The translations under genes were made by a program, and so were the position numbers. Below the pieces are notes generated by a model that made no database searches, had not been told where the DNA came from, and saw nothing but the letters and a program-made list of their open reading frames with translations. Of a DNA stretch of 64,000 bases, positions 1 to 64,000 are shown piece by piece (position 1 is the stretch's first letter; each line of letters begins with the position of its first letter). Origin of the DNA: Acrocarpospora phusangensis (GTDB lineage: Bacteria > Actinomycetota > Actinomycetes > Streptosporangiales > Streptosporangiaceae); NCBI RefSeq assembly GCF_016862995.1, contig NZ_BOOA01000003.1, positions 124,001 to 188,000 on the forward strand, written 5' to 3'.

Positions 1-2
1 CC

Positions 3-182
3 GGCGAGGTCATGGACCAGACCGTCCGGGTCGCCTGGACGGCACTCCGCTGGCTGGCCGTAGACGCCAAGGACACCAAAGACACCAGGGACAACTTTCT
101 CTCCGGCAGGCTGCGCGGCTGGCAGACCGCGCTCGAAACCGACCCCGACGCGCTCCTGCCCCGTCTCACCGACCTCGGCTGA
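3..182 (+). CDS. C-terminal end of an unidentified protein (partial)
   Basis: An open frame enters from the left edge and ends at a TGA at 180-182, giving about 59 residues. The visible tail is rich in Trp, Asp and Leu (GEVMDQTVRVAW at the start, PRLTDLG at the end) and looks soluble and helical. Codon use is typical of the window. I recognise no family from this fragment. A perfect hairpin overlaps its stop codon, so this is likely the end of a transcription unit. Confidence 0.6.
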   Translation, partial: GEVMDQTVRVAWTALRWLAVDAKDTKDTRDNFLSGRLRGWQTALETDPDALLPRLTDLG

Positions 183-199
183 GCCCGTCAGCCGAGGTC
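171..199 (+). terminator. Hairpin terminator overlapping a stop codon
   Basis: A perfect 12-bp inverted repeat (171-182 with 188-199) has the 5-nt loop GCCCG. The left arm contains the last codons and the stop of the upstream gene. There is no clear T-tract, which is common for terminators in GC-rich actinomycetes. Confidence 0.6.
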
Positions 200-316
200 G
201 CCGTCCTCCTCACCGCCTGGCACCATCGTCGCCTCCCCTCGCTGCCTCACAGCACTCAGGGTGGCCAGCCGCCGGGCCCGGCGAAAGACCTCCCCGGAGA
301 GGTCACCCGCGGGGGA

Positions 317-994
317 TCACCGGCCGGCGGACCGGTAGTCCTCCACCTGGTCGGGCCGGATCAGGCCGTCCTCGATGCAGCGGGCGAGCAGCGCGAAGTT
401 GGACGCGCACGGGCGTCCCATGGCCGCGAACTTGGCGCGGGCCCTGCCGATGTACTGCTTCACCGTGGCCGGGCTGATGGCCGCGCCCCCCGGCTTCTTC
501 ATCCGCCTGGCGATCGACTCGTGGCTCATGCCCTGGAACAGGTAGACCAGCGCCTCCCGCTCCCGCTCCGAGAGCCGGGCCGCCTGGAGCAGCCCGCCCG
601 CCATGGACGGCGTCACGTACGGCTCGTCCCCGGCCACCGCGGCGAGCGTGTCCACGAAATGGTGCTTGCCGGTGCGCTTGTCGAGGAACGCGCAGGCTCC
701 CGCGTCCATCACCGCCTGCACCACCAGCGGCTTGACGTGCACCGAGAACACCACCACCCGCAGCCCGAGATCGCTCAGCTCCGGCACCCGATCGGTCACC
801 ATGTCCCGCCCGAGGTCCAGGTCGAGGACGACCACGTCGGCCTCCCGGCCCGGCCCCGCGAGCAGGGCGTCCACCGAGTCCACCACGGCCGTGATGCTCA
901 CCCGCCGGCCCGGGTCGGCGGCGACCCAGGAGCGTACGCCCTCCACCACCACGTCGAGGTCCTCGACGATGGCGGCGGTGACGGTGCGGTCCAC
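317..994 (-). CDS. NarL/LuxR-type response regulator
   Basis: This 225-aa protein has a receiver domain (about residues 5-125) with the phospho-acceptor Asp58 in VVLDLDLG and the conserved Lys106 in FLDKRTG. A C-terminal LuxR-type helix-turn-helix follows from LSEREREAL (141) to about 205. The recognition region carries a short KPGGAAISP stretch before ATVKQYIGRARAKF. The GTG at 994 is the only in-frame start that leaves the receiver domain complete; its ribosome site is weak. The gene starts inside the 3' end of the upstream sensor gene, out of frame, so translation is probably coupled. It likely carries the output of the two sensor genes just upstream. Confidence 0.85.
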   Translation of the reverse strand: MDRTVTAAIVEDLDVVVEGVRSWVAADPGRRVSITAVVDSVDALLAGPGREADVVVLDLDLGRDMVTDRVPELSDLGLRVVVFSVHVKPLVVQAVMDAGACAFLDKRTGKHHFVDTLAAVAGDEPYVTPSMAGGLLQAARLSEREREALVYLFQGMSHESIARRMKKPGGAAISPATVKQYIGRARAKFAAMGRPCASNFALLARCIEDGLIRPDQVEDYRSAGR

Positions 995-2076
995 CTGGCC
1001 TGCGCCCACAGCAGGTCCCCTTCCGTGTCGTAACTCACCTGGACGGTCCCGTGGTCGGCCGCCCCGGGCGGCGGGATACCGGCGTCGGCGATCACCGCGA
1101 CCACCACCTCGGCCCGGCTGGACACGGTCGTCACCCGGGCGTGCGTCTCGGTGGCGGCCAGCACCGTGATGATCGGCTCGGTGAGGGCGCGCCGCTCGGC
1201 CAGCAGCAGCCCGGGTACGGAGCCGACGGGCGCCTGCAGGTCCACCTCGACGCCCCGCCGCTCGGCCGCGTCCGCGCAGGCGCGCAGCTCGTGGATGAGC
1301 GCCTCGGGCACGTCGTCGGTCTCCACCATGAGGCGGCGCAGCCGCGCCACCGCGATCCTGATGCGCTGCTGCGGCTCCGGCTCGCGCAGGTCGATCCGGC
1401 CCGCGGCGATCTCGCCGAGCAGTTCGGAGACCGTCTCCTGGACCATCTGGTAACGGCGGGCCCTGGCCGTACGGACCGACTCGGCGGCCAGGCGCAGGGT
1501 GGCCGTCCTGGCCTGGGCCGCCTGGTCGCTGGCGGTGCCCCGGCCCACGTCCACCAGCATCCGGCAGCCCACGAACAGGGCGATCGGGATGATGCAGACC
1601 CCGTGCCCGAGCACCAGCAGCCTGCCCAGCTCGGCCGCGTCCACCTGTCCGTACGCGACGACCAGCCCGAACGCGACCAGGGTGTTGACCACGCCGAACC
1701 CGACGATCTCCGGCAGGCTGCGCCGCCACAGCGCGATCAGCGCGACCCAGCTGCTGGAGGCGAACCACCAGTTGGCCGCGAGCACGTGGCTCTCGGACGG
1801 CGGCGCGACCAGGGCGTTGGCCACCACGCCCGCCAGCAGCAGCGGCACCATGACGGCCGGCATGAGCGGCCCCTGGCCGCCGCCCCGCAGGATCACCCAG
1901 GCCGCGATCACGGCCAGGACCGTGTACGCCAGCCACAGCAGCAGTCCCGCCTCGGGCCGGCCGAAACGCAGCGAGGCCGGAAGGTCGTTGGCCAGATGCC
2001 AGGTGAACACGATCAGCAGCGCCGCCAGCAGCGCGCCCAGGTCGAAGCGGTTCCTGACCGTGGTGACGCTAGCCAC
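898..2076 (-). CDS. Membrane sensor related to histidine kinases, catalytic boxes degenerate
   Basis: The 392-aa protein begins with several hydrophobic segments (about residues 12-170: LLAALLIVFTWHLA, AYTVLAVIAAWVIL and others), then a helical dimerisation-like stretch (YQMVQETVSELLGEIAAG) and an ATPase-like C-terminus. The usual H-box His is absent. The N-box Asn is missing (LTEPIITVLAATETHA), and the G-box reads DAGIPPPG instead of DxGxG. It is therefore probably a non-catalytic partner of the neighbouring kinase. It starts with GTG, overlapping the stop of that kinase by 8 nt. The last 32 residues run out of frame through the response-regulator gene and look like translated antiframe, so the 3' end could be a natural overlap or a frameshift. 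Confidence 0.7.
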   Translation of the reverse strand: MASVTTVRNRFDLGALLAALLIVFTWHLANDLPASLRFGRPEAGLLLWLAYTVLAVIAAWVILRGGGQGPLMPAVMVPLLLAGVVANALVAPPSESHVLAANWWFASSSWVALIALWRRSLPEIVGFGVVNTLVAFGLVVAYGQVDAAELGRLLVLGHGVCIIPIALFVGCRMLVDVGRGTASDQAAQARTATLRLAAESVRTARARRYQMVQETVSELLGEIAAGRIDLREPEPQQRIRIAVARLRRLMVETDDVPEALIHELRACADAAERRGVEVDLQAPVGSVPGLLLAERRALTEPIITVLAATETHARVTTVSSRAEVVVAVIADAGIPPPGAADHGTVQVSYDTEGDLLWAQARWTAPSPPPSSRTSTWWWRAYAPGSPPTRAGG

Positions 2077-3226
2077 GCCGCCACCTCAGCTCGACGCGGG
2101 TGCCCGCGCCCGGGGCGGACTCGATGGCCGCCCCGCCGCCGGCCTGGGCCATCGCGGCGACCACCGCGCCGCGCAGGCCGAACGTCGAGGCGGGCACCTG
2201 GCCGGGCACGAAGCCGACGCCCTGGTCGGTCACGGTGACCACGACCTCGCCGTCGTGTTCGGCCAGGGTGACGCCGGCCTCGGTCACGCGGGCGTGCCGT
2301 ACGACGTTCTCCAGGCATTCCCGGACGGCGGCGCCGAAGGAGTCGGCGACGGGTTCGGGCACCAGGCACGGGCGGGTGGTGGCGGTGACCCTGAGCTGGG
2401 GTTCGTGCCAGACGGCCACCTGGGCCAGGCGTTCGTCCAGGCGCACGTCCTGGGCGCGGTCGCGCGGGGCCGCCGCCAGCCGCGGCAGCTCGGTGAGGTT
2501 GGCGGTGGCGTGGCGGCGCAGCACCTCGCTGGGGCGGGCGGCCTCGGCGTGCAGGGCCATGGTGAGTGTGGTGAGCGGGCCGTTGTGGACCAGGCGGAGC
2601 TGGGTGAGCGCGTCGGCGCGTTCCGCGGCCTCGATCTCGGCCTCGCGTTCCTCGCGTTGCAGCGCGGTGAAGGCGTGCGAGGCCGCCACCCCCGTACGGG
2701 TGGCCACGATCATCGCGGCGGCGGCGACGAAGGTCTGGATGGTGAGAGTGAGCGCGTGCGGAACGCCACCGCCGGGAGTGTCGGTCAGACCGGCGCCGGT
2801 CAGGTAAGCGGCGGTCACCAGCAGGCCGGCGGGGATGGACAGCAGAGGCCGTCCGGCCAGCTGGGCGCAGATGGCCACCAGGCTGGCGACTGCGGCCACC
2901 CAGCTCGCGCCGTCGACGATCAGCGACGGTGTGACCAGGCGGGGGAGCAGCAGGCAGAGCGCGCAGCCGGTGGCGACGTCCACGGCGATCACCCAGGCGG
3001 CCAGGCCGCGCGTCCAGCAGATCCGGACGTACCCGGCGGTCCACGCGCAGAACAGGGTGAGCGCGGCGGCCAGCCAGATCGGCGAGACGCCCGGCCCTGA
3101 CATGAGCAGCGCACCGGGAACCACGACGACCGCCACCGACCCCCGCATCATGGCGGCGAACCGCGACATCGCTATCCACACCGGATCCAGCCGCGTCAGA
3201 TCAGAAACATTTCGGCTTGCCTCCAC
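2069..3226 (-). CDS. Sensor histidine kinase, NarL-partner type
   Basis: The 385-aa protein has about five or six membrane segments in the first 190 residues, then a linker rich in Glu and Arg and a dimerisation helix with a candidate phospho-acceptor His in RLVHNGPLTTL (His-Asn rather than His-Asp). The HATPase domain has an N-box RECLENVVRHA and G-box DQGVGF, then FGLRGAVV. Unlike the downstream paralogue it keeps the ATP-binding residues. GTG at 3226 follows GGTGAGGCC. It is first in a three-gene set with the degenerate sensor and the response regulator. The stimulus is unknown. Confidence 0.85.
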   Translation of the reverse strand: MEASRNVSDLTRLDPVWIAMSRFAAMMRGSVAVVVVPGALLMSGPGVSPIWLAAALTLFCAWTAGYVRICWTRGLAAWVIAVDVATGCALCLLLPRLVTPSLIVDGASWVAAVASLVAICAQLAGRPLLSIPAGLLVTAAYLTGAGLTDTPGGGVPHALTLTIQTFVAAAAMIVATRTGVAASHAFTALQREEREAEIEAAERADALTQLRLVHNGPLTTLTMALHAEAARPSEVLRRHATANLTELPRLAAAPRDRAQDVRLDERLAQVAVWHEPQLRVTATTRPCLVPEPVADSFGAAVRECLENVVRHARVTEAGVTLAEHDGEVVVTVTDQGVGFVPGQVPASTFGLRGAVVAAMAQAGGGAAIESAPGAGTRVELRWRRG

Positions 3227-3350
3227 GGCCTCACCGCTTCATCGTCGCCGGTACATTCCGCCGAAATAACGATACAAATCGCACTTCTTCTCGCCGGGCC
3301 CGCTCCTCATGATTGAAGCCCGATCGAGACATTCCCTCAGGAGCACGAAT

Positions 3351-4472
3351 ATGAAGATCCGCCTAATCGTTCCGCTCGTGGGGGTGTTATCCGTTCTGCT
3401 GGCGGGCCTTCCCGCGACCGGAGCGGCGGCCGAGGAATGCGCGCGCGTGGGTTTCATCGGCGTCAAGGGCTCCGGCGAGGATCCCGATCCGGAAGACAAT
3501 GCGCACCGTAATATGGGCGCTCCCGTACACCGGCTCGCCGAGGTGCTGGCCGAGCGGCTCGGCGAGAACCTGTGGGTCGAGTTCTATCCGGGCATCGACT
3601 ACCCGGCCGTGACGGTCCAGGAACTGGGGGAACAATTCCGGGAGACACCGGGAACGGCGGACAGCGTGGTCAGCGGGCAGATCGCGCTGCTCGCCAAGCT
3701 CAATGAAATAACCGAGACCTGCCCGGACCAGCAGTTCGTGTTGGCCGGCTACTCCCAGGGCGCGATGGTCATCAAGAACGCGCTCAACGGACTGAACCCG
3801 ACCGGCCCGATGGCCAAACGCATTAAGGCGGTCGTCCTCTACTCGGATCCGCTGCCCAACATCAAGAACGGGGTCGTGCGCGGGGTGTTCCCCAAGTTGT
3901 TCAGCCTCGCCCCCACCGAGTTCCCTTCGGCAATACGCCACAAAATTCATTGCAACCCCGGGGACAGCGTTTGCGGCAAGGTGTCGAACACCTGCACGCT
4001 GAAGGTGCTCGACGCCATGAACGCGACCCCGCTCGATGCCCCGCAGAAGTGGAATGACGCCTGGGCCGCATGCACCGAGGCGCACCACACCTACGAATCC
4101 AACGCGGACGAGGCAGCCGACTGGCTTTCCGGAATCCTTCTCAACACCGACCTCGCGGTAACCGGCTACAAGTACCTGACCCCGAAACCCGTCTGCGCGG
4201 GCAGCAACCCGGCCGTCCAGCTGGAAATCAAGAACAAGGGCAAACTCGACAGCGGCACGTACGACATCCGCTGGATCGTCGACGGCGACCCCCTCGACCA
4301 CTACCTTCCGTCGATCCCCGAGGGCGGAACCGGCCACGCCGAACTCCACTACCACGGCATCCCCCAGGGAACCCACACCATCACCTTCATCGTCGACCCC
4401 GGCGAACGGCTGGTGGAGACGAAGGAGGACAACAACCGTAAGGACATCAACGTGGTCGCCAAGGCGTGCTGA
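3351..4472 (+). CDS. Secreted cutinase-family esterase with C-terminal CARDB-like domain
   Basis: The 373-aa protein has a signal peptide (residues 1-27, LIVPLVGVLSVLLAG then ATGAAAEE). A cutinase alpha/beta-hydrolase domain carries the nucleophile Ser135 in GYSQG, a likely acid Asp205 in CNPGDSVC and a likely His near 245 (EAHHTYES). Several Cys could form disulfides. About 95 extra residues (285-373) look like a CARDB/Ig-type adhesive domain (ending DPGERLVETKEDNN). It probably hydrolyses ester polymers or lipids outside the cell. ATG 3351 has AGGAGC upstream; an earlier in-frame ATG would put residues ahead of the signal peptide. Codon 13 is TTA (3387-3389), suggesting bldA-dependent expression. 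Confidence 0.85.
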   Translation: MKIRLIVPLVGVLSVLLAGLPATGAAAEECARVGFIGVKGSGEDPDPEDNAHRNMGAPVHRLAEVLAERLGENLWVEFYPGIDYPAVTVQELGEQFRETPGTADSVVSGQIALLAKLNEITETCPDQQFVLAGYSQGAMVIKNALNGLNPTGPMAKRIKAVVLYSDPLPNIKNGVVRGVFPKLFSLAPTEFPSAIRHKIHCNPGDSVCGKVSNTCTLKVLDAMNATPLDAPQKWNDAWAACTEAHHTYESNADEAADWLSGILLNTDLAVTGYKYLTPKPVCAGSNPAVQLEIKNKGKLDSGTYDIRWIVDGDPLDHYLPSIPEGGTGHAELHYHGIPQGTHTITFIVDPGERLVETKEDNNRKDINVVAKAC

Positions 4473-4480
4473 CCTGCGGA

Positions 4481-4510
4481 GGGCCCGCGCCGGTGGATCG
4501 GCGCGGGCCC
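4481..4510. terminator. Bidirectional terminator hairpin
   Basis: A perfect 12-bp GC stem (4481-4492 with 4499-4510) with loop GTGGAT sits between the converging cutinase and amidase genes, so it can serve both strands. Confidence 0.8.
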
Positions 4511-4524
4511 CGGGGGTGGATGGG

Positions 4525-7500
4525 TCAGTCCGCCAGCAGGCGGTCGCCGGGGTGGCAGAACTCGCCGGTGAAGAAGGTGCTGCCGGGCACGCATCGCCAC
4601 ATGCTGGGGTTGGTGTAGCTGGGCGCCTGGCGGACGTTGGCCGACTGTTCGAGGGCGTAGCCGTCGGCGAGCAGGGTCGCCTCGCTGAAGGCCGTGCCGA
4701 CGAGGGTGACGCCGATCGGGTTGCGGCCCGCGGAGCTGGCCTGGGCGCCGTACCCGGCGGGGAGGGTCAGCACCGGGTAGCCCGCACGGTCGGCGTACCC
4801 GACCAGCGCGTTGCCGGTGGGCACCATGACGGCGTCGAAGTCGTCGGACTCGTCGCCGGGGGTGCCGTTGCTGAGGATGCCGTCGATGAGCGCCCGGTTG
4901 GACGCCCGCCCCGCCTCCAGGTCGGCCGTGTACGCCGCACTGGTGGCCGGGTCGGACAGGTCGACCGCCTGGGCGGCGAGCAGCTGCCCCTGCTGGTACT
5001 TGAGTCCCTCGACGGGGTTGGCCGCGTTGTAGTCGATGATCTCCTGCAACGACCCGGCCGCCTTCTTGGCGCCCGCCAGGTAGCCGTTCAGGTCGCGCTT
5101 GAACTCCCGGCCGACGACGCTCGCCGGGTCGGGGTTGGGCGCGCCCACTGTCACCTGCGCGGTGGTGGCCCCGAGCGCCTGCAACCTGCCCACCATCGTC
5201 GCGTACGGCTCCGCCGAGCTGGACACGACGGCGATCTTCTTGCCCTGCAGGGCGGTCGTGGACAGGCCCGCCGTGTAGTCCTTGACGGGCGCGCCCGCCG
5301 TGGCCGGGTCGCCCGCGTCGGGTCCGGCCATCACGGTGAGCGCGCTGGCCGAGTCGTACACGGTCCGGGTGATCGGCCCGGGTGCGTCCTGCGAGCGGGC
5401 GACCGGCAGCACGCCGGTACGGCTGACCAGCCCCACGGTCGGCTTCAAGCCGACGACGCCGGCCGCGTCCGCGGGCGCCACCAGCTGGGCCGTGTCGGGA
5501 GAGGTCTCCAGGCCGACGGTGAACGCCGCCAGACCGGAGGCCGTCGCCGCCGCGGAACCGGCGGAGGAGCCGGCCGGGGTCTTGTCCGTGTCCGACGGCA
5601 GGAGCACCTGGCCGGCGAGCGAGGAGTACCCCTTCGGCAGGTTCGCGTCGAACACGCCGTTCAGCTCGGTGATGTTGGTCGTGCCGAGGATGATCGCGCC
5701 GGCCGCCTTGAGCTTGGCCACCACGGTTGAGTCGTCCTTCGGCTCGAAGTCCTGGAGCGCGACGGAGCCGCCCGTGGTGGCCAGGCCGTCCACGGCGAAA
5801 CCGTCGTTGACCAGCACGGGGATGCCGTACAGCGGCGGGCGGAGGGGCCGCTTGTCCTTGGGGTTGTCGTCCTTCTTGTACTTGTCGCGGTCCCAGTCGA
5901 GGCGGCGGGCCTGCTTGATGGCGTCCTCGTTGACGGAACGTACGGCCTGGGTGGCCGGACCTTCGGCGTTGGTCAGCGCGATCCGGTAGAGGTAGGACCT
6001 GACCAGGTTCTCCGAGCTGATCTCGTCGGCCCTGAGCCGGGCGTTGAGGCTCCGCGCCGACTCCGTCTCCAGCGAGAACGGCAGCGGCCTGGGCTCGTAC
6101 CCGAGCAAGTCCATGATCGTCTTGTAGTCGGGGTTGCAGTGCCCGCGCTCGCTGTACGGCGGCGCCGGAACCGTCCTGGCGCAGCGGTACATGCTCGGGT
6201 TGACCACGCTGGCCGGCTGGCGCAGCTTGGTCGCCTGCTCGATGACGTAGCCGACGCCGAGCAGGTTGTACTCGGAGTAGGCGTTGCCGTGGACCTGCAC
6301 GGCCACCGCGCGGCGGTGCGTGGCCGAGTACCCCATCGGGATCGTGATCGTCGGGTAGCCGGCCTGGGGGCCGTTCGGCACGCTGCCGAGGATCGCGAGC
6401 ACCGGGTCGGCGGGCTGGGCCGGGTCCGAGTTGGGGTAGGTCACCATGTCGTCGATGGCCTTGTGCCAGGCGGCCTTCCGGATGGCCAGGTTCGTCCGGT
6501 ACGCGGCCTCGTTGGCTCCGCCGGGGGTGACGTCGGAGAGCGAGGAGTTCAGGTGGTTGTTGTTGCCGAACTTCAGCGCCTGGTGGGCGTTGGCCTGGTT
6601 GTCGGCCACCTCGTCGACCAGCGACTTGATGGGCGCCTGCGGGCCGAGCCGCTTGTAGTACTCGTCGATGCTCTTGTGCTGCTCGTACCCGCTGGGCAGG
6701 CCCGGCAGCGCCGGGATCGACACGCTCGGCCGCGGCACCATGATCGCGCCCGCGGCGGTCAGCGCGTCGAAGGCGAGCTTGAGCGGGCTGCCCTCGGTGA
6801 GGGTGCCGTTGTAGCCGATCTTCTTGCCCCGGACGAATTCCGGGTCCAGCGCCTTCATGTAGTCGGGCAGCTGCGCCGGCAGGGCGGGGATGATGCCCTT
6901 CTCGAGGTAGTCGGCGCCGAACATCGCGGCGTAGCCGGCGTCGGCCTCCGGGTCGGGCCCGGCGATGGAGGCGAGCGTCAGGGCCGCGTCCGGCACGTTG
7001 CGGACCATCGGCCCGGCGATGTCCTGGGAGGCGCTGATGGGCGCGATGCCGTACCCCGGGACGAGGCCGACGGTCGGGCGGAGCCCGACGAGGCTCTGCG
7101 CGTTGGACGGGCTGATGATGGAGCCGCTGGTCTCCGTGCCGATGCCCAGTGTGGACATCGCCGCGGCCATGGCCGTGCCGGTGCCCGAGGAGGAGCCGCT
7201 GGGGTTCTGGTCGGTGTCGAGCCCGTGGAGCACCTGGCCGGTGAGGTTGCTGAAGCCGGACGGCTGGCTGCCGAAGCTGTTGGCGAACTCGGACAGGCCC
7301 AGCTTGCCGAGGATGACCACGCCGCGCTCCCGCAGCTTCTTGGTGATCCCCGCGTCCGTCGCCGGGTACGACTCGCGCAGCGAGTAGTTGCCCGCCGAGG
7401 TGTACATGCCGGTGACGTCGATGAGGTCCTTCAGCAGGATCGGCAGACCGTGCGCGGGGCCGAGGAGCTGCCCCTTCTTCCGCTGCTTGTCGGCCAGTTC

Positions 7501-7773
7501 GGCGTCCTTCAGCGCGTTCTCGTTCAGCTGGGTCACGGCGTTCAGGCCGGGCCCGCGCTTGTTCAGCGCCTCGATCCTGTCGATGTACATCTGGGTGAGC
7601 TGCACCGAGGTGAGCTGCCCTTTGGCCATCATCTCCAGGGCCTGGGTGCCGGTGAGGGTCTCCAGGTCGAGGACGGGCGGTTTGGGTCTGGCGACCGCGG
7701 TCGCCGGGGTGAGGGCTAAGCCCAGGGAGAGGGTGAGGAAACCGGTGAGGGTGAGGCGGAATCTGTGCACCAC
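4525..7773 (-). CDS. Secreted tandem amidase-signature protein, second domain catalytically degenerate
   Basis: The 1,082-aa protein has a signal peptide (about 1-28) and two amidase-signature domains; the usual family length is about 450-550 for one domain. Domain 1 (about 40-530) keeps the Ser-Ser-Lys triad: Lys115 in LPILLKD, the cis-Ser in PSGSSSGTG (near 195), and nucleophile Ser218 in GTETSGSI. Domain 2 (about 555-1075) has Asn656 where the Lys should be (GIPVLVND). At the nucleophile loop it has GLETSPDTAQ (from about 754) in place of the Gly-Gly-Ser-Ile type motif, so it is probably inactive. The substrate is unknown; extracellular amide or peptide-amide hydrolysis is likely. GTG start 7773 follows AAGGAG. 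Confidence 0.88.
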   Translation of the reverse strand: MVHRFRLTLTGFLTLSLGLALTPATAVARPKPPVLDLETLTGTQALEMMAKGQLTSVQLTQMYIDRIEALNKRGPGLNAVTQLNENALKDAELADKQRKKGQLLGPAHGLPILLKDLIDVTGMYTSAGNYSLRESYPATDAGITKKLRERGVVILGKLGLSEFANSFGSQPSGFSNLTGQVLHGLDTDQNPSGSSSGTGTAMAAAMSTLGIGTETSGSIISPSNAQSLVGLRPTVGLVPGYGIAPISASQDIAGPMVRNVPDAALTLASIAGPDPEADAGYAAMFGADYLEKGIIPALPAQLPDYMKALDPEFVRGKKIGYNGTLTEGSPLKLAFDALTAAGAIMVPRPSVSIPALPGLPSGYEQHKSIDEYYKRLGPQAPIKSLVDEVADNQANAHQALKFGNNNHLNSSLSDVTPGGANEAAYRTNLAIRKAAWHKAIDDMVTYPNSDPAQPADPVLAILGSVPNGPQAGYPTITIPMGYSATHRRAVAVQVHGNAYSEYNLLGVGYVIEQATKLRQPASVVNPSMYRCARTVPAPPYSERGHCNPDYKTIMDLLGYEPRPLPFSLETESARSLNARLRADEISSENLVRSYLYRIALTNAEGPATQAVRSVNEDAIKQARRLDWDRDKYKKDDNPKDKRPLRPPLYGIPVLVNDGFAVDGLATTGGSVALQDFEPKDDSTVVAKLKAAGAIILGTTNITELNGVFDANLPKGYSSLAGQVLLPSDTDKTPAGSSAGSAAATASGLAAFTVGLETSPDTAQLVAPADAAGVVGLKPTVGLVSRTGVLPVARSQDAPGPITRTVYDSASALTVMAGPDAGDPATAGAPVKDYTAGLSTTALQGKKIAVVSSSAEPYATMVGRLQALGATTAQVTVGAPNPDPASVVGREFKRDLNGYLAGAKKAAGSLQEIIDYNAANPVEGLKYQQGQLLAAQAVDLSDPATSAAYTADLEAGRASNRALIDGILSNGTPGDESDDFDAVMVPTGNALVGYADRAGYPVLTLPAGYGAQASSAGRNPIGVTLVGTAFSEATLLADGYALEQSANVRQAPSYTNPSMWRCVPGSTFFTGEFCHPGDRLLAD

Positions 7774-7898
7774 GGAGCTCCTTGTGGAACCTGGTAATGC
7801 ACGCGACCGTATAGACGATCAGTTACACCAAAATGTCCGTAATGTTCCCGGCCTGAAACCGGGTTTCACGGTCCAAATCCCGCATGTCCGGACCTGCG

Positions 7899-8972
7899 TT
7901 AACTGAGGGAATCGGCCCGATTACGGCGGACGGGCAGCTCGAACAGCCACGTTGTGCGCGCCGCCTTCAGCCCCCGCTCGGCCAGCAGGCACGCGCCCAC
8001 GAGGAGCGCCGTCACGAGCACCGGGTAGCCCACCGCGAGCACGGTCTGCACGGCCGGCGCCGCCTGCGAGAGCCGTCCGGCCACCGCCACGTGCAGCAGC
8101 GCCAGCAGCGGCATGTGGATGACGTAGATCGGAAGCGTACGGCGGCCCAGCCACGACAGCGCCGCGCCCACGTGCGCCCAGCGGGCCACCAGCGGCGCGG
8201 CGCTGAGCCCGAACACGGTCGCCACCAGGGACACCATCGGCCAGATCGTCGGAATCCGCTGGGCGGCGGTGACGGCCATGGCCAGCGCCGCCACCGCGTA
8301 CACCGCCGCGAGCACCCCGGTCCGCCGCCAGTTGGTGTCCCGCACCAGCCGCTCGATGTGCGGGCGCAGGTGCAGGCCGAGCAGGAAGAAGACGAAGTTC
8401 TGGAGCAGCGAGCCGCGGTTGCCCGGCGTGGCGATCAGGTCGGCCGCGGCCACGACCGCCAGCAGGGCCGCCAGGCCGAGCACCACCGGCGCCGGCACCC
8501 GGGCGAGCGCCTTGGCGGCCGCGAAGTAGAGCGCCAGCGCGTACAGGTACCAGAGGTTGGGCGGGGTGATGGTGAGCTGCTCGGCGAACTGGCCGAGGGT
8601 GCGCGCGCTGAGGGTGTCGAAGCTGGGCGTGAACCACAGGATCGCGGTGTGCACGAGCATCCAGACCAGGTACAGGTAGAGGAACTTGGCGACGCGGGAG
8701 CGGGCGACCACCCGCCACGGCCGGTGGAAGGCGCCGAGCGCGAACATGCCGGAGATGGTGAAGAACAGCGGCATGCGCAGCGTCATGAGCTGGTCGCCGA
8801 AGAAGCCCCACGCGGCCGGGATGGGCCCGCCGGCCTGCCAGTCCACCTGTAAGTAGTGCTTGTTCACCGTGTGCCAGAGCACCACCAGCAGAATGCACGC
8901 GCCCTTGGCGACGTCAGCCCACGCCGCGCGGGTCCCCGTCGTCCTGACTTCGGTCGCCGTCGCCATCTCCAT
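7899..8972 (-). CDS. Acyltransferase-3 family membrane protein
   Basis: The 357-aa protein has about ten hydrophobic segments. It opens with ADVAKGACILLVVLWHTVNKHY, the early His-containing motif of acyltransferase-3 proteins, followed by RMPLFFTISGMFA. Such proteins transfer acyl groups across the membrane to sugars, peptidoglycan or small molecules; this one lacks an added SGNH domain. The start at ATG 8972 is chosen because GAGAGGGG lies just upstream; a second ATG lies two codons later. It follows the amidase gene on the same strand after 125 nt, with no clear functional link. The acceptor cannot be told from sequence. Confidence 0.8.
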   Translation of the reverse strand: MEMATATEVRTTGTRAAWADVAKGACILLVVLWHTVNKHYLQVDWQAGGPIPAAWGFFGDQLMTLRMPLFFTISGMFALGAFHRPWRVVARSRVAKFLYLYLVWMLVHTAILWFTPSFDTLSARTLGQFAEQLTITPPNLWYLYALALYFAAAKALARVPAPVVLGLAALLAVVAAADLIATPGNRGSLLQNFVFFLLGLHLRPHIERLVRDTNWRRTGVLAAVYAVAALAMAVTAAQRIPTIWPMVSLVATVFGLSAAPLVARWAHVGAALSWLGRRTLPIYVIHMPLLALLHVAVAGRLSQAAPAVQTVLAVGYPVLVTALLVGACLLAERGLKAARTTWLFELPVRRNRADSLS

Positions 8973-9054
8973 CGCCCCTCTCGCTGAGAAGGGCAACTCT
9001 GAGCTGGTACGACGGGAATGAGGATGGCGGAATCCTCAGTGCGTACAAGTACCC

Positions 9055-10173
9055 CTAACGGTGGCCGTCGGGGTGCAGGACGACCTTGGTCCAGCCCTCG
9101 TCGCGGGCGTCGAAGTGCTCGTAGCCCTCCGGGGCCTGCGCCAGCGGCAGCTCGTGCGAGATGACGAAGGACGGCTTGGCCCTGCCCGTGTGGATGAGGT
9201 TGCGCAGCTGCCGGTTGTACGCCTTGACGTTCGCCTGGCCGGTGCCCATCTTCTGGCCCTTGTTCCAGAACGTGCCCATGTCGAAGGGGATCTCGCCGGG
9301 GTCCTCCGGTGTGAAGAGGCCGACCACGCCGATCCCGCCCGTGGGCCGTACGCACCTGATCAGGTTGTTCAGGGTCATGGCGGGCTGTTCGCGGCCCTGC
9401 GCGTCGTGCGCCTGGTAGCCGACGCACTCGCAGCCCCGGTCGGCTCCCTCGCCGGCGGTCAGGTCCAGCACCTGCTCGACCGGGGAGCCCTTGGTGTCGT
9501 CGATGGGGATGGCGCCGATCTGCTCGGCCAGCCGCAGCCGGTCGGGGTGGCGGTCCACCACCATCACCTTGCTGGCTCCCCTGAGCATCGCGGAGTACGC
9601 GGCCATCAGGCCGACCGGGCCGGCGCCGTACACGACCACGGACTCGCCCGGGCGCATGCCGGCCAGTTCGGTGCAGTGCCAGCCGGTGGGGAAGATGTCC
9701 GACAGCATGACGTAGTCGTTCTCCTTCTCCCTCGCGTCCCTGGGCAGGCGCAGGCAGTTGAAGTCGCCGTACGGCACCCGCAGGAACTCCGCCTGGCCGC
9801 CCTCGTACGGGCCCATGCCCGCGTAGCCGTAGGCGGCGCCGGCGGTTCCGGGGTTGAGGGTGAGGCAGAAGGCGGTGAGGCCCGCTTCGCAGTTCTTGCA
9901 GTGGCCGCAGGAGATGTTGAACGGCATGCAGACCATGTCGCCCACCCGGACGCGGTCGACGGCGGAGCCGATCTCGATGACTTCGCCGAGGTTCTCGTGG
10001 CCGAGCACGCGGCCGGGCTCCATGGTGGTGCGTCCTTCGTACATGTGCAGGTCGGAGCCGCAGATGTTGGTCGAGGTGACGCGGATCAGGACGTCGGTGG
10101 GGCGTTCGATGCGAGCGTCGGGCACCTCCGTCACGATCACGTCGCGAGCGCCGTTGTACACCAGGGCTTGCAT
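9055..10173 (-). CDS. Zinc-dependent alcohol/formaldehyde dehydrogenase (FdhA-like)
   Basis: The 372-aa medium-chain dehydrogenase shows catalytic zinc ligands Cys38 (NICGSDLH) and His59-Glu60 (LGHEN), and structural zinc cysteines at 89, 92, 95 and 103. The Rossmann motif is GAGPVGLMAA, with VVDRHPDRL at the coenzyme-binding edge. Overall it resembles glutathione-independent formaldehyde dehydrogenases, which are NAD-dependent. The exact substrate is uncertain. ATG 10173 follows GGGGGA. The MarR-type gene upstream reads in the same direction, so the two may share a transcript. Confidence 0.85.
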   Translation of the reverse strand: MQALVYNGARDVIVTEVPDARIERPTDVLIRVTSTNICGSDLHMYEGRTTMEPGRVLGHENLGEVIEIGSAVDRVRVGDMVCMPFNISCGHCKNCEAGLTAFCLTLNPGTAGAAYGYAGMGPYEGGQAEFLRVPYGDFNCLRLPRDAREKENDYVMLSDIFPTGWHCTELAGMRPGESVVVYGAGPVGLMAAYSAMLRGASKVMVVDRHPDRLRLAEQIGAIPIDDTKGSPVEQVLDLTAGEGADRGCECVGYQAHDAQGREQPAMTLNNLIRCVRPTGGIGVVGLFTPEDPGEIPFDMGTFWNKGQKMGTGQANVKAYNRQLRNLIHTGRAKPSFVISHELPLAQAPEGYEHFDARDEGWTKVVLHPDGHR

Positions 10174-10283
10174 GATCCGTCCCCCATTCGTTCATGATCG
10201 ACGGCCTGGATTACCTCCTCTCCTCTGGTTCCCGACATACCTCTACGAATACCCCGTATCTGGGCAAATTAGGGCGAAGATGC

Positions 10284-10793
10284 TCAGCCTGGGAGCAGGT
10301 GTTCGGCGGCCGTGCAGGCGTCGACCGGTTCGATCCGGCGGATGCCGCAGGCCACGTGGCGCAGCAGGTCGCGGAAGGTCGCCCGGCGCTCCTCGTCGAG
10401 CCCGGCCAGCAGGGTCTCCTCGGCTTCCCGTACGCGGTCTTCCAGGTCGGCGAGGGTTCGGGCGCCCAGTTCGGTGACGACGATCTTGCGGGCTCTGCGG
10501 TCGGCCGGATTGAGCTGCCGTTCGACCAGCCCGGCCTTGGCCAGGTCGTCGATCAGGTAGGTCATCACGGTGCGGTCGATGCTCAGGTGGGCGGCCAGCG
10601 CCGCCTGGGTGGGCTGGTCGCCGTGGACCACCGCGGACAGGATCTGGTAGCCGCGCGTGGTGTGCGGCAGCTCCCCGAGCAGGGGGGAGACCGAGCCGTG
10701 GTAGGCGGCCAGGAGCACACCCAGGTGCCAGCCGAAGTCGCCCTCGGTCCGCACTCCCGCGTCCGCCCGCTGCCGCGATCCCGTGCCGCTCAT
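10284..10793 (-). CDS. MarR-family transcriptional regulator
   Basis: The 169-aa protein has a winged-helix DNA-binding core: TTRGYQILSAVVHGDQPTQAALAAHLSIDRTVMTYLIDDLAKAGLVERQ, then the wing NPADRRARKIVV (quoted in parts from one continuous region, about residues 45-100). ATG 10793 is preferred over an upstream TTG in frame. The gene is divergent from the luciferase-like monooxygenase pair, with operator-like repeats between them, so it probably controls those flavoenzymes and itself. Confidence 0.85.
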   Translation of the reverse strand: MSGTGSRQRADAGVRTEGDFGWHLGVLLAAYHGSVSPLLGELPHTTRGYQILSAVVHGDQPTQAALAAHLSIDRTVMTYLIDDLAKAGLVERQLNPADRRARKIVVTELGARTLADLEDRVREAEETLLAGLDEERRATFRDLLRHVACGIRRIEPVDACTAAEHLLPG

Positions 10794-10820
10794 GGCCGAA
10801 ATATTAGCCGCACAAGCGCT

Positions 10821-10861
10821 GTTCGACAAAACATCTGTCGTGCATATAGTTTGTGCGACAA
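10821..10861. promoter_or_regulatory. Probable MarR operator and promoter for the monooxygenase genes
   Basis: The divergent intergenic region contains an imperfect inverted repeat (GTTCGACA at 10821-10828 against TGTCGTGC at 10836-10843) and a short palindrome TTGTGCGACAA (10851-10861). A rightward promoter fits: TTCGAC (10822-10827), 17-nt spacer, TATAGT (10845-10850). The repeats cover this promoter, as expected for a repressor site. Confidence 0.5.
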
Positions 10862-10908
10862 CTCATCTGGGATGCAGAGCGCATTGCTCGGCGGGAGAGG
10901 GCGAACAG

Positions 10909-11832
10909 ATGCCGGACTACGGCCACGACCTGATCTTCGGGTCCTTCATCACCCCGGCGGCCGCCGCGCCGCAGCAGGTCGTCGGCCTGGCGCGGGCGAC
11001 GGAGGCCGCGGGTCTCGACCTGGCGACCTTCCAGGACCACCCGTACCAGGCGGCGTTTTTGGACACCTGGACGCTGCTGTCGTACGTGGCCTCGCAGACC
11101 GAGCGCATCCACGTCTCGGCCAACGTGCTCAACCTGCCGCTGCGCCCGCCGGCCGTGCTGGCCCGCGCGGCGGCGAGCCTGGACCTGCTGTCCGGCGGGC
11201 GGTTCGAGCTGGGCCTGGGCGCGGGCGGGTTCTGGGACGCCATCGGCGCGATGGGCGGGCGGCGGCTGACCCCCGGGCAGGGCGTGCGGGCGCTCAGTGA
11301 GGCGATCGACGTCATTCGCGGGATCTGGGACGTGGACAATCCCGCGAGGTTCCAGGTGGACGGCACGTACTACCAGGTCAACGGGGCCAAGAGGGGTCCC
11401 GCGCCGGCGCATGGGATCGGGATCTGGCTGGGGGCGTACAAGCCGAAGATGCTCCGGCTGACCGGGGCCAAGGCCGATGGGTGGCTGCCGTCGTTGCCGT
11501 ACATGCCGGGTGGGCTGCGGGAGATCACCGAGAGCAACGCGATCATCGACGCGGCCGCCGAGGAGGCGGGACGCGACCCGGCGGCGGTCCGCCGCCTGCT
11601 CAACATCGGCGGCCGGTTCGGGCCCGGGAGCGAGCGGTTCCTGTCCGGGCCACCCGAGCAGTGGGTCGAGCAGCTCGCGGTGCTGACCCTGGAGTACGGA
11701 TTCTCCGGCTACATCCTCATGGGCGACGACCCGGCCGCCCTGCAGATCTTCGGCCAGGAGGTGGCCCCCGCGCTGCGCGAACTGGTCGCCGCCGAACGCC
11801 GCTCCCCGGTCGGCTCCGAGGCGGGCAGGTAG
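10909..11832 (+). CDS. Luciferase-like flavin-dependent monooxygenase
   Basis: The 307-aa TIM-barrel protein of the luciferase-like monooxygenase (LLM) family has TFQDHPYQ, RPPAVLARAAASLDLLSGGRFELGLG (in parts) and the GIGIWLGAYKPKMLRLTGAKADGW phosphate-binding end (in parts). Members use reduced FMN or F420 to oxidise small organic substrates. ATG 10909 follows GGGAGAGGG. It is the first gene after the MarR-type divergent promoter and lies 3 nt before a paralogue-containing fusion gene. The substrate is unknown. Confidence 0.88.
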   Translation: MPDYGHDLIFGSFITPAAAAPQQVVGLARATEAAGLDLATFQDHPYQAAFLDTWTLLSYVASQTERIHVSANVLNLPLRPPAVLARAAASLDLLSGGRFELGLGAGGFWDAIGAMGGRRLTPGQGVRALSEAIDVIRGIWDVDNPARFQVDGTYYQVNGAKRGPAPAHGIGIWLGAYKPKMLRLTGAKADGWLPSLPYMPGGLREITESNAIIDAAAEEAGRDPAAVRRLLNIGGRFGPGSERFLSGPPEQWVEQLAVLTLEYGFSGYILMGDDPAALQIFGQEVAPALRELVAAERRSPVGSEAGR

Positions 11833-11835
11833 GTC

Positions 11836-14046
11836 ATGGACTACGGACATCCCCTGCGGTTCGGCACCCTCGTCGCGGCGGCGAGCGGCACGCCGGAGCA
11901 CGCTGTGAAGCTGGCCCGGCTCAGTGAGGAGCTCGGGTTCGGGCTGATCGCCTTCCAGGACCAGCCGTACCGGCCTGACCTGCTCGACACCTGGACGCTG
12001 CTCGCCTGGGTCGCCGCGCGGACCAGGACGATCCACCTGTCCGCCGGCGCGCTGAACGTGCCGATGCGGCCGCCCGCCGTGCTCGCGCGGGCGGCGGCGA
12101 GCCTGGACCTGCTCTCCGGGGGCCGCCTCGGCCTGGCGCTCGGGGCGGGCGACGACCGGGACGAGATGGCCGCGTCGGGCGCGGTCCCGATCAGCCCCGG
12201 CGCGCTCGGCGAGGCGATCGACGTCGTCCGGGGGATCTGGTCGTCCGACCGTACGCCGCTGCGCGTCGCCGGCGAGCACTACCGGCTCGACGGAGCGGAA
12301 CGCGGTCCCGCCCCCGCGCACAACATCCCGATCTGGGTCGGCGGCCACGACCCGGGGACCCTGCGGCTGATCGGCCGGCAGGCCGACGGCTGGATGGCCT
12401 CCATCGACCCGATGGAGCCCGGCGACGTACGGGCGGCGCAGGCGCTGATCGACGAAGCCGCCGCGGAGGCGGGGCGCGACCCCCGCGAGATCCGCCGCTT
12501 CGCCGTCATCCCGGAGTTCGACGGGCCGGGCGGGCGGTGGGTGGAGGCGTTGCTCCCGCTGGTCCTGGACGAAGGCGTCAGCACCATCCTCCTCCGCACC
12601 GACGATCCCGGCGCGCTGCGGCGGTTCGCCGACGAGGTCGCGCCGGCCGTGTGCGGGGCCGTCGCCGCCGGCCGTTCCAGCCAGGGAACCGCGGTACGGA
12701 CCGTGCCCAGCGCCTTCGTCCGCGCCCGCCGCCATCCGGGCATCGACTACGACGCCATCCCGGCCTCGCTGGCGGACCTGGCGGTCGAACCGGGCGACGC
12801 GGGGTACGCGGCCGTACGGTCCACGTACATGCGGGGCGGCTCGCCCGGTCTGGTCCTGCGTCCCCGTACGGCGCGGGAGGTGGCCGACGCGGTGGCCTTC
12901 GCGCGGCGGCAGCCCGTGAAACTGTCCATCCGCAGCGGCGGGCACGGCATCAGCGGCCGGTCCACCAACCGGGGCGGCATCATCATCGACCTGGGGCAGC
13001 TCGATCAGATCGAGGTCGTGGACAAGGAGACCCGGCGGGTACGGATCGGGCCCGGGGCCCGGTGGGGGCAGGTGGCGGCGGCGCTCGCGCCGTACGGGTG
13101 GGCGCTCAGTTCGGGTGACTACGGCGGCGTCGGCGTCGGCGGCCTGGCCACCTCGGGCGGCATCGGCTGGCTGGCCCGCAGGCACGGCCTGACCATCGAC
13201 CACCTCCGCGCCGTCGAACTGGTCCTGGCCGACGGGACCCTCACCCGCGCCGACGAGACCCACAACCCCGGCCTGTTCTGGGCGGTACGCGGCGCGGGCG
13301 CCAACTTCGGCATCGTCACCGCGTTCGAGTTCGAGGCCGACGAGGTCGGCGACGTCGGGTTCGGCCGGCTGTTCTTCGACGCGAGCGACACCGCCGCGTT
13401 CCTGCGGGGCTGGGGGGCCGCGGTCGAGGCCGCGCCACGGGACCTCACCAGCTTCCTCATCATGGGCCCGCCCCGCCCCGGCCAGCCCGTCGTCGCCCAG
13501 GTCATGGTCGTGGTGGACAGCGACGACCCGGACACGATCATCGACAGGATCCAGCCGCTGGCCGACGTCGCTCCGCTGCTGGACCATGTCATCCAGCGGG
13601 TGCCGTACGCGCAGATCATGGAGGTGCCGCCCGGCGGCCACAACGGCCAGGGCGAACCGGTGAGCCGGTCCGGGCTGGTGGGGCACCTCACGCCCGAGTT
13701 CGCCGCGGCGGCGGCGGACCTGATCATGGGTGGTGACACCTATTTCTTCCAGATCCGCTCGGTCGGCGGCGCCGTCTCCGACGTCCCGCCCGAGGCCACC
13801 GCGTACGCCCACCGCTCGGCCAACTTCCAGGTGACCGCGCTCGGCGCGAGCCGCTCCCGGCTGGACCGAGCCTGGGACGCCATGAGCCACCACATGTCCG
13901 GCCTGTACATCAACTTCGAGACCGACCTGCGCCCCGAGCGCCTCGACGACGCCTACCCGCCCGGCACCCTCGCCCGGCTGCGCGCGCTGAAGCGCCGTTA
14001 CGACCCCGACAACGTCTTCCGCGACAACTTCAACATCACCGGGTAG
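11836..14046 (+). CDS. Fusion of luciferase-like monooxygenase and BBE-type FAD oxidoreductase
   Basis: This single 736-aa frame joins an N-terminal LLM domain (1-280, close to the preceding gene: LDTWTLLAWVAA, RPPAVLARAAASL) to a berberine-bridge-enzyme-type FAD oxidoreductase (about 290-736). In the FAD domain the motif RSGGHG has His370, the residue that usually carries 8-alpha-linked FAD. The second covalent Cys seen in bicovalent members is not present (GDYGGVGVGGLATSGG). The C-terminus RRYDPDNVFRDNFNI is the family end signature. It would hold two flavins and might run consecutive oxidations. The stop overlaps the 3' end of a converging TetR gene by 11 nt. Confidence 0.88.
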   Translation: MDYGHPLRFGTLVAAASGTPEHAVKLARLSEELGFGLIAFQDQPYRPDLLDTWTLLAWVAARTRTIHLSAGALNVPMRPPAVLARAAASLDLLSGGRLGLALGAGDDRDEMAASGAVPISPGALGEAIDVVRGIWSSDRTPLRVAGEHYRLDGAERGPAPAHNIPIWVGGHDPGTLRLIGRQADGWMASIDPMEPGDVRAAQALIDEAAAEAGRDPREIRRFAVIPEFDGPGGRWVEALLPLVLDEGVSTILLRTDDPGALRRFADEVAPAVCGAVAAGRSSQGTAVRTVPSAFVRARRHPGIDYDAIPASLADLAVEPGDAGYAAVRSTYMRGGSPGLVLRPRTAREVADAVAFARRQPVKLSIRSGGHGISGRSTNRGGIIIDLGQLDQIEVVDKETRRVRIGPGARWGQVAAALAPYGWALSSGDYGGVGVGGLATSGGIGWLARRHGLTIDHLRAVELVLADGTLTRADETHNPGLFWAVRGAGANFGIVTAFEFEADEVGDVGFGRLFFDASDTAAFLRGWGAAVEAAPRDLTSFLIMGPPRPGQPVVAQVMVVVDSDDPDTIIDRIQPLADVAPLLDHVIQRVPYAQIMEVPPGGHNGQGEPVSRSGLVGHLTPEFAAAAADLIMGGDTYFFQIRSVGGAVSDVPPEATAYAHRSANFQVTALGASRSRLDRAWDAMSHHMSGLYINFETDLRPERLDDAYPPGTLARLRALKRRYDPDNVFRDNFNITG

Positions 14047-14719
14047 CGCGGGCGAGCAATCCCGAGAGGAAGACTTCCAGGGTCTCCCTGAGCGTGGCGG
14101 TGAAGTCCATCCGCATGGCCGCCAGCTCGGGGTCGGCCTCGTACGCGGCCAGCATCGCGGCCGAGGGCCGGCAATGCGTCCAGATCGCGCCGGTGACCAT
14201 GAAGGCGGCCGCGGTGAATTTGAACGCCGCGTGTTCGTCCAGCTCCGGCAGGCGTGGGCGCAGGAGCGAGATCAGGACCTCGGCGTTCGCGATCGCGGCG
14301 CGCTTGAACTCCGCGGCGATGCGCGGCGACACGTTGTGTTCGAGGACCGCCGCCTGCGCGCCGACCAGGTCGCACAGCACCGGCCGCGCCGCCAGCGACG
14401 CCGCGACGACCGCCGCCACCTGGTCGGCGCGCTCGACCGGCGTCCCGCTCGCGTCCACCGCTTCCGAGAGCGTGTGATCGAGCTGCTCCAGCCACTCCCG
14501 GACCGCCACGTCGAGCAGTTCCAGCAGCACCGCCTCGCGCGACTCGAAGTACCGCAGCACGTTCGACTTGGCCAGCCCGACGCGGCGGCTCAGCTCGTTG
14601 AGGGTCACCTGCGCCACCGGCATCTCGGTCAGCATCGCCGCCGCGGTGTCCAGGATCACCCGCCTGCGCACCGCGCGCTGTTCCTCGCTGCGCGCCCGCT
14701 GGAACGTCATGCCGCCCAT
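14036..14719 (-). CDS. TetR/AcrR-family repressor
   Basis: The 227-aa protein has an N-terminal TetR helix-turn-helix (ILDTAAAMLTEMPVAQVTLNELSRRVGLAKSNVLRYFESREAVL, about residues 22-66, quoted in parts) and a helical ligand-binding domain. It is divergent from an SDR gene, and three copies of an AGACC-N3-GGTCT palindrome fill the space between them. It therefore most likely represses both its own gene and the SDR. ATG 14719 or the ATG three codons later are both possible starts. Confidence 0.88.
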   Translation of the reverse strand: MGGMTFQRARSEEQRAVRRRVILDTAAAMLTEMPVAQVTLNELSRRVGLAKSNVLRYFESREAVLLELLDVAVREWLEQLDHTLSEAVDASGTPVERADQVAAVVAASLAARPVLCDLVGAQAAVLEHNVSPRIAAEFKRAAIANAEVLISLLRPRLPELDEHAAFKFTAAAFMVTGAIWTHCRPSAAMLAAYEADPELAAMRMDFTATLRETLEVFLSGLLARATR

Positions 14720-14724
14720 TCTAC

Positions 14725-14791
14725 AGACCTGCGGTCTATTGTTAACAGACCGAAGGTCTGGTACGTTGCGACTATAACAGACCGACAGTCT
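14725..14791. promoter_or_regulatory. Array of three TetR operators
   Basis: Three copies of a 13-bp palindrome AGACC-N3-GGTCT lie at 14725-14737, 14747-14759 and 14779-14791 (the last with one mismatch, AGTCT). Centres are 22 and 32 bp apart, about two and three helical turns. The array lies between a TetR gene and a divergent SDR gene, with the third copy about 20 nt before the SDR start. Confidence 0.85.
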
Positions 14792-14810
14792 TTAATCTGC
14801 GGGAGTCGCC

Positions 14811-15731
14811 ATGTACACCGTCCCCGACCAGACCGGCAAACTCGTCGTCGTCACCGGCGCCAACAGCGGCACGGGCAAGGAGGCCGTCCGCCGCCTGGCC
14901 GCCGCTGGCGCCCGCGTCGTCATGGCCGTGCGCACGCCCGCCAAGGGCGAGCGCGCCCGCGACGAGATCCTCGCCCGCCACCCGCACGCCCAGCTGGAGG
15001 TGCGCCGCCTCGACCTGGCCGACCTCGCCTCCGTCGCGGCGTTCGCCGACCGCCTCACCGCCGACGGCGTCCCGCTCGACCTGCTGGTCAACAACGCGGG
15101 GGTGATGGCCGTGCCCACCCGCATGACCACCGCCGACGGCTTCGAGCTGCAGTTCGGCAGCAACTACCTCGGCCCGTTCGCCCTCACCGTACGGCTCCTG
15201 CCGCTCCTGCTCGCCGCTCCCGCGCCCCGCGTCACCACCATGAGCAGCGGCGTCGCCAACTTCGGCCGCATCGACTTCGAGGACCTCCAGTGGGAACGCC
15301 GCCGGTACCGTGCCGGTCTCGCGTACGCCCAGTCCAAGCTGGCCGACCTCATGCTGACCCAGCACCTGGCCGTCCTTGCCGCCCAACGCGGCTGGAACCT
15401 GCTCAGTACGGCCGCCCACCCCGGCTACACCCGTACCAACCTCCAGACCGCCGGCCCGAACCTCGGCCGTCCCGCTCCCTCCCGCCGGATCTCCTTCTTC
15501 CTCCGCGTCAACCCCCTTCCCTCCCAAGCGGTCGAACCCGGCACGGAACCCCTCCTCCACGCCGCCACCAGCCCCGACGTCACTCCCGCCGGCTACTACG
15601 GCCCCAGCCGCTGGTTCGGCCTGGTCGGTCCCACCACCACGGCCACCATCACCCGCCGGGCCCTGAACCCCACGGTCAACGCTCAGCTCTGGGCGCGATC
15701 AGAGCAGCTCACCGACGCCTCCGTCCGCTGA
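14811..15731 (+). CDS. Short-chain dehydrogenase/reductase
   Basis: The 306-aa SDR has the NAD(P) motif [16 protein letters not shown], a catalytic Ser region [10 protein letters not shown] and active-site YAQSK. Arg residues after the second strand ([12 protein letters not shown]) suggest NADPH. The C-terminal part resembles WWOX/retinol-dehydrogenase-like SDRs. GGGAG lies just before ATG 14811. The AGACC operator array should make expression responsive to the divergent TetR protein's ligand. It converges with the LAL regulator gene, with only 7 nt between them. Confidence 0.87.
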
Positions 15732-15738
15732 ACCCGGC

Positions 15739-18615
15739 TCACTTCGGGGTCAGGTCGCGTTGCACGGTGGCATACCAGGCGGCTATCTCGGTACGGCGGG
15801 ACGCGCCCAGCTTGGTGAGGATGTGCTCGACATGGGCGGAGATCGTCTTGGGGGAGAGGACGAGGCGTTCGGCGATCTGGCGGTTGGTGAGACCGGCGGC
15901 GACGAACTGGGAGACCTCGAATTCGCGGGCGGTCAGGGGATGCCAGGGGACGGTGGCGCGCGGCGAGGTGAGGGGGAGGGCGTCGGCGGCGGTCAGGACG
16001 GGGATGGCGCCGGCCTTGGTCGCGTCGGCGCGGAGCCGGGTGAGGAGACGGGCGGCTTCGGCGTGCTGGCGCGACTTGACGGCGACGGCCGCGAGGTCCA
16101 GCAGGCACCAGGCGCCTTCCCAGAACCGGCGTCTGGTCTGCCAGGAGAGCTGGGCCGACTGGAGGGCGAGCTGGGCCGCGGGCAGGTCGCCGCGCGCGAA
16201 CAGGAGGAGTCCGCGGGCGTGCTCGACGGCGGGCAGCGTGCCGGGGATGGCGCGGGCGGTGAGCACGGCGGACACCTTCTCCGCCCAGGCTTCGGCGGCG
16301 TCGGTGTCGCCCAGCGCCAGGTGCGCGCGCACGCCGGTGAGCAGGTAGGGGAACAGGTAGGCGGCGTCGGTGACGTTGGCGGAGGCCTGGTGGCCGCGTT
16401 CGCACAACGTGACGGCGGTCGCGTGGTCGCCCTGGCAGCGGGCGGCTTCGGCCAGACCCCACAGCGGTGGCGACAGGCGCTGGAGCTCGGCCATCGCCTC
16501 GCCCTGCGCGGAGGCCTCGCCCAGCAGGCCGGCGGCGGCGGTCCAGTCGCCGCGCCCCATCGCGAGATAGCCGAGCACGTACTGCGCGGTGATCCGCGTG
16601 GTGATGCCGCCGCGCCCGTCGGCGAGGGCGTGCTCCGCGGTCCGGGTGGCCGTGTCCCAATCGCCGACCGCCCAGTGCACGTGCGCCAGATGCGCGGCCA
16701 TGTAGTGCCGGTGGTTCCAGAGTTCGACCTGCTCCGCGTACTGCACGCCCTCCTCCAGCCAGGCCTGCGCGCGGTCGTACTCGACCAGCACCGACGCGCT
16801 CGTCCCGACCATCCGGTAGCCGCGCGCCACCTCCGCCTCCCGGTCGGCGCGGCAGGCCCGGCGCACCGCCTCCTCCAGGTACGGCCAGCCCGGCTGCATC
16901 CGCCCCGCGAACACCAGCACAGAACCCAGTGTCGCCTCGGCGTTGAGCGCCGCCTCCTCGTCGTCGATGCGCAGGCTCTCCGCGCGGGCGCGCTCCCCCT
17001 GCTCGATGGCCTCGTCGAGCCGCCGGTCCAGCATGTACGCGGCGGCCATCGCCGACCACAGCCTGGTCCGTTCCCGGTCCGCGCCGGCCACACCTTCCAG
17101 GCTGTCCAGGGCGGTGCGCAGCGTCCGTACCCGGGTGTCGAGGTCGGCGCCGAGCAGGTGCGCGACCGCGACCATGCGCGGCGCCAGGTCCGCCGCCGCC
17201 CGCACCTCCCCGACGCCGACGGCCAGCTCGTGCGCCGTCCGGTACGCCGCGGCCGCGGCCTCGTTGTCGTCGGTGGCCGCCGCTTCGTCGCCCAGCGCGG
17301 CGAACAGGCGGACCCGGTCCATGACGGGAAGCCCGGCGGGCAGGTTGCGCACGGCCCGGCGGTACAGGTCGAGCGACTCCCGGTGGGCGGAGATGGACGC
17401 GGCCTCCCTGGCGGCGGCGAGCGCGTGGCGGTGGGCGTCCTCGGTGCGTTGCGCGTGCTCGAAATGGGCGGAGACGAACTCGTCGCGGTAGCCGCGCTCG
17501 GCCGCCGTGCGGGCCACGCTCTCGTGCAGGCGGCGGCGTACGGGCAGGTCGGTGTCGGCGTAGAGGGTGTCGCGGATCAGCGCGTGCCGGAAGTCGAAGG
17601 TGGCGGCGTCGGTGCCGGGCAGGACCAGGAGGGCGTCCCGGAGTTCGCGTAAGGCGGTGGCGACGTCGGACGGGTCGGCTTCGGTGACCGTACAGAGCAG
17701 ATCGAAGTCGAAGGAGCGGCCGATGACGGCCGCCGCGGAGGCGACCTGGCGGGTACGCGCGGCCAGGCCGTGCGCGCGGCTCAGCACCGCCTCGGCCAGC
17801 GTGTCCGGCACCGCTGCGGCCAGCACGGCCGCGCCGGACTGCGGGGTGAGCAGGTCCTGGTCGACGGCGGCCAGCAGCTCCTCGACGTGCAGCGGGATGC
17901 CGTCGCTGCGGCTGTGGATGGCCGCCACCACCTGCGCCGGGGCCGGCCGGCCGAGCACGGTCCCGGCCATGGTGGCGATCTGCTCGGGCCTGAGGCGCGG
18001 CAGCCGGATCTCCTCCGCGAGCCGCTGCGTCAGCAGCCGCGCCCGCAGGTCGCGCATCGGCAACTTCGGATACAGCTCGTCGCTCCGGTACGCGCAGGCG
18101 ACCAGCATCGGCCTCGTCCCCAGCCGGGGCGGCAGGTGGCCGACCACGTCGAGGCTGAGCTGGTCGGCCCAGTGCAGGTCCTCCAGGATCATCAGCAGCG
18201 GCCGGCCCGGTTCCGCGGTGATCAGCAGATCCACCAGGTCCCGCACCAGCAGCCGGCGCCGGTGATGCGCGTCCCCCTCGGCGGTGGAGATCGCCCGCAC
18301 CCGGGACGCGATCGCGTGCCCGAGGTCGCTCAGCTCCGGTTCCGGAGCCGCCGCCAGATCCCCGGCCAGATCCAGCAGCAATCCCGCGAACGACTGCATG
18401 TCGCCCGGGAACGCCGCCGCGCGCACCACCATGAAGCCCTTGGCGCGGGCGCGCCGCTCGATCGCGCCCAGCAGGCGGGTCTTGCCGATCCCCGCCTCAC
18501 CGGCGACGAGCAGCAGCTGACCGGCTCCGTCCGCGACCTCGGCGAGACGGCGCCCGGCCAGCGCCACGAACTCGTCCCTGCCGACCAGGACGGGCGACTG
18601 GATCACGCCCGGCAT
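15739..18615 (-). CDS. LAL-type LuxR regulator with AAA-like ATPase
   Basis: The 958-aa protein starts with a STAND/AAA ATPase module (PVLVGRDEFVAL, Walker A GEAGIGKT, Walker B LLMILEDLHWAD). A long helical TPR-like middle follows, then a C-terminal LuxR helix-turn-helix (LTAREFEVSQFVAAGLTNRQIAERL then SPKTISAHVEHILTKLGASRR, in parts). This layout matches MalT-like large ATP-binding LuxR regulators. ATG 18615 is chosen because AGAGGGGG lies upstream; a longer TTG form is possible. Targets are unknown; the adjacent SDR and SCO4226-type genes are candidates. Confidence 0.88.
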   Translation of the reverse strand: MPGVIQSPVLVGRDEFVALAGRRLAEVADGAGQLLLVAGEAGIGKTRLLGAIERRARAKGFMVVRAAAFPGDMQSFAGLLLDLAGDLAAAPEPELSDLGHAIASRVRAISTAEGDAHHRRRLLVRDLVDLLITAEPGRPLLMILEDLHWADQLSLDVVGHLPPRLGTRPMLVACAYRSDELYPKLPMRDLRARLLTQRLAEEIRLPRLRPEQIATMAGTVLGRPAPAQVVAAIHSRSDGIPLHVEELLAAVDQDLLTPQSGAAVLAAAVPDTLAEAVLSRAHGLAARTRQVASAAAVIGRSFDFDLLCTVTEADPSDVATALRELRDALLVLPGTDAATFDFRHALIRDTLYADTDLPVRRRLHESVARTAAERGYRDEFVSAHFEHAQRTEDAHRHALAAAREAASISAHRESLDLYRRAVRNLPAGLPVMDRVRLFAALGDEAAATDDNEAAAAAYRTAHELAVGVGEVRAAADLAPRMVAVAHLLGADLDTRVRTLRTALDSLEGVAGADRERTRLWSAMAAAYMLDRRLDEAIEQGERARAESLRIDDEEAALNAEATLGSVLVFAGRMQPGWPYLEEAVRRACRADREAEVARGYRMVGTSASVLVEYDRAQAWLEEGVQYAEQVELWNHRHYMAAHLAHVHWAVGDWDTATRTAEHALADGRGGITTRITAQYVLGYLAMGRGDWTAAAGLLGEASAQGEAMAELQRLSPPLWGLAEAARCQGDHATAVTLCERGHQASANVTDAAYLFPYLLTGVRAHLALGDTDAAEAWAEKVSAVLTARAIPGTLPAVEHARGLLLFARGDLPAAQLALQSAQLSWQTRRRFWEGAWCLLDLAAVAVKSRQHAEAARLLTRLRADATKAGAIPVLTAADALPLTSPRATVPWHPLTAREFEVSQFVAAGLTNRQIAERLVLSPKTISAHVEHILTKLGASRRTEIAAWYATVQRDLTPK

Positions 18616-18737
18616 CGGTACACCCCCTCTCAATTCTCAGTATCCGCCTCCCGCGCAATAGGTCACCTGACCGATGAAGGGCCCCCCGCCCGGCGAGCAC
18701 GCTTACGCGTATTCCGAACAAACGAGAGGAGCCGGAA

Positions 18738-18989
18738 ATGGCGAAGTTCATGGATGTGCACAGCGGATTCGTCGGCGTCACCGAGGACCAGCTGCGCGAG
18801 GCGCACGAGCGCGACCTGGCCATCGAGGAGAGCGAGGGCGTGCACTTCGAACGCGCCTGGCTCGACCCGGAGTCCGGCAAGGTCTTCTGCCTGTCCTCGG
18901 GCCCGTCCAAGGAGGCGGTCCTCCGCGTCCACGACAAGGCCGGCCACCCCACGACCGAGATCTACGAACTGCCGATCGAGGTCGAGTAG
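18738..18989 (+). CDS. SCO4226-family small protein (putative nickel-binding)
   Basis: The 83-aa protein begins MAKFMDVHSGFVGVT and continues with GVHFERAWLDPESGKVFCLSS and GHPTTEIYELPIEVE (in parts). It closely matches my recollection of the DUF4242/SCO4226 family, a ferredoxin-like-fold protein reported to bind nickel. ATG 18738 follows GAGAGGAG. It stands alone between divergent and converging neighbours. The physiological role is not established. Confidence 0.85.
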   Translation: MAKFMDVHSGFVGVTEDQLREAHERDLAIEESEGVHFERAWLDPESGKVFCLSSGPSKEAVLRVHDKAGHPTTEIYELPIEVE

Positions 18990-19005
18990 CCCGCGGGACA
19001 GGTCT

Positions 19006-19023
19006 CGGCGTCCGGAAACGCCG
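19006..19023. terminator. Short hairpin between converging genes
   Basis: CGGCGT (19006-19011) pairs with ACGCCG (19018-19023) around the loop CCGGAA. It lies between the SCO4226-type gene and the converging TetR gene. The stem is only 6 bp. Confidence 0.4.
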
Positions 19024-19050
19024 CGGCCTGGACGCGGTTGAACGCGCGGT

Positions 19051-19638
19051 CTATTGGCCGGATCTGTCCGGACGGTAGCGCAGTGCGTCGATCATGAATT
19101 CGATGAGACGGCCCGCCTGGTCGCGCCGCTCGGGGTCGCCCGCCGCCATGGCGATGCCGCTCAGCCCGATCAGCAGGTCGTCGGCGTTGGCGTCGTCCCG
19201 GATCTCGCCGGCCGCGGTGGCGGCGTCGAGGAGGCGCGCGATCGCGCCGGTGAGGAGGTTACGGCTCTGCGCGTACGGGTCGCCGCCGGAGGCGATGACC
19301 GTGCGCAGCGCCTCGGCCATGCCGAGCTTGGTGGCCATGTAGTCGATGAACCGGTGCATCCAGGCGCGGAGGGCCTCGACCGGCGGCTCCTCGGCGAGCA
19401 GGTCGGCGGCCGCGTCGCAGACGGCCGCCAGCTCGTTGCGGTACGCGGCCTCGATCAGCGCCTCCCGGGTGGGGAAATGCCGGTACAACGTGCCGATCCC
19501 GACCCCCGCCTCCTTGGCGATGAGGTTCACGCTGGCGTCCGGACCGTGCTCGGTGAAGGCCCGTACGGCCGCCGCCAGCACCCGGTCGCGGTTCCGCAGG
19601 GCGTCGGCACGGCGCGCCCGCGGTGGTGTGCCGGTCAT
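19051..19638 (-). CDS. TetR-family repressor
   Basis: The 195-aa protein has a typical TetR helix-turn-helix (RDRVLAAAVRAFTEHG, IAKEAGVGIGTLYRHFPTREAL) and a SBP56-like C-terminal helical domain ending MIDALRYR. ATG 19638 follows AGGAGA; an upstream in-frame start lacks a ribosome site. It is divergent from an SDR gene, with two CGGAG-N4-CTCCG palindromes between them, which are its likely operators. Confidence 0.86.
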   Translation of the reverse strand: MTGTPPRARRADALRNRDRVLAAAVRAFTEHGPDASVNLIAKEAGVGIGTLYRHFPTREALIEAAYRNELAAVCDAAADLLAEEPPVEALRAWMHRFIDYMATKLGMAEALRTVIASGGDPYAQSRNLLTGAIARLLDAATAAGEIRDDANADDLLIGLSGIAMAAGDPERRDQAGRLIEFMIDALRYRPDRSGQ

Positions 19639-19667
19639 GAAGGGTCTCCTGTTCGAGTGTTTGCAAA

Positions 19668-19708
19668 CGGAGCGCACTCCGCATATGTTGAATCCGGAGT
19701 TCGCTCCG
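19668..19708. promoter_or_regulatory. Two TetR operators
   Basis: The palindrome CGGAG-N4-CTCCG occurs twice, at 19668-19681 and 19695-19708, 27 bp apart, in the space between a TetR gene and a divergent SDR gene. An AT-richer stretch (CATATG) lies between the copies and may hold a promoter. Confidence 0.8.
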
Positions 19709-19759
19709 CTTTAGCTTACCTCGTCGTGGCCGCGAGGCCACAGAATGATCAGGTCGACC

Positions 19760-20689
19760 ATGTCACGTATCACCACGCCTTTTGACGCCAAATCGACTGC
19801 CGCTGACGTCCTCGACGGCGTCGACCTCACCGGCCGGCGCGCGATCGTCACCGGTGGCGCGTCGGGCATCGGTATCGAGACCGCACGCGCCCTCTCCGCC
19901 GCCGGAGCGGACGTCACTCTCGCCGTACGCGACCAGGAAGCCGGACGGCGAGTGGCCAAGGAGATCGCCGGCCAGACGGGCGGCGCCGTCGCGGTGGCGT
20001 CCCTGGAGCTCACCGATCGGGGCTCGATCGACGCGTTCACCGGCGGCTGGGAAGGGCCGCTGCACATCCTCGTGAACAACGCCGGGATCATGGCGCTGCC
20101 TGAGCCGCGCCGGACCCCGGAAGGGTGGGAGCTCCAGTTCGCCACCAACCACCTGGGACATTTCCGGCTCGCGCTCGGGTTGCACGACGCGCTGGCCGCC
20201 GCGGGTGGCGCGCGCATCGTCTCGGTCAGCTCCAGCGCGCACCGCATGTCACCGGTCGTCTTCGACGACATCCACTTCGCGCACCGGCCGTACGACGGAT
20301 GGTCGGCCTACGGTCAGTCGAAGACCGCCAACGTGCTCTTCGCCGTGGAGGCGGGCCGGCGGTGGGCGGGTGACGGAATCACCGCCAACTCATTGATGCC
20401 CGGAGGAATCCGGACCGGACTGCAGCGGCACCTCGGGGACACGCTGCCGCCCGACCTTCAGGAACTCTTCGACACCTACGACTGGAAGACCCCCGAGCAG
20501 GGAGCGGCGACCTCTGTCCTCCTGGCGGCGTCCCCGCTGCTCGACGGCGTCACCGGGCGGTACTTCGAGGACTGCGACGAGGCCGCGGCCACGGCCGACC
20601 CCACCGCCGGCGAGGGCGTCCGCACGTACGCGCTCGACCCTGAGGCCGCCACCCGCCTGTGGGAGGTCTCGCTGGATATGGTGGGGTAA
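19760..20689 (+). CDS. Short-chain dehydrogenase/reductase
   Basis: The 309-aa SDR has TGGASGIG, NNAGIMAL, a Ser-rich catalytic strand VSVSSSAHR and YGQSK. It has the typical family opening MSRITTPFDAKSTAADV, which supports ATG 19760 over the ATG five codons earlier. It belongs to the same broad WWOX-like SDR group as the SDR at 14.8 kb but is clearly a different gene. It is probably repressed by the divergent TetR protein. The substrate is unknown. Confidence 0.86.
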   Translation: MSRITTPFDAKSTAADVLDGVDLTGRRAIVTGGASGIGIETARALSAAGADVTLAVRDQEAGRRVAKEIAGQTGGAVAVASLELTDRGSIDAFTGGWEGPLHILVNNAGIMALPEPRRTPEGWELQFATNHLGHFRLALGLHDALAAAGGARIVSVSSSAHRMSPVVFDDIHFAHRPYDGWSAYGQSKTANVLFAVEAGRRWAGDGITANSLMPGGIRTGLQRHLGDTLPPDLQELFDTYDWKTPEQGAATSVLLAASPLLDGVTGRYFEDCDEAAATADPTAGEGVRTYALDPEAATRLWEVSLDMVG

Positions 20690-20720
20690 CGATCTTGCCT
20701 GATTCCCTACAATTCGGGCG

Positions 20721-21189
20721 GTGAAGATCGATCACCTGGAAGACGCGGACGCCGTCCGTACGGCGGTGGCCGCGGCGCGAGCCGGCCTGGTCGACCGGGA
20801 GCTGGTCGCCGAACTCGTCGCGCTGTGCGCGGTGGCGGGGGAGCACCTGCTGGTGATCGGCGCTCCCGGGACGGCCAAGTCGGAAGCCGTACGCCGGGTC
20901 GCCGCCGGTCTGGGCGGCAGCTACTTCGAGTACCTGCTGGGACGGTTCACCGAGCCCAACGAGGTGTTCGGGCCGGTCGACCTGCGGCGGCTGCGCGAAG
21001 TGCTATCTGGGGCTCGACGACGGACTGTTGGTGCCGACCACGCAGGTTCCGGCGCCGTCCGCCGCGCTCTGGCGTGACCATCTGCTGGCCGGTGAATCGG
21101 GGCGGCTGGCGGTGCTGATGCCGGGACAGGCTCTGGTGACCGACACCCCGTCGCGGCCGGTGGATGCCATGACGCTCGCCGGGCCATGA
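20721..21189 (+). pseudogene. Deletion remnant: N-terminus of a MoxR AAA ATPase joined to the tail of a bpX5-like gene
   Basis: A GTG-started frame gives the first ~94 residues of a MoxR ATPase: an N-terminal helix, Walker A GAPGTAKSE, then FTEPNEVFGPVDLRRLRE. At about 21000 the similarity stops, so Walker B, sensor 1, the Arg finger and the lid are missing; MoxR proteins are usually 300-400 aa. From 21001 a different frame encodes about 62 residues (YLGLDDGLLVPTTQ to AMTLAGP) ending at TGA 21187-21189. This resembles the C-terminus of a bpX5-type protein of MoxR-vWA-propeller systems, by recollection. The MoxR frame itself runs on nonsensically to 21077. A large internal deletion is the simplest explanation. 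Confidence 0.7.
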
Positions 21190-22802
21190 GACTGCCGGCC
21201 GCGCTGGCTCCCTGGTCGGATTCGCTGGCGTTCCTCGCTCCCGATCTGGCGGTCGCGCTCGGACCGCTGGTCCGGGGCATCGACCATCTGGTGTCCGGCC
21301 ACGATCGGCCGGGCGTCGAGCAGGGGAGCACGGACGGCTTCGAAGGGCTCTCCAGGCGGGGGCATCCGGAGCTCATGCTCGTCTCCGAATGGCTGCTCGC
21401 CGACGAAGCGCCGGTCGAGTTCCTGCGCAGGGCGGCGCAACGGGAACTCCTGCATCTGGCCCCTGCGGTACGGCGCCCGCGGCGACGTGGACGGGTGGCG
21501 GTGCTCGCCGACACCGGCCCTGGGCAGGCCGGTGCGGGACGGCTGGTGCAGCTCGCATCCATGCTCGTGCTGCATCGGCGCGCCGCCGCTCTCGGGACCG
21601 ATCTGGCCGTCGGCGTTCTCGGCCAGGAGCCCGGCAGCTGGCGGACCGGTGACCTGTCTGCGCTGCTCAGGGACTGGTTGCGCGCGCGACGTACAACCGA
21701 ACCCGATGCGGACGACGTCTCAGCGTGGACGGACGCGGATGACGACGTCTGGGTGTTGACCGGTCCTCGGCTGGCCGCGCGGCTGACCGGGCGTCGGCAG
21801 GTGATCAGCAGCCGGGAGTCGCAGTGGGGCGCGGAGGGCGTCACCCATGTGCGGGTCGCGTTCCGGGACAGCAGCGCCGAATTGGCTCTGCCCACCGGAC
21901 CGGTCGCCGTACGCGCCTTGCGGGGCCAGGGTCTCACCCGCGCGGCGACGCCCGAGGAACCTGCTGCGACATTCCGATTCCCCTTCTTCCCCAGCTCGTC
22001 CCGCCGGATTCTCGCCCGAGGCGGCGCGGCCGACGAACTCGTCTCCATCTACGTGCCCCCGTCGCGCGGCGCGTCCGTACGCAAGCCGGTCCTGCACCGT
22101 CTGACAGGGCCGGTCCTCGCCGCGTCCGTGCTCGGCAGGCGCCTCATCGCGATGATCGTGCGCGACGGGACGATCCGCATCGAGGTGATCGGTAGCTCCC
22201 TCGGCAACGTCGCCGACCTGCGCGTACCCGTCGAGACACTCGCCCTCGACCCGGACGCGATCTGCTCGGCAGGGCTCCTCCCGCTCTACTACCTCGGCGG
22301 AGACGTCATCTGCCCTTCCGGCGGCGACTGGTGGCGGCTCACCACCGACGGCACCGCCCTGAAAACGAACTACCTCGCCTTAACGCCCCGATCGGGCAGC
22401 CAGTTCGATCAGCCGCAGTTCATCACCAGGCCAGCCGATCCGAAAGCCGAGATCATCCTGGGCGACGGAGGCCACGCCCGATCGACGGACGGCTCCCGCT
22501 GGCAGACCTTCGACCCGCACGGCACAGAGAGCACCGTCACCGTGGAGCCGAACTCCAAAGTGCTCCGGCTGATGTTCGACGGCATGGGCCCGACCTTGGT
22601 GACCTGCTCCAAGGCAGGAGTCCTGGTCCGCCTTGTACGCCCCTGGGAGACCCGCGTCCTGACCACCTGGTCAGGCCTTCCGACCACCCCGATCGTCCAC
22701 CCCACCCTGCCGTTGATCGCAGGCGTCGACGCCAACGGCGGACTCCTCGCGGGCCACCTCTTCACCGGTGACATCATGCTCCGGACGGCGGTAGGCGAAT
22801 GA
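21186..22802 (+). CDS. vWA-like plus beta-propeller protein of a MoxR-vWA-bpX ternary system
   Basis: The 538-aa protein has an N-terminal helical region (GHPELMLVSEWLLADE) and then a vWA-like strand-loop RVAVLADTGPGQAGA with RLVQLASMLVLHRRAAALGTDLAVGVLG (in parts). The usual DxSxS is replaced by DTGPGQ. From about residue 280 on there are repeated WD-like beta-propeller strands (GNVADLRVPVETL, CSAGLLPLYYLGGD, GVLVRLVRPWE). In this ternary system a MoxR ATPase is thought to work with the vWA protein. ATG 21186 overlaps the preceding stop, and the stop overlaps the next ATG by 4 nt. A TTA codon at 22380-22382 (Leu) hints at bldA control. Confidence 0.7.
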   Translation: MRLPAALAPWSDSLAFLAPDLAVALGPLVRGIDHLVSGHDRPGVEQGSTDGFEGLSRRGHPELMLVSEWLLADEAPVEFLRRAAQRELLHLAPAVRRPRRRGRVAVLADTGPGQAGAGRLVQLASMLVLHRRAAALGTDLAVGVLGQEPGSWRTGDLSALLRDWLRARRTTEPDADDVSAWTDADDDVWVLTGPRLAARLTGRRQVISSRESQWGAEGVTHVRVAFRDSSAELALPTGPVAVRALRGQGLTRAATPEEPAATFRFPFFPSSSRRILARGGAADELVSIYVPPSRGASVRKPVLHRLTGPVLAASVLGRRLIAMIVRDGTIRIEVIGSSLGNVADLRVPVETLALDPDAICSAGLLPLYYLGGDVICPSGGDWWRLTTDGTALKTNYLALTPRSGSQFDQPQFITRPADPKAEIILGDGGHARSTDGSRWQTFDPHGTESTVTVEPNSKVLRLMFDGMGPTLVTCSKAGVLVRLVRPWETRVLTTWSGLPTTPIVHPTLPLIAGVDANGGLLAGHLFTGDIMLRTAVGE

Positions 22803-25165
22803 CCACCTACCGCGGCCGAGCCACCGCAACCGCCTTCATCCTCGACGTCCCGCTGATCGGGGAGCACGAAGCCCGCCGACGAGTGATCGCATTCTGGCGG
22901 CACGGCGCCGAGCTCCGCGTCCTCCCCCATGGGCACTGGCTCCTCCATCTCGCCGAACCGACCTCCGTACGAGCGGAACTGGCCCCCGGCCTGCTCGCCG
23001 AGCCCGGTGCGGACGAGATCGCCTGGAAGCACGCCGGCAGCACCCGGGTGGAACGACTTTCGGCACTCCCCACCCTCAACCCGGCGGACTGGCTGAACTC
23101 CACAACCCTCCGCATCGCCCACCTCAAACCGTTGGAACCCCCAGAGCCTCCGGTCCCGTCGATCGAACGGATGCACAAGCCGGCACCGGACCTACGCGCG
23201 GCAGCCAAGATCGGCCGATCATCCCCGCTCACCGACCGCGCCACAAGCGAACTACGCGCACGTCTCCCGCATGCCAGAAGTTCTGGCGGAAGCCACGCGG
23301 CACGACTCTGGTCACATGTCCGCAGCGCACTGGTCTGGCTGGCCGTCAAGAGTCCCGCCTTCTCGCTGGTACGCCGCCGCCACCAGCGCTACCTGCGCGA
23401 CCTCACCCGCGCCTTCGAACAACGACGCTGGGACGACGCGCTCCGGGAGGCGATCGCCCTCGGCGGCTCCGAGACCGCCCTGCGAACGCTCCGGCTCCCC
23501 CGCCGTCGCGGTTCGCTCCGCCCTTCCCTGACCACCGCCTCGTCAAGCGCCTCCTTGTCGTACGGCCCGACGGTCTACGAGCACCTCCAAGACCTGTACC
23601 GAAGCGCCGCCGAAGCACTGGAACGCGCAGGCGAGGTGATCGAGGCCGCGTTCGTCCTGGCCGATCTCCTCGACAGCCCGGCCGAGGCCGTGGACCTCCT
23701 CGAACGCCACCGGCACTGGCGCCTGGCCGCCGAACTCGCCGAAGGCCGCGACCTGTCCGCCGATCTCGTCGTACGCCTGTGGTGGCGCGCGGGCGACCGC
23801 GGCCGGGCGGTGGACCTCGCCCGATCCCGGGGGGCGTTCGCCACCGGCATCCTCCGCCTGGCGACCGTCGACGCCGCCGCGGCTCTGGAGTTGCGCCATG
23901 CCTGGGTCCACGACCGGCAGGCCGCCGTAGACCACATCGGTGCGGTCGAAGCCGCTTGGCCGGAGGCGAAACTGCGCCCGATGGTCGTCTCCAGCATCCA
24001 GACCGGAATCGCCCTGGGCGGAGCCGACGCCGGCCACCTGTTCGCCTACCTCGCCGCGTACCAGCCAGGCGAGGCCGCCCGCAGTGCCGTACAAGCCCTG
24101 GTGGACAGCGACGACCCGGCGACCCTGCTCGCCAGAGCTCGATTCGGTACGACATTCGCCGAGCTCAGGTGCGACGACCCGGTAGCCGACCGCGCCCTGG
24201 CCACCGCCGGGCTGCGGGCACTCGTCCGCGACGGCGGCTGGACGCTCGACCGCAAGACCCTCGGCCGCGTCACGAAGGCCCTGTCGAGTCGCGCGGATCC
24301 TCTCGCCGTGGCCGACCTGGCCGACGTACCACGCGCTCCACGATCGGCCGCCGAGGCGCCGTTCGTCACGGCTTCCGGCCCGCCGGGGACGATCGCGCTC
24401 TTCGACGCCGCCGTGCTCGGCAATGGGGGCGTGCTGGCCGCGTGCGGAGACGCGGGCACGTTCCTGCTCACCCGCGACGGCCGGGTACGGGCACGCTGGG
24501 ACATTCCCGCGCACCAACTCGTCATCGCCGACCACGGGGGTGCCGCCCTGCTGGTGAACCGCCGGGAATCCGTCCGGGACGTACACCGGCTTGACCTGGC
24601 CACTCGTAAAGTCCGCCGTTGGACGGCCCTACGCGTCAAGGCGATCCTGCCGTCCTACGACGGAGGACTGCTCACCGCGGTCAGCGATGAGGGCATCGTG
24701 GTCTTCGACGTCCTCGCGGACAGCCCCCGAATGGTCTGGCGGGAGATGACGGAGGCGGCCAAGATCCTTTCCGTCAATCGCACGGCCACGAGTATCTCCG
24801 CGATCGGCCTGGTGTCCGTGAACGGTCGGCCCCAGCTGGAAGCCTGGCGCTGGGAACTGCCCGGCTGGACGTTGCGCGGGCGCACCCGCGTGAGATCTGA
24901 CGAGTCGCTACACGTCCTGGCCTGCGGAAAGGCCCTCAGCCCCACGCTCTCGGCCGGGGACGTCCACGCGACCGTGGACGACGGCGTCGCCGAAGTGCGC
25001 GCGGCCCAGGGAGAGGTGATGTTCAGGGCCGCCTTCCCCGACGGCGACACGTTGGGTCTGCGATCGCACGCGGGGATCACGACGCTCTTCGACTCCGGCG
25101 GCCGGATCGTTGCCGTCGACGAACACGGGACCGTCCAAGCCAACCTCCGCCTGCGGATCGCCTAG
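22799..25165 (+). CDS. bpX6-like beta-propeller protein of a MoxR-vWA-bpX ternary system
   Basis: The 788-aa protein has an N-terminal domain beginning ATATAFILDVPLIGEHEARRRVIAFW (in parts), which matches my recollection of the bpX6 family. Next are a basic linker (about 135-230), a helical repeat middle (YEHLQDLYRSAAEALERAGEVIEAA, LAAELAEGRDLSADLVVRLWWRAGDRG, in parts) and a C-terminal propeller from about 520 (LFDAAVLGNGGVLAACGDAGTFLL). It probably acts as sensor or scaffold in a predicted biological-conflict system. It overlaps the vWA gene by ATGA. No enzymatic motif was seen. Confidence 0.7.
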   Translation: MTTYRGRATATAFILDVPLIGEHEARRRVIAFWRHGAELRVLPHGHWLLHLAEPTSVRAELAPGLLAEPGADEIAWKHAGSTRVERLSALPTLNPADWLNSTTLRIAHLKPLEPPEPPVPSIERMHKPAPDLRAAAKIGRSSPLTDRATSELRARLPHARSSGGSHAARLWSHVRSALVWLAVKSPAFSLVRRRHQRYLRDLTRAFEQRRWDDALREAIALGGSETALRTLRLPRRRGSLRPSLTTASSSASLSYGPTVYEHLQDLYRSAAEALERAGEVIEAAFVLADLLDSPAEAVDLLERHRHWRLAAELAEGRDLSADLVVRLWWRAGDRGRAVDLARSRGAFATGILRLATVDAAAALELRHAWVHDRQAAVDHIGAVEAAWPEAKLRPMVVSSIQTGIALGGADAGHLFAYLAAYQPGEAARSAVQALVDSDDPATLLARARFGTTFAELRCDDPVADRALATAGLRALVRDGGWTLDRKTLGRVTKALSSRADPLAVADLADVPRAPRSAAEAPFVTASGPPGTIALFDAAVLGNGGVLAACGDAGTFLLTRDGRVRARWDIPAHQLVIADHGGAALLVNRRESVRDVHRLDLATRKVRRWTALRVKAILPSYDGGLLTAVSDEGIVVFDVLADSPRMVWREMTEAAKILSVNRTATSISAIGLVSVNGRPQLEAWRWELPGWTLRGRTRVRSDESLHVLACGKALSPTLSAGDVHATVDDGVAEVRAAQGEVMFRAAFPDGDTLGLRSHAGITTLFDSGGRIVAVDEHGTVQANLRLRIA

Positions 25166-25304
25166 AACGCGGCTACGTCGCACGGCGCGCTGCTGGGTGC
25201 GGTGGCTCATGGGGCCTGCGCTGGTCGGGCCGGGGTCGGAGGTCCTGGGTTCCCAGCCGAAGGCGGACACCTTTCGCACGGTGGTCGTCCGCGGCGGACG
25301 CGAG

Positions 25305-25335
25305 GAAGCGGTCATGCCCCCTGCATGGCCGCTTC
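25305..25335. terminator. Bidirectional terminator hairpin
   Basis: A 13-bp stem (25305-25317 with 25323-25335), with a single position that would form a G-U pair in RNA and the loop CCCCT, lies between the bpX6-like gene and the converging LGFP-like gene. Confidence 0.75.
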
Positions 25336-25375
25336 CGGTGCGTTGTCGTTCGGTTGGGAGGCCCATCCGGCGGGC

Positions 25376-25969
25376 CTAGTACTCGTACACGTTGGTGATG
25401 CTCCACGGGCCGCAGTCCGAGCTGAACGTCCCTCGGTCGCAGCCCTGGACGACGAAGCGCCAGGTGTCGGTCGTACGGCCGTGGCTGACGGAGCTCTCGT
25501 AGTCGACGGCGGGGTTCTTGGTGATGATGAACTGGCCGCTCCACGGCGTCAGGCGCTTGACCTTGACCTGGTAGGTCTTGTTGCCCAGCTGGGCGTCCTT
25601 GCTCCAGCGGACGTTGAAGAAGTCCCAGTCCCGGCCCAGGCCGCTCCACTTGAAGACCATGTTCGGGCCCTTCTCGAAGACGCGCAGCAGCGTCCCGTTG
25701 CCCAGATTGGGAGACCAGACGATCTTGCCGGACTCGAAGCGCTGCCAGGAGCCGGCCTTGTCCGGATAGCCGAACTCCTTGGTGACGGGACAGCCGTAGA
25801 CGCTGTTCTCGCCGCCGTTGGAGCGCCAGAGGCCGCCGATGAGGCTGCCGTTCGGCGCGACCAGAGCGGGATCGCAGGAGCTGGTGGCGGCGTGGGCCGC
25901 GGTGGGGGAGATCAGGGCGAGTCCGGTGGCGAGCGCGGCGGCCGCCAGCAGGTTGCGGGTGATGGACAT
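25376..25969 (-). CDS. Secreted LGFP-like protein, paralogue 1
   Basis: The 197-aa protein has a signal peptide (1-27, LLAAAALATGLALISPTAAHA). A mature region follows with the repeat-like motif VYGCPVTKEFGYPDKAGSWQRFESGKIVWSPNLGNGTLLRVFE (in parts), which resembles one LGFP repeat of actinobacterial cell-wall proteins. Four cysteines are shared with the upstream paralogue (ACDP/SCDP, CPVTKEFGYP, GCDRGTFSSDCGPW). It starts 33 nt after that gene and probably shares its transcript. The function is unknown; cell-surface carbohydrate or peptidoglycan association is a guess from LGFP. Confidence 0.75.
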   Translation of the reverse strand: MSITRNLLAAAALATGLALISPTAAHAATSSCDPALVAPNGSLIGGLWRSNGGENSVYGCPVTKEFGYPDKAGSWQRFESGKIVWSPNLGNGTLLRVFEKGPNMVFKWSGLGRDWDFFNVRWSKDAQLGNKTYQVKVKRLTPWSGQFIITKNPAVDYESSVSHGRTTDTWRFVVQGCDRGTFSSDCGPWSITNVYEY

Positions 25970-26002
25970 GGGAGAACTCCTCAGTCGGGGGGTTGAACGC
26001 GG

Positions 26003-26599
26003 TCAGTGGGCGACTTTGATCGAGTTGGCGATGCTCCACGGGCCGCAGTCGGAGCTGAAGGTGCCGCGGTCGCAGCCCTGGACGATGAAGGCGAAAGTGC
26101 TGGACGAGTGGCCGTTCGTGGTGGAGCCGACGCCGTTGTGCACGAAGGGCGTCAACGAGAACTGGCCGCTCCACGGGGTCAGCCGGGCCTGCTTGACCTG
26201 TACGGCGCGCCCGCCGTCCTGGCTGTACCGGACGTTGAAGAAGTCCCAGTCCCGGCCCAGGCCGCTCCACTTGAGGACGATCTTGCCGTCCTTCTGGAAG
26301 ACCCGGATGAGCGTCCCGTTACCGAGGTTCGGCGACCAGACGATCTTGCCGTTCTGGAAGCGCTGCCAGGAGCCGGCCTTGTCCGGGTAGCCGAACTCCT
26401 TGGTGACCGGGCAGCGGTAGACGCTGTTCTCGCCGCCGTTGGAGCGCCAGAGGCCGCCGATGAGGCTGCCGTTGGGGGCGATCAGAGCGGGGTCGCAGGC
26501 GGCGGTGGTGGCCTGGGCCGACGAGGGGGCGGCCACGATGGCAGCGGCGGCGGTGACGGTGGCGGCGAGACCGAGCAGGGCGCGAGCGGTGCGGTTCAT
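26003..26599 (-). CDS. Secreted LGFP-like protein, paralogue 2
   Basis: The 198-aa protein has a signal peptide (RALLGLAATVTAAAAIVAAPSSAQA) and then nearly the same mature domain as the downstream paralogue (APNGSLIGGLWRSNGGENSV, KWSGLGRDWDFFNVRY). The two differ mainly in the stretch before the last GCDRGTFSSDCGPWSI block. Start ATG 26599 is chosen because AAAGGAAC precedes it; an extended frame upstream has no ribosome site or signal peptide at its start. The first gene of a probable two-gene operon reading leftward. Confidence 0.78.
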   Translation of the reverse strand: MNRTARALLGLAATVTAAAAIVAAPSSAQATTAACDPALIAPNGSLIGGLWRSNGGENSVYRCPVTKEFGYPDKAGSWQRFQNGKIVWSPNLGNGTLIRVFQKDGKIVLKWSGLGRDWDFFNVRYSQDGGRAVQVKQARLTPWSGQFSLTPFVHNGVGSTTNGHSSSTFAFIVQGCDRGTFSSDCGPWSIANSIKVAH

Positions 26600-26895
26600 C
26601 GGAGTGTTCCTTTCGGTGTGTCTTTCGTTTCTTCGCACCCCCTTTGTACGAGGCTCCACTTTCATTCCGGCTACCACGACTTTCAAGCCGCTTGCATTTT
26701 CTGGCCGCGTTATCGACGACACCATGATGTGATGTATTGGCAGGTCAGAGCAGCTATGCTGGAAATATATGGCACGCGTGGAAAATGCTCCAAAAAAGGC
26801 ATGCGCATGGACGGAAATGATTCCGAAGCTCCCTCGATGGGGAGTCGGCAGGCCGCTCGGGCCACCTAAATTCCGTCGCCGAAGCCGAGGGGGAT

Positions 26896-26915
26896 ATTTC
26901 GCGATATTGCGAAAT
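26896..26915. promoter_or_regulatory. Palindrome, candidate operator
   Basis: ATTTCGC (26896-26902) and GCGAAAT (26909-26915) are perfect inverted arms around GATATT. It is AT-rich for this genome and far from any start codon, so the bound protein and target are unclear. Confidence 0.35.
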
Positions 26916-27196
26916 TGTCGCCTTCGAGCAGGGCTCGGTTGCGCAGCACGCTCAGGCTAAACCGGCCCTCCGGACGTCCGCCCCCGGGCTAACCCCCCAA
27001 AACGCCCAGGGCTACCCCGGAGATCAAGAACCCAGGACAGAGATCGAGGGCTCAGGCGCTGAGCGGCGGAAATCGGGCCACGAACGGCGATGGAACTGAC
27101 TCACACCAGGACTCACCACGGGGAAGATCCGACATCGCGAACCCGCCCACCTTGACGACCTCCGAGCGTGAGCGAGCCGCCAGGAGATTTGTGTAC

Positions 27197-27238
27197 GTCG
27201 CGTGGGGTTGAGGGGATGTCGCGTGGGGTTGAGGGGAT
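27197..27238. repeat. Tandem 21-bp direct repeat, two copies
   Basis: Two identical adjacent 21-bp units beginning GTCGCGTGGGG lie at 27197-27217 and 27218-27238. They may be a simple slippage duplication. No function is evident. Confidence 0.8.
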
Positions 27239-27345
27239 GACGTCAGCCGCCCGCCCCGCTTGCCGGTGACCGTTCGCAGGGCGGGTTCGCATCCCTTCGT
27301 CCCTGCTAGGGTGATTTGCGAGTGACGAGAACAGGGAGATCAGAC

Positions 27346-27505
27346 GTGGCAGGTGACGACGACATCTCCGGGTGATACCCGGGAGTGATCGGCCGTCGGC
27401 GGGCGCCTAGGAGTGCCGTCGCCGTGGCTGTGTCGTCGTTCCCATGAATCCTTTTCTCCCTGCTGGGCGGTTCTGTCGCGCCTGGCATCCCACGCGAGGT
27501 CTCTC
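27346..27505 (+). promoter_or_regulatory. Structured leader of the ABC-F gene with possible 9-residue leader peptide
   Basis: A GTG at 27346 after AGGGAGA starts a frame encoding VAGDDDISG (initiator read as Met), ending TGA 27373-27375. A CCGGG-TGATA-CCCGG hairpin starts over its last codons. A longer-range stem can pair ACGACGACA (27356-27364) with TGTCGTCGT (27431-27439). ABC-F resistance genes are often controlled by ribosome-stalling leaders, so attenuation is plausible but not proven. Confidence 0.45.
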
Positions 27506-29122
27506 ATGTCCGATGCATTCGTCATCTGCTCGAACCTGTCCTTCTCCTGGCCTGACGACACCCCCGTCTTCCAGGATCTTTCCTTCACTGTCGGCGCGGG
27601 TCGTACCGGGCTTGTCGCGCCGAACGGTGCGGGGAAGAGCACCCTGCTCAAGCTGATCGCCGGCGAGTACCGGCCAACCGGGGGGAGCGCGTCTGTGAAG
27701 GGCGTGCTCGGGTACCTCCCGCAGAGTCTGCCGTTCGCCGGTGACCTGACGGTGGCGGAGGTGCTGGGAATCGCGCCGGTGATCAGGGCGATCGACGCCA
27801 TCGAGGCCGGTGACGCGAGCGAGGAGCACTTCGCAACGATCGGCAACGACTGGGACATCGAGGAGCGCACTCGTGCCCAGTTGGATCGGCTTGGGCTGGG
27901 GGATGTCGCGCTCACGCGGCGGTTGGGCACTCTCAGCGGGGGCCAGGTTGTGTCCATCGGGCTGGCGGCGCAGCTGTTGAAGCGGCCGGATGTGCTGATT
28001 CTGGACGAACCGACCAACAACCTCGATCTGGATGCGCGGCGGAAGCTCTACGGCGTGCTTGAGGACTGGAACGGGTGTCTGCTGCTGGTGAGCCATGACC
28101 GGGCGCTGCTCGATCGTATGGATCGCATCGCCGAACTCGATCGGGGCGAGTTGCGCTCGTATGGCGGGAACTTCAGCGCGTACGAGGAGGCCGTACGTGC
28201 CGCGCGGGAGGTCGCGGAGAAGAATGTCCGCAACGCGGAGACCGAGTTGAAGCGGGAGAAGCGGGAGATGCAGCAGGCCCGGGAGCGGGCCGCGCGGCGG
28301 GCCGGGAACGCGGCGCGCAACCTCAAGGACGCCGGGCTGCCGAAGATCTTCGCGGGGACGATGAAACGCGACGCCCAGGAGTCGGCGGGGAAAGCCAACG
28401 AGATGCACGCCGCTCGGGTCAGCGACGCCAAGGCCAGGCTCGACGAGGCAGGCCGTGCCCTGCGCGACGAGAAACGGATCGCGCTGGAACTCCCCGGCAC
28501 CAACGTCCCGGCCGGACGTACGGTCTTCTTCGGAGAACGGATGCAGGTCTACTACGGGGAACGCGCGCTCTTCGCGGGCGAGGGCGCCGACCTGGAGATC
28601 CGGGGTCCGGAGCGGATCGCGCTGACCGGTCCCAACGGCGTCGGAAAATCCACCCTGCTCCGGCTGATCAACGGCGACCTGGAGCCGGAGAGCGGCACCG
28701 CCAAGCGGGCGGACGGCCGCGTCGCCTACCTCTCTCAGCGGCTCGACCTGCTCGACCTCGACCGTACGGTGGCGGAGAACCTGGCCGATTCCGCGCCCAC
28801 GATGCCCGAGTCACAGCGAATGAACCTGCTCGCCCGCTTCCTGTTCCGGGGCTCCCGCATCCACCTCCCGGTCGGCGTCCTCTCCGGCGGAGAACGCCTG
28901 CGCGCCACCCTCGCCTGCGTCCTGTACGCCGAACCGGCTCCCCAACTGCTCCTCCTCGACGAACCGACCAACAATCTCGACCTGGTCAGCGTGGGCCAAC
29001 TGGAAAGCGCGCTCACCGCCTACGAAGGCGCATTCGTGGTGGTCAGCCACGACGAACGATTCCTGGCGCAGATCAACGTCAACCGCTGGCTACGACTCTC
29101 CGACGGCCGACTGCACGCGTAG
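27506..29122 (+). CDS. ABC-F family ATPase
   Basis: The 538-aa soluble protein has two ABC domains and no membrane segments. Domain 1 has Walker A APNGAGKST, signature LSGGQ and Walker B VLILDEPTNNLD. A charged linker (KNVRNAETELKREKREMQQARE region) follows. Domain 2 has Walker A GPNGVGKST, signature LSGGE and LLLLDEPTNNLD. ABC-F proteins act on the ribosome E site; some rescue stalled ribosomes or protect from antibiotics. The structured leader favours an antibiotic-responsive role. ATG 27506 is chosen by alignment of the first ABC motif; an upstream in-frame start would add about 31 unrelated residues. Confidence 0.88.
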   Translation: MSDAFVICSNLSFSWPDDTPVFQDLSFTVGAGRTGLVAPNGAGKSTLLKLIAGEYRPTGGSASVKGVLGYLPQSLPFAGDLTVAEVLGIAPVIRAIDAIEAGDASEEHFATIGNDWDIEERTRAQLDRLGLGDVALTRRLGTLSGGQVVSIGLAAQLLKRPDVLILDEPTNNLDLDARRKLYGVLEDWNGCLLLVSHDRALLDRMDRIAELDRGELRSYGGNFSAYEEAVRAAREVAEKNVRNAETELKREKREMQQARERAARRAGNAARNLKDAGLPKIFAGTMKRDAQESAGKANEMHAARVSDAKARLDEAGRALRDEKRIALELPGTNVPAGRTVFFGERMQVYYGERALFAGEGADLEIRGPERIALTGPNGVGKSTLLRLINGDLEPESGTAKRADGRVAYLSQRLDLLDLDRTVAENLADSAPTMPESQRMNLLARFLFRGSRIHLPVGVLSGGERLRATLACVLYAEPAPQLLLLDEPTNNLDLVSVGQLESALTAYEGAFVVVSHDERFLAQINVNRWLRLSDGRLHA

Positions 29123-29155
29123 CCACTCTGGAGGCCATAAATATGTGGAAGATAG

Positions 29156-32100
29156 TCATGTCCAGACTCGAGTGAGCCGCTTGCCGAACAAATGGCCGTT
29201 ACCGACCTTTTGTTCATTCGCGATTATTACTCTCAATCGTGAGTTCTCGGCCAACGGCGCGAGGTCGAGTCCTGGGGTGGCATTGTCTAGCCACAGAGTG
29301 CGGAGTCGGCTCACATGTGCGAGCGGTGAAAGGTCTTGTAGTAGACCGCAGTTGCCCAGGCTGAGGTAATTCAGATTCTCCAGGGCGACAAGAGGGCGCA
29401 GGTCGTGCACTGGAGTTCTATCCAGGGTTAGAGAGGTGAGCGAGACACACCCCGAGAGGGGGGAGATGTCGTCAAGTTCCTTGATCCCAGCGAGGCCGAG
29501 GTGGTCAAGACTGAGCTGGGAGAGCGCTTCGAGATGGGTAAGCCGCTGGTAGCCATGGAGGAACAGACTCTCAAGGGATGGCGCTTGTGAGACGACTTCG
29601 CGCATGGATCCCACTATCGGTGCGCCGGAGAGACCTAGCGACGTAAGACGGTCGGGTGCCGGCAGCCAATGCCAGCGGGTCAAATTGATTGCGTCCATGA
29701 GATGGAGGCGCGTCAACTTGGATAAGCCGCGGAGAGGCTCGAAGTCTGTTACGTCTGACATTTGATAAAGCTGAAGTGCGATTAAGTTGTGAAGGTTGGA
29801 AATAAAGCCGATGTCTTTCGTATTCCATATATCAAGACTTGTCAAAGAATCGAGCTGGCGAACTGTCCGCAGTGCCGTCTCGGTCGGCCTTCCGGACATG
29901 GTCAGGGAAGTGAGTGACTCGCGATGAGGGAGCAACGGGCTCAAGTCGTCTATCACAGGGGTGTGGATAATCACGTTGTTTTGCGGTGGGAGATGACGTA
30001 ATGCCTTGAGCTGTCCGACGGTATCTACCCGAAGCCTCTCGTCCGTGATGTTCGCGCAGGAAAGCACGCGCTTGGCGTACAGTTCGGGCTCGAAATAGCG
30101 CCAGTCTGTGATCAACTCGCGTATGACTTCGCTTCGGCCATCGGACGCGTAGCCGGACAGCACGTTGAGAGCATGGGGGCCGTTGATCAAACAGACTGTT
30201 CTGACGCAGGCGCGGGCAACGGCCGGGGAGAGCCCACTTAGATCGGTGGGCAGTTGGTGAAGAACGATCTGGCCGGCGTTCGCCAGGGACCGGGCCGAGC
30301 CCACGTCCCGGGGCGGGATGAGGTCGCGTAGACATCCGTTCACCGCCTCCCGTAACCGCTCGGGCACCGACGGCAGCGTCTCCAAACACGCACACACGAG
30401 AACTTTGAGCCGCCGCGCATACCGCGGCTCACTCTCCATCCGCCCCAGCAACCCCGTAAGCAGTTCCTCCCGCAGCGGCGCGTTCGCGTGCCCGGCCGCC
30501 ATCACCACCACTTCACGCCACTGATCGCGATGCGCGTTGTGCACCAGCGGCTCGATATCCCCATCCTCAGCGGCAGCCCGCGCGGTCAGATACTCCTGAA
30601 CCGTGCGATGCACGAAGTCGATACGACCGTCCACCGGCTCGCGAATTACGCCACTGCGATCGAGCAGATAGCCCAGCACCTGAACCCCGGTCGCCTGCAC
30701 CCGCGGCATGGCCGACACGACCTTCTCCACCCGCGCCAACGTGGCGGATTTCGGCAACTCGACCCGGTTGGTCATCGACAGCTGCCAAGCCAGCTCCTGC
30801 AAGATCTGGATCTTCTGAGCCCGATCCAGATGCACCTGCCCATAACTGGGAATGGTCCGTTCCGCGTCCCGCCGCTCCAGCAGCATCTCCAACGCCGCCG
30901 CGTACAACCCCATACGATCCGGCGGCAACTCCGACGCACGATCGAGGTTGAGCGCACACAACATGGCCGCCAGCAAAGGCGTGGCCGCGAGCCCGCGCAG
31001 ATGAGCCGCGCCGTCGAGATGCGACAGCAGCCTCGCCTGGACGACAGGCAGATGCTCGACCGGACAAGGCAGGTCGGGGCTGTTCCTGATCGCTTCGTGC
31101 CAGTGTTCGACCAGCGCCCGCGTGTCCGAGGGCGTCATCCGCTCCAGGAACGCGGGCGCGAATCCCTCCTCGTCCAGCCACGACGACCGCGCCGCCGCCG
31201 GCCGGGTGGTGACCACCACCCGCATCGCGGGGAACTCGGCCAGCAGCCCGCGCAACCACGGCTTGATCGCCTTCCGCTGATTCCCGGTGAGCTCGTCCAC
31301 GCCGTCGACCAGCAGCAGCGCACGCCCCGACCACAGCTGCCGATGCACCCACCCGGCGGGCATGAGACCGGCCAGCGCCCCGGCGGCGAGGTCGAGGAAC
31401 TGCTCCGGCCTGGGCAGATCCCGGTCGGCGTAGCTGCGCAACTTCACCAGGAACGGCACACACCCGTTCCACTCGGCCAGTTCCCCCTCGAACCCGCCCC
31501 GCGCGGCGGTGATGGCCAGCCACCGCAGCAGCGTGCTCTTGCCGCCCCCGGCCTCGCCCCTGAGCAGCATCCTGCGCCCCTGACCGAGCGCGCTCTCCAC
31601 CCGCATGGTCGCGGGCTCGGCCGCCGCGGCGTGCCAGGACACGGGATCGGCCCGGCCGGGCATGGCCGAAACCGAAAGACTGATGTACGCCACACTCAAC
31701 GACGTCCGCGGCCGGAACCGCTCGATCCGTACGCCCAGCAGTTCGAGCACGTCGAGCGTCTGCGACACATGCTCCAGGTAGCGACGGCGGAACCCGGTGT
31801 CCCGGTCGGTGCCCTCCGGGGCCTCCAGTGTGCGTACGGGAAGCCGTTCCAGCACGGTGGCGATCTGCTCGCCCAGCCCCGACAGGCGCGTGAGCGTCTC
31901 GGTGGCCGCCCGCGGCTGGAACTCGGGCAGGTGCCGCACGATCCGTACCAGGCAGTCGCAGCATTCGTCGAGCACGACCTCGTACAGGCGGGACGCCGCT
32001 TCACCGAGGTCCTTCGGACCGGGCAGTCCCGCTCGTACGGCTTGCGCCAGCCGTACCGGGTCGGCGTCGGCGGTCAGCAGGGCGCGGTCGGAGAGGTCCG

Positions 32101-32398
32101 CGCGGTGCAGGACCTGTGTGACCTCGGCGAGTACGGTGAGGCGGTCGTCATCCTCGAGGCCGGGGAACTCGTGCGCGCAGACCTTGAGCACGCGGGCGGT
32201 GACCGCGTCGGCGATGTCCTCGATCTGCCGTTCGGCCTTGCGGCGCACCAGCTGATCCGGGAAGCGAGCCCGCATCAGCTCGACGAGGTCCTTGCCGCGG
32301 CTCTCCGCGGCCGACCGGGAGGTGAGCCACGTACGCAGGGCGCGGTCGCCCACCACCTTGCCCAATCCCAGGGCGGCTGTCTCCCAGGCCACGGGCAC
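29156..32398 (-). CDS. NACHT-type STAND NTPase with leucine-rich repeats (bacterial NLR-like)
   Basis: The 1,080-aa protein has an N-terminal helical domain (1-240, like the NNH domains of bacterial NACHT proteins). A NACHT NTPase follows, with Walker A GEAGGGKST (281-289), Walker B LLLVDGVDEL (361-370) and the sensor region VVVTTRPAA. A helical arm and C-terminal leucine-rich repeats run from about 830 to 1060 (SLTSLDIWNT, LTRLHLMDA, LDHLGLAGIKEL). Bacterial NACHT proteins have been shown to defend against phages; here this is an inference. GTG 32398 is the start. The LRR end is visibly less GC-rich than the NACHT core and contains a TTA codon (29783-29785). Confidence 0.88.
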   Translation of the reverse strand: MPVAWETAALGLGKVVGDRALRTWLTSRSAAESRGKDLVELMRARFPDQLVRRKAERQIEDIADAVTARVLKVCAHEFPGLEDDDRLTVLAEVTQVLHRADLSDRALLTADADPVRLAQAVRAGLPGPKDLGEAASRLYEVVLDECCDCLVRIVRHLPEFQPRAATETLTRLSGLGEQIATVLERLPVRTLEAPEGTDRDTGFRRRYLEHVSQTLDVLELLGVRIERFRPRTSLSVAYISLSVSAMPGRADPVSWHAAAAEPATMRVESALGQGRRMLLRGEAGGGKSTLLRWLAITAARGGFEGELAEWNGCVPFLVKLRSYADRDLPRPEQFLDLAAGALAGLMPAGWVHRQLWSGRALLLVDGVDELTGNQRKAIKPWLRGLLAEFPAMRVVVTTRPAAARSSWLDEEGFAPAFLERMTPSDTRALVEHWHEAIRNSPDLPCPVEHLPVVQARLLSHLDGAAHLRGLAATPLLAAMLCALNLDRASELPPDRMGLYAAALEMLLERRDAERTIPSYGQVHLDRAQKIQILQELAWQLSMTNRVELPKSATLARVEKVVSAMPRVQATGVQVLGYLLDRSGVIREPVDGRIDFVHRTVQEYLTARAAAEDGDIEPLVHNAHRDQWREVVVMAAGHANAPLREELLTGLLGRMESEPRYARRLKVLVCACLETLPSVPERLREAVNGCLRDLIPPRDVGSARSLANAGQIVLHQLPTDLSGLSPAVARACVRTVCLINGPHALNVLSGYASDGRSEVIRELITDWRYFEPELYAKRVLSCANITDERLRVDTVGQLKALRHLPPQNNVIIHTPVIDDLSPLLPHRESLTSLTMSGRPTETALRTVRQLDSLTSLDIWNTKDIGFISNLHNLIALQLYQMSDVTDFEPLRGLSKLTRLHLMDAINLTRWHWLPAPDRLTSLGLSGAPIVGSMREVVSQAPSLESLFLHGYQRLTHLEALSQLSLDHLGLAGIKELDDISPLSGCVSLTSLTLDRTPVHDLRPLVALENLNYLSLGNCGLLQDLSPLAHVSRLRTLWLDNATPGLDLAPLAENSRLRVIIANEQKVGNGHLFGKRLTRVWT

Positions 32399-32465
32399 AT
32401 TATCGCCGCCTGTCCGTGTTGTAGGTCATGGTTTGTCGGGCGCTACGCGGACCTAGGGTGGCGTT

Positions 32466-33362
32466 ATGGGTGTTTTCGGGGTGAATGGGAATGTGTTGGT
32501 CGCCGATGGGGGTCTGGCGACCGAGCTTGAGGCGCGCGGGCATGATCTTTCGGATCCGTTGTGGTCGGCGCGGTTGCTGATGGACGCGCCGGAGGAGATC
32601 ACGGCGGCGCACCTGTCGTTCTTCCGCGCGGGCGCCGTGATCGCCACGACGGCGAGTTACCAGGCGTCCTTCGACGGGTTCGCGGCACGGGGGATCGACC
32701 GGGCGGACGCCGAGCGGTTGATGCGGAAAAGCGTCGAACTGGCGCAGGCCGCGCGTGCCGAGATGGCCGGTGACGGGCGGGAGCGGTGGGTGGCCGCTTC
32801 GGTCGGGCCGTACGGGGCGGCGTTGGCGGACGGGTCCGAGTATCGGGGGCGGTACGGGCTGAGCGTGGGCGAACTGGTGGCGTGGCATCGGCCCCGGGTC
32901 GAGGTGCTGGTGGACGCGGCGCCGGATGTGCTGGCGCTGGAGACGGTGCCGGACATCGATGAGGCGGAGGCCTTGATGACGGTGGTGTCCGGGATGGGGG
33001 TTCCGGCGTGGTTGACGTACAGCATCGACGGGGAGCGCACGCGGGCCGGGCAGCCCTTGGCTGAGGCGTTCGCGGTGGCCAGGGACGTGCCGGAGGTCGT
33101 GGCGGTGGGCGTGAACTGCTGCGCGCCGTCGGACGTGCCGCGCGCGATCGCCGTCGCACGCGAGATCACCGGAAAGCCGGTGATCGTCTACCCGAACAGC
33201 GGCGAGGGCTGGGACGCGCAGCGGCGGTCGTGGGAAGGCGCGTCCCGGTACGTGGCCGGGGAGGCCCGGCAGTGGGTGGCCGCCGGGGCGCGCATCGTCG
33301 GCGGGTGCTGCCGGGTGCGTCCCGCCGACATCACGGAAATCGCCCAGGTCGCGGTGGATTAG
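32466..33362 (+). CDS. mmuM: Homocysteine S-methyltransferase
   Basis: The 298-aa protein of the homocysteine S-methyltransferase family has DGGLATELEARGHDL near the N-terminus. Zinc ligands are Cys in GVNCCAP and the pair in GGCCRVRPADI. It transfers a methyl group from S-methylmethionine (or S-adenosylmethionine) to homocysteine, making methionine. It sits divergent from the NACHT gene with 67 nt between and converges with the next gene. Expected length for the family is about 300 aa. Confidence 0.9.
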   Translation: MGVFGVNGNVLVADGGLATELEARGHDLSDPLWSARLLMDAPEEITAAHLSFFRAGAVIATTASYQASFDGFAARGIDRADAERLMRKSVELAQAARAEMAGDGRERWVAASVGPYGAALADGSEYRGRYGLSVGELVAWHRPRVEVLVDAAPDVLALETVPDIDEAEALMTVVSGMGVPAWLTYSIDGERTRAGQPLAEAFAVARDVPEVVAVGVNCCAPSDVPRAIAVAREITGKPVIVYPNSGEGWDAQRRSWEGASRYVAGEARQWVAAGARIVGGCCRVRPADITEIAQVAVD

Positions 33363-33404
33363 GCCCCGGCGGGGTTCCCTCAAAACGCTTCAAGGGATTT
33401 CGCG

Positions 33405-34151
33405 TCAAGAAGGGCTGGACTCGGCGCGTACCAGGCGGAGGAAGGCTTTCAGCCCGCTGATGAGCTCCTGGTTGTCGCTCAAGCCGTCGACGGTTTCGTC
33501 GAATCGCCGGGTCATCTGCGTGATGCGCCGGTTCAGGTCGTGGTCGCCGGTCTCCGCGTCCGCCCGCAGCGCGGCCAGCTCCGCGCGGGTCTGGCCGAGC
33601 TTCTCGTCCAGGTCGCGAACCGACTCCTCCAGCTTGGTACGCGCCTCGGTGAGCGCGGCGACCTCGCCGCGGAGCGTGGCCACGTCCTGGCGCGGGTAGT
33701 GCAGCTCCTCCATCAGGCTGCTGACCCGCTCCCGCAGGTGGGACATGTACGACCCGGCCGGCCTGAACGCCGTCGCCAGCAGGTAGAACCCCGCGAAGTA
33801 GTACCCCACCTGAGCGCCGGAGAAGTACGTGATGACCGCGATGACCGCCGCGGAGAGCAGGTGCCCGGCGACGGCGAAGCGCAGCATCCGGCGGGCGATC
33901 TCCGCCGCCTCGTCCTCACGCGCCTGCGGCACCTCGATGCCGCGCTCCCGGGACAGGTGCGTCTCGTGGACGACCCTCCGGGCGGAGAAGTACAGGTTCC
34001 ACGGCACGGTCAGCAGGACGAGCAGCCAGATCAGGCTGATCGCGCCGACGAGTACGGCGAGCAGCGTGCTGGGCGCGACGCCCGTATGAAAGGTCAGCCA
34101 GGCCGCGAAGACCGCGAACGCTAGCGACACCAGAAAAATCCACCATTTCAT
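33405..34151 (-). CDS. Membrane protein with C-terminal coiled coil
   Basis: The 248-aa protein has two membrane segments at the N-terminus (IFLVSLAFAVFAAWL, LLAVLVGAISLIWLLVLL). A second hydrophobic pair lies near 95-130 (GHLLSAAVIAVITYF, VGYYFAGFYLLATAF), and then a charged coiled coil (about 145-225, VATLRGEVAALTEARTKLEESV and following heptads). I do not recognise a named family. Topology suggests a membrane-anchored cytoplasmic coiled-coil protein. Neighbours give no function. Confidence 0.75.
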   Translation of the reverse strand: MKWWIFLVSLAFAVFAAWLTFHTGVAPSTLLAVLVGAISLIWLLVLLTVPWNLYFSARRVVHETHLSRERGIEVPQAREDEAAEIARRMLRFAVAGHLLSAAVIAVITYFSGAQVGYYFAGFYLLATAFRPAGSYMSHLRERVSSLMEELHYPRQDVATLRGEVAALTEARTKLEESVRDLDEKLGQTRAELAALRADAETGDHDLNRRITQMTRRFDETVDGLSDNQELISGLKAFLRLVRAESSPS

Positions 34152-34191
34152 GAAAACAATGATCTTCCGGGATGCCGTCGCGGGACACCGC

Positions 34192-35172
34192 TCATGTACT
34201 CAACTTCGTCTGAGGTCGTGACTGGGTGAGCCGGTAGTGCGAGGGCGGCACGCCGTAACAGTCGACGAAGGCCTGGCGAAGCGTCTCGGCCGTGCCGAAC
34301 CCGCAGCGGGCGGCCACGGCGGGCAACGGCAGCGAGGTGGAGGTCAGCAGGTGGGCGGCCGCCTCGGTACGCGTCTGCCGGACGAACTTGCCCGGCGTCC
34401 GGCCCAGGTGCCTGACGAACAGCCGGGTCAGATGCCGCTCGCTCACCCCCGCGTCGGCGGCCAGCGTCGCGGCGGTCAGATCGGCCTCCGGATGCGCGGT
34501 GATGTAGTCGGCCACCCGTTTGACCAGCCTGTTGGAGGGCGCCGGAGCGGCGGTGAACATGCTCATCTGCGCCTGGTTGCCCGGCCGCTGGAGGTACGTC
34601 ACGAGATGCCTGGCCACCGTCCTCGCCAGGTCGACGCCGTTGTCCTCCTCGATGAGCGCGAGCGTCAGATCCAGGGCGCTGGTGACGCCCGCCGAGGTGT
34701 AGACGTTTCCGTCCCGGATGAAGATGGGGTCGGGGTCTATGCGTACCTTCGGATGGCTTGCGGCTACTTCGTCCGCCCAGTGCCAGTGCGTGGTGGCCCT
34801 GCGGTCGTCGAGGAGGCCGGAGGCGGCCAGAATCCGCGTGCCGGTGCAGACCGCCGCGATCCGGCGGCTCTCCCGCGCCAGCCTGCGCACATGCGCGAGA
34901 ATCAGCCGGTTGTCCGCCGCGTCCTGGCTGCCCACGCCGCCCGACACGAGCAGGGTGTCGATCGGCCCGGTGACCCGTTCGAGGGTCTCGTTGGTGTGCA
35001 GGGCGACGGTGGGGCCGCAGTCGATCGGACGGGCTCCGGGGGTGACGAGGCGGACGCGGTAGTAGGGGTCCGCGCCGTACAGGTTCGCGGTCTCGAGGGT
35101 GGAGACCACGCAGGCGATGTCCAGGAGTTCCGCGGCGTCGTACCCGACGACCACGAAATGCCGCTCGCTCAT
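34192..35172 (-). CDS. GlxA-type transcriptional regulator (DJ-1/PfpI plus AraC)
   Basis: The 326-aa protein joins an N-terminal DJ-1/PfpI-like domain (1-190, FVVVGYDAAELLDIA, VCTGTRILAASGLLDDRRATTHW in parts) to a C-terminal AraC helix-turn-helix pair (about 215-320, LAADAGVSERHLTRLF and AARCGFGTAETLRQAF). This is the layout of GlxA-family regulators. The ATG at 35172 is the only good start. The likely target is nearby or self, but no operator was recognised. Confidence 0.88.
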   Translation of the reverse strand: MSERHFVVVGYDAAELLDIACVVSTLETANLYGADPYYRVRLVTPGARPIDCGPTVALHTNETLERVTGPIDTLLVSGGVGSQDAADNRLILAHVRRLARESRRIAAVCTGTRILAASGLLDDRRATTHWHWADEVAASHPKVRIDPDPIFIRDGNVYTSAGVTSALDLTLALIEEDNGVDLARTVARHLVTYLQRPGNQAQMSMFTAAPAPSNRLVKRVADYITAHPEADLTAATLAADAGVSERHLTRLFVRHLGRTPGKFVRQTRTEAAAHLLTSTSLPLPAVAARCGFGTAETLRQAFVDCYGVPPSHYRLTQSRPQTKLST

Positions 35173-35269
35173 GCTCCGACTCTAGGCCGGAAGGACGGGC
35201 AGCCCAAGATTCCGGACCAGCCTGACCGCTTTCCTTGGGTGACGGACGCGCTGGCTACATTGTCGAACC

Positions 35270-35680
35270 ATGACTGAGACAGCTCCGCGAGCGCAGAACG
35301 GATGGCTGCGGTTCGCCATCCACTACATCGAGATGATCGTCGCCATGTTCGTGGGCATGTTCGCGCTGGGATTCCTCCAGTCGGCCGTCGGCATCGGCTC
35401 CCACAGCGGCCACGGCGGCCGTCCCGACCTCGGCTATCTGCTGATGGCCTTCAACATGTGCGTCGGGATGGCCCTCTGGATGCGGTTCCGTAAGCACGCC
35501 TGGCGGCCCATCCTGGAGATGTGCTCCGCCATGTTCCTGCCTGCGGTTCCGTTATTTCCCTTGCTCTGGCTGGACGTCATCGACGGCGACACGCTGATGA
35601 TCGCGTCGCATGTGGCCATGTTCCCGCTCATGCTCGGCGCGATGTTCCTGCGGCGCGCGGAGTACATGCACCCGCACTAG
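35270..35680 (+). CDS. Small four-helix membrane protein
   Basis: The 136-aa protein has four hydrophobic segments (IEMIVAMFVGMFALGFL, YLLMAFNMCVGMALWM, MCSAMFLPAVPLFPLLWL, MIASHVAMFPLMLGAMFL). It has many Met and some His (GSHSGHGG, ASHVAMF, MHPH), which might coordinate metal, but no family is recognised. It is divergent from the GlxA-type regulator gene, which might control it. Confidence 0.7.
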   Translation: MTETAPRAQNGWLRFAIHYIEMIVAMFVGMFALGFLQSAVGIGSHSGHGGRPDLGYLLMAFNMCVGMALWMRFRKHAWRPILEMCSAMFLPAVPLFPLLWLDVIDGDTLMIASHVAMFPLMLGAMFLRRAEYMHPH

Positions 35681-35687
35681 ACCACCA

Positions 35688-36437
35688 CTACACCGCGCGG
35701 CGTCCGCCGTCCACGTCCAGGATGGTGCCCTGGGTGTAGCTGGACTCGTCGGAGGCGAGGTAGGTGATCGCGGCGGCGATCTGCTCGGGCGCGGCCATGT
35801 ATCCGGCCGGGGTCTGCTCCACCAGCTCGTTCACGCTCTCGCCGGCCTCCGCCGACATGGGCGTACGCACCGGGCCAGGTGAGACCGCGTTGACGCGCAC
35901 GCCGCGGCGGCCGTACTCCGCGGCCCAGTTGCGGGTGAGCTGGTTGAGCGCGGACTTGCTGGCGCCGTACACGGCCGAGTTGGCCAGGGCGATGCTGCCG
36001 GCCACGCTGCTGACGTTCACGACGGCGCCGGAACCGCGGGCCGCCATGGCCGGAGCGAGCTCGCTGACCAGGTAGAACGGCGCCTTCACGTCCGTGGCCA
36101 TGATCGCGTCGAAGGTCTCCTCCGGGAAGTCCTCGGTAGGGCCGAACGCGGCGATTCCGGCGTTGTTCACCAGAATGTCGATGGGCCCGACGGTCTCCTC
36201 CGCCCGGTGGGCCAGCTCCTTGGCGCTGGCGGCGTCGTGCAGGTCGGCCGGGATGAACTCGGCTTCGCCGCCCCGGGAGCGGATGGCGTCCACGACGGCC
36301 ATGCCGCGTTCCTTGTCCCGCCCGGCGACGACCACGCGGGCGCCGTTGTCCGCCAGCATCATCGCCGTGGCCTTGCCGATCCCACTCGTCGAACCTGTTA
36401 CCAGCGCGTTCTTCCCAGACAGGTCATATGAGGCCAT
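35688..36437 (-). CDS. Classical SDR oxidoreductase
   Basis: The 249-aa SDR has TGSTSGIGK, NNAGIAAF, the catalytic Ser in VVNVSSVAGS, YGASK and the C-terminal GTILDVDGGRRAV, typical of FabG-like classical SDRs. ATG 36437 follows GGGGGGA; an upstream in-frame extension lacks a ribosome site. The substrate cannot be told from sequence. The divergent neighbour is an unrelated nucleotidyltransferase-like gene. Confidence 0.86.
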   Translation of the reverse strand: MASYDLSGKNALVTGSTSGIGKATAMMLADNGARVVVAGRDKERGMAVVDAIRSRGGEAEFIPADLHDAASAKELAHRAEETVGPIDILVNNAGIAAFGPTEDFPEETFDAIMATDVKAPFYLVSELAPAMAARGSGAVVNVSSVAGSIALANSAVYGASKSALNQLTRNWAAEYGRRGVRVNAVSPGPVRTPMSAEAGESVNELVEQTPAGYMAAPEQIAAAITYLASDESSYTQGTILDVDGGRRAV

Positions 36438-36565
36438 GGTGTCCCCCCAGATTCCATTTCCCCACGTCCACGCTATGCAGCGATCTTCGCCGCTGTCCAA
36501 TGTGGCACCACTCAGAACCCACGGGTCCCTCCTGTACCGTAGCTTTTTGGACCTTGGAGGATCAG

Positions 36566-37192
36566 GTGCGCGAAACGGAGATCAGTGACGCTGCGCTCCT
36601 GGCGAGGGCGGGCACGCTGCAGGCGGAGGGCGCTCACGTGCTGCGGGTCCTGCGGCTGGAGGACGCCTTCGCCGGGTTCGGGCCGGCGCAGGTGGTCGGC
36701 AGCATGGTGTCCGGGCTGATGGTCTGGCGCGACCTGGACGTGGTGTTCACCGCCCCCCACGCCACCGCCGTCGACGTGTTCACGGCGCTGGCCCGGCTGG
36801 CGACCGTACCCGGGCTGATCGCCGTGGACTACCGCGACGAGCGCGAACAACGCCGGCCCACCGACCGGATCGAGGACGAGCGCCACTACCTCGTGTGCCG
36901 CTACGAGGGCGCGGGCGGTCTGTGGAAAGTGGACATCACCGTGTGGCTGCACGCGGTCGAACGCCCAACCCTCGCCGAAGCCGAACACCTGGCCGCGCAC
37001 GTGACCTCCGAACAGCGTCTGACCATCCTGCGCTTGAAAGACCTCTGGCACCGCAGCCCGCACTACCCGTACCGGATCGGCGGCACCGACATCTACGACG
37101 CCGTCCTGCACCACTCCGTCCGCTCCCCAGAGGACTTCTCCACCTACCTACGCGTACGCGACCTGCCCATTTCACCCCACGAACCTCACTGA
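36566..37192 (+). CDS. Nucleotidyltransferase-like protein (pol-beta fold)
   Basis: The 208-aa protein contains GSMVSGLMVWRDLDVVF, close to the GSxxxGx(n)SDxD signature of the pol-beta nucleotidyltransferase fold, with a likely third acidic residue in KVDITVW. Basic and His residues follow (LWHRSPHYPYRIGGTDIYD). The class includes kanamycin transferases and MNT antitoxins, but no partner HEPN toxin gene is adjacent. GTG 36566 is chosen because TTGGAGG precedes it. The next gene follows after 21 nt, likely on the same transcript. Confidence 0.65.
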   Translation: MRETEISDAALLARAGTLQAEGAHVLRVLRLEDAFAGFGPAQVVGSMVSGLMVWRDLDVVFTAPHATAVDVFTALARLATVPGLIAVDYRDEREQRRPTDRIEDERHYLVCRYEGAGGLWKVDITVWLHAVERPTLAEAEHLAAHVTSEQRLTILRLKDLWHRSPHYPYRIGGTDIYDAVLHHSVRSPEDFSTYLRVRDLPISPHEPH

Positions 37193-37213
37193 TCGGGGAA
37201 ACGTCTTAACGGC

Positions 37214-37657
37214 ATGCGGATCCTTCAAGCGGGGAGATTTGCGGCGACGCTGATCGTGCTGACGTCCTGCGGATCGATACTGGCCTCGACGCCCACGGCC
37301 ACGGACGACTTCATCGTCCGCGCGAAGGAGGTCGCCGAGCGCCGGGAGGGCTCAGAGGAGGGCTGGGCGGGGTTGCAGGAGGTGTTCACCTACGAAACGG
37401 TGACGCCACAAGAGCTGAAGCTAAGCTACGGGCACGGCGCATGCGATTCGACGTTCGGCGCGAGGGTCTATGAGACCGCGCAGGTGGTCGTGGTCGATGT
37501 CGATGTGCGGGAGGACTATGTCCAGGTCTGCACCGCGATAATGCTCACGGACCAGATCGGCGTGCGGCTCGACGAGCCTCTCGGCACGCGGGTGGTGCTG
37601 GATTCCCGTAGCGGACTGCCCGCATCGCGGGGAACAGACCGGGATCCCAGCGAGTAG
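37214..37657 (+). CDS. Putative lipoprotein
   Basis: The 147-aa protein has a signal peptide with a plausible lipobox (VLTSC). The mature part is acidic with two later cysteines (GACDSTFG, YVQVCTAIML). No family is recognised. It follows the nucleotidyltransferase-like gene closely and its 3' end converges with the next gene. Confidence 0.6.
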   Translation: MRILQAGRFAATLIVLTSCGSILASTPTATDDFIVRAKEVAERREGSEEGWAGLQEVFTYETVTPQELKLSYGHGACDSTFGARVYETAQVVVVDVDVREDYVQVCTAIMLTDQIGVRLDEPLGTRVVLDSRSGLPASRGTDRDPSE

Positions 37658-37663
37658 GCGCCG

Positions 37664-38173
37664 TTACGTGCAGCTCCAGCAGTAGAGCAGCTGGTCGTCG
37701 GCTTTGGCGCGGCGGGCGAGGCCGACGAACTGTTCGGTCAAGGCGAAGAGGTGGCGTCTGTCCTCGGGGCTCCAGCTTTTGAACTCCTCGGCCTCCGACC
37801 ACCGCCCCGCGACCTCGGGCACTCGCGAGTCGTCAAGGTCGGCGAGCGCGTCGCGCGCCATCACGGGCAACTCCGCGATCCACGACCCGTCCAGGTACGG
37901 CGAGTCCTCTGGGAGCGACTCCCACTCCTCGTCGCTCTGGGGAGCGCCCTCCGGAGGCGGGTACAGCATCACGCTGTCGATGAGATCGATGGAGTAGGGC
38001 ACACCGGCGGCCAGAGCGACAAGCTGGCCGAACGCCACATGCGGGTCGATCGACTTGGCGTCCACGGCGTCGAACACCGGGCGCTCGGGCTCATCGACCG
38101 CCCGAGGGTTCTCCGGATCGGCGATGGCCGCGTCCCGGCCAGCAGCCCGGTAGTAGTCGTAAAGAACGCCCAC
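37664..38173 (-). CDS. Conserved hypothetical acidic protein
   Basis: The 169-aa soluble acidic protein begins MGVLYDYYRAAGRDAAIA, an opening I associate with Streptomyces-type hypothetical proteins of unknown role, and ends LLYCWSCT. No catalytic motif or membrane segment is visible. It may be solitary; no ribosome site or operon partner stands out. Confidence 0.65.
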   Translation of the reverse strand: MGVLYDYYRAAGRDAAIADPENPRAVDEPERPVFDAVDAKSIDPHVAFGQLVALAAGVPYSIDLIDSVMLYPPPEGAPQSDEEWESLPEDSPYLDGSWIAELPVMARDALADLDDSRVPEVAGRWSEAEEFKSWSPEDRRHLFALTEQFVGLARRAKADDQLLYCWSCT

Positions 38174-38263
38174 GTCGTCTCCCGCCTCGGCGAATGATCA
38201 GGAGTCACAGTAGGAGATCTACCACTATCTCTGGAAGTGTCCCGGGAGCGGACAGCAGATCAA

Positions 38264-38425
38264 GCCGATGGCTGCGGCGGCACGGCCAGCTGACCTGGCC
38301 GTCGGCGCGGCTGGGTCTACTTTCCGGCAACGCCGACCTCAGGGTGCCGATGGCTGAGGCGGCACGCCAGTGACCTGGCGGTCGGCGCGGCTGGGTCTAC
38401 TTTCCGGGAACGCCGACCTCAGGGT
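38264..38425. repeat. Imperfect tandem duplication of the ltrA 3' end carrying a hairpin
   Basis: Two copies of about 80 bp lie side by side: 38264-38345 and 38346-38425. The second includes the last codons and stop of the ltrA-like gene, so the first is a duplicate tail. Each copy contains a 6-bp hairpin. In copy 1 it is GGCCAG with CTGGCC, and in copy 2 it is CGCCAG with CTGGCG, so the outer pair changed on both sides. This hairpin may be the gene's terminator. Confidence 0.8.
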
Positions 38426-39632
38426 TCGGCTGCTGGTGGTCTTGATGGTCGTCGCCAGGGCCCACTTGCTCACCGGGACCGTGATCCTGATGAGCTTCGC
38501 CGCCACCGAGCCCGCGCCGGTGGTCGAGGGTGGCGATGACCGTCAACACGACCACGACGGCGGCCATGGCGGCCCAGCCGGTGACCGACGCCGCCGCTCC
38601 CAGCGGCACCACGCAGACCGCGCCGACGACACGATCGACGATCCGCCCGCTCTTCAGCATGGCCCGATGCAGCGCGTGCCCGACGAGAAAGACCGCGGTC
38701 CCGCAGCCAAGCCACCAGGGATTCACATGATCGTCGAAATGCCGGATGGCGTCGGTGATGCCGGCCGCGACCAGGATGACGCCCACGATCATCGCCAGGT
38801 GAGCCCCGGTGAACGCGTAGTAGGCCAGATGCTGCCTCCGGCGTTCGTCGGCCCGCTCGAACTCCGCCTCCGCCCTGACCTCGTCCCCATCGAAGTACAC
38901 CCACCACAAGCCCGTCGCGACCGCGATGCCCAGCACCACCCCGACCGCCAGCGGCAGATCCACCGCATGACTCCCCGGCCCCTCGGCCCCGATGCCGATA
39001 GCGACCACCGACTCACCCAGCACCACGATCAGAAGCAGCGCATGCCGCTCCACAAAATGATGGGGCTCAATAACAAACCCCCGAATATGCCCCAGAAACG
39101 GCGACAAATACAGCACCGGTACGGCAACCGCCCAGCAAGCCCAGCCCCACCCCTCAGGCAGATGCGGCGCAACCAGCACCAACACCCCCGCCGCCGCATT
39201 GAACGGCACATTCCGCAAGATCGCCCGCCGCGCCGAGTCAACACTCGCAGTGAGATAAACCACGCAGTGAATCCCCACCACCACCAGGTACGCCACCGGA
39301 AAAGCCCACCCCTCGGGCTCGAAGGCGTAAGGCACAGACAGCCCCATGATGAAGAAAGCCGTCATCGCGACAACCAGCAGCAGCCGCACCGGCACCACAT
39401 CGGGCCGCACCGCATTGGTCAGCCACCCGAACGCGCTGAACATCCACCACACAACGACCATCGGCAGCAGACCCTGCAACAGCCCTTCCCACCCCGGATG
39501 CCCCTCCACCACGTGCGTGACCCGCGTGACCACAAAGACGAAGACCAGATCGAAGAAGAGCTCCATCGGCGTCACCCGCCCCTGAGCACCCACAGACGTC
39601 CACAGCCGCAACCGCGCCCCGGTCGATGTCAT
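38397..39632 (-). CDS. ltrA: Low temperature requirement protein A family membrane protein
   Basis: The 411-aa protein has about ten membrane segments. It begins with the LtrA signature VTPMELFFDLVFVFVVTRVTH and includes FFIMGLSVPYAFEP and HFVERHALLLIVVLGESVVAIG (in parts), then WWVYFDGDEVRAEAE. LtrA was named from a cold-sensitive Listeria mutant, but the biochemical role is not established. ATG 39632 after AGGGGTGAG is preferred to the TTG one codon earlier. The C-terminus is His/Gln-rich (GEAHQDHGPGEQ, DDHQDHQQPNP) and its end lies in a tandem duplication. Confidence 0.85.
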   Translation of the reverse strand: MTSTGARLRLWTSVGAQGRVTPMELFFDLVFVFVVTRVTHVVEGHPGWEGLLQGLLPMVVVWWMFSAFGWLTNAVRPDVVPVRLLLVVAMTAFFIMGLSVPYAFEPEGWAFPVAYLVVVGIHCVVYLTASVDSARRAILRNVPFNAAAGVLVLVAPHLPEGWGWACWAVAVPVLYLSPFLGHIRGFVIEPHHFVERHALLLIVVLGESVVAIGIGAEGPGSHAVDLPLAVGVVLGIAVATGLWWVYFDGDEVRAEAEFERADERRRQHLAYYAFTGAHLAMIVGVILVAAGITDAIRHFDDHVNPWWLGCGTAVFLVGHALHRAMLKSGRIVDRVVGAVCVVPLGAAASVTGWAAMAAVVVVLTVIATLDHRRGLGGGEAHQDHGPGEQVGPGDDHQDHQQPNPEVGVPGK

Positions 39633-39748
39633 CAACTCACCCCTTCACCCACACACAAGGGATGAAAATATGCCATCCGCCCAACCCAGATCAGGGCCCA
39701 ATACCCGGTTTCTCCGCTGGAGCAAGGTTCCTGAGCACGCACTCCGCT

Positions 39749-40867
39749 TCATGTGAGTAGGGCGGAGAACGGGTCCTCGTAGTGGGACCAGGTGTGGGAG
39801 CCGGAGACGGCTTCGGCGGGGGTGAGGAGGCAGGAGTCGAGGAGGGTGTGGATGCGGTCGCGGTCGAGGTCGGGGCCGGTGAAGACGAGGTGCTGGACGC
39901 GGTCGCCGAGGGGGTCGGTCCAGTCGAGGGCGGCGGCGACGCGGCGGGCGGGGGAGATCTGGTCCCAGGAGGTCTCGGGTAGGGCGGCGAGCCAGGGGCC
40001 GGCGTCGGCGACGGACATGGCGCCCGCGACGGAGTCCCAGGCGAGCAGGCGGTCGTGCCGGGTGGCGAGCCAGAAGCGGCCGCGGGAGCGGACGGATCCG
40101 GCGATCAGGTCGCCCATGGCCGCGAAGAGGCGGGCGGGGTGGAGCGGGCGCAGGCGGTGCCAGACGACGGTGGTGACCTCGCCCGTACGCGCGTCGCAGG
40201 GGAGTTGGGCGGTGGCGGGGTCGACGCGTTCCGCGAGTTCGCGGGTGTGGAGGGCGGGGCCGGTCACGGCGGGCAGGGAGTCGGTGAAGACGGGGGTGAC
40301 GGGCGCGAGGTGGGAGAGCAGGGCGCGGGCCAGTTCGATGTCCTCCCGGTCGCCGTTGTGGAGGATCAGGGCGGTGGCGTACTCGATCTGGCGGGCCAGG
40401 ACTTCGGCCAGGTAGCGACGGTCGCCGGCGGCTCCGGCCTGGCCGGTCTCCGCGAGGCGTTCGCCGCGGGCGATGTCGATGGGCAGATGCTCGGTGTGCA
40501 GGGCGGTCAGTACGCCGGTGAGACGCAGGATCTCGGGAGCCTCGTCGAGTGCTTCGGCCACGGAGCGGGGTTCGACCGAGTCCCACAGGTCCACGATCAG
40601 CAGCGACGCGGTGTCGGCATGGCGGATCAGCTGGGGGAGCAGGTCTTCGCGGATCGTGCAGGTGACGCAGGCGTGCGCCAGCCGTACCTGGGTGAGGTCG
40701 TGGATGCCGGAGGAGTCGCGTACCTCGCGTTCGATGCGGCCTGAGGTGACTTCGCGCAGGTCGTGGTGGACGGCGATGGCCCCGGGATGGGCGGCGAGGA
40801 GCCGGTTGACGGTGGCGCTGCGGGCCGGGGTGTGGAGTCCGGCGACCAGGACGACAGGGGTGGGCAC
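39749..40867 (-). CDS. CobW/COG0523-family protein with degenerate P-loop, Zur-box controlled
   Basis: The 372-aa protein has the COG0523 layout: an N-terminal GTPase-like domain and a CobW C-terminal domain (EVTTVVWHRLRPLHPARL). Its Walker A is lost: VVLVAGLHTPARSATV has no Gly-Lys-Thr/Ser. The metal motif reads ACVTCTIREDLL (CxxC rather than CxCC). A palindrome resembling a Zur box lies just upstream, so it is likely induced in zinc limitation. COG0523 proteins deliver or insert zinc; this one may work without GTP hydrolysis. GTG 40867 follows GGGAGGT. Confidence 0.82.
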   Translation of the reverse strand: MPTPVVLVAGLHTPARSATVNRLLAAHPGAIAVHHDLREVTSGRIEREVRDSSGIHDLTQVRLAHACVTCTIREDLLPQLIRHADTASLLIVDLWDSVEPRSVAEALDEAPEILRLTGVLTALHTEHLPIDIARGERLAETGQAGAAGDRRYLAEVLARQIEYATALILHNGDREDIELARALLSHLAPVTPVFTDSLPAVTGPALHTRELAERVDPATAQLPCDARTGEVTTVVWHRLRPLHPARLFAAMGDLIAGSVRSRGRFWLATRHDRLLAWDSVAGAMSVADAGPWLAALPETSWDQISPARRVAAALDWTDPLGDRVQHLVFTGPDLDRDRIHTLLDSCLLTPAEAVSGSHTWSHYEDPFSALLT

Positions 40868-40886
40868 GGCTACCTCCCGAGTGAAA

Positions 40887-40901
40887 TGAAAACCGTTGTC
40901 A
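40887..40901. promoter_or_regulatory. Zur-box-like palindrome
   Basis: A 15-bp imperfect palindrome TGAAAACCGTTGTCA sits 20 nt upstream of the CobW-type start and matches the actinobacterial Zur consensus pattern (TGA-rich arms ending TCA). It is followed by ATTATCATGA, also AT-rich. Confidence 0.65.
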
Positions 40902-41038
40902 TTATCATGACACATCTTCCCCACGAGGAAGCGCTGGGGAGGGGCGATGACCCGGAATCTGCGGAATCTCAGGTTCTTGCCAAGAAGCATCCCTATCGTC
41001 CTGCGCGCCACATTCGCTCACACGAAAGGCGTTAACCC

Positions 41039-41575
41039 ATGCGGCGAAGCACCCTCATCCCCGCTGCTCTGGGCGCGACTCTGATCGGCGCGACGCTGAT
41101 CAGCGCTGCTCCCGCCTCCGCCACGACGGCCTCCGCCACGACCGGCACCTGCGAGAAGGCCGCCTGGATCGGCCAGGTCCAGGGCAGGCCGGCCGGCCTC
41201 GGAGTCCACTCCCGCAGCGGCGACTACTTCTGGCACGACAAGAACGGCTTCCACCTGCGCGTCACCCAGAAGCGCAGCAAGGCCCAGACCTACTCGGGCA
41301 CGATCACCTCGAACACCCCGATCGTGGGCTTCAAGTGGGTCAAGCTGGAGAAGCAGGACAAGATCGAGCTGTCGGCCGACAAGCTCACGATCAACTTCAC
41401 CGTGGTGAACCACGGCCTGATGGACGGCTTCGACTTCAAGACCTCCTGCGCCGACACCCTCACGGTCTCCGGCCTGACGATCAACGGCCAGCCGCTGCCG
41501 CGCGGCAAGGTCTACCTGGGCAAGTACCGCAAGCACCCCGCCACGATCCCGTTCACGGTGCACCGTAAGGCCTGA
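41039..41575 (+). CDS. Secreted protein of unknown function
   Basis: The 178-aa protein has a signal peptide (1-29, LIPAALGATLIGATLISAAPASA) and a basic mature domain with two cysteines (TGTCEKAAW, KTSCADTL). It contains HDKNGFHLRV and TVVNHGLMDGFDF. I do not recognise the family. It is divergent from the Zur-box CobW gene, with only about 170 nt between, so it may share that regulation. GAAAGG precedes ATG 41039. Confidence 0.7.
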   Translation: MRRSTLIPAALGATLIGATLISAAPASATTASATTGTCEKAAWIGQVQGRPAGLGVHSRSGDYFWHDKNGFHLRVTQKRSKAQTYSGTITSNTPIVGFKWVKLEKQDKIELSADKLTINFTVVNHGLMDGFDFKTSCADTLTVSGLTINGQPLPRGKVYLGKYRKHPATIPFTVHRKA

Positions 41576-41634
41576 CGTGGGACGTCCGGCCAGGCCCCCG
41601 TACGATGACGGGCCACGGCCGGAGGAGGAAGCAG

Positions 41635-42324
41635 ATGGGCGCACACCGGATTCTGGCGGTGGACGACGACCCGGCGATCCTGCGCGTGCTCCGGCGCGGT
41701 CTCACCCTGGAAGGTTTCACGGTGGAGGCGGCCGGCAGCGGCCATAACGCGGTGGAGATCGCCGATCGGGTCGACGCCATCGTCCTGGATGTCTCGATGC
41801 CCGGCATGTCGGGCATCGAGGTGTGCGCCGAACTGCGCCGCCGCGGTTCCGAGGTGCCGATCCTGATGTTGTCGGCGCTGGACGAGGTGGCCGACCGGGT
41901 GGCCGGTCTGACGGCTGGAGCCGACGACTACATGGTCAAACCGTTCGACCTGGTCGAGCTGGCGCTGCGGCTGCGGGCCCTGCTGCGCCGGTCCGGCGCG
42001 GCGGGGCCCGGGATCGCGGGGGCCGTCCGGGTCGGCGATCTGGTCCTGGACACGGCCGGCAGGAACGCCGTTGTGGGCGGCCGGCAGCTGGCTCTGACCA
42101 GGCGCGAGTTCGACCTGCTCGAGGTGCTGGCCATCAACGCCGGCATCGTGCTGTCCCGCGAGGTTCTGCTGGAACGTGTCTGGGGGTACGACTTCGCGGT
42201 CACCCACAACGCCGTCGAGACCTTCATCGGCTACCTGCGCCGGAAACTGGAGGCCGGGGGTGAGCCGCGCGTCCTGGAGACGGTCAGGGGAGTCGGTTAC
42301 GTCCTGCGGAGCCGTCCGTCATGA
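41635..42324 (+). CDS. OmpR/PhoB-type response regulator
   Basis: The 229-aa protein has a receiver domain with LAVDDDPAILRVL, the phospho-acceptor Asp in IVLDVSMPGMSG, and VKPFDLVEL. A winged-helix output domain (LTRREFDLLEVLAINAG, YLRRKLEAGGEPRVLETVRGVGYVLR in parts) resembles MprA/PhoP types. ATG 41635 is preceded by GGAGGAGG. Its stop overlaps the kinase start by 4 nt (ATGA), so the two are translationally coupled. Confidence 0.9.
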   Translation: MGAHRILAVDDDPAILRVLRRGLTLEGFTVEAAGSGHNAVEIADRVDAIVLDVSMPGMSGIEVCAELRRRGSEVPILMLSALDEVADRVAGLTAGADDYMVKPFDLVELALRLRALLRRSGAAGPGIAGAVRVGDLVLDTAGRNAVVGGRQLALTRREFDLLEVLAINAGIVLSREVLLERVWGYDFAVTHNAVETFIGYLRRKLEAGGEPRVLETVRGVGYVLRSRPS

Positions 42325-43739
42325 GGTTGTCGACCCGGTTCGCGCTGTGTGTGGCGGTGGTGGTTCCGCTGCTGGTCGGGCTGTCCGGCCTGCTGGTCGT
42401 CCGGCTGGCGGCCGACGATCTCCGGTCCGTACGCGATCTGCGGCTGACCCAGCGGGTGCAGTCGCTCAAACCGCTCGCTGTGACGTACGCCCAGCGTGAG
42501 GCGCTGCCCGCGAGCCGGAGCCGGCTGGCGAGGATTCGTGTCCAGGCGACTCAGACCGGCCAGACGACGGAGGGTGTCTACGTGGCGCCCGCCAGGGGTG
42601 AGCCGCTGGTGATGGGCACCGTCCCGGCGGCCCTGCCTCCGGCGGCGGACGGGCCCGCGACCTCGGCGGACGGCGTCTGGCGCTACGCGAGCGGTTCGCT
42701 GGGAGCCAGGGGGCGGGTCTGGGTCTTCGAGCGGGAGGCCCCGCTGGCGGGTCAGATCTCGGGGATGTACTACCGGCATCTGATCGTGACGCTGGTCGCT
42801 CTCGTGGTCGGCGCGGTGGCGGGCCTGCTCCTCGGGCGGTACGCGTTGCGCCCGCTCACCCGGCTGACGAAGGACGCCGCGCTCGTGGACGTACGCGCCG
42901 GGGAAGGGCGGCTGACCCGGCGTTCGCGCGTGCCGGAGATCGACGAGCTGGCGGGGCTGGTCAACGGCCTCCTCGACCGCCGCGACGAGGCCGTGCACCG
43001 GACCGGTGACGCGCTGGAGACGGCCCGGGCGTTCGCCGCGACGGCCGCGCACGAACTGCGCACCCCGCTGACGAGCATGGGCGCCAACATCGCCCTGCTG
43101 GGCTATCCGAACCTGCCGCCGGAGGACCGCGTGGAGGTCATCCGCGACCTGGCCGGCGAGCAGGCCCGGGTGGAACGCCTGATCACGATGCTGCGGCAGC
43201 TGGCCAGGGGCGAGCTGATGGAACCCGACTCCCTGAAGGACGTCGATCTGGCTGGACTGAGCGGCGTGGCCGTGGACGAGGCCGTCCGCCGCCACCCGCA
43301 CGCGCGGATCGTCGCCCACCTGCCCGACGAGGCGATGGTCCGCGGCTGGGCCGAGGGCCTGCGCATGATCGTCGACAATCTGCTGGACAACGCGGCCGTG
43401 CACGGGGTCGGGCCGCGGGGGACCGTACGCATCGACCTGACGGTGAGGGTGGAGGGCACCTTCGCCCTGCTGCGGGTGGCCGACGACGGGCCCGGCATGC
43501 CGGTGGAGCTCCACCAGGAGGCGTTCAACCGTTTCAGCCGCCGGGCCGGCAGTCCCGGATCGGGCCTCGGCCTGACCCTGATCCACCAGCAGGTCGTCCT
43601 GCACGGCGGCCGGGTGGAGATCGAACCTTCGCCTCGCCCTGGGATGGGTCTGTCGGTGTTGGTCCAGTTGCCCATCGCCTGGCGGCCGGACGGTCCCAGC
43701 GACGGCCTGTCCTGGCTGTCGGTGCACCAGAAGCCCTAG
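42321..43739 (+). CDS. Sensor histidine kinase with HAMP domain
   Basis: The 472-aa kinase has a first membrane segment (VVPLLVGLSGLLVV), an extracytoplasmic sensor region, a second segment (LIVTLVALVVGAVAGLLLG) and a HAMP region. The H-box is AAHELRTPLTS, the N-box IVDNLLDNAAVHG and the G-boxes DDGPGMP and GSGLGLTL. It is paired with the preceding regulator. The signal is unknown. A neighbouring membrane DUF418 gene follows but is not obviously co-transcribed. Confidence 0.9.
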   Translation: MRLSTRFALCVAVVVPLLVGLSGLLVVRLAADDLRSVRDLRLTQRVQSLKPLAVTYAQREALPASRSRLARIRVQATQTGQTTEGVYVAPARGEPLVMGTVPAALPPAADGPATSADGVWRYASGSLGARGRVWVFEREAPLAGQISGMYYRHLIVTLVALVVGAVAGLLLGRYALRPLTRLTKDAALVDVRAGEGRLTRRSRVPEIDELAGLVNGLLDRRDEAVHRTGDALETARAFAATAAHELRTPLTSMGANIALLGYPNLPPEDRVEVIRDLAGEQARVERLITMLRQLARGELMEPDSLKDVDLAGLSGVAVDEAVRRHPHARIVAHLPDEAMVRGWAEGLRMIVDNLLDNAAVHGVGPRGTVRIDLTVRVEGTFALLRVADDGPGMPVELHQEAFNRFSRRAGSPGSGLGLTLIHQQVVLHGGRVEIEPSPRPGMGLSVLVQLPIAWRPDGPSDGLSWLSVHQKP

Positions 43740-43796
43740 GAAAGGGTCTGGTGTTCCCGTGTTCGGTCGAGTCGATCAGCCGGTGGCGCTGGAGGG

Positions 43797-43964
43797 CTAG
43801 TCGAGGCAGCTCAGAGCCGCGTCGGCGATGCTCATCAGGTACGCCCGGTCGGTGTTGATCGCGCCCATGACGCGAAGCGGGGCCGAAAGTATGATCTTCC
43901 CGTTCGGGAACCTACTTTCGACCGATACGGCATCGAAATGGGGCCTCGCAGAATGAGGGACCAT
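43797..43964 (-). CDS. Possible small protein
   Basis: A 55-aa frame reading leftward ([10 protein letters not shown] to [10 protein letters not shown]) has plausible composition in its second half ([24 protein letters not shown]) and AGGGGGC near its start. Its ATG overlaps the ATG of the rightward DUF418 gene, so only one of these starts may be used at a time. It has no recognised family and may be a remnant or spurious. Confidence 0.3.
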
Positions 43965-44994
43965 GCCCCCTGAGATGAAACGACCTCGTATCGACGCGCT
44001 TGACGTGCTGCGGGGGTTCGCGCTGTGCGGGATTCTGCTGGCCAACGTCAAGCCGATCGCCCACATGGTCTATGCCGGACAGGTCACGGAGCCCATGGTG
44101 GCGGCGGGTGAGGGCGGGGACTGGCTGGGGTTGGGACTCTTCGTCGACCAGCGGTTCTTCCCGATCTTCTCGTTGCTGTTCGGCATCGGCTTCTCGCTGC
44201 TGCTGGAGTCGGCGGAGCGGAAGGTCGCGCGCCCGCGGGTGCTCTTGCTGCGTCGGCTCCTGGTGCTGCTCGCCATCGGCCTGGCGCACATGTTCCTGCT
44301 GTGGCGGGGCGACATCCTGAGCATCTACGCCGTCGTCGGGCTGGTGGTGCTGCTGCCTTCGACCTGGCTGCCGCGCCAGGCCGTCGCGGTGCTCGCCGCC
44401 GTCCTCATCGCGACGCCTCTGGTCCTCGGTAGCAACGGCGTGCCGCTGGTGCCCGGATTGTTCCTGCTGGGTTCGGCGCTCACTCGGTACGGCGTGATCG
44501 ATCGGATCGAGAGTTCTGTCCGCGTCCCGGCCGTCCTGGGTCTGGGCTTCGCGGTGTGCGCGGTGCCGGCTGTGTGGTTGCAGGTTCGAGGGACGGCCGT
44601 CGCCACCTGGTTCGGCCTCGCCGGGCTGCTGATGGCGGGCACGTACGTGTGTGCTCTGCTGCTTCTGCTCAGGACGCCGCTTCGCTCGGCGCTGCGATCG
44701 GTATTCGCGCCGCTGGGCCGGATGGCGCTGACCAACTACCTGTCCGCAACGCTGCCCGTCCTGCTGGCCGCCCGCCTGATCGGCAGCCCACCGGAGCACT
44801 GGTCCTCCACGACGGTGGTCCTGATCTCCGCGGCCATCCTCGTCCCCCAGTGGCTGATCTCCACGCTCTGGCTGCGCCGCTACCGCCAAGGCCCGCTCGA
44901 GTGGCTCTGGCGGTGGGCCACCTGGGCCAGCCGTCCGCCCCTGCGCCGAATCCCCGTCCCGCGCGCGGAACCCGCGTCCTCCGCCGGGCGTTAG
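43963..44994 (+). CDS. DUF418 family membrane protein (YeiB-like)
   Basis: The 343-aa protein begins [27 protein letters not shown] (in parts), the usual YeiB/DUF418 opening, has about eight hydrophobic segments and a C-terminal [13 protein letters not shown] motif typical of DUF418. The role is unknown; some relatives are linked to cell envelope or resistance phenotypes. ATG 43963 has GAGGG just upstream. The next gene, Spo0M-like, starts 37 nt later. Confidence 0.85.
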
Positions 44995-45031
44995 CGATGC
45001 GGCAGATTCCTTCGACAGGGAGAAACAGACC

Positions 45032-45958
45032 GTGGTCTTCAAACGCTTGCTGGGTGCCTTCGGAGTCGGCGCGCCCTCGGTGGACACCGTGCTGTCCGTC
45101 GCACGCGTCCAGCCCGGCCAGACACTCGCGGGGCAGGTGCGGCTTTCCGGCGGCGACTTCGACGCCGAGATCGAGCACGTCACCCTGCATCTGGTGGCCC
45201 GGATCGAGATCGAGCACGGCGACGGCGAGCACGCCGGAGTGCGGGAGTTCTTCAGCGTCCGCGTGAGCGGTCCGTTCACGCTGGCCAGCGGCGAGCAGCG
45301 CGCCCTCGACTTCCAGATCCCGGTGCCGTGGGAGACCCCGGTCAGCCAGATCGGCGGGCAGCCGCTGAGGGGGATGGCCGTCGGCGTCAGCACCGAGCTG
45401 GCCATCGCCAAGGCCGTCGACAAGGGCGATCTGGACATGATCGCGGTCGAGCCGCTGCCGTCGCAGTTGCGGGTGCTGCAGGCGCTGCTGGATCTGGGCT
45501 TCCAGTTCAAGTCCGCGGATCTGGAGGCGGGCCACGTCTACGGCGTCCACCAGGACCTGCCCTTCTACCAGGAGATCGAGTTCCGCCCGTCGCCCCGGTA
45601 CTCGGGTCTCGTCGGCGAACTCGAACTCACCTTCATCGCCGGCCCGCACTCGCTCGACGTGATCCTGGAGGCCGACAAGGGCGCCGGGCGGTTCTCCGGT
45701 GACGCCATCGGCCGGTTCCAGCTCAGCCACGACGACGCTCTGCGTACCGACTGGCCGGCCGAACTCGACCGCTGGCTCTCCAGCCTCGCCCAGTACGGCA
45801 ACGCCCACTACGGGCACCACGGTCACCACGGTCACCACGGGTCTGGGTTGGGTGGTGCGGTCGCGGCCGGTGCCGCCGGATTCGTCGGTGGCATGGTCGT
45901 GGGTGAAGTCCTTGAGGAGGTCTTCGAAGGAGACGAGGACGAAGGCGGCGACTGGTAG
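45032..45958 (+). CDS. Spo0M-like sporulation-control protein
   Basis: The 308-aa protein begins MVFKRLLGAFGVGAPSVDTVL (in parts), with an arrestin-like beta-sandwich throughout (residues 1-245). In Bacillus, Spo0M affects sporulation. The C-terminus adds a His-rich YGHHGHHGHHG stretch and a Gly/Ala segment, then an acidic tail (EEVFEGDEDEGGDW). The His tract might bind metal. GTG 45032 follows AGGGAG. A strong terminator follows directly. Confidence 0.85.
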   Translation: MVFKRLLGAFGVGAPSVDTVLSVARVQPGQTLAGQVRLSGGDFDAEIEHVTLHLVARIEIEHGDGEHAGVREFFSVRVSGPFTLASGEQRALDFQIPVPWETPVSQIGGQPLRGMAVGVSTELAIAKAVDKGDLDMIAVEPLPSQLRVLQALLDLGFQFKSADLEAGHVYGVHQDLPFYQEIEFRPSPRYSGLVGELELTFIAGPHSLDVILEADKGAGRFSGDAIGRFQLSHDDALRTDWPAELDRWLSSLAQYGNAHYGHHGHHGHHGSGLGGAVAAGAAGFVGGMVVGEVLEEVFEGDEDEGGDW

Positions 45959-45968
45959 CCGTCTTCGA

Positions 45969-46003
45969 CCGGTAGGACAGCAGTCGATTTGCTGTCCTAC
46001 CGG
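45969..46003 (+). terminator. Strong intrinsic terminator-like hairpin
   Basis: A perfect 14-bp stem (45969-45982 with 45990-46003) with loop GTCGATT, followed by a T-containing stretch (TTTCT), ends the Spo0M-like gene. Confidence 0.85.
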
Positions 46004-46031
46004 GTTTCTCCGAATATCGGAATGGCCGGGG

Positions 46032-46091
46032 TTCTCGCCGTTATCCGGCGCCGTTAGCGTAGGTGACGCTTCTCGCCGTACCGGCGCCAAG
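46032..46091 (+). repeat. 60-bp dispersed element, copy A
   Basis: This 60-bp sequence recurs in inverted orientation at 61561-61620 with four mismatches. Inside, TTCTCGCCGT occurs twice, each followed by a CCGGCGCC-like block, giving a two-part symmetric structure. It lies intergenically between a terminator and the next converging gene. Confidence 0.85.
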
Positions 46092-46145
46092 TTGGGTTGG
46101 CGGCCAGGTGGGCCTGTTTTGTTGGCGGCTTGATTCTGAGCAGTT

Positions 46146-46625
46146 TCAGTGGCCTGTTCCGGTCCATGCCCATGTGCGTGGGTTGAAGAACGACCAGACT
46201 CCCGTACAGGCCATACGCAGGTCCAGGGTGTTGTCGTAGCCGTATTCGGTTCGCACCGTCCACTTATAGTATTCGGTGCTGCCAGGGCAATCTCCGGAGT
46301 GGTACCTGATGCCGGCTTCGATGTGCTGCCACATCGATGGTTCGACGGTCGTCCTGCCGTTGAACATGCGGCTGGTCGCCTGCTCCGTCGCCGGTCCGTA
46401 ATCGCCGTCGATGAATTCGTACGGGAGGGCCAGCGCGTTGACGGCGATGGCCTGCCAGAGCCTGACCACATTGCCCACCCGGACACAGGAAGGATCCGTA
46501 CGGCAGAGGCGATGGTTGTCGCCCCAGCCCCACGTGACGGAATCCGCCGATGCCGGAGTCGGGAAGACGAACAGCAACGCGAGCCCCAATGTCAGGGCGC
46601 TGAGGATTCGCATGACTTTGCGCAT
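46146..46625 (-). CDS. Secreted peptidoglycan-binding-domain protein
   Basis: The 159-aa protein has a signal peptide (ILSALTLGLALLFVFPTPASA) and a PG-binding-1-like motif VRLWQAIAVNALALPYEFIDGDYGPATEQATSRMF (in parts). Two to four cysteines may form disulfides (HRLCRTDPSC, SGDCPG, RMACTG). It probably binds cell wall or acts in exported cell-wall work. GAGGGTGAG lies before ATG 46625. Confidence 0.78.
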   Translation of the reverse strand: MRKVMRILSALTLGLALLFVFPTPASADSVTWGWGDNHRLCRTDPSCVRVGNVVRLWQAIAVNALALPYEFIDGDYGPATEQATSRMFNGRTTVEPSMWQHIEAGIRYHSGDCPGSTEYYKWTVRTEYGYDNTLDLRMACTGVWSFFNPRTWAWTGTGH

Positions 46626-46794
46626 GGGCTCACCCTCTCGATATGACCGGGTCTGGTTCCGCCAGGGCGTGATCGGAATGCCAAATCCCGTGTAGCCGAC
46701 CTCTGCCGGCCACTCTGTCGATAACGAGAGTCACATTGTCCGATATATTTCCCGTACAACGCAGAACGTAATACGGTCATCACGGAACGTTCGG

Positions 46795-48024
46795 CTACGA
46801 CTGCGGGGCGGTCACCTGGGGGCCGTGGCCTGGGGCGACGGAACCTTGGAGGACCAGGGCGGCGCCGCCGATGGCGGCGGAGTCGCGGGGGTTGCTCGAC
46901 AGGTCCACCTGGATCTTGTGGATATCGCGGGAGAAGGCCCGTTTCGCGAGGTGCCGGCGGATCTCGCTGACGTACAGGGAACCGGCGATGGCGAAGCCCG
47001 GCCCGGCGAGCACGAGGGTGTCGAGGTCCCAGAGGTTGGCGAGGGTGAGGGCGCCGTCGGCGAGCAGGAGGGCGGATTCGTCGATGAGGGCGCGGGCCTG
47101 GCCGTCGCCGTAGATGGCCGCCCGGGCGAGGACGTCGAAGGCGCGCGCGTCCGGGTCGTCCGGGCGGATGCGCAGGCGGTCGGCCAGGCCGGGGATGGTG
47201 CGGGCGCGGCCGACCAGGGCGGCGGGCGCGGCGTACAGTTCGAGGCAGCCGCGGTTGCCGCAGCGGCAGGGGGCGCCGTCGCGGACCACCGAGACGTGGC
47301 CGATCTCGCCCGCGTTGGAGCTGGCGCCGCGGTGGAGCGCGCCGTCGAGGACGACTCCGGAGCCGATGCCCGAGTTCATGTACAGGCAGCCGAAGGTGCG
47401 CTCCCGCGAGACCTGCCGTCCCCAGAACTCGCCGACGGCGGCGGCCGCGGCGTCGCTGTCGATGAGCACGGGAACGCCAAGCTCGGCGGTGAGGGCCTGG
47501 CCGAGGTCGAGGCCGGCCCACCGTTCGAGTCCGGGCAGCGCGAGGAACCTGCCCCGGGCCACGTCCACCGGGCCGGGGGCGACGACGGCCAGACCGGCCA
47601 CGCTCTGCGCCGCCAGGCCGAGCCCCTGCGTGACGTCGCGGTAGAGCCCGGCCAGTTGGGCGACGACGTCGTCCGGGTCCTCGGCGGGCGGTGCGGAGAC
47701 GAGTTCGCGGCCGACCGTGCCGCCGCGGGTGTCGGTCACGACGCAGGTGAGTGTGTCGGCTCCGACGCGGATTCCGACGCCGTATGCTGAGCGGGAGTTG
47801 ATCACGAGCAGGGTCCGGGGCTTGCCACCGGTCGCGACCGTGTCACCGGTCTCCCGCACGACGCCGTCGTCGAGCAGCCGGCGGACGATGTTGGAGATCG
47901 TCGGCTGGGTCAGCCCGGTCGCCTCCACGAGCTCCACCCGGCTGATCGGCCCCGAGGACCGGATCAGATCGACGACGAGCGCACGGCTCCCGGGCCCCGC
48001 GACCGTGGACTCTCGTCGGGCCAC
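46795..48024 (-). CDS. ROK-family transcriptional regulator
   Basis: The 409-aa protein has an N-terminal winged helix-turn-helix (ISRVELVEATGLTQPTISNIVRRLLDDGVV, in parts) and a ROK sugar-kinase-like domain with GEIGHVSV and the zinc motif CRCGNRGCLE. It probably senses a sugar or sugar phosphate and controls the divergent carbohydrate locus. GTG 48024 after GAGAGGCGG is preferred over a TTG two codons earlier. The AGATTA-C-TAATCT palindrome about 950 bp away is a candidate binding site. Confidence 0.88.
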   Translation of the reverse strand: MARRESTVAGPGSRALVVDLIRSSGPISRVELVEATGLTQPTISNIVRRLLDDGVVRETGDTVATGGKPRTLLVINSRSAYGVGIRVGADTLTCVVTDTRGGTVGRELVSAPPAEDPDDVVAQLAGLYRDVTQGLGLAAQSVAGLAVVAPGPVDVARGRFLALPGLERWAGLDLGQALTAELGVPVLIDSDAAAAAVGEFWGRQVSRERTFGCLYMNSGIGSGVVLDGALHRGASSNAGEIGHVSVVRDGAPCRCGNRGCLELYAAPAALVGRARTIPGLADRLRIRPDDPDARAFDVLARAAIYGDGQARALIDESALLLADGALTLANLWDLDTLVLAGPGFAIAGSLYVSEIRRHLAKRAFSRDIHKIQVDLSSNPRDSAAIGGAALVLQGSVAPGHGPQVTAPQS

Positions 48025-48107
48025 GCTCAAACCGCCTCTCGCCCCCGCCGTGGGTACGGCACCACTACGTTACGGGGCACGAGGTTAGTTCACGAGGGAG
48101 GGCACCG

Positions 48108-48971
48108 ATGGTCGCGGTATCGACGGGCACGGCGACATGCCTGCGGGCGGGCACGCCGGTGGGGCTCGCCCTCGTACGCGACGCCGAGGTGCTCGGGGCG
48201 GAGCCGTTCTTCCACGAGTTCATCGCGGGCATGGAACGCGTCCTCGTCCCGCTGGGCGTGCCGGTCCTCCTCCAGGTGGTCGCGACCGTACGGCAGGCGA
48301 GCGACCGCATGCGCGCCTGGGCGGCGGAAGGCCAGGTGCAGGGCATGATCCTGATCGACCTGCTGCCCGGCGACGAGCGGGTGGCGCTGGTCCGCGACCT
48401 GGGCATGCCGACCGTGGTCATCGGCGACCCGGTCACGGCCGGCGGGCTGCCGACGGTGTGGACGCAGGACGAGGTGGCCATGCGCGACGTCGTGGCCGCG
48501 CTGGTCGCGGGCGGTCACCAGCATCTCGGCCATGTCGCGGGACCTGCGGAGATGGCCCACACGATCATCCGCCGCCGGACGTTCGACGCGGTCGCGGCGG
48601 AGCACGGCGTACGGACGACGACGTTCGACGGCGACTACTCGGAGGCGGCCGGGGTGCGTGCCGTGGCCACCCTGATGGAGATCGAGGACCGGCCGACGGC
48701 GCTGGTCTTCGACAACGACGTGATGGCGCTGGGCGCGCTCCACGAGGCGAGCCGCCTGGAGCTGGCGGTCCCGGCCGACCTCTCCCTGGTGGCGTGGGAC
48801 GACTCGGCGCTCTGCCAGCTGGCGCAGCCGCCGCTCAGCGCGGTCAGCCATGACGTGCAGGCCTTGGGGGAGCTGGTGGGCGAGACCCTGGCCGAGGTCC
48901 TGTCGGGAGCCGCGCCGCGGGTGATCACGGCCGCGCCGGCGACGCTGGTCGTCCGAGGCTCGAGCATTTAA
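48108..48971 (+). CDS. LacI-type sugar-binding sensor without a DNA-binding domain
   Basis: The 287-aa protein aligns with the periplasmic-binding-protein-like core of LacI-family regulators: VGLALVRDAEVL, FFHEFIAGMERVL, FDNDVMALGALHEASRLELAVPADLSLVAWDD (in parts) and the final VVRGSSI. The N-terminal LacI helix-turn-helix is missing; only 14 residues precede the core. It may modulate the neighbouring ROK regulator or act as a decoy. It is first in the rightward order of the locus and its stop is right before the AT-rich operator region. Confidence 0.8.
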   Translation: MVAVSTGTATCLRAGTPVGLALVRDAEVLGAEPFFHEFIAGMERVLVPLGVPVLLQVVATVRQASDRMRAWAAEGQVQGMILIDLLPGDERVALVRDLGMPTVVIGDPVTAGGLPTVWTQDEVAMRDVVAALVAGGHQHLGHVAGPAEMAHTIIRRRTFDAVAAEHGVRTTTFDGDYSEAAGVRAVATLMEIEDRPTALVFDNDVMALGALHEASRLELAVPADLSLVAWDDSALCQLAQPPLSAVSHDVQALGELVGETLAEVLSGAAPRVITAAPATLVVRGSSI

Positions 48972-48973
48972 TA

Positions 48974-48986
48974 GATTACTAATCTT
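48974..48986. promoter_or_regulatory. Perfect 13-bp palindrome, probable operator of the sugar locus
   Basis: AGATTA-C-TAATCT sits in an unusually AT-rich stretch just upstream of the sugar-binding-protein gene, a natural site for a repressor such as the nearby ROK protein. The centre base is C. Confidence 0.6.
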
Positions 48987-49091
48987 TCTTATTGACGCCA
49001 GGGCTTCCGTCCTGCACGCTGTGGTTCGTACGCCTCAGCAATGTCCTCGCAACCCACCAGTAACCCCCGGGACACAAGCAAAGGAAGCCCC

Positions 49092-50414
49092 ATGCACCGC
49101 ACCACGCCACGGGCCGTACGAGCCGTGGCCGCGTTCGCCGTCGGAGCGCTCACCCTCTCCCTCGCCGCCTGCGGCTCCGATGAACCGGCCGCTCCCGCCG
49201 CCACGGCCGGAGCGGCGCAAGGCGGCTCCATCGACGTCGTCACCCGCTGGTCGTCGGGCAACTCGGCGGCCGCGGCCCAGAAGCGCGTCTTCGACGCGTT
49301 CACCGCGGAGACCGGCATAAAGATCAACTCCACCGAGGGTCTCGAAGCCATCGACGACCAGGTGGAGAACGCCGTGGCGGCGGGCAAGTCGCCCGACCTG
49401 GTGATCGTCAACCTGTTCGACAAGACGGTGGGCTGGCTGGAGGCGGGCGTCACCGTCCCCGTCGACCAGTACGTCAAGGACTGGGGCCTGGCCGGCAAGA
49501 TGAAGCCGGAGGCCCTCGACGAGTGGCGGGTCGGCGGCGTCGCCGGCGGCGAACTGCAGGGCCTGCCGTTCTCCGGGTTCAGCTGGCCGCTCTGGTACAA
49601 CGACGAACTGCTGGCCAAGGCCGGCGTCACGGCCGTCCCGAAGACCACCGACGAGCTGATCGACGCGGCCGAGAAGCTGCGCGAAGCCGGGATCGGGCCG
49701 GTCACGGTCGGCGGCAACGACTGGAGCGGCCAGAAGCTCTTCTACCAGATCGCGCAGTCGTTCACCGACGCCGCGACCATGAAGAAGGTCATGCGGGAAG
49801 GCGGCTACTGCGCGACCCCGACCGTCCTCAACGGCATCAAGCTCTTCACCGACCTGCGCGACGCGAAGGTCTTCGTGGACAACGTCGCCGGTCTCAGCGC
49901 CGACGACATGTACGCCTCCTTCTACTCCGGCAAGGCCGCGATCATGTCCGCCGGCTCATGGGCGTACACCGAATCGGCGGCCTCCGGCACCGGGATCGAG
50001 AAGCACACGACGCTCGGCGGCTTCCCCGTGCCGAGCGGCTCGGCCTACCCCAAGCCGACCGCCTACCAGGGCTTCACCGGCGTCGGCTTCATGATCACCA
50101 AGCAGGGCGCGCAGCCCGACCGGATCGACAAGGTCCGCCAGCTCGTGACCAAGTTCTACGCCGAGGCGGCCGTCGGCGACTTCGTCAAGGACGCCAGCAT
50201 CCTGCCTCCGATCAGCGGCGACTTCGCCTCGTACGCGACCGACCCGCTGCTGGCCAAGTCGCTCGGCCTCGAAGCCGCCGTCGACTACGCGGTCCTGCCC
50301 GACGTCTGGATCGGCTCCGCGTCCGACCCGATCACCCAGGTCCTGACCGGGGCCTACGGCGAGTCCACCCCGCAGGAGATCTGCGCGGCGCTCGACACCG
50401 CCACCAAGGGCTGA
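49092..50414 (+). CDS. ABC transporter sugar-binding lipoprotein
   Basis: The 440-aa extracellular solute-binding protein (family 1) has lipobox LSLAAC. The mature part includes VVTRWSSGNSAAAAQKRVFDAF and GFSWPLWYNDELLAKAG (in parts). The start at 49092 follows AAGGAAG; an earlier in-frame ATG would add residues before the signal peptide. It is the binding component for the two permeases that follow. The cognate sugar is likely a mannoside or another oligosaccharide released by the enzymes downstream. Confidence 0.88.
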   Translation: MHRTTPRAVRAVAAFAVGALTLSLAACGSDEPAAPAATAGAAQGGSIDVVTRWSSGNSAAAAQKRVFDAFTAETGIKINSTEGLEAIDDQVENAVAAGKSPDLVIVNLFDKTVGWLEAGVTVPVDQYVKDWGLAGKMKPEALDEWRVGGVAGGELQGLPFSGFSWPLWYNDELLAKAGVTAVPKTTDELIDAAEKLREAGIGPVTVGGNDWSGQKLFYQIAQSFTDAATMKKVMREGGYCATPTVLNGIKLFTDLRDAKVFVDNVAGLSADDMYASFYSGKAAIMSAGSWAYTESAASGTGIEKHTTLGGFPVPSGSAYPKPTAYQGFTGVGFMITKQGAQPDRIDKVRQLVTKFYAEAAVGDFVKDASILPPISGDFASYATDPLLAKSLGLEAAVDYAVLPDVWIGSASDPITQVLTGAYGESTPQEICAALDTATKG

Positions 50415-50429
50415 GACCCCGCTCGCCGA

Positions 50430-50460
50430 GGTGAGGCCGCCGCAACCCGGCGGCCTCACC
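50430..50460 (+). terminator. Attenuator-like hairpin between binding-protein and permease genes
   Basis: A perfect 13-bp stem (50430-50442 with 50448-50460) with loop CAACC lies between the binding-protein stop and the permease start. Such intergenic hairpins often reduce transcription into permease genes or protect the upstream mRNA. Confidence 0.7.
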
Positions 50461-50483
50461 CTGCCCTAAGGAATCCCACAGAA

Positions 50484-51383
50484 GTGTCATCGACCAGCAT
50501 CCGCGCCGGCGCCCGACGGCGCGGGGTCCTCTGGCTGACCGTCCCGTCCCTCGTCTGGTTCGCCGTCTTCTCGGTCGGCCCGCTCGCCGCCATGTTCGTG
50601 ATCGCCACCCTGCGGTGGAAGAGCCTGCTGTACGAACCGACGTACATCGGCGTCGAGAACATCACGAAGGTCTTCGCGGACCCGACATTCCACGCGGCGA
50701 TCCGCAACAGCGTGATCCAGGTCGCCGTTGCGATCCCGGTGATGATCCCGCTGGCCTTCATGCTCGGCTACCACCTCTACACCAAGCCCCGCGGCTACCG
50801 CGTCCTGTCGGTGCTCTACTTCTCGCCCGGCCTCATCTCGATCTCCACCACCGGGATGATCTTCTACGGGGTGCTGTCCCCGAACGGCGGCGTCAACGGC
50901 CTGCTCGGCACCCTCGGCCTCGACTCCTGGGCCACCGCCTGGCTGGCCGACCCGGATACCGCGCTGGCGACCCTCATCGCCATCGACCTCTGGCGCGGCG
51001 TCGGCTGGACGGCGGTGTTGTTCGCCGCCCGCCTGGCCAGCCTGCCGGCGGAGGTGATCGAGGCGGCCCAGATCGACGGTGCGGGACGGCTGCGCACCAT
51101 GTGGCAGGTCGCCTTCCCGATGGTCAAGGACTACGTGCGCACGCTGACCATGCTGCAGTTCCTCTGGACGCTGTTCACCTCGGCCGCCCTGATCCTGCTG
51201 CTCACCAAGGGTGGTCCCGGCACCTCCTCGACCACGCTGTCCTACCTCGTCTACGCCAAGGCCTTCGCCCAGCGGGACCTCGGCTACAGCCAGGTGGTCG
51301 GCGTCGTGCTGCTCCTGTTCGGCATCGCCGGGATGTTCCTCATCCGCGCGCTGCTGCGCAGCCGCGAGGAGGACACCCGATGA
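50484..51383 (+). CDS. ABC transporter permease (sugar, MalF-like)
   Basis: The 299-aa permease has six membrane segments and the EAA motif region [23 protein letters not shown] (in parts). Its end overlaps the next permease by ATGA. The locus has no ATPase gene; many actinomycete sugar importers share one multitask ATPase such as MsiK, so that is expected. GTG 50484 follows AAGGA. Confidence 0.88.
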
Positions 51384-52207
51384 AGGCTCCGCGCCGCACC
51401 GGCCTCCTCGCGACGCTCCTCTCCTGGGGGTACGCGCTGCTGCTGGCGGCCCCGCTGTACTACCTCGCGGTCAGCGCCCTCAAGTCCAACATCGAGATCT
51501 TCACGCGGCCGTTCGCGCTGCCGGCGACGTGGCTGTGGGAGAACTTCGGCACCGCCTGGCTGACCGCCGACCTCGGGGGAGCGCTGCTCAACTCCGTGCT
51601 GGTCTCGGTCGTCGCCATCGTGCTGACGCTGGGGCTGGCCATTCCGGCGGCGTACGCGCTGGCCCGGCACGACAACCGGCTCGCCCGCGTGATCACGGGC
51701 ACGTTCTCCGCCGGGTTCCTCATTCCGCCGTTCGCCGCGCTGATCCCCACCGTCGTGCTCGCCATCCAGCTGGGGCTCTTCGGCACGCGCGAGTTCCAGA
51801 TGCTCTTCCTGCCCGCGAGCGCGCTGCCGCTGTCCGTACTGCTGCTCACGCAGTTCATGCGGACCGTGCCGCCGGCCCTGGTGGAGTCGGCCGCCCTCGA
51901 CGGCGCCGGGCACTGGCGGCTGCTGGTCAGCGTGTACGTGCCCATCGCGCGGCCCGGCGTGGCCAGCGTGACGATCCTCCAGCTGCTCACGTTCTGGAAC
52001 GAATACCTGTTCTCGCTGACCATCACCGGCACCGCGCCGGACGTGCGCACGGTCCAGGTCGCTCTGCCCACACTCATCTCCGACGCGACCAACCTCGGCG
52101 TGCTCGCCGCCGGCACCGTGCTCACCGTGCTGCCGGTCTACGTCGCGTACTCGCTCATGAATCGTCGAATGCAGGAAGCACTCACCGCGGGGGCGGTCAA
52201 AGAATGA
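51380..52207 (+). CDS. ABC transporter permease (sugar, MalG-like)
   Basis: The 275-aa permease has six membrane segments and an EAA-like loop [24 protein letters not shown] (in parts). It starts with ATG 51380, overlapping the previous stop by 4 nt, and its own stop overlaps the next ATG by 4 nt. Together with the preceding gene it makes the inner-membrane channel of a carbohydrate importer. Confidence 0.88.
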
Positions 52208-54792
52208 CACAGATCACACAGGCCACCGTCTCCACCACCGCCCGGCTGGACCTGGGCGGGGAATGGGAACTGACCTGGGCGGGAGGGCCGGACGAGGTCC
52301 CCGAGACCGTCCGTACGGCGGCCGTGCCCGCGCGGGTGCCCGGCGAGGTGCACACGGCCCTCCTGGCAGCCGGGCTCATCGCCGACCCGGACGTCGGGTG
52401 GGGCGAGCTGGCGCAACGGTGGGTCGGACACTCGACATGGGTCTACCGGCGTCGCGTGCACTGGTCGCCGGTGCCCGGGACGCGTACCGACCTGGTGGCC
52501 GACGGACTGGACACGATCGCCGACGTCTACGTCAACGGGCGGCTGGTCGGGGCGGGGCGTGACCAGCACCTCGCGTACCGGTGGCCGGTGGACGATGCCC
52601 TGGTGCCGGGGGAGAACCTGGTCGAGGTGCGGTTCGCCTCGGCCTGGGAGGCCGCCCGCGAGCACGAGCACGCGCACGGCCCGCTGCCGAGCCCGTACGA
52701 CGAGCCCTACGCGCACGTGCGCAAGGCGGCGGCCAACTTCGGCTGGGACTGGGGACCGCACTACGTCACCGCCGGCATCTGGCGGGACATCCGCCTGGAG
52801 ACGTACACCGCCCGGATCGACCACGTCCGGCCGCTCGTCCGGCTCGACCCCGGTCACACCGTCGCCCACGTGAGCGCGCACGTGCGGGTGGACGCGCCCG
52901 AGGGCGCGCGGGTGCTCGTCGAACTGACCGACCCGGCCGGTCGGCGGGCCGGGTCGGCCTCCGGCACGGTCACCGGTGACGAGGTCACCGTCGTCCTGCG
53001 CGTGGACGCCCCGGCGCTCTGGTGGCCGGTCGGCTTCGGCGGGCAGCCGCTGTACGGCCTGCACGTGGAGCTGGAGCACCTGGGTGTGGTGGTGGACACC
53101 GCCGCCGTACGGGTGGGCCTGCGCAGCGTCGCGGTCGAAGAGCCCCCGGACGAGGTGGGCACCCGCTGGACGCTCGTCGTCAACGGCCGGCCCGTACGGG
53201 TGCGCGGGTACAACTGGATCCCCGACGACACCTTCGCCAGCCGCGTCACCCCGGAGCGAGTGGCGGAGCGGATCGACCAGGCCGTCGCCGGGAACGCCAA
53301 CCTGCTCCGCGTCTGGGGCGGCGGGCACTTCGCGACGGAGGAGTTCCTGGACGCCTGCGACGAACGCGGTGTCCTGGTCTGGCATGACTTCCTCTTCGCC
53401 TGCGCCGCCTACTGCGAGGACGAGGAGATGGTCGCGCTGGTGACCGCCGAGGCGGAGCAGGCCGTGGCGCGCATGTCGTCCCACCCGAGCCTGGTGCTCT
53501 GGTGCGGCGGCAACGAGACCGTCCTCGGCTGGCACTACTGGGGGTGGGCCGACCAGATGGGGGTGCGCGGCTGGGGCGCGCGCTACTACCTGGACGTGCT
53601 GCCCGCCGTCCTGGCCCGCCTCGATCCGACCCGGCCGTACGTGCCGAACTCGCCCTGGTCGGGCGCGATCGACCGCGACCCGGCGGCCGACACGCACGGC
53701 CTGAGCCACCTGTGGGACGCCTGGAACGAGCGCGACTACGCCCACTACCGCTATCACGACCCGGCGTTCGTCGCGGAGATGGGCTGGTGCGGCCCGCCCG
53801 CGTGGACCACGCTCGGGCGGGTCGTGGACGGCGAGACGCCCGGCCCCGACTCGCCGCTGACCCGCCACCACCTGCGGGCGATCGACGGCATGCACAAGCT
53901 GACCCGCGGTCTCCAGCCGCACGTGCCCACTCCGCGCGGCGACGCCGACTGGCACTTCGCCACCCAGGTGGTGCAGGCCCGCGCCGTCGCGGCCGGCGTG
54001 GAGTGGCTGCGCTCCCGCGAGCGCTGCGCCGGGGTCGTGGTCTGGCAGCTCAACGACTGCTGGCCGGTGATCAGCTGGTCGGCCGTGGACAGCGCGGGCG
54101 TCGAGAAGCCCTTGTGGCACGCGCTGCGCCGCTCGTTCGCCCCCCGCCTGGCCACGGTCCAGCCCGTACGGCCGGGCCCGACCCACGACCCGACCGGCGA
54201 CGCGGGCCTGGAACTCGTGCTCGTGAACGACTCCGCCACCGCCTGGCAGCCCGACGTCCTCATCCGCCGCGTCGGGCTGGACGGCCGGGAACACGCCCGG
54301 ACGCGGGTACGGCCCGCCTGCCCCGCCGGCGGCCTCGTCCGCCTGCCCCTGGACCCCTCGATCGCCCAGCCCGCCGACCCCGCGGCCGAGATGCTCGTCA
54401 TCGACGCCGGGGCAGCGCGGACCACCTGGACCTACCGCCCCGAGCGGGAGCTGACCGCTCCGCGTCCCGAGCGGGCCGTCGGCGTCACCGTCGCCGACGG
54501 CGAGCTGCACGTCACGGTCACCGCCGTGACCATCCTGCGCGACGTGTGCGTGGCCGCCGACCGGCTCGCCGCGCCACTCGGCCTGGAACCGCCCGCGCTG
54601 GCCGTGGACGACGCCCTCGTCACACTCCTGCCGGGCGAGAGCCACGTTTTCCGCATCACCCGCCGAGACGGCCACGCGATCCCCCCGGACGGCGCCGCCG
54701 CGCTCCCGACCCCCCTGCTCGACCTGGCGGTCCGGTCCTTCGGCGAGGTCACCGGCCCAAATGGGAATTCGCTCTGCAAAGGAACCCCATGA
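52204..54792 (+). CDS. GH2 beta-mannosidase
   Basis: The 862-aa GH2 enzyme has an N-terminal jelly-roll ([11 protein letters not shown]), Ig-like domains and a TIM barrel ([22 protein letters not shown]). The candidate acid/base is Glu438 in WCGGNET and the nucleophile Glu525 in FVAEMGW. Family layout favours beta-mannosidase over beta-galactosidase. No signal peptide is seen, so it probably acts on imported mannosides. It is joined by ATGA overlaps to both neighbours, giving one translationally coupled unit with the importer and the giant secreted enzyme. Confidence 0.87.
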
Positions 54793-57700
54793 AACACCGA
54801 AGGACCCTCATCGGCGCGATCCTCAGCGCCGTCATGGTCATCGCGGCAGCCGCGCCGCCGACGGCGCACGCGGCCCAGGCCGGCCGCCGGCTCCACGTGG
54901 CCACCACCGGAAACGACGCCGGCGCCGGTACGGCGGCGCAGCCGTACCGGACGATCGGCAAGGCGGCGCAGGAGGCGCAGCCCGGCGACACGGTGGTCGT
55001 ACACGCCGGGTTGTACCGCGAGACGGTCAGGCCGGCGCGCGGCGGCGCCGGCGAGGACACCCGGATCACCTACACCGACGCGGGCGACGGCGAGGTGGTC
55101 GTCAAGGGCTCGGAGGAGATCAACACCTGGGCGCCGCACAGCGGCGACGTGTGGAAGGTCACGCTGCCGGCCAGCTACTTCGGCGACTACAACCCGTACG
55201 CCACACGCCAGCCCCAGGGCGGCGAAGGCGGCTTCTTCCCGGGCTACACCGCCGGTGACGTCTACCTGAACGAGCAGGCGTACTACGAGAAGGCGTCGCT
55301 GGCCAGCGTGGAGAGCTCGGCCGGCACCTGGTTCTCCGAGGTGGCCGGCGGCACCACCACCATCTACGCCAACTTCGACGGCGCCGACCCGAACGCCAAG
55401 CTGGCGGAGATCAACGTGCGCCGGCAGGTGTTCGCGCCGGACGTGTGGGGCCTGGGCTACATCACCGTCCACGGGTTCACCGTCAAGCACGCGGCCGGCA
55501 CCTACTCCGACTTCCCGAGCAGTCCCTCCCGGCGGCAGGCGGGCGCGATCAGCGTCAACGGCGGCCTGAAGTGGATCATCGAGAACAACATCGTCGTCAA
55601 CGCCCGCACGATCGCCATCGACATCGGCCTCGGCTGTGACGAGTGGGCGGGCAACCGGCCCGGCCAGACCCGTACGAACTTCCGCGACACCGACGAGTAC
55701 GGCTCGCACATCGTGCGCAACAACTACATCGCCAAGTCCGGCCAGTCCGGCATCGCCGGCGTCTTCTCCTGGAACTCCGAGATTCTGTACAACCTCATCG
55801 AGGACACCAACTACCGCGGCGAGTTCAGCGGCGCGGAGACGGCCCCGATCAAGGTTCACTACATGAACGAGGGGCTCATCAAGGGCAACTACCTCAAGAA
55901 CTCCAAGGGCGGCAACTCCGCCGGCATCTGGACGGACTGGGGGAACCAGAACGTCCGCGTGACCGGCAACATCGTCATGAACAGCCCGTGGGGCTACTAC
56001 GCGGAGGCCGTCCACGGGCCCATCCTCGTGGACAACAACGTCTTCATCGGCAACGCGGACATCCGCATGCTGGACGCCACCGGCGTCGTGTACGCCAACA
56101 ATCTGTTCCTCGACAACGGCCGCTTCGCGGTGGACGGCGGCGGCCGGGACGCGTACTACTTCCAGCCGGGCACGATGAACGAGACCACCGCGCCCACCTC
56201 GAACCAGAAGTTCTTCTGGTACAACAACGTCGTCCAGGGCTCGACCCTGCCCAACGACGCGGCCAGCAAGGTCCACGTCAAGGAGGGCAACGCCACCGGC
56301 GTCCTGTCCGGCGCGCGGGTCACGGCGAGCAACCGCGAGATGAAGCTCGACTTCACCCTCGACGCCTCCGGCATCACCGGGCTCACCCCCGTGACGCGGG
56401 CCCGGGTCGGGACCATCCCGCTGGCCGGCGAGAGCATCGCCGCCGACGTCACCACCGACTTCTTCGGCAAGCCCGTCGCCGCCCAGAACGTCATGGCGGG
56501 CCCCTTCGCCGAGGCGAAGAACGGCGCCAACTCCTTCACCCTGTGGCCCCCGGCCGGCCAGACCGTGCCGGAGCCCCCGGCCCCGCCGACCGACGTGCCG
56601 GTCAACCTGTCGCTCAACCCCGACGCGAAGGTCGTCGCCTCGTACGAGGACGGCAACCTGCTCGCGAAGAACGCGATCGACGGCAACGGCTCCTCGCGCT
56701 GGTCCAGCGACCACAGCAACGACCCCAACGCGTGGATCTACGTCGACCTCGGTGACGTGTACGACGTGTCCAGGACCGTGCTGTCGTGGGAGGCCGCGTA
56801 CGCGAAGGCGTACAAGATTCAGATCTCGGACGACGCGGAGGAGTGGACGGACGTCTACTCGACCACGACCGGCGGTGGCGGCGTCGAAACCGTGACGATC
56901 AGGAAGAACACCCGCTACGTCCGCATGCAGGGCGTCCTCCCGCAGACGCAGTACGGCTACTCGCTGTACGAGTTCGAGATCTACGGCACGCCCGTCCAGC
57001 CGGAGGTGCCGGTCAACATCGCGTTGAACCGGCCGCCGTCGGCGTACACGGCGTCGTCGCAGTCCAACGACGGCAGCGGGGAGACCAACAGCCAGCCGCA
57101 GAACGACCGCTCGGCGTTCCGCGCGTTCGACGGCAACACCGCCACGCGCTGGGGCTCCAACGGCGGGGACACCCAGTGGATCCAGGTCGACACCGGCAAG
57201 ACGCACGTCATCGACAAGGTCGTGCTCAAGTGGGAGGCGGCCTACGCCAGCGCGTACAAGATCCAGACCTCGGCGGACGGCGCCCAGTGGACGGACGTGC
57301 ACACGCACAGCGACTCCTCGCACACCGGCGACCACATCGACGAGATCGCCCTTGACCCGCCGGTTGAAGGACGCTTCGTCCGCGTGCAGGGCACCAAGGC
57401 GGCCACCCAGTGGGGCCTGTCCCTCTGGGAGTTCGAGGTGTACGGCAAGGAGAAGCCGGCCGACACCGCCCCGCAGTGGCCCGCCACGGCGCAGCTCCAG
57501 CTGAGCGCGGTGACGGACACCTCGGTCACCGCCACCTGGCCGGCCGCCACCGACAACCAGGCCGTCACCGGCTACAAGGTCCACCTCGGCCAGGAGCTGA
57601 AGGCCACCCTGGGCGCCGACGCGCGCAGCCACGGCCTGACCGGGCTCGCCCCCGGGCGCACCTACACGGTCAAGGTGACCGCGCTCGACGCGAACGGCGC

Positions 57701-60700
57701 CGAGAGTCAGGGCCTGACCAGGACGTTCACCACGCCCGGCAACCCGGCCACGAAGGCGCTGTCCACCAGCTACCCGCGCGCCTACGCCGACTGGGAGGAG
57801 GGCCTGCTGGCCGGCGACGGCAAACAGGGCGTCATCGTCTTCGGCAACCCGCGTGACGAGACGGTCGTCTTCAACGACCGCGACTTCTTCATGGCCCGGA
57901 CGGAGTCCCGCCCGCACCGGACGTTCAACACGGTCACCCAGGAGAACATCAAGAAGATCAGGGACCTGCTGATCGCGGGCGAGTACCAGGAGGCCAACCA
58001 GCTCGCGGCCGACGTGCAGGGCTACCAGGGCGGCGGCGAGGGCAGCAAGCACCCCGGCTTCAAGATGACCCTCCAGCTGCCGGCCGCCGGCGAGGTCACC
58101 AACTACGTCCGCGCCACCGACTACGCGGCGGGCGTCGTCTCGGTGAACTGGACCGACGACAAGGGCGACTGGAAGCGCGACGCTTTCGTGTCGCAGACCG
58201 ACGGCGTCACCGTCCAGCACCTCCCGGCCCCGGCCGGGCAGCGGCTCGACGTCAAGCTCGGCCTCTCCATCGACCCCGGAATGAACCTGCTCAACAAGGG
58301 CATGACGGCCGTCAACGCCTCGACCACCGACTTCCTCAACCTGCGGGTGAAATATCCCAACGGCAGCTACAACGCCGGGTACGAGGGCGTCACGCGGATC
58401 GTCACCGACGGCGTCAAGACCATGTCCGGCACCGACGTGCAGGTCACCGGCGCGACGTACGTGACCCTGCTGTCGCTGACCCAGCGCTACGACGGCACCT
58501 ACGAAGGCGGCGTGCCGGCCGAGCAGGACTGGGACAAGCAGCTCCTGCAGGCCAGGCTGGCGGCGCTCACCGGCGACTACCCGACGCTGCTCGCCCGCCA
58601 CACCGCCAGGCACAGCGAGATGTTCACCCGCGTCTCCGTCGACTTCGGCGCGAGCCCGGAGGACCGCTCGAAGTCCAACGAGGAACTGCTCGCGGCGCAG
58701 AAGACCGCGACGGCGCCCAACCTGGCGCTGTTCGAGCGCATGTTCAACTCCGGCCGCTACCACCTGATCGGTTCGAGCAGCGAGACGGCCCCGCCCGACC
58801 TGCTCGGCAACTGGACCGGTGACAGCAACGTCGGCTGGGACGGCTACTACCACCTGGACGCCAACCTCAACCTGCAGATCTCCGGCGGCACCCTCGGCAA
58901 CCTGCCCGAGGTGATGCGGGGGTACTGGTGGATCAACAAGCAGTGGCAGCAGGACTTCCGTACCAACGCGCGGAAGCTGCTCGGCACCAGGGGCATGCTG
59001 ACGGGCGGCAACACGCCCAACGGCGAAGGCCTGATCTCCAACATCAACTTCGACTATCCGTACCAGTACGTCACGGGCGGCGAGTCGTGGCTGCTCTACC
59101 CGTTCTGGGAGTACTACCAGGTCACCGGTGACAGGACGTTCCTGGAGCAGCAGTACTACCCGCTGATCAGGGACATGGGCGACTTCTACGAGGACTTCCT
59201 CGTCCAGAAGGACGCCAACGGCAAGTACATTTTCGCCGGGTCCATCTCCCCGGAGAACCGGCCCGCCGGCGGCGTGCCGCTCTCCGTCAACTCGGTGTAC
59301 GACATCTCCGGCGCCAGGTTCGCGCTGTCCACCCTGATCGAGACCAGCAGGACGCTCGGCAGGGACCAGGACAAGCTCGCGCTCTGGCAGGAGAAGCTGG
59401 ACAACCTGCCGCCGTACCTGGTCAACGACGACGGCGCGCTGGCCGAGTGGGCCTGGCCCGACCTGGCGAACAAGAACGCCTACCAGCACCGGCACTCCAG
59501 CGGCCTGATGCCCGTCTGGCCCTACCGCGAGGTCACCCCCGAGAAGAACAAGACCCTGTACGACGCGGCCAAGGTGTTCCTGCAGAAGAAGGACGGCGGC
59601 AACTACGAGAACGCTGGCCACGGCCTGCTGCACGGAGCGCTGATCGCCGCCAACCTGAACAACGCCGAATCCGTCAACGCCAAGCTGATGCGGTTCGCGA
59701 AGGACGACTACTACTACAGCGGCCTGTCCACCTCGCACTACAACAACCACGGCGTGTTCGCCACGGACGTCGTCAACTCCGTGCCGACGATCATGATGGA
59801 GATGCTGGCCACGAGCGACCCCGGCACGCTGGAGCTGCTTCCCGCGCTGCCGAAGGGCCTGAAGCAGGGCTCCATCTCCGGCATGCTGGGCAAGAGCCGG
59901 TTCACCATCGACGACCTCGACTGGAACACCGACACCCGCAAGGTGAAGGTGACCCTGACGTCGGACATCGACCAGAACCTCACCCTGATCCAGCGCGCCG
60001 GCATCGAAGAGATCACCAGCGGCGACCTCCAGATCCAGAACTCGCCGCTCGGCTCCATCGCCCGCGTCCTCCCGCTGAAGAAGGACCAGAAGGTCACGGT
60101 CGAGCTGACGCTGAAGGACACCACCCGGGTCAACCTGGCCCTGGGCAAGACCGCCGGCGCCTCCTCGCAGTCCAACGCCGACCAGACCGCCGCCAAGGCG
60201 TTCGACGGCGACCCGGCCAGCCGCTGGAGCGCCGGCGAGAACGCCGACAACTGGCTCCAGGTGGACCTGGGCGGCATCTACGCCCTCAACGAGATCGACC
60301 TGCAGTGGGAGGCGTCCTACGCGAAACGCTACAAACTGCAGGTGTCCATGGACGGCACCAGCTGGAAGGACATCCACACCCAGTCCGCCTCCCGCGGCGG
60401 CACCGAGAAGATTCCCGTCAACGCGCTCGGCCGCCACGTGCGCATGCAGGGCATCGAAAAGTCCGGCCCGTGGGGCTATTCCCTCTACGAGATGGAGGTG
60501 TACGGCCAGGCCGCGCCGAACATCGCCCTCGGCAAGACGGCCACCGCGTCCTCCGCGTCCAACGCCCAGCAGACGGCCGTCGCCGCCTTCGACGGCGACG
60601 GCACGACCCGCTGGAGCGCCAGCCAGGCGGCGGACAACTGGCTCCAGGTCGACCTGGGTGACACCTACACCGTCTACCAGGTCGCCATCGACTGGGAGGA

Positions 60701-61433
60701 TTCATACGCGAAGGGGTACAAGCTCCAGACCTCACCCGACGGGCAGACGTGGACCGACAAGTTCACCGAAACCGCCGGGAACGGAGGAACGGACCTCATC
60801 GACCTCGGCACCGACACGCGCTACATCCGCATGCAGGGCACCGAGCGGTCCGGCCAGTGGGGCTACTCGATCTACGAAATGCGGGTGTACGGCGCGCTCC
60901 CTGACACGGCGACGACCATCCTCATCTCCGGCGTCACGGAGGGCACGGAATACGGCGACAGCCAGGACCTGACCATCGCCTGGGAGGTCGCGGGCACCGG
61001 CATCAAGACCGTGACCGGGACGCTGGACGGCCAGCCGTTCACGTCGGGGACCGTTCAGCCGTTGCACCGGCTGGCGTTGGGCGAGCACACGCTGACGGTC
61101 GCCATCGAGACCCAGTCGGGTGGCACGTACGAGCAGTCGGTGACGTTCGCGACGGTCACCTCGACCGACGAGATCTCGGCACTGATCGAGCGGTTCCAGG
61201 CGTCGAGTCAGTTGTCGCCGACGGGGGCCGCGAAGCTTCAGGACAAGATCTCCAAGGTGATGGTGTCGGAGGACAAGGAACGCGAACGCGACAAGAAGAA
61301 GATCGTCAAGAAGCTTGACCGCTTCATCGAGGCGGTCAACGACCCGAAGATCGTCTCAGACTCGGCAGCGAAGGCGACGTTCATCCGCGACGCCAACGCC
61401 CTGATCGTCGCCAACGGCGGCCAGCCGATCTGA
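54789..61433 (+). CDS. Giant secreted multidomain glycan-active protein (beta-helix, discoidin, FN3, GH95-like, FIMAH)
   Basis: The 2,214-aa protein has a signal peptide (1-29). Domains in order: a right-handed beta-helix (about 35-600; [36 protein letters not shown]), F5/8-type C (discoidin) domains about 605-735 and 740-888, FN3 (893-984), a GH95-like alpha/alpha-barrel (about 990-1778), two more discoidin domains (1780-1909, 1910-2036), an Ig-like domain (2037-2122) and a C-terminal FIMAH domain (2125-2214). In the GH95-like part SPEN (Glu1489) is kept, but the aligned Asn in HLDANLNLQ and the DG region are altered, so the fucosidase activity is uncertain. It likely degrades a complex fucosylated or mannosylated glycan outside the cell. 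Confidence 0.85.
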
Positions 61434-61445
61434 CCTGTCCGGAGC

Positions 61446-61469
61446 GCCCCGCACGGTCTCGTGCGGGGC
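61446..61469 (+). terminator. Terminator hairpin of the carbohydrate locus
   Basis: A perfect 9-bp stem (61446-61454 with 61461-61469) with loop GGTCTC follows the giant gene. Confidence 0.75.
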
Positions 61470-61560
61470 ACTCTTCGACGGCGGCGGCATGGATCTGGCA
61501 CGGGACGGCGGTCCGTCTGCATCGTCTGCTTTAGGTCCTTGCAGAATGAGCCGGGTCGCT

Positions 61561-61620
61561 CTTGGCGCCGGTACGGCGAGAAGCGTCACCTGCGTTAATG
61601 CCGCCGGATAACGGCGAGAA
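61561..61620 (-). repeat. 60-bp dispersed element, copy B (inverted)
   Basis: This is the reverse complement of the element at 46032-46091 with four mismatches in 60. It lies between the terminator of the carbohydrate locus and the converging phosphotransferase gene, again in an intergenic position. Confidence 0.85.
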
Positions 61621-61642
61621 GCCGGTGCCTTGGGTCGTTTCG

Positions 61643-62536
61643 TTAGGCGCTCGCCAGGAGCCGTGTCAGGGTGCAACGGCCAGTCCTGCACATTGTGGGA
61701 TTGCTTGCCTGGTAGTACCAGACCAGGCCCATCGCCTGGATGAAGGCCCACGCCTTGCCTCGCTCCCATTCGAGGTCGTCGCACCCCAGGGCCAGGCGGA
61801 GTTCCTGCCGCGGGCCGGACTCAAGCAGGTGCCAGGCGCCGACGAGATCCAGCGCCGGATCGGCCGGTCCGAAGCCGCCGACGTCCAGGATTCCGGCCAG
61901 CCGACCGGCGGAGACGAGCACGTTGCCGGGGATGAGATCCCCGTGGGTCATCACGTCGGCGCTTTCATGGGGAAGCTCCCGGAAGCGTTGCCACATCCGG
62001 CGAAGCCGGGGAACGTCCAGGAGTCGCTCGCTGTGCTCGAAACAGGTCTCCATCCATTCGTCGTGGGCCTGGAGGTCGCCACCTCGGCCTTTGCCGCCGA
62101 AGGTGCGGCCACGAGTGTCGATCGCGCGCAGGTCACGGATGAGATCGCCCAAGTCGTGGGCGAATGCCACCGATTCGGCCGGATCCTCGTCGGTGGCCAC
62201 ATCGCCGGGCAGCCACGTCTGCACCGACCACGGGAGCGGGTATCCCGCGCCGGGTTCCCCGAGCGCCACCGGTTCAGGCGTGGCGAACCTCGTGCGACCG
62301 GCCAGTTCGCGGGCCGCCTCCGCCTCGGACTCCAGCCACTGCCGCGTTGTGTCGACCTGTCCCGGCACGAGCGGAAACCGGGCGGTGAACCGGTCGCCGA
62401 TGCGGAAGATGGTGTTGACCGTTCCCTGTGCGGAGATGCCTGCGATGGACAGGTTTCGCCACGCTGGGAACTGTTCGTCCACCAACGTGCGTACCGTCTG
62501 CGGCGAGACCGTCAGCTGGTCGGCGTGCATCTTCAC
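61643..62536 (-). CDS. Aminoglycoside-phosphotransferase-family kinase
   Basis: The 297-aa kinase-like protein has SQ/AQGTVNTIFRIGDRFTARFP at the nucleotide end (in parts), the catalytic loop THGDLIPGN (usual HGDxxxxN) and the metal motif ILDVGGFGPADPALDLVGAW. Members phosphorylate aminoglycosides or other small molecules; this is not evidence of clinical resistance. GTG 62536 gives the usual family opening VKMHADQL, and AAGGC lies upstream. Confidence 0.82.
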   Translation of the reverse strand: MKMHADQLTVSPQTVRTLVDEQFPAWRNLSIAGISAQGTVNTIFRIGDRFTARFPLVPGQVDTTRQWLESEAEAARELAGRTRFATPEPVALGEPGAGYPLPWSVQTWLPGDVATDEDPAESVAFAHDLGDLIRDLRAIDTRGRTFGGKGRGGDLQAHDEWMETCFEHSERLLDVPRLRRMWQRFRELPHESADVMTHGDLIPGNVLVSAGRLAGILDVGGFGPADPALDLVGAWHLLESGPRQELRLALGCDDLEWERGKAWAFIQAMGLVWYYQASNPTMCRTGRCTLTRLLASA

Positions 62537-62633
62537 GCAGGCGAGCCTTCCGCGCCCCGGGCCTCCCGTGCAACGTGTTTTTCGCCCCAATAAACGATTT
62601 CAGGCTGTAACGGCATTTCGCTACGTTGGCGGG

Positions 62634-63104
62634 GTGGCGCAGAGTATTGACTACTACGACGTACCGGACGCACCCGCGGCCAACAGTCTCGTTCCCTCCG
62701 TGAACGTGGTGGTCGCCAACGACGCGGGCGACATCCTGATGATCCGCGGCTCGGACGGTCACAACTGGGTCCTTCCCGGTGGAACCATCGATCTCGGCGA
62801 GTCCCTCTGGCAGGCCGCCGTACGCCGGACCCGCGAGGAGACCGGCATCGAATGCGCGATCACCAGGCTGGTGGGGACGTACACCGACCCACGTCACGTG
62901 ACCCTGTTCCCCGCCGACGGAGAGACCCGCCAGGAGTTCTCGATCGTGCTCGCCGCGCACGCGCTGGGTGGTCGGCTGACCGAGGGTTCGGACGGGTTCC
63001 GATGGGTGCCGCGCGACCACGTGGACGGCTATTCGATGGATCGGGCGACTCGGTTCCGGATCGGGCATTACCTTGCCGGGGCGGCGCAGCCGTACATCGG
63101 ATAG
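62634..63104 (+). CDS. Nudix hydrolase
   Basis: The 156-aa protein has the Nudix box GTIDLGESLWQAAVRRTREETGI, matching GX5EX7REUXEEXGU except that the Glu of RE is Arg. The core glutamates are kept. It cleaves nucleoside diphosphates linked to another group; the substrate is unknown. GTG 62634 has no clear ribosome site and a TACGTT sits just 6 nt upstream, so the transcript may be leaderless. Confidence 0.85.
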   Translation: MAQSIDYYDVPDAPAANSLVPSVNVVVANDAGDILMIRGSDGHNWVLPGGTIDLGESLWQAAVRRTREETGIECAITRLVGTYTDPRHVTLFPADGETRQEFSIVLAAHALGGRLTEGSDGFRWVPRDHVDGYSMDRATRFRIGHYLAGAAQPYIG

Positions 63105-63404
63105 CCGGACCGCAGTCCATCATTCAGAAACTACCGGTAGCTCAGGGGTTGCCTGCCTGAACAACGCGATGGGGTGTTCCGGCGTGGGTCCAGAGGCGTG
63201 AGCACGCCGTTCGCGGCGAATCGGTGGTCGTGATGGTGCTCACGGTCGTTTGGTGGACACGCGGCGACCTACGGTCAGATCTTGCGTCGCTGGCGCGAAG
63301 TGACACGCTGAGAGTGCCCTGACAAACGACCAGCCGTTGTCCGGTCCTTCTGATAGGCGCTTCACGGTACTTTCCTGGCTGGCTGCGACCGGGTGAGGAG
63401 TGCC
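63105..63404. other. Intergenic region without a recognised gene
   Basis: About 300 nt contain no convincing gene. A stretch GGTAGCTCAGGGG near 63132 looks like a tRNA D-arm but has no matching stems. A leftward frame 63240-63455 is not recognised and is not called. The right end carries the ribosome site of the esterase gene. Confidence 0.5.
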
Positions 63405-64000
63405 ATGTTCATGAGAATGTCGGCCTGGCTGACCGAAGCCTTCGGAACCACGCACCGAGGCGCCCGCCTTCGAACGGCCAGACTCTGTCCCGCCTGGATT
63501 CGCCGAGCCCCATCTCGTGCCGCCTTCTCACTCGCTGCGAGGAGCACAGCGGTGCTCGCCGCGATCGCCATGGCGGTCCTGATGTCCGGCCCTTCCCACG
63601 CTGACACCCCGCCCGCTACATCCCCAGCCGCCCAATTACAGGAAATAACCGACTTCGGCCCCAACCCCACCGGCCTCCGCATGCACCTCTACGTCCCACC
63701 GCGGCTCGGCCACCGCCCCCCAGTCCTCGTCGTACTCCACTACTGCACCGGCACCGGCCCGATCATGTTCGACGCCACCGAGTACGCCACCCTCGCCGAC
63801 CGCCTCGGCTTCGTGGTCGTCTACCCCACCGCGGGACGCGCGGACGGCTGCTTCGACGTCACCTCACCCGAAGCCCTGCGCCGCGACGGCGGAAGCGACC
63901 CCGTCGGCGTCATCTCGATGGTCCGCCACGTCCAGCGCCACCTGCACGCCGACCGCCACCGCGTCTACGCCGTCGGCTTCTCCTCCGGCGCCGAACTGGT
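63405..64000 (+). CDS. Secreted PHB-depolymerase/esterase family protein (partial)
   Basis: The frame starts at ATG 63405 after GGTGAGGAG and runs off the window (198 codons seen). The N-terminus has a long basic leader followed by a signal segment (STAVLAAIAMAVLMSG). The mature part starts near FGPNPTGLRMHLYVPPRL, with VLVVLHYCTGTG (oxyanion region) and the nucleophile elbow VGFSSGAEL. This matches the Esterase-PHB family of secreted polyester or feruloyl esterases. A TTA codon at 63636-63638 suggests bldA-dependent translation. Confidence 0.82.
   Translation, partial: MFMRMSAWLTEAFGTTHRGARLRTARLCPAWIRRAPSRAAFSLAARSTAVLAAIAMAVLMSGPSHADTPPATSPAAQLQEITDFGPNPTGLRMHLYVPPRLGHRPPVLVVLHYCTGTGPIMFDATEYATLADRLGFVVVYPTAGRADGCFDVTSPEALRRDGGSDPVGVISMVRHVQRHLHADRHRVYAVGFSSGAEL

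Follow-up and report, generated by a model that had tools for sequence, protein, structure and literature searches.

The stretch of DNA analysed, hereafter the window, comprises 64,000 nucleotides of a contig of Acrocarpospora phusangensis. It holds a run of genes on the forward strand that begins with the remnant of a bpMoxR-type AAA+ ATPase gene, continues with the end of a bpX5 gene, and closes with two long open genes, one at the position of the vWA gene and one for a third component with a bpX6 domain (Table 1). The same families occur in the same order in the beta-propeller MoxR-vWA ternary systems described by Kaur, Burroughs, Iyer and Aravind (2020, PMC7159879), and the corresponding Pfam families are bpMoxR (PF20030), bpX5 (PF19921) and bpX6 (PF19922). 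Common to those systems and the window are the P-loop variant GxxxTAKS, which these authors describe for the beta-propeller subclass, a third component with a bpX6 domain, and a divergent protein at the vWA position. Compared with the systems as described there, however, the window is without most of MoxR, half of bpX5 and the membrane segment of the third component, a segment that the relatives carry. The original prediction had called the locus a ternary system, but the unit has four genes once bpX5 is counted.

Table 1. Features of the locus, in window coordinates
Feature	Coordinates	Strand	Basis or remark
bpMoxR AAA+ ATPase gene, 5' remnant	20721..20998	+	PF20030 6.3e-33; end of BLASTN homology
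Reading frame now encoded, 118 aa (MoxR stub plus out-of-frame residues)	20721..21077	+	
Deletion junction	20998..21004	.	Net 1,057 bp missing relative to P. mira and P. phitsanulokensis (P. mira locus about 4754-5814)
bpX5 3' remnant, 61 codons plus stop, without its own start	21004..21189	+	65% identical to the bpX5 of P. mira
vWA-position gene, 538 aa, divergent vWA then presumed beta-propeller, frame open	21186..22802	+	
Third component, 788 aa, bpX6 domain, presumed TPR plus beta-propeller, frame open, membrane segment missing	22799..25165	+	
Site of the relatives' hydrophobic segment in the third gene	23285..23326	+	Hydropathy, anchor distances

The MoxR and bpX5 remnants and the deletion between them

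The MoxR stub starts with GTG at 20721, carries an intact Walker A motif (GAPGTAKS) at residue 47, and covers profile positions 3–84 of the 205 in PF20030 in a Pfam profile search, with about 92 of its codons being bpMoxR. Its DNA is 84% identical to that of Planotetraspora mira, and BLASTN homology to the loci of P. mira, P. phitsanulokensis and Embleya ends at 20998 in all three. The motifs of the intact relatives' MoxR that we take to be Walker B, sensor 1, ADRF and the lid region all fall 3' of the break and are absent here; the complete AAA+ core, present as a full gene in all three closest relatives, is thus missing from the window copy. These results bear out the original prediction of a normal MoxR start with an intact Walker A that ends near 21000, and of the loss of Walker B, sensors and lid. 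AAA+ enzymes depend on Walker B and the remaining parts of the core for ATP hydrolysis, and because these are missing we infer that the stub is unable to hydrolyse ATP and that the ATPase is dead.

Homology to both Planotetraspora loci restarts at 21003. The bpX5 protein of P. mira, itself a member of PF19921 (5.2e-11), matches window positions 21001-21180 with 65% identity over residues 70–130 of its 131 (E 3.0e-18), and the frame closes with a TGA at 21187-21189. A bpX5 gene between MoxR and vWA is a feature of the subtype, and of it only the equivalent of these residues is left; the 63-residue tail peptide, searched alone, has no match in Pfam. Measured between shared anchors, the window copy lacks a net 1,057 bases relative to the two Planotetraspora loci, and 1,230 relative to that of Embleya, the larger figure arising because the front of the Embleya bpX5 is longer. 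Alignment to the intact loci, which had been proposed as a check, thus places the break within MoxR and bpX5, and agrees with the earlier suggestion that a deletion of more than 1 kb took most of MoxR and the front of a bpX5-type gene whose end survives in another frame. The further idea of a MoxR fused to a bpX5-like tail is right at the level of DNA, but fails for the protein. Since 1,057 is not a multiple of 3, the two stumps lie in different frames and the MoxR frame runs into a TGA at 21075-21077, 108 bases before the vWA start, so that an in-frame fusion protein can be ruled out.

The genome is a draft assembly of 219 contigs and the stumps are without any decay, both of which would fit an error in which 1 kb present in the organism was dropped when short reads were joined. 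Sequence dropped in this way should usually reappear on a different contig or interrupt the one it came from, but the remainder of the P. mira MoxR matches none of the 219 contigs. The search was sensitive enough, since the same query recovers the MoxR of P. phitsanulokensis (93% identical) and of Embleya (65%) as well as distant MoxR proteins, 46–47% identical, in two genomes of the same genus. In addition, the matching stretch of P. mira has 72.8% G+C, which is not extreme for such a genome, and a junction error would leave unexplained both the loss of the membrane segment and the change in the Shine-Dalgarno sequence described below; we therefore think an assembly artefact improbable. A relocated piece or second copy of MoxR was also considered and is ruled out, as none was found in the assembly; likewise, bpX5 searches of the genome find the tail alone. 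Elsewhere in the genome PF20030 has six further matches, none above 61 bits, and the four that pass the cut-off coincide with members of the general MoxR family PF07726 (201–219 bits), of which the genome has seven matches outside the locus, five of them strong.

A different kind of MoxR-vWA ternary system, the FtsH-type (PF20005, fvmX7), is found in two Acrocarpospora genomes, one of them annotated (locus 6-11352) and the second assigned by matching frames and the same MoxR. Its MoxR also belongs to bpMoxR (PF20030 2e-70) and is 46–47% identical to that of the bpX system, but the partners differ, comprising an AAA/FtsH-like ATPase, a ThiF-like protein, an EAD1/E2-like protein and fvmX7.

Intact relatives and the two downstream genes

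The order MoxR-bpX5-vWA-bpX6 is found in P. mira, in P. phitsanulokensis (save for a premature stop in its third gene) and in Embleya, and more distantly in Methylobacterium. The closest intact copy is that of P. mira NBRC 15435 (NZ_BOOO01000027.1), in which MoxR (383 aa) and bpX5 (131 aa) are complete, and which, unlike the window, has the membrane segment, a strong Shine-Dalgarno sequence before the vWA gene, and a tyrosine-recombinase gene just downstream. This last gene, at 10477-11439 of the locus and some 55 bases past the third gene, encodes a phage-type tyrosine integrase (PF00589 7e-27); a similar frame follows the third gene in P. phitsanulokensis, and in Embleya a chitosanase gene stands there instead. 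P. phitsanulokensis NBRC 104273 (NZ_BOOP01000006.1) has the same four genes with MoxR and bpX5 complete, and bears a lesion in the third gene instead, namely a TGA at codon 36 (locus 7794-7796) in place of the TGG of P. mira, a one-base change seen in a draft assembly.

The system is rare. With the vWA protein as query, 84,980 species genomes yielded two loci, those of P. mira and P. phitsanulokensis, and a search of 72,556 plasmid records gave one match, Embleya sp. NBC_00888. In overlapping draws of whole genomes that include the window's own, the protein has matches in 1 of 5 genomes from the genus, in 3 of 297 from the family (the two besides the window being the same Planotetraspora genomes), in 4 of 345 from the order (one a marginal partial match) and in 4 of 394 from the class (three being weak and partial), while the bpX6 family PF19922 occurs in a single genome, the window's own, among 396 of the phylum. 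The third protein of P. mira also matches a plasmid of Methylobacterium bullatum, where the order is again a MoxR, a frame at the place of bpX5, a gene at the vWA position and a third gene; the bpX5 query has no match in that record, and the frame is assigned by position. A proteobacterial case is known from Pseudomonas syringae, where one region of genomic plasticity, RGP_32, holds a ravA ATPase, a bpX5 domain, an unnamed protein and bpX6 (PMC9677677), a likeness that is drawn from table rows of that paper rather than from sequence.

The vWA-position protein is 62% identical to that of P. mira, 61% to P. phitsanulokensis, 39% to Embleya and 29% to Methylobacterium. Neither it nor any of these four relatives passes the cut-off of a Pfam family, and its identity as a vWA protein rests on its place in the gene order, on its homology to genes at the vWA position in complete loci, and on the motif D109-x-G111-P112, which is invariant in all five sequences. 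When the C-terminal part was searched by profile against PDB sequences, the best matches were designed Pizza6 propellers, though weak (E 0.094 and 0.64), and structure prediction from three-row alignments was poor, with mean pLDDT values of 35.6 (the AlphaFold model of the vWA protein) and 41.5; neither the profiles nor these models confirm the vWA and propeller folds. The third protein, 64% identical to that of P. mira, reaches 27.1 bits against PF19922 (profile positions 5–65 of 170), just above the curated cut-off of 27, where its relatives score 49.8 and 53 bits; a profile search of solved structures with it gave no match. The gene identities first proposed are thus weaker than had been implied. 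The last two genes do overlap as described, by four bases (ATGA at 22799).

Two further changes in the window copy had gone without mention. The first is in the third protein, where the spacing between two anchors is 26 residues, compared to 101 in P. mira, 99 in P. phitsanulokensis and 134 in Embleya, and where the highest Kyte-Doolittle mean over 19 residues is 1.58, compared to 2.93, 2.75, 2.55 and 2.65 in the relatives. The membrane segment is kept in all four relatives and missing only from the window copy. A second, weaker hydrophobic stretch follows the main one in the relatives, with the two being about equal in Methylobacterium.

The second change concerns translation of the vWA gene. 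In the intact loci the stop codon of bpX5 and the start codon of vWA share bases (ATGA in the two Planotetraspora loci, GTGA in Embleya), and it is therefore likely that translation of the two is coupled. In the window copy, ribosomes entering at the MoxR start would leave 108 bases ahead of vWA, and the duplex between the vWA start region and the 16S tail has an energy of -2.2 kcal/mol, compared to -9.8, -9.3, -5.0 and -6.6 kcal/mol in the four relatives. With the coupling to bpX5 broken and the Shine-Dalgarno weak, translation of vWA is presumably reduced.

Age of the break

We fitted codon likelihood models to four sequences, those of the window, the two Planotetraspora genomes and Embleya, among which synonymous sites are saturated. 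When two omega classes were allowed and codon frequencies matched, the best-fitting neutral phase was zero, for the stumps and the two kept genes alike; the bound at 1.92 log units was about 0.017 substitutions per site for the stumps and about 0.013 for the kept genes, the chance of having acquired no stop codon included. An HKY neutral phase gave a stump bound of about 0.035 substitutions per site, and across the codon models the neutral time since the break comes to at most about 0.02–0.035 substitutions per site. One result stood apart: under a single omega class, a model whose neutral phase followed HKY favoured, by 16 log units, a phase of 0.08 substitutions per site for the kept genes on the window branch. 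We read this as an effect of base composition, as the HKY gain is larger on both Planotetraspora branches (15 log units for P. mira and 11 for P. phitsanulokensis, compared to 6 for the window); with matched codon frequencies the gain vanishes under either one or two omega classes. A two-ratio fit put omega lower, not higher, on the window branch, again with synonymous sites saturated. As judged by these models, the break is young relative to a divergence in which synonymous sites have become saturated. Between the kept genes and both Planotetraspora copies there are 21 indels, none of which breaks a frame, and coding constraint thus acted through most of the divergence.

These results bear on whether the two remaining genes are still in use, with the vWA-propeller and a now-soluble third protein acting without a MoxR of their own or borrowing another. 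Both genes stay open, over 538 and 788 codons, their 21 indels relative to the Planotetraspora copies include no frameshift, there is no relaxation on the window branch, and the seven PF07726 matches elsewhere in the genome could in principle supply a partner. However, the break is too young for later conservation to be measurable, the other MoxR genes are of the general family with no close bpMoxR among them, and normal translation of vWA is presumably impaired. Moreover, no vWA of this type lacking a complete adjoining MoxR was found beyond the window, the comparison being with three other full-length copies. We regard a functional remnant of this kind as quite unlikely. The long open frames and the lack of relaxed selection do count against inactivation, being also expected if the genes are used, but because the break is young they say little about present use.

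Probable inactivation of a predicted conflict system

We consider it probable, and with fair assurance, that the locus is a copy of the MoxR-bpX5-vWA-bpX6 system that was inactivated recently, the system being of a known kind that is predicted computationally to act in conflicts with invaders such as viruses. The activity of MoxR-vWA-beta-propeller ternary systems against invaders is a prediction of Kaur et al. (2020, PMC7159879), who also predict MoxR and vWA to be an ATP-driven chaperone pair and the third protein, with its membrane segment, to be a possible effector near the membrane. Among the literature matches listed we found no experimental test of the beta-propeller subclass, and among the PADLOC models none matching beyond a weak match of mad8 (0.0021) to the MoxR of P. 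mira. In an intact copy, a MoxR AAA+ ring would spend ATP and switch its co-chaperone, the vWA-propeller protein, and this protein would then act on the third one, a TPR/propeller protein anchored in the membrane. Some 1.06 kb would have been lost by illegitimate deletion, which took MoxR from just past its Walker A half to the end, together with the first half of bpX5, and on this basis we infer that the module is no longer working. Of the outcomes originally offered for the remaining genes, dead or dying is the most likely because the break is young, with action through another MoxR or a new role less so.

The loss may have come in steps, with the third protein losing its membrane segment first and becoming harmless or soluble, so that the ATPase could then be lost as well. 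The segment is missing from the window copy alone among five, the rest of the third gene has been conserved without loss of frame, most of the divergence predates the MoxR break, and the separate lesion in P. phitsanulokensis suggests a tendency of such copies to be lost. On the other hand, the data do not date one event relative to the other, a chance deletion is in frame one third of the time, and the stop of P. phitsanulokensis depends on a single base of a draft assembly, so that we consider this sequence of events possible, but doubtful. A bolder version, in which an in-frame loss of the membrane segment first made the third component soluble, selection maintained the altered system, the ATPase was dropped later, and a motor-less pair of vWA-propeller and TPR-propeller proteins still acts, seems to us very unlikely; were it true, the role of the pair might, for example, be that of a sensor, or of a dominant inhibitor acting on related systems.

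Under the favoured reading, that of recent inactivation, the strain lacks by nature both the ATPase and the membrane segment of a predicted system, which helps to assign roles to its parts. The system is now placed in filamentous actinomycetes (Streptosporangiaceae and Embleya). Two of the three Streptosporangiaceae copies carry lesions, in different genes and one of them a single base in a draft genome, as would be expected of a conflict system that is costly, dispensable, and gained and lost.

For the genes flanking the locus in window 15700-29200, matches in the genus and family are scattered, one gene or pair at a time, and there is thus little conserved gene order; the matches of the flanking genes were never adjacent in relatives, and no empty site with insertion borders was found. 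Two similar, adjacent, secreted-looking LGFP-repeat proteins are encoded on the reverse strand at 25376-25969 and 26003-26725, and their region corresponds to one orthologous stretch, 86% identical in DNA, in another genome. Also on the reverse strand, 4 kb from the broken system (29156-32398), lies a gene for an NLR-like NACHT NTPase that begins with an NNH1 domain and carries leucine-rich repeats, a kind of protein linked to defence.
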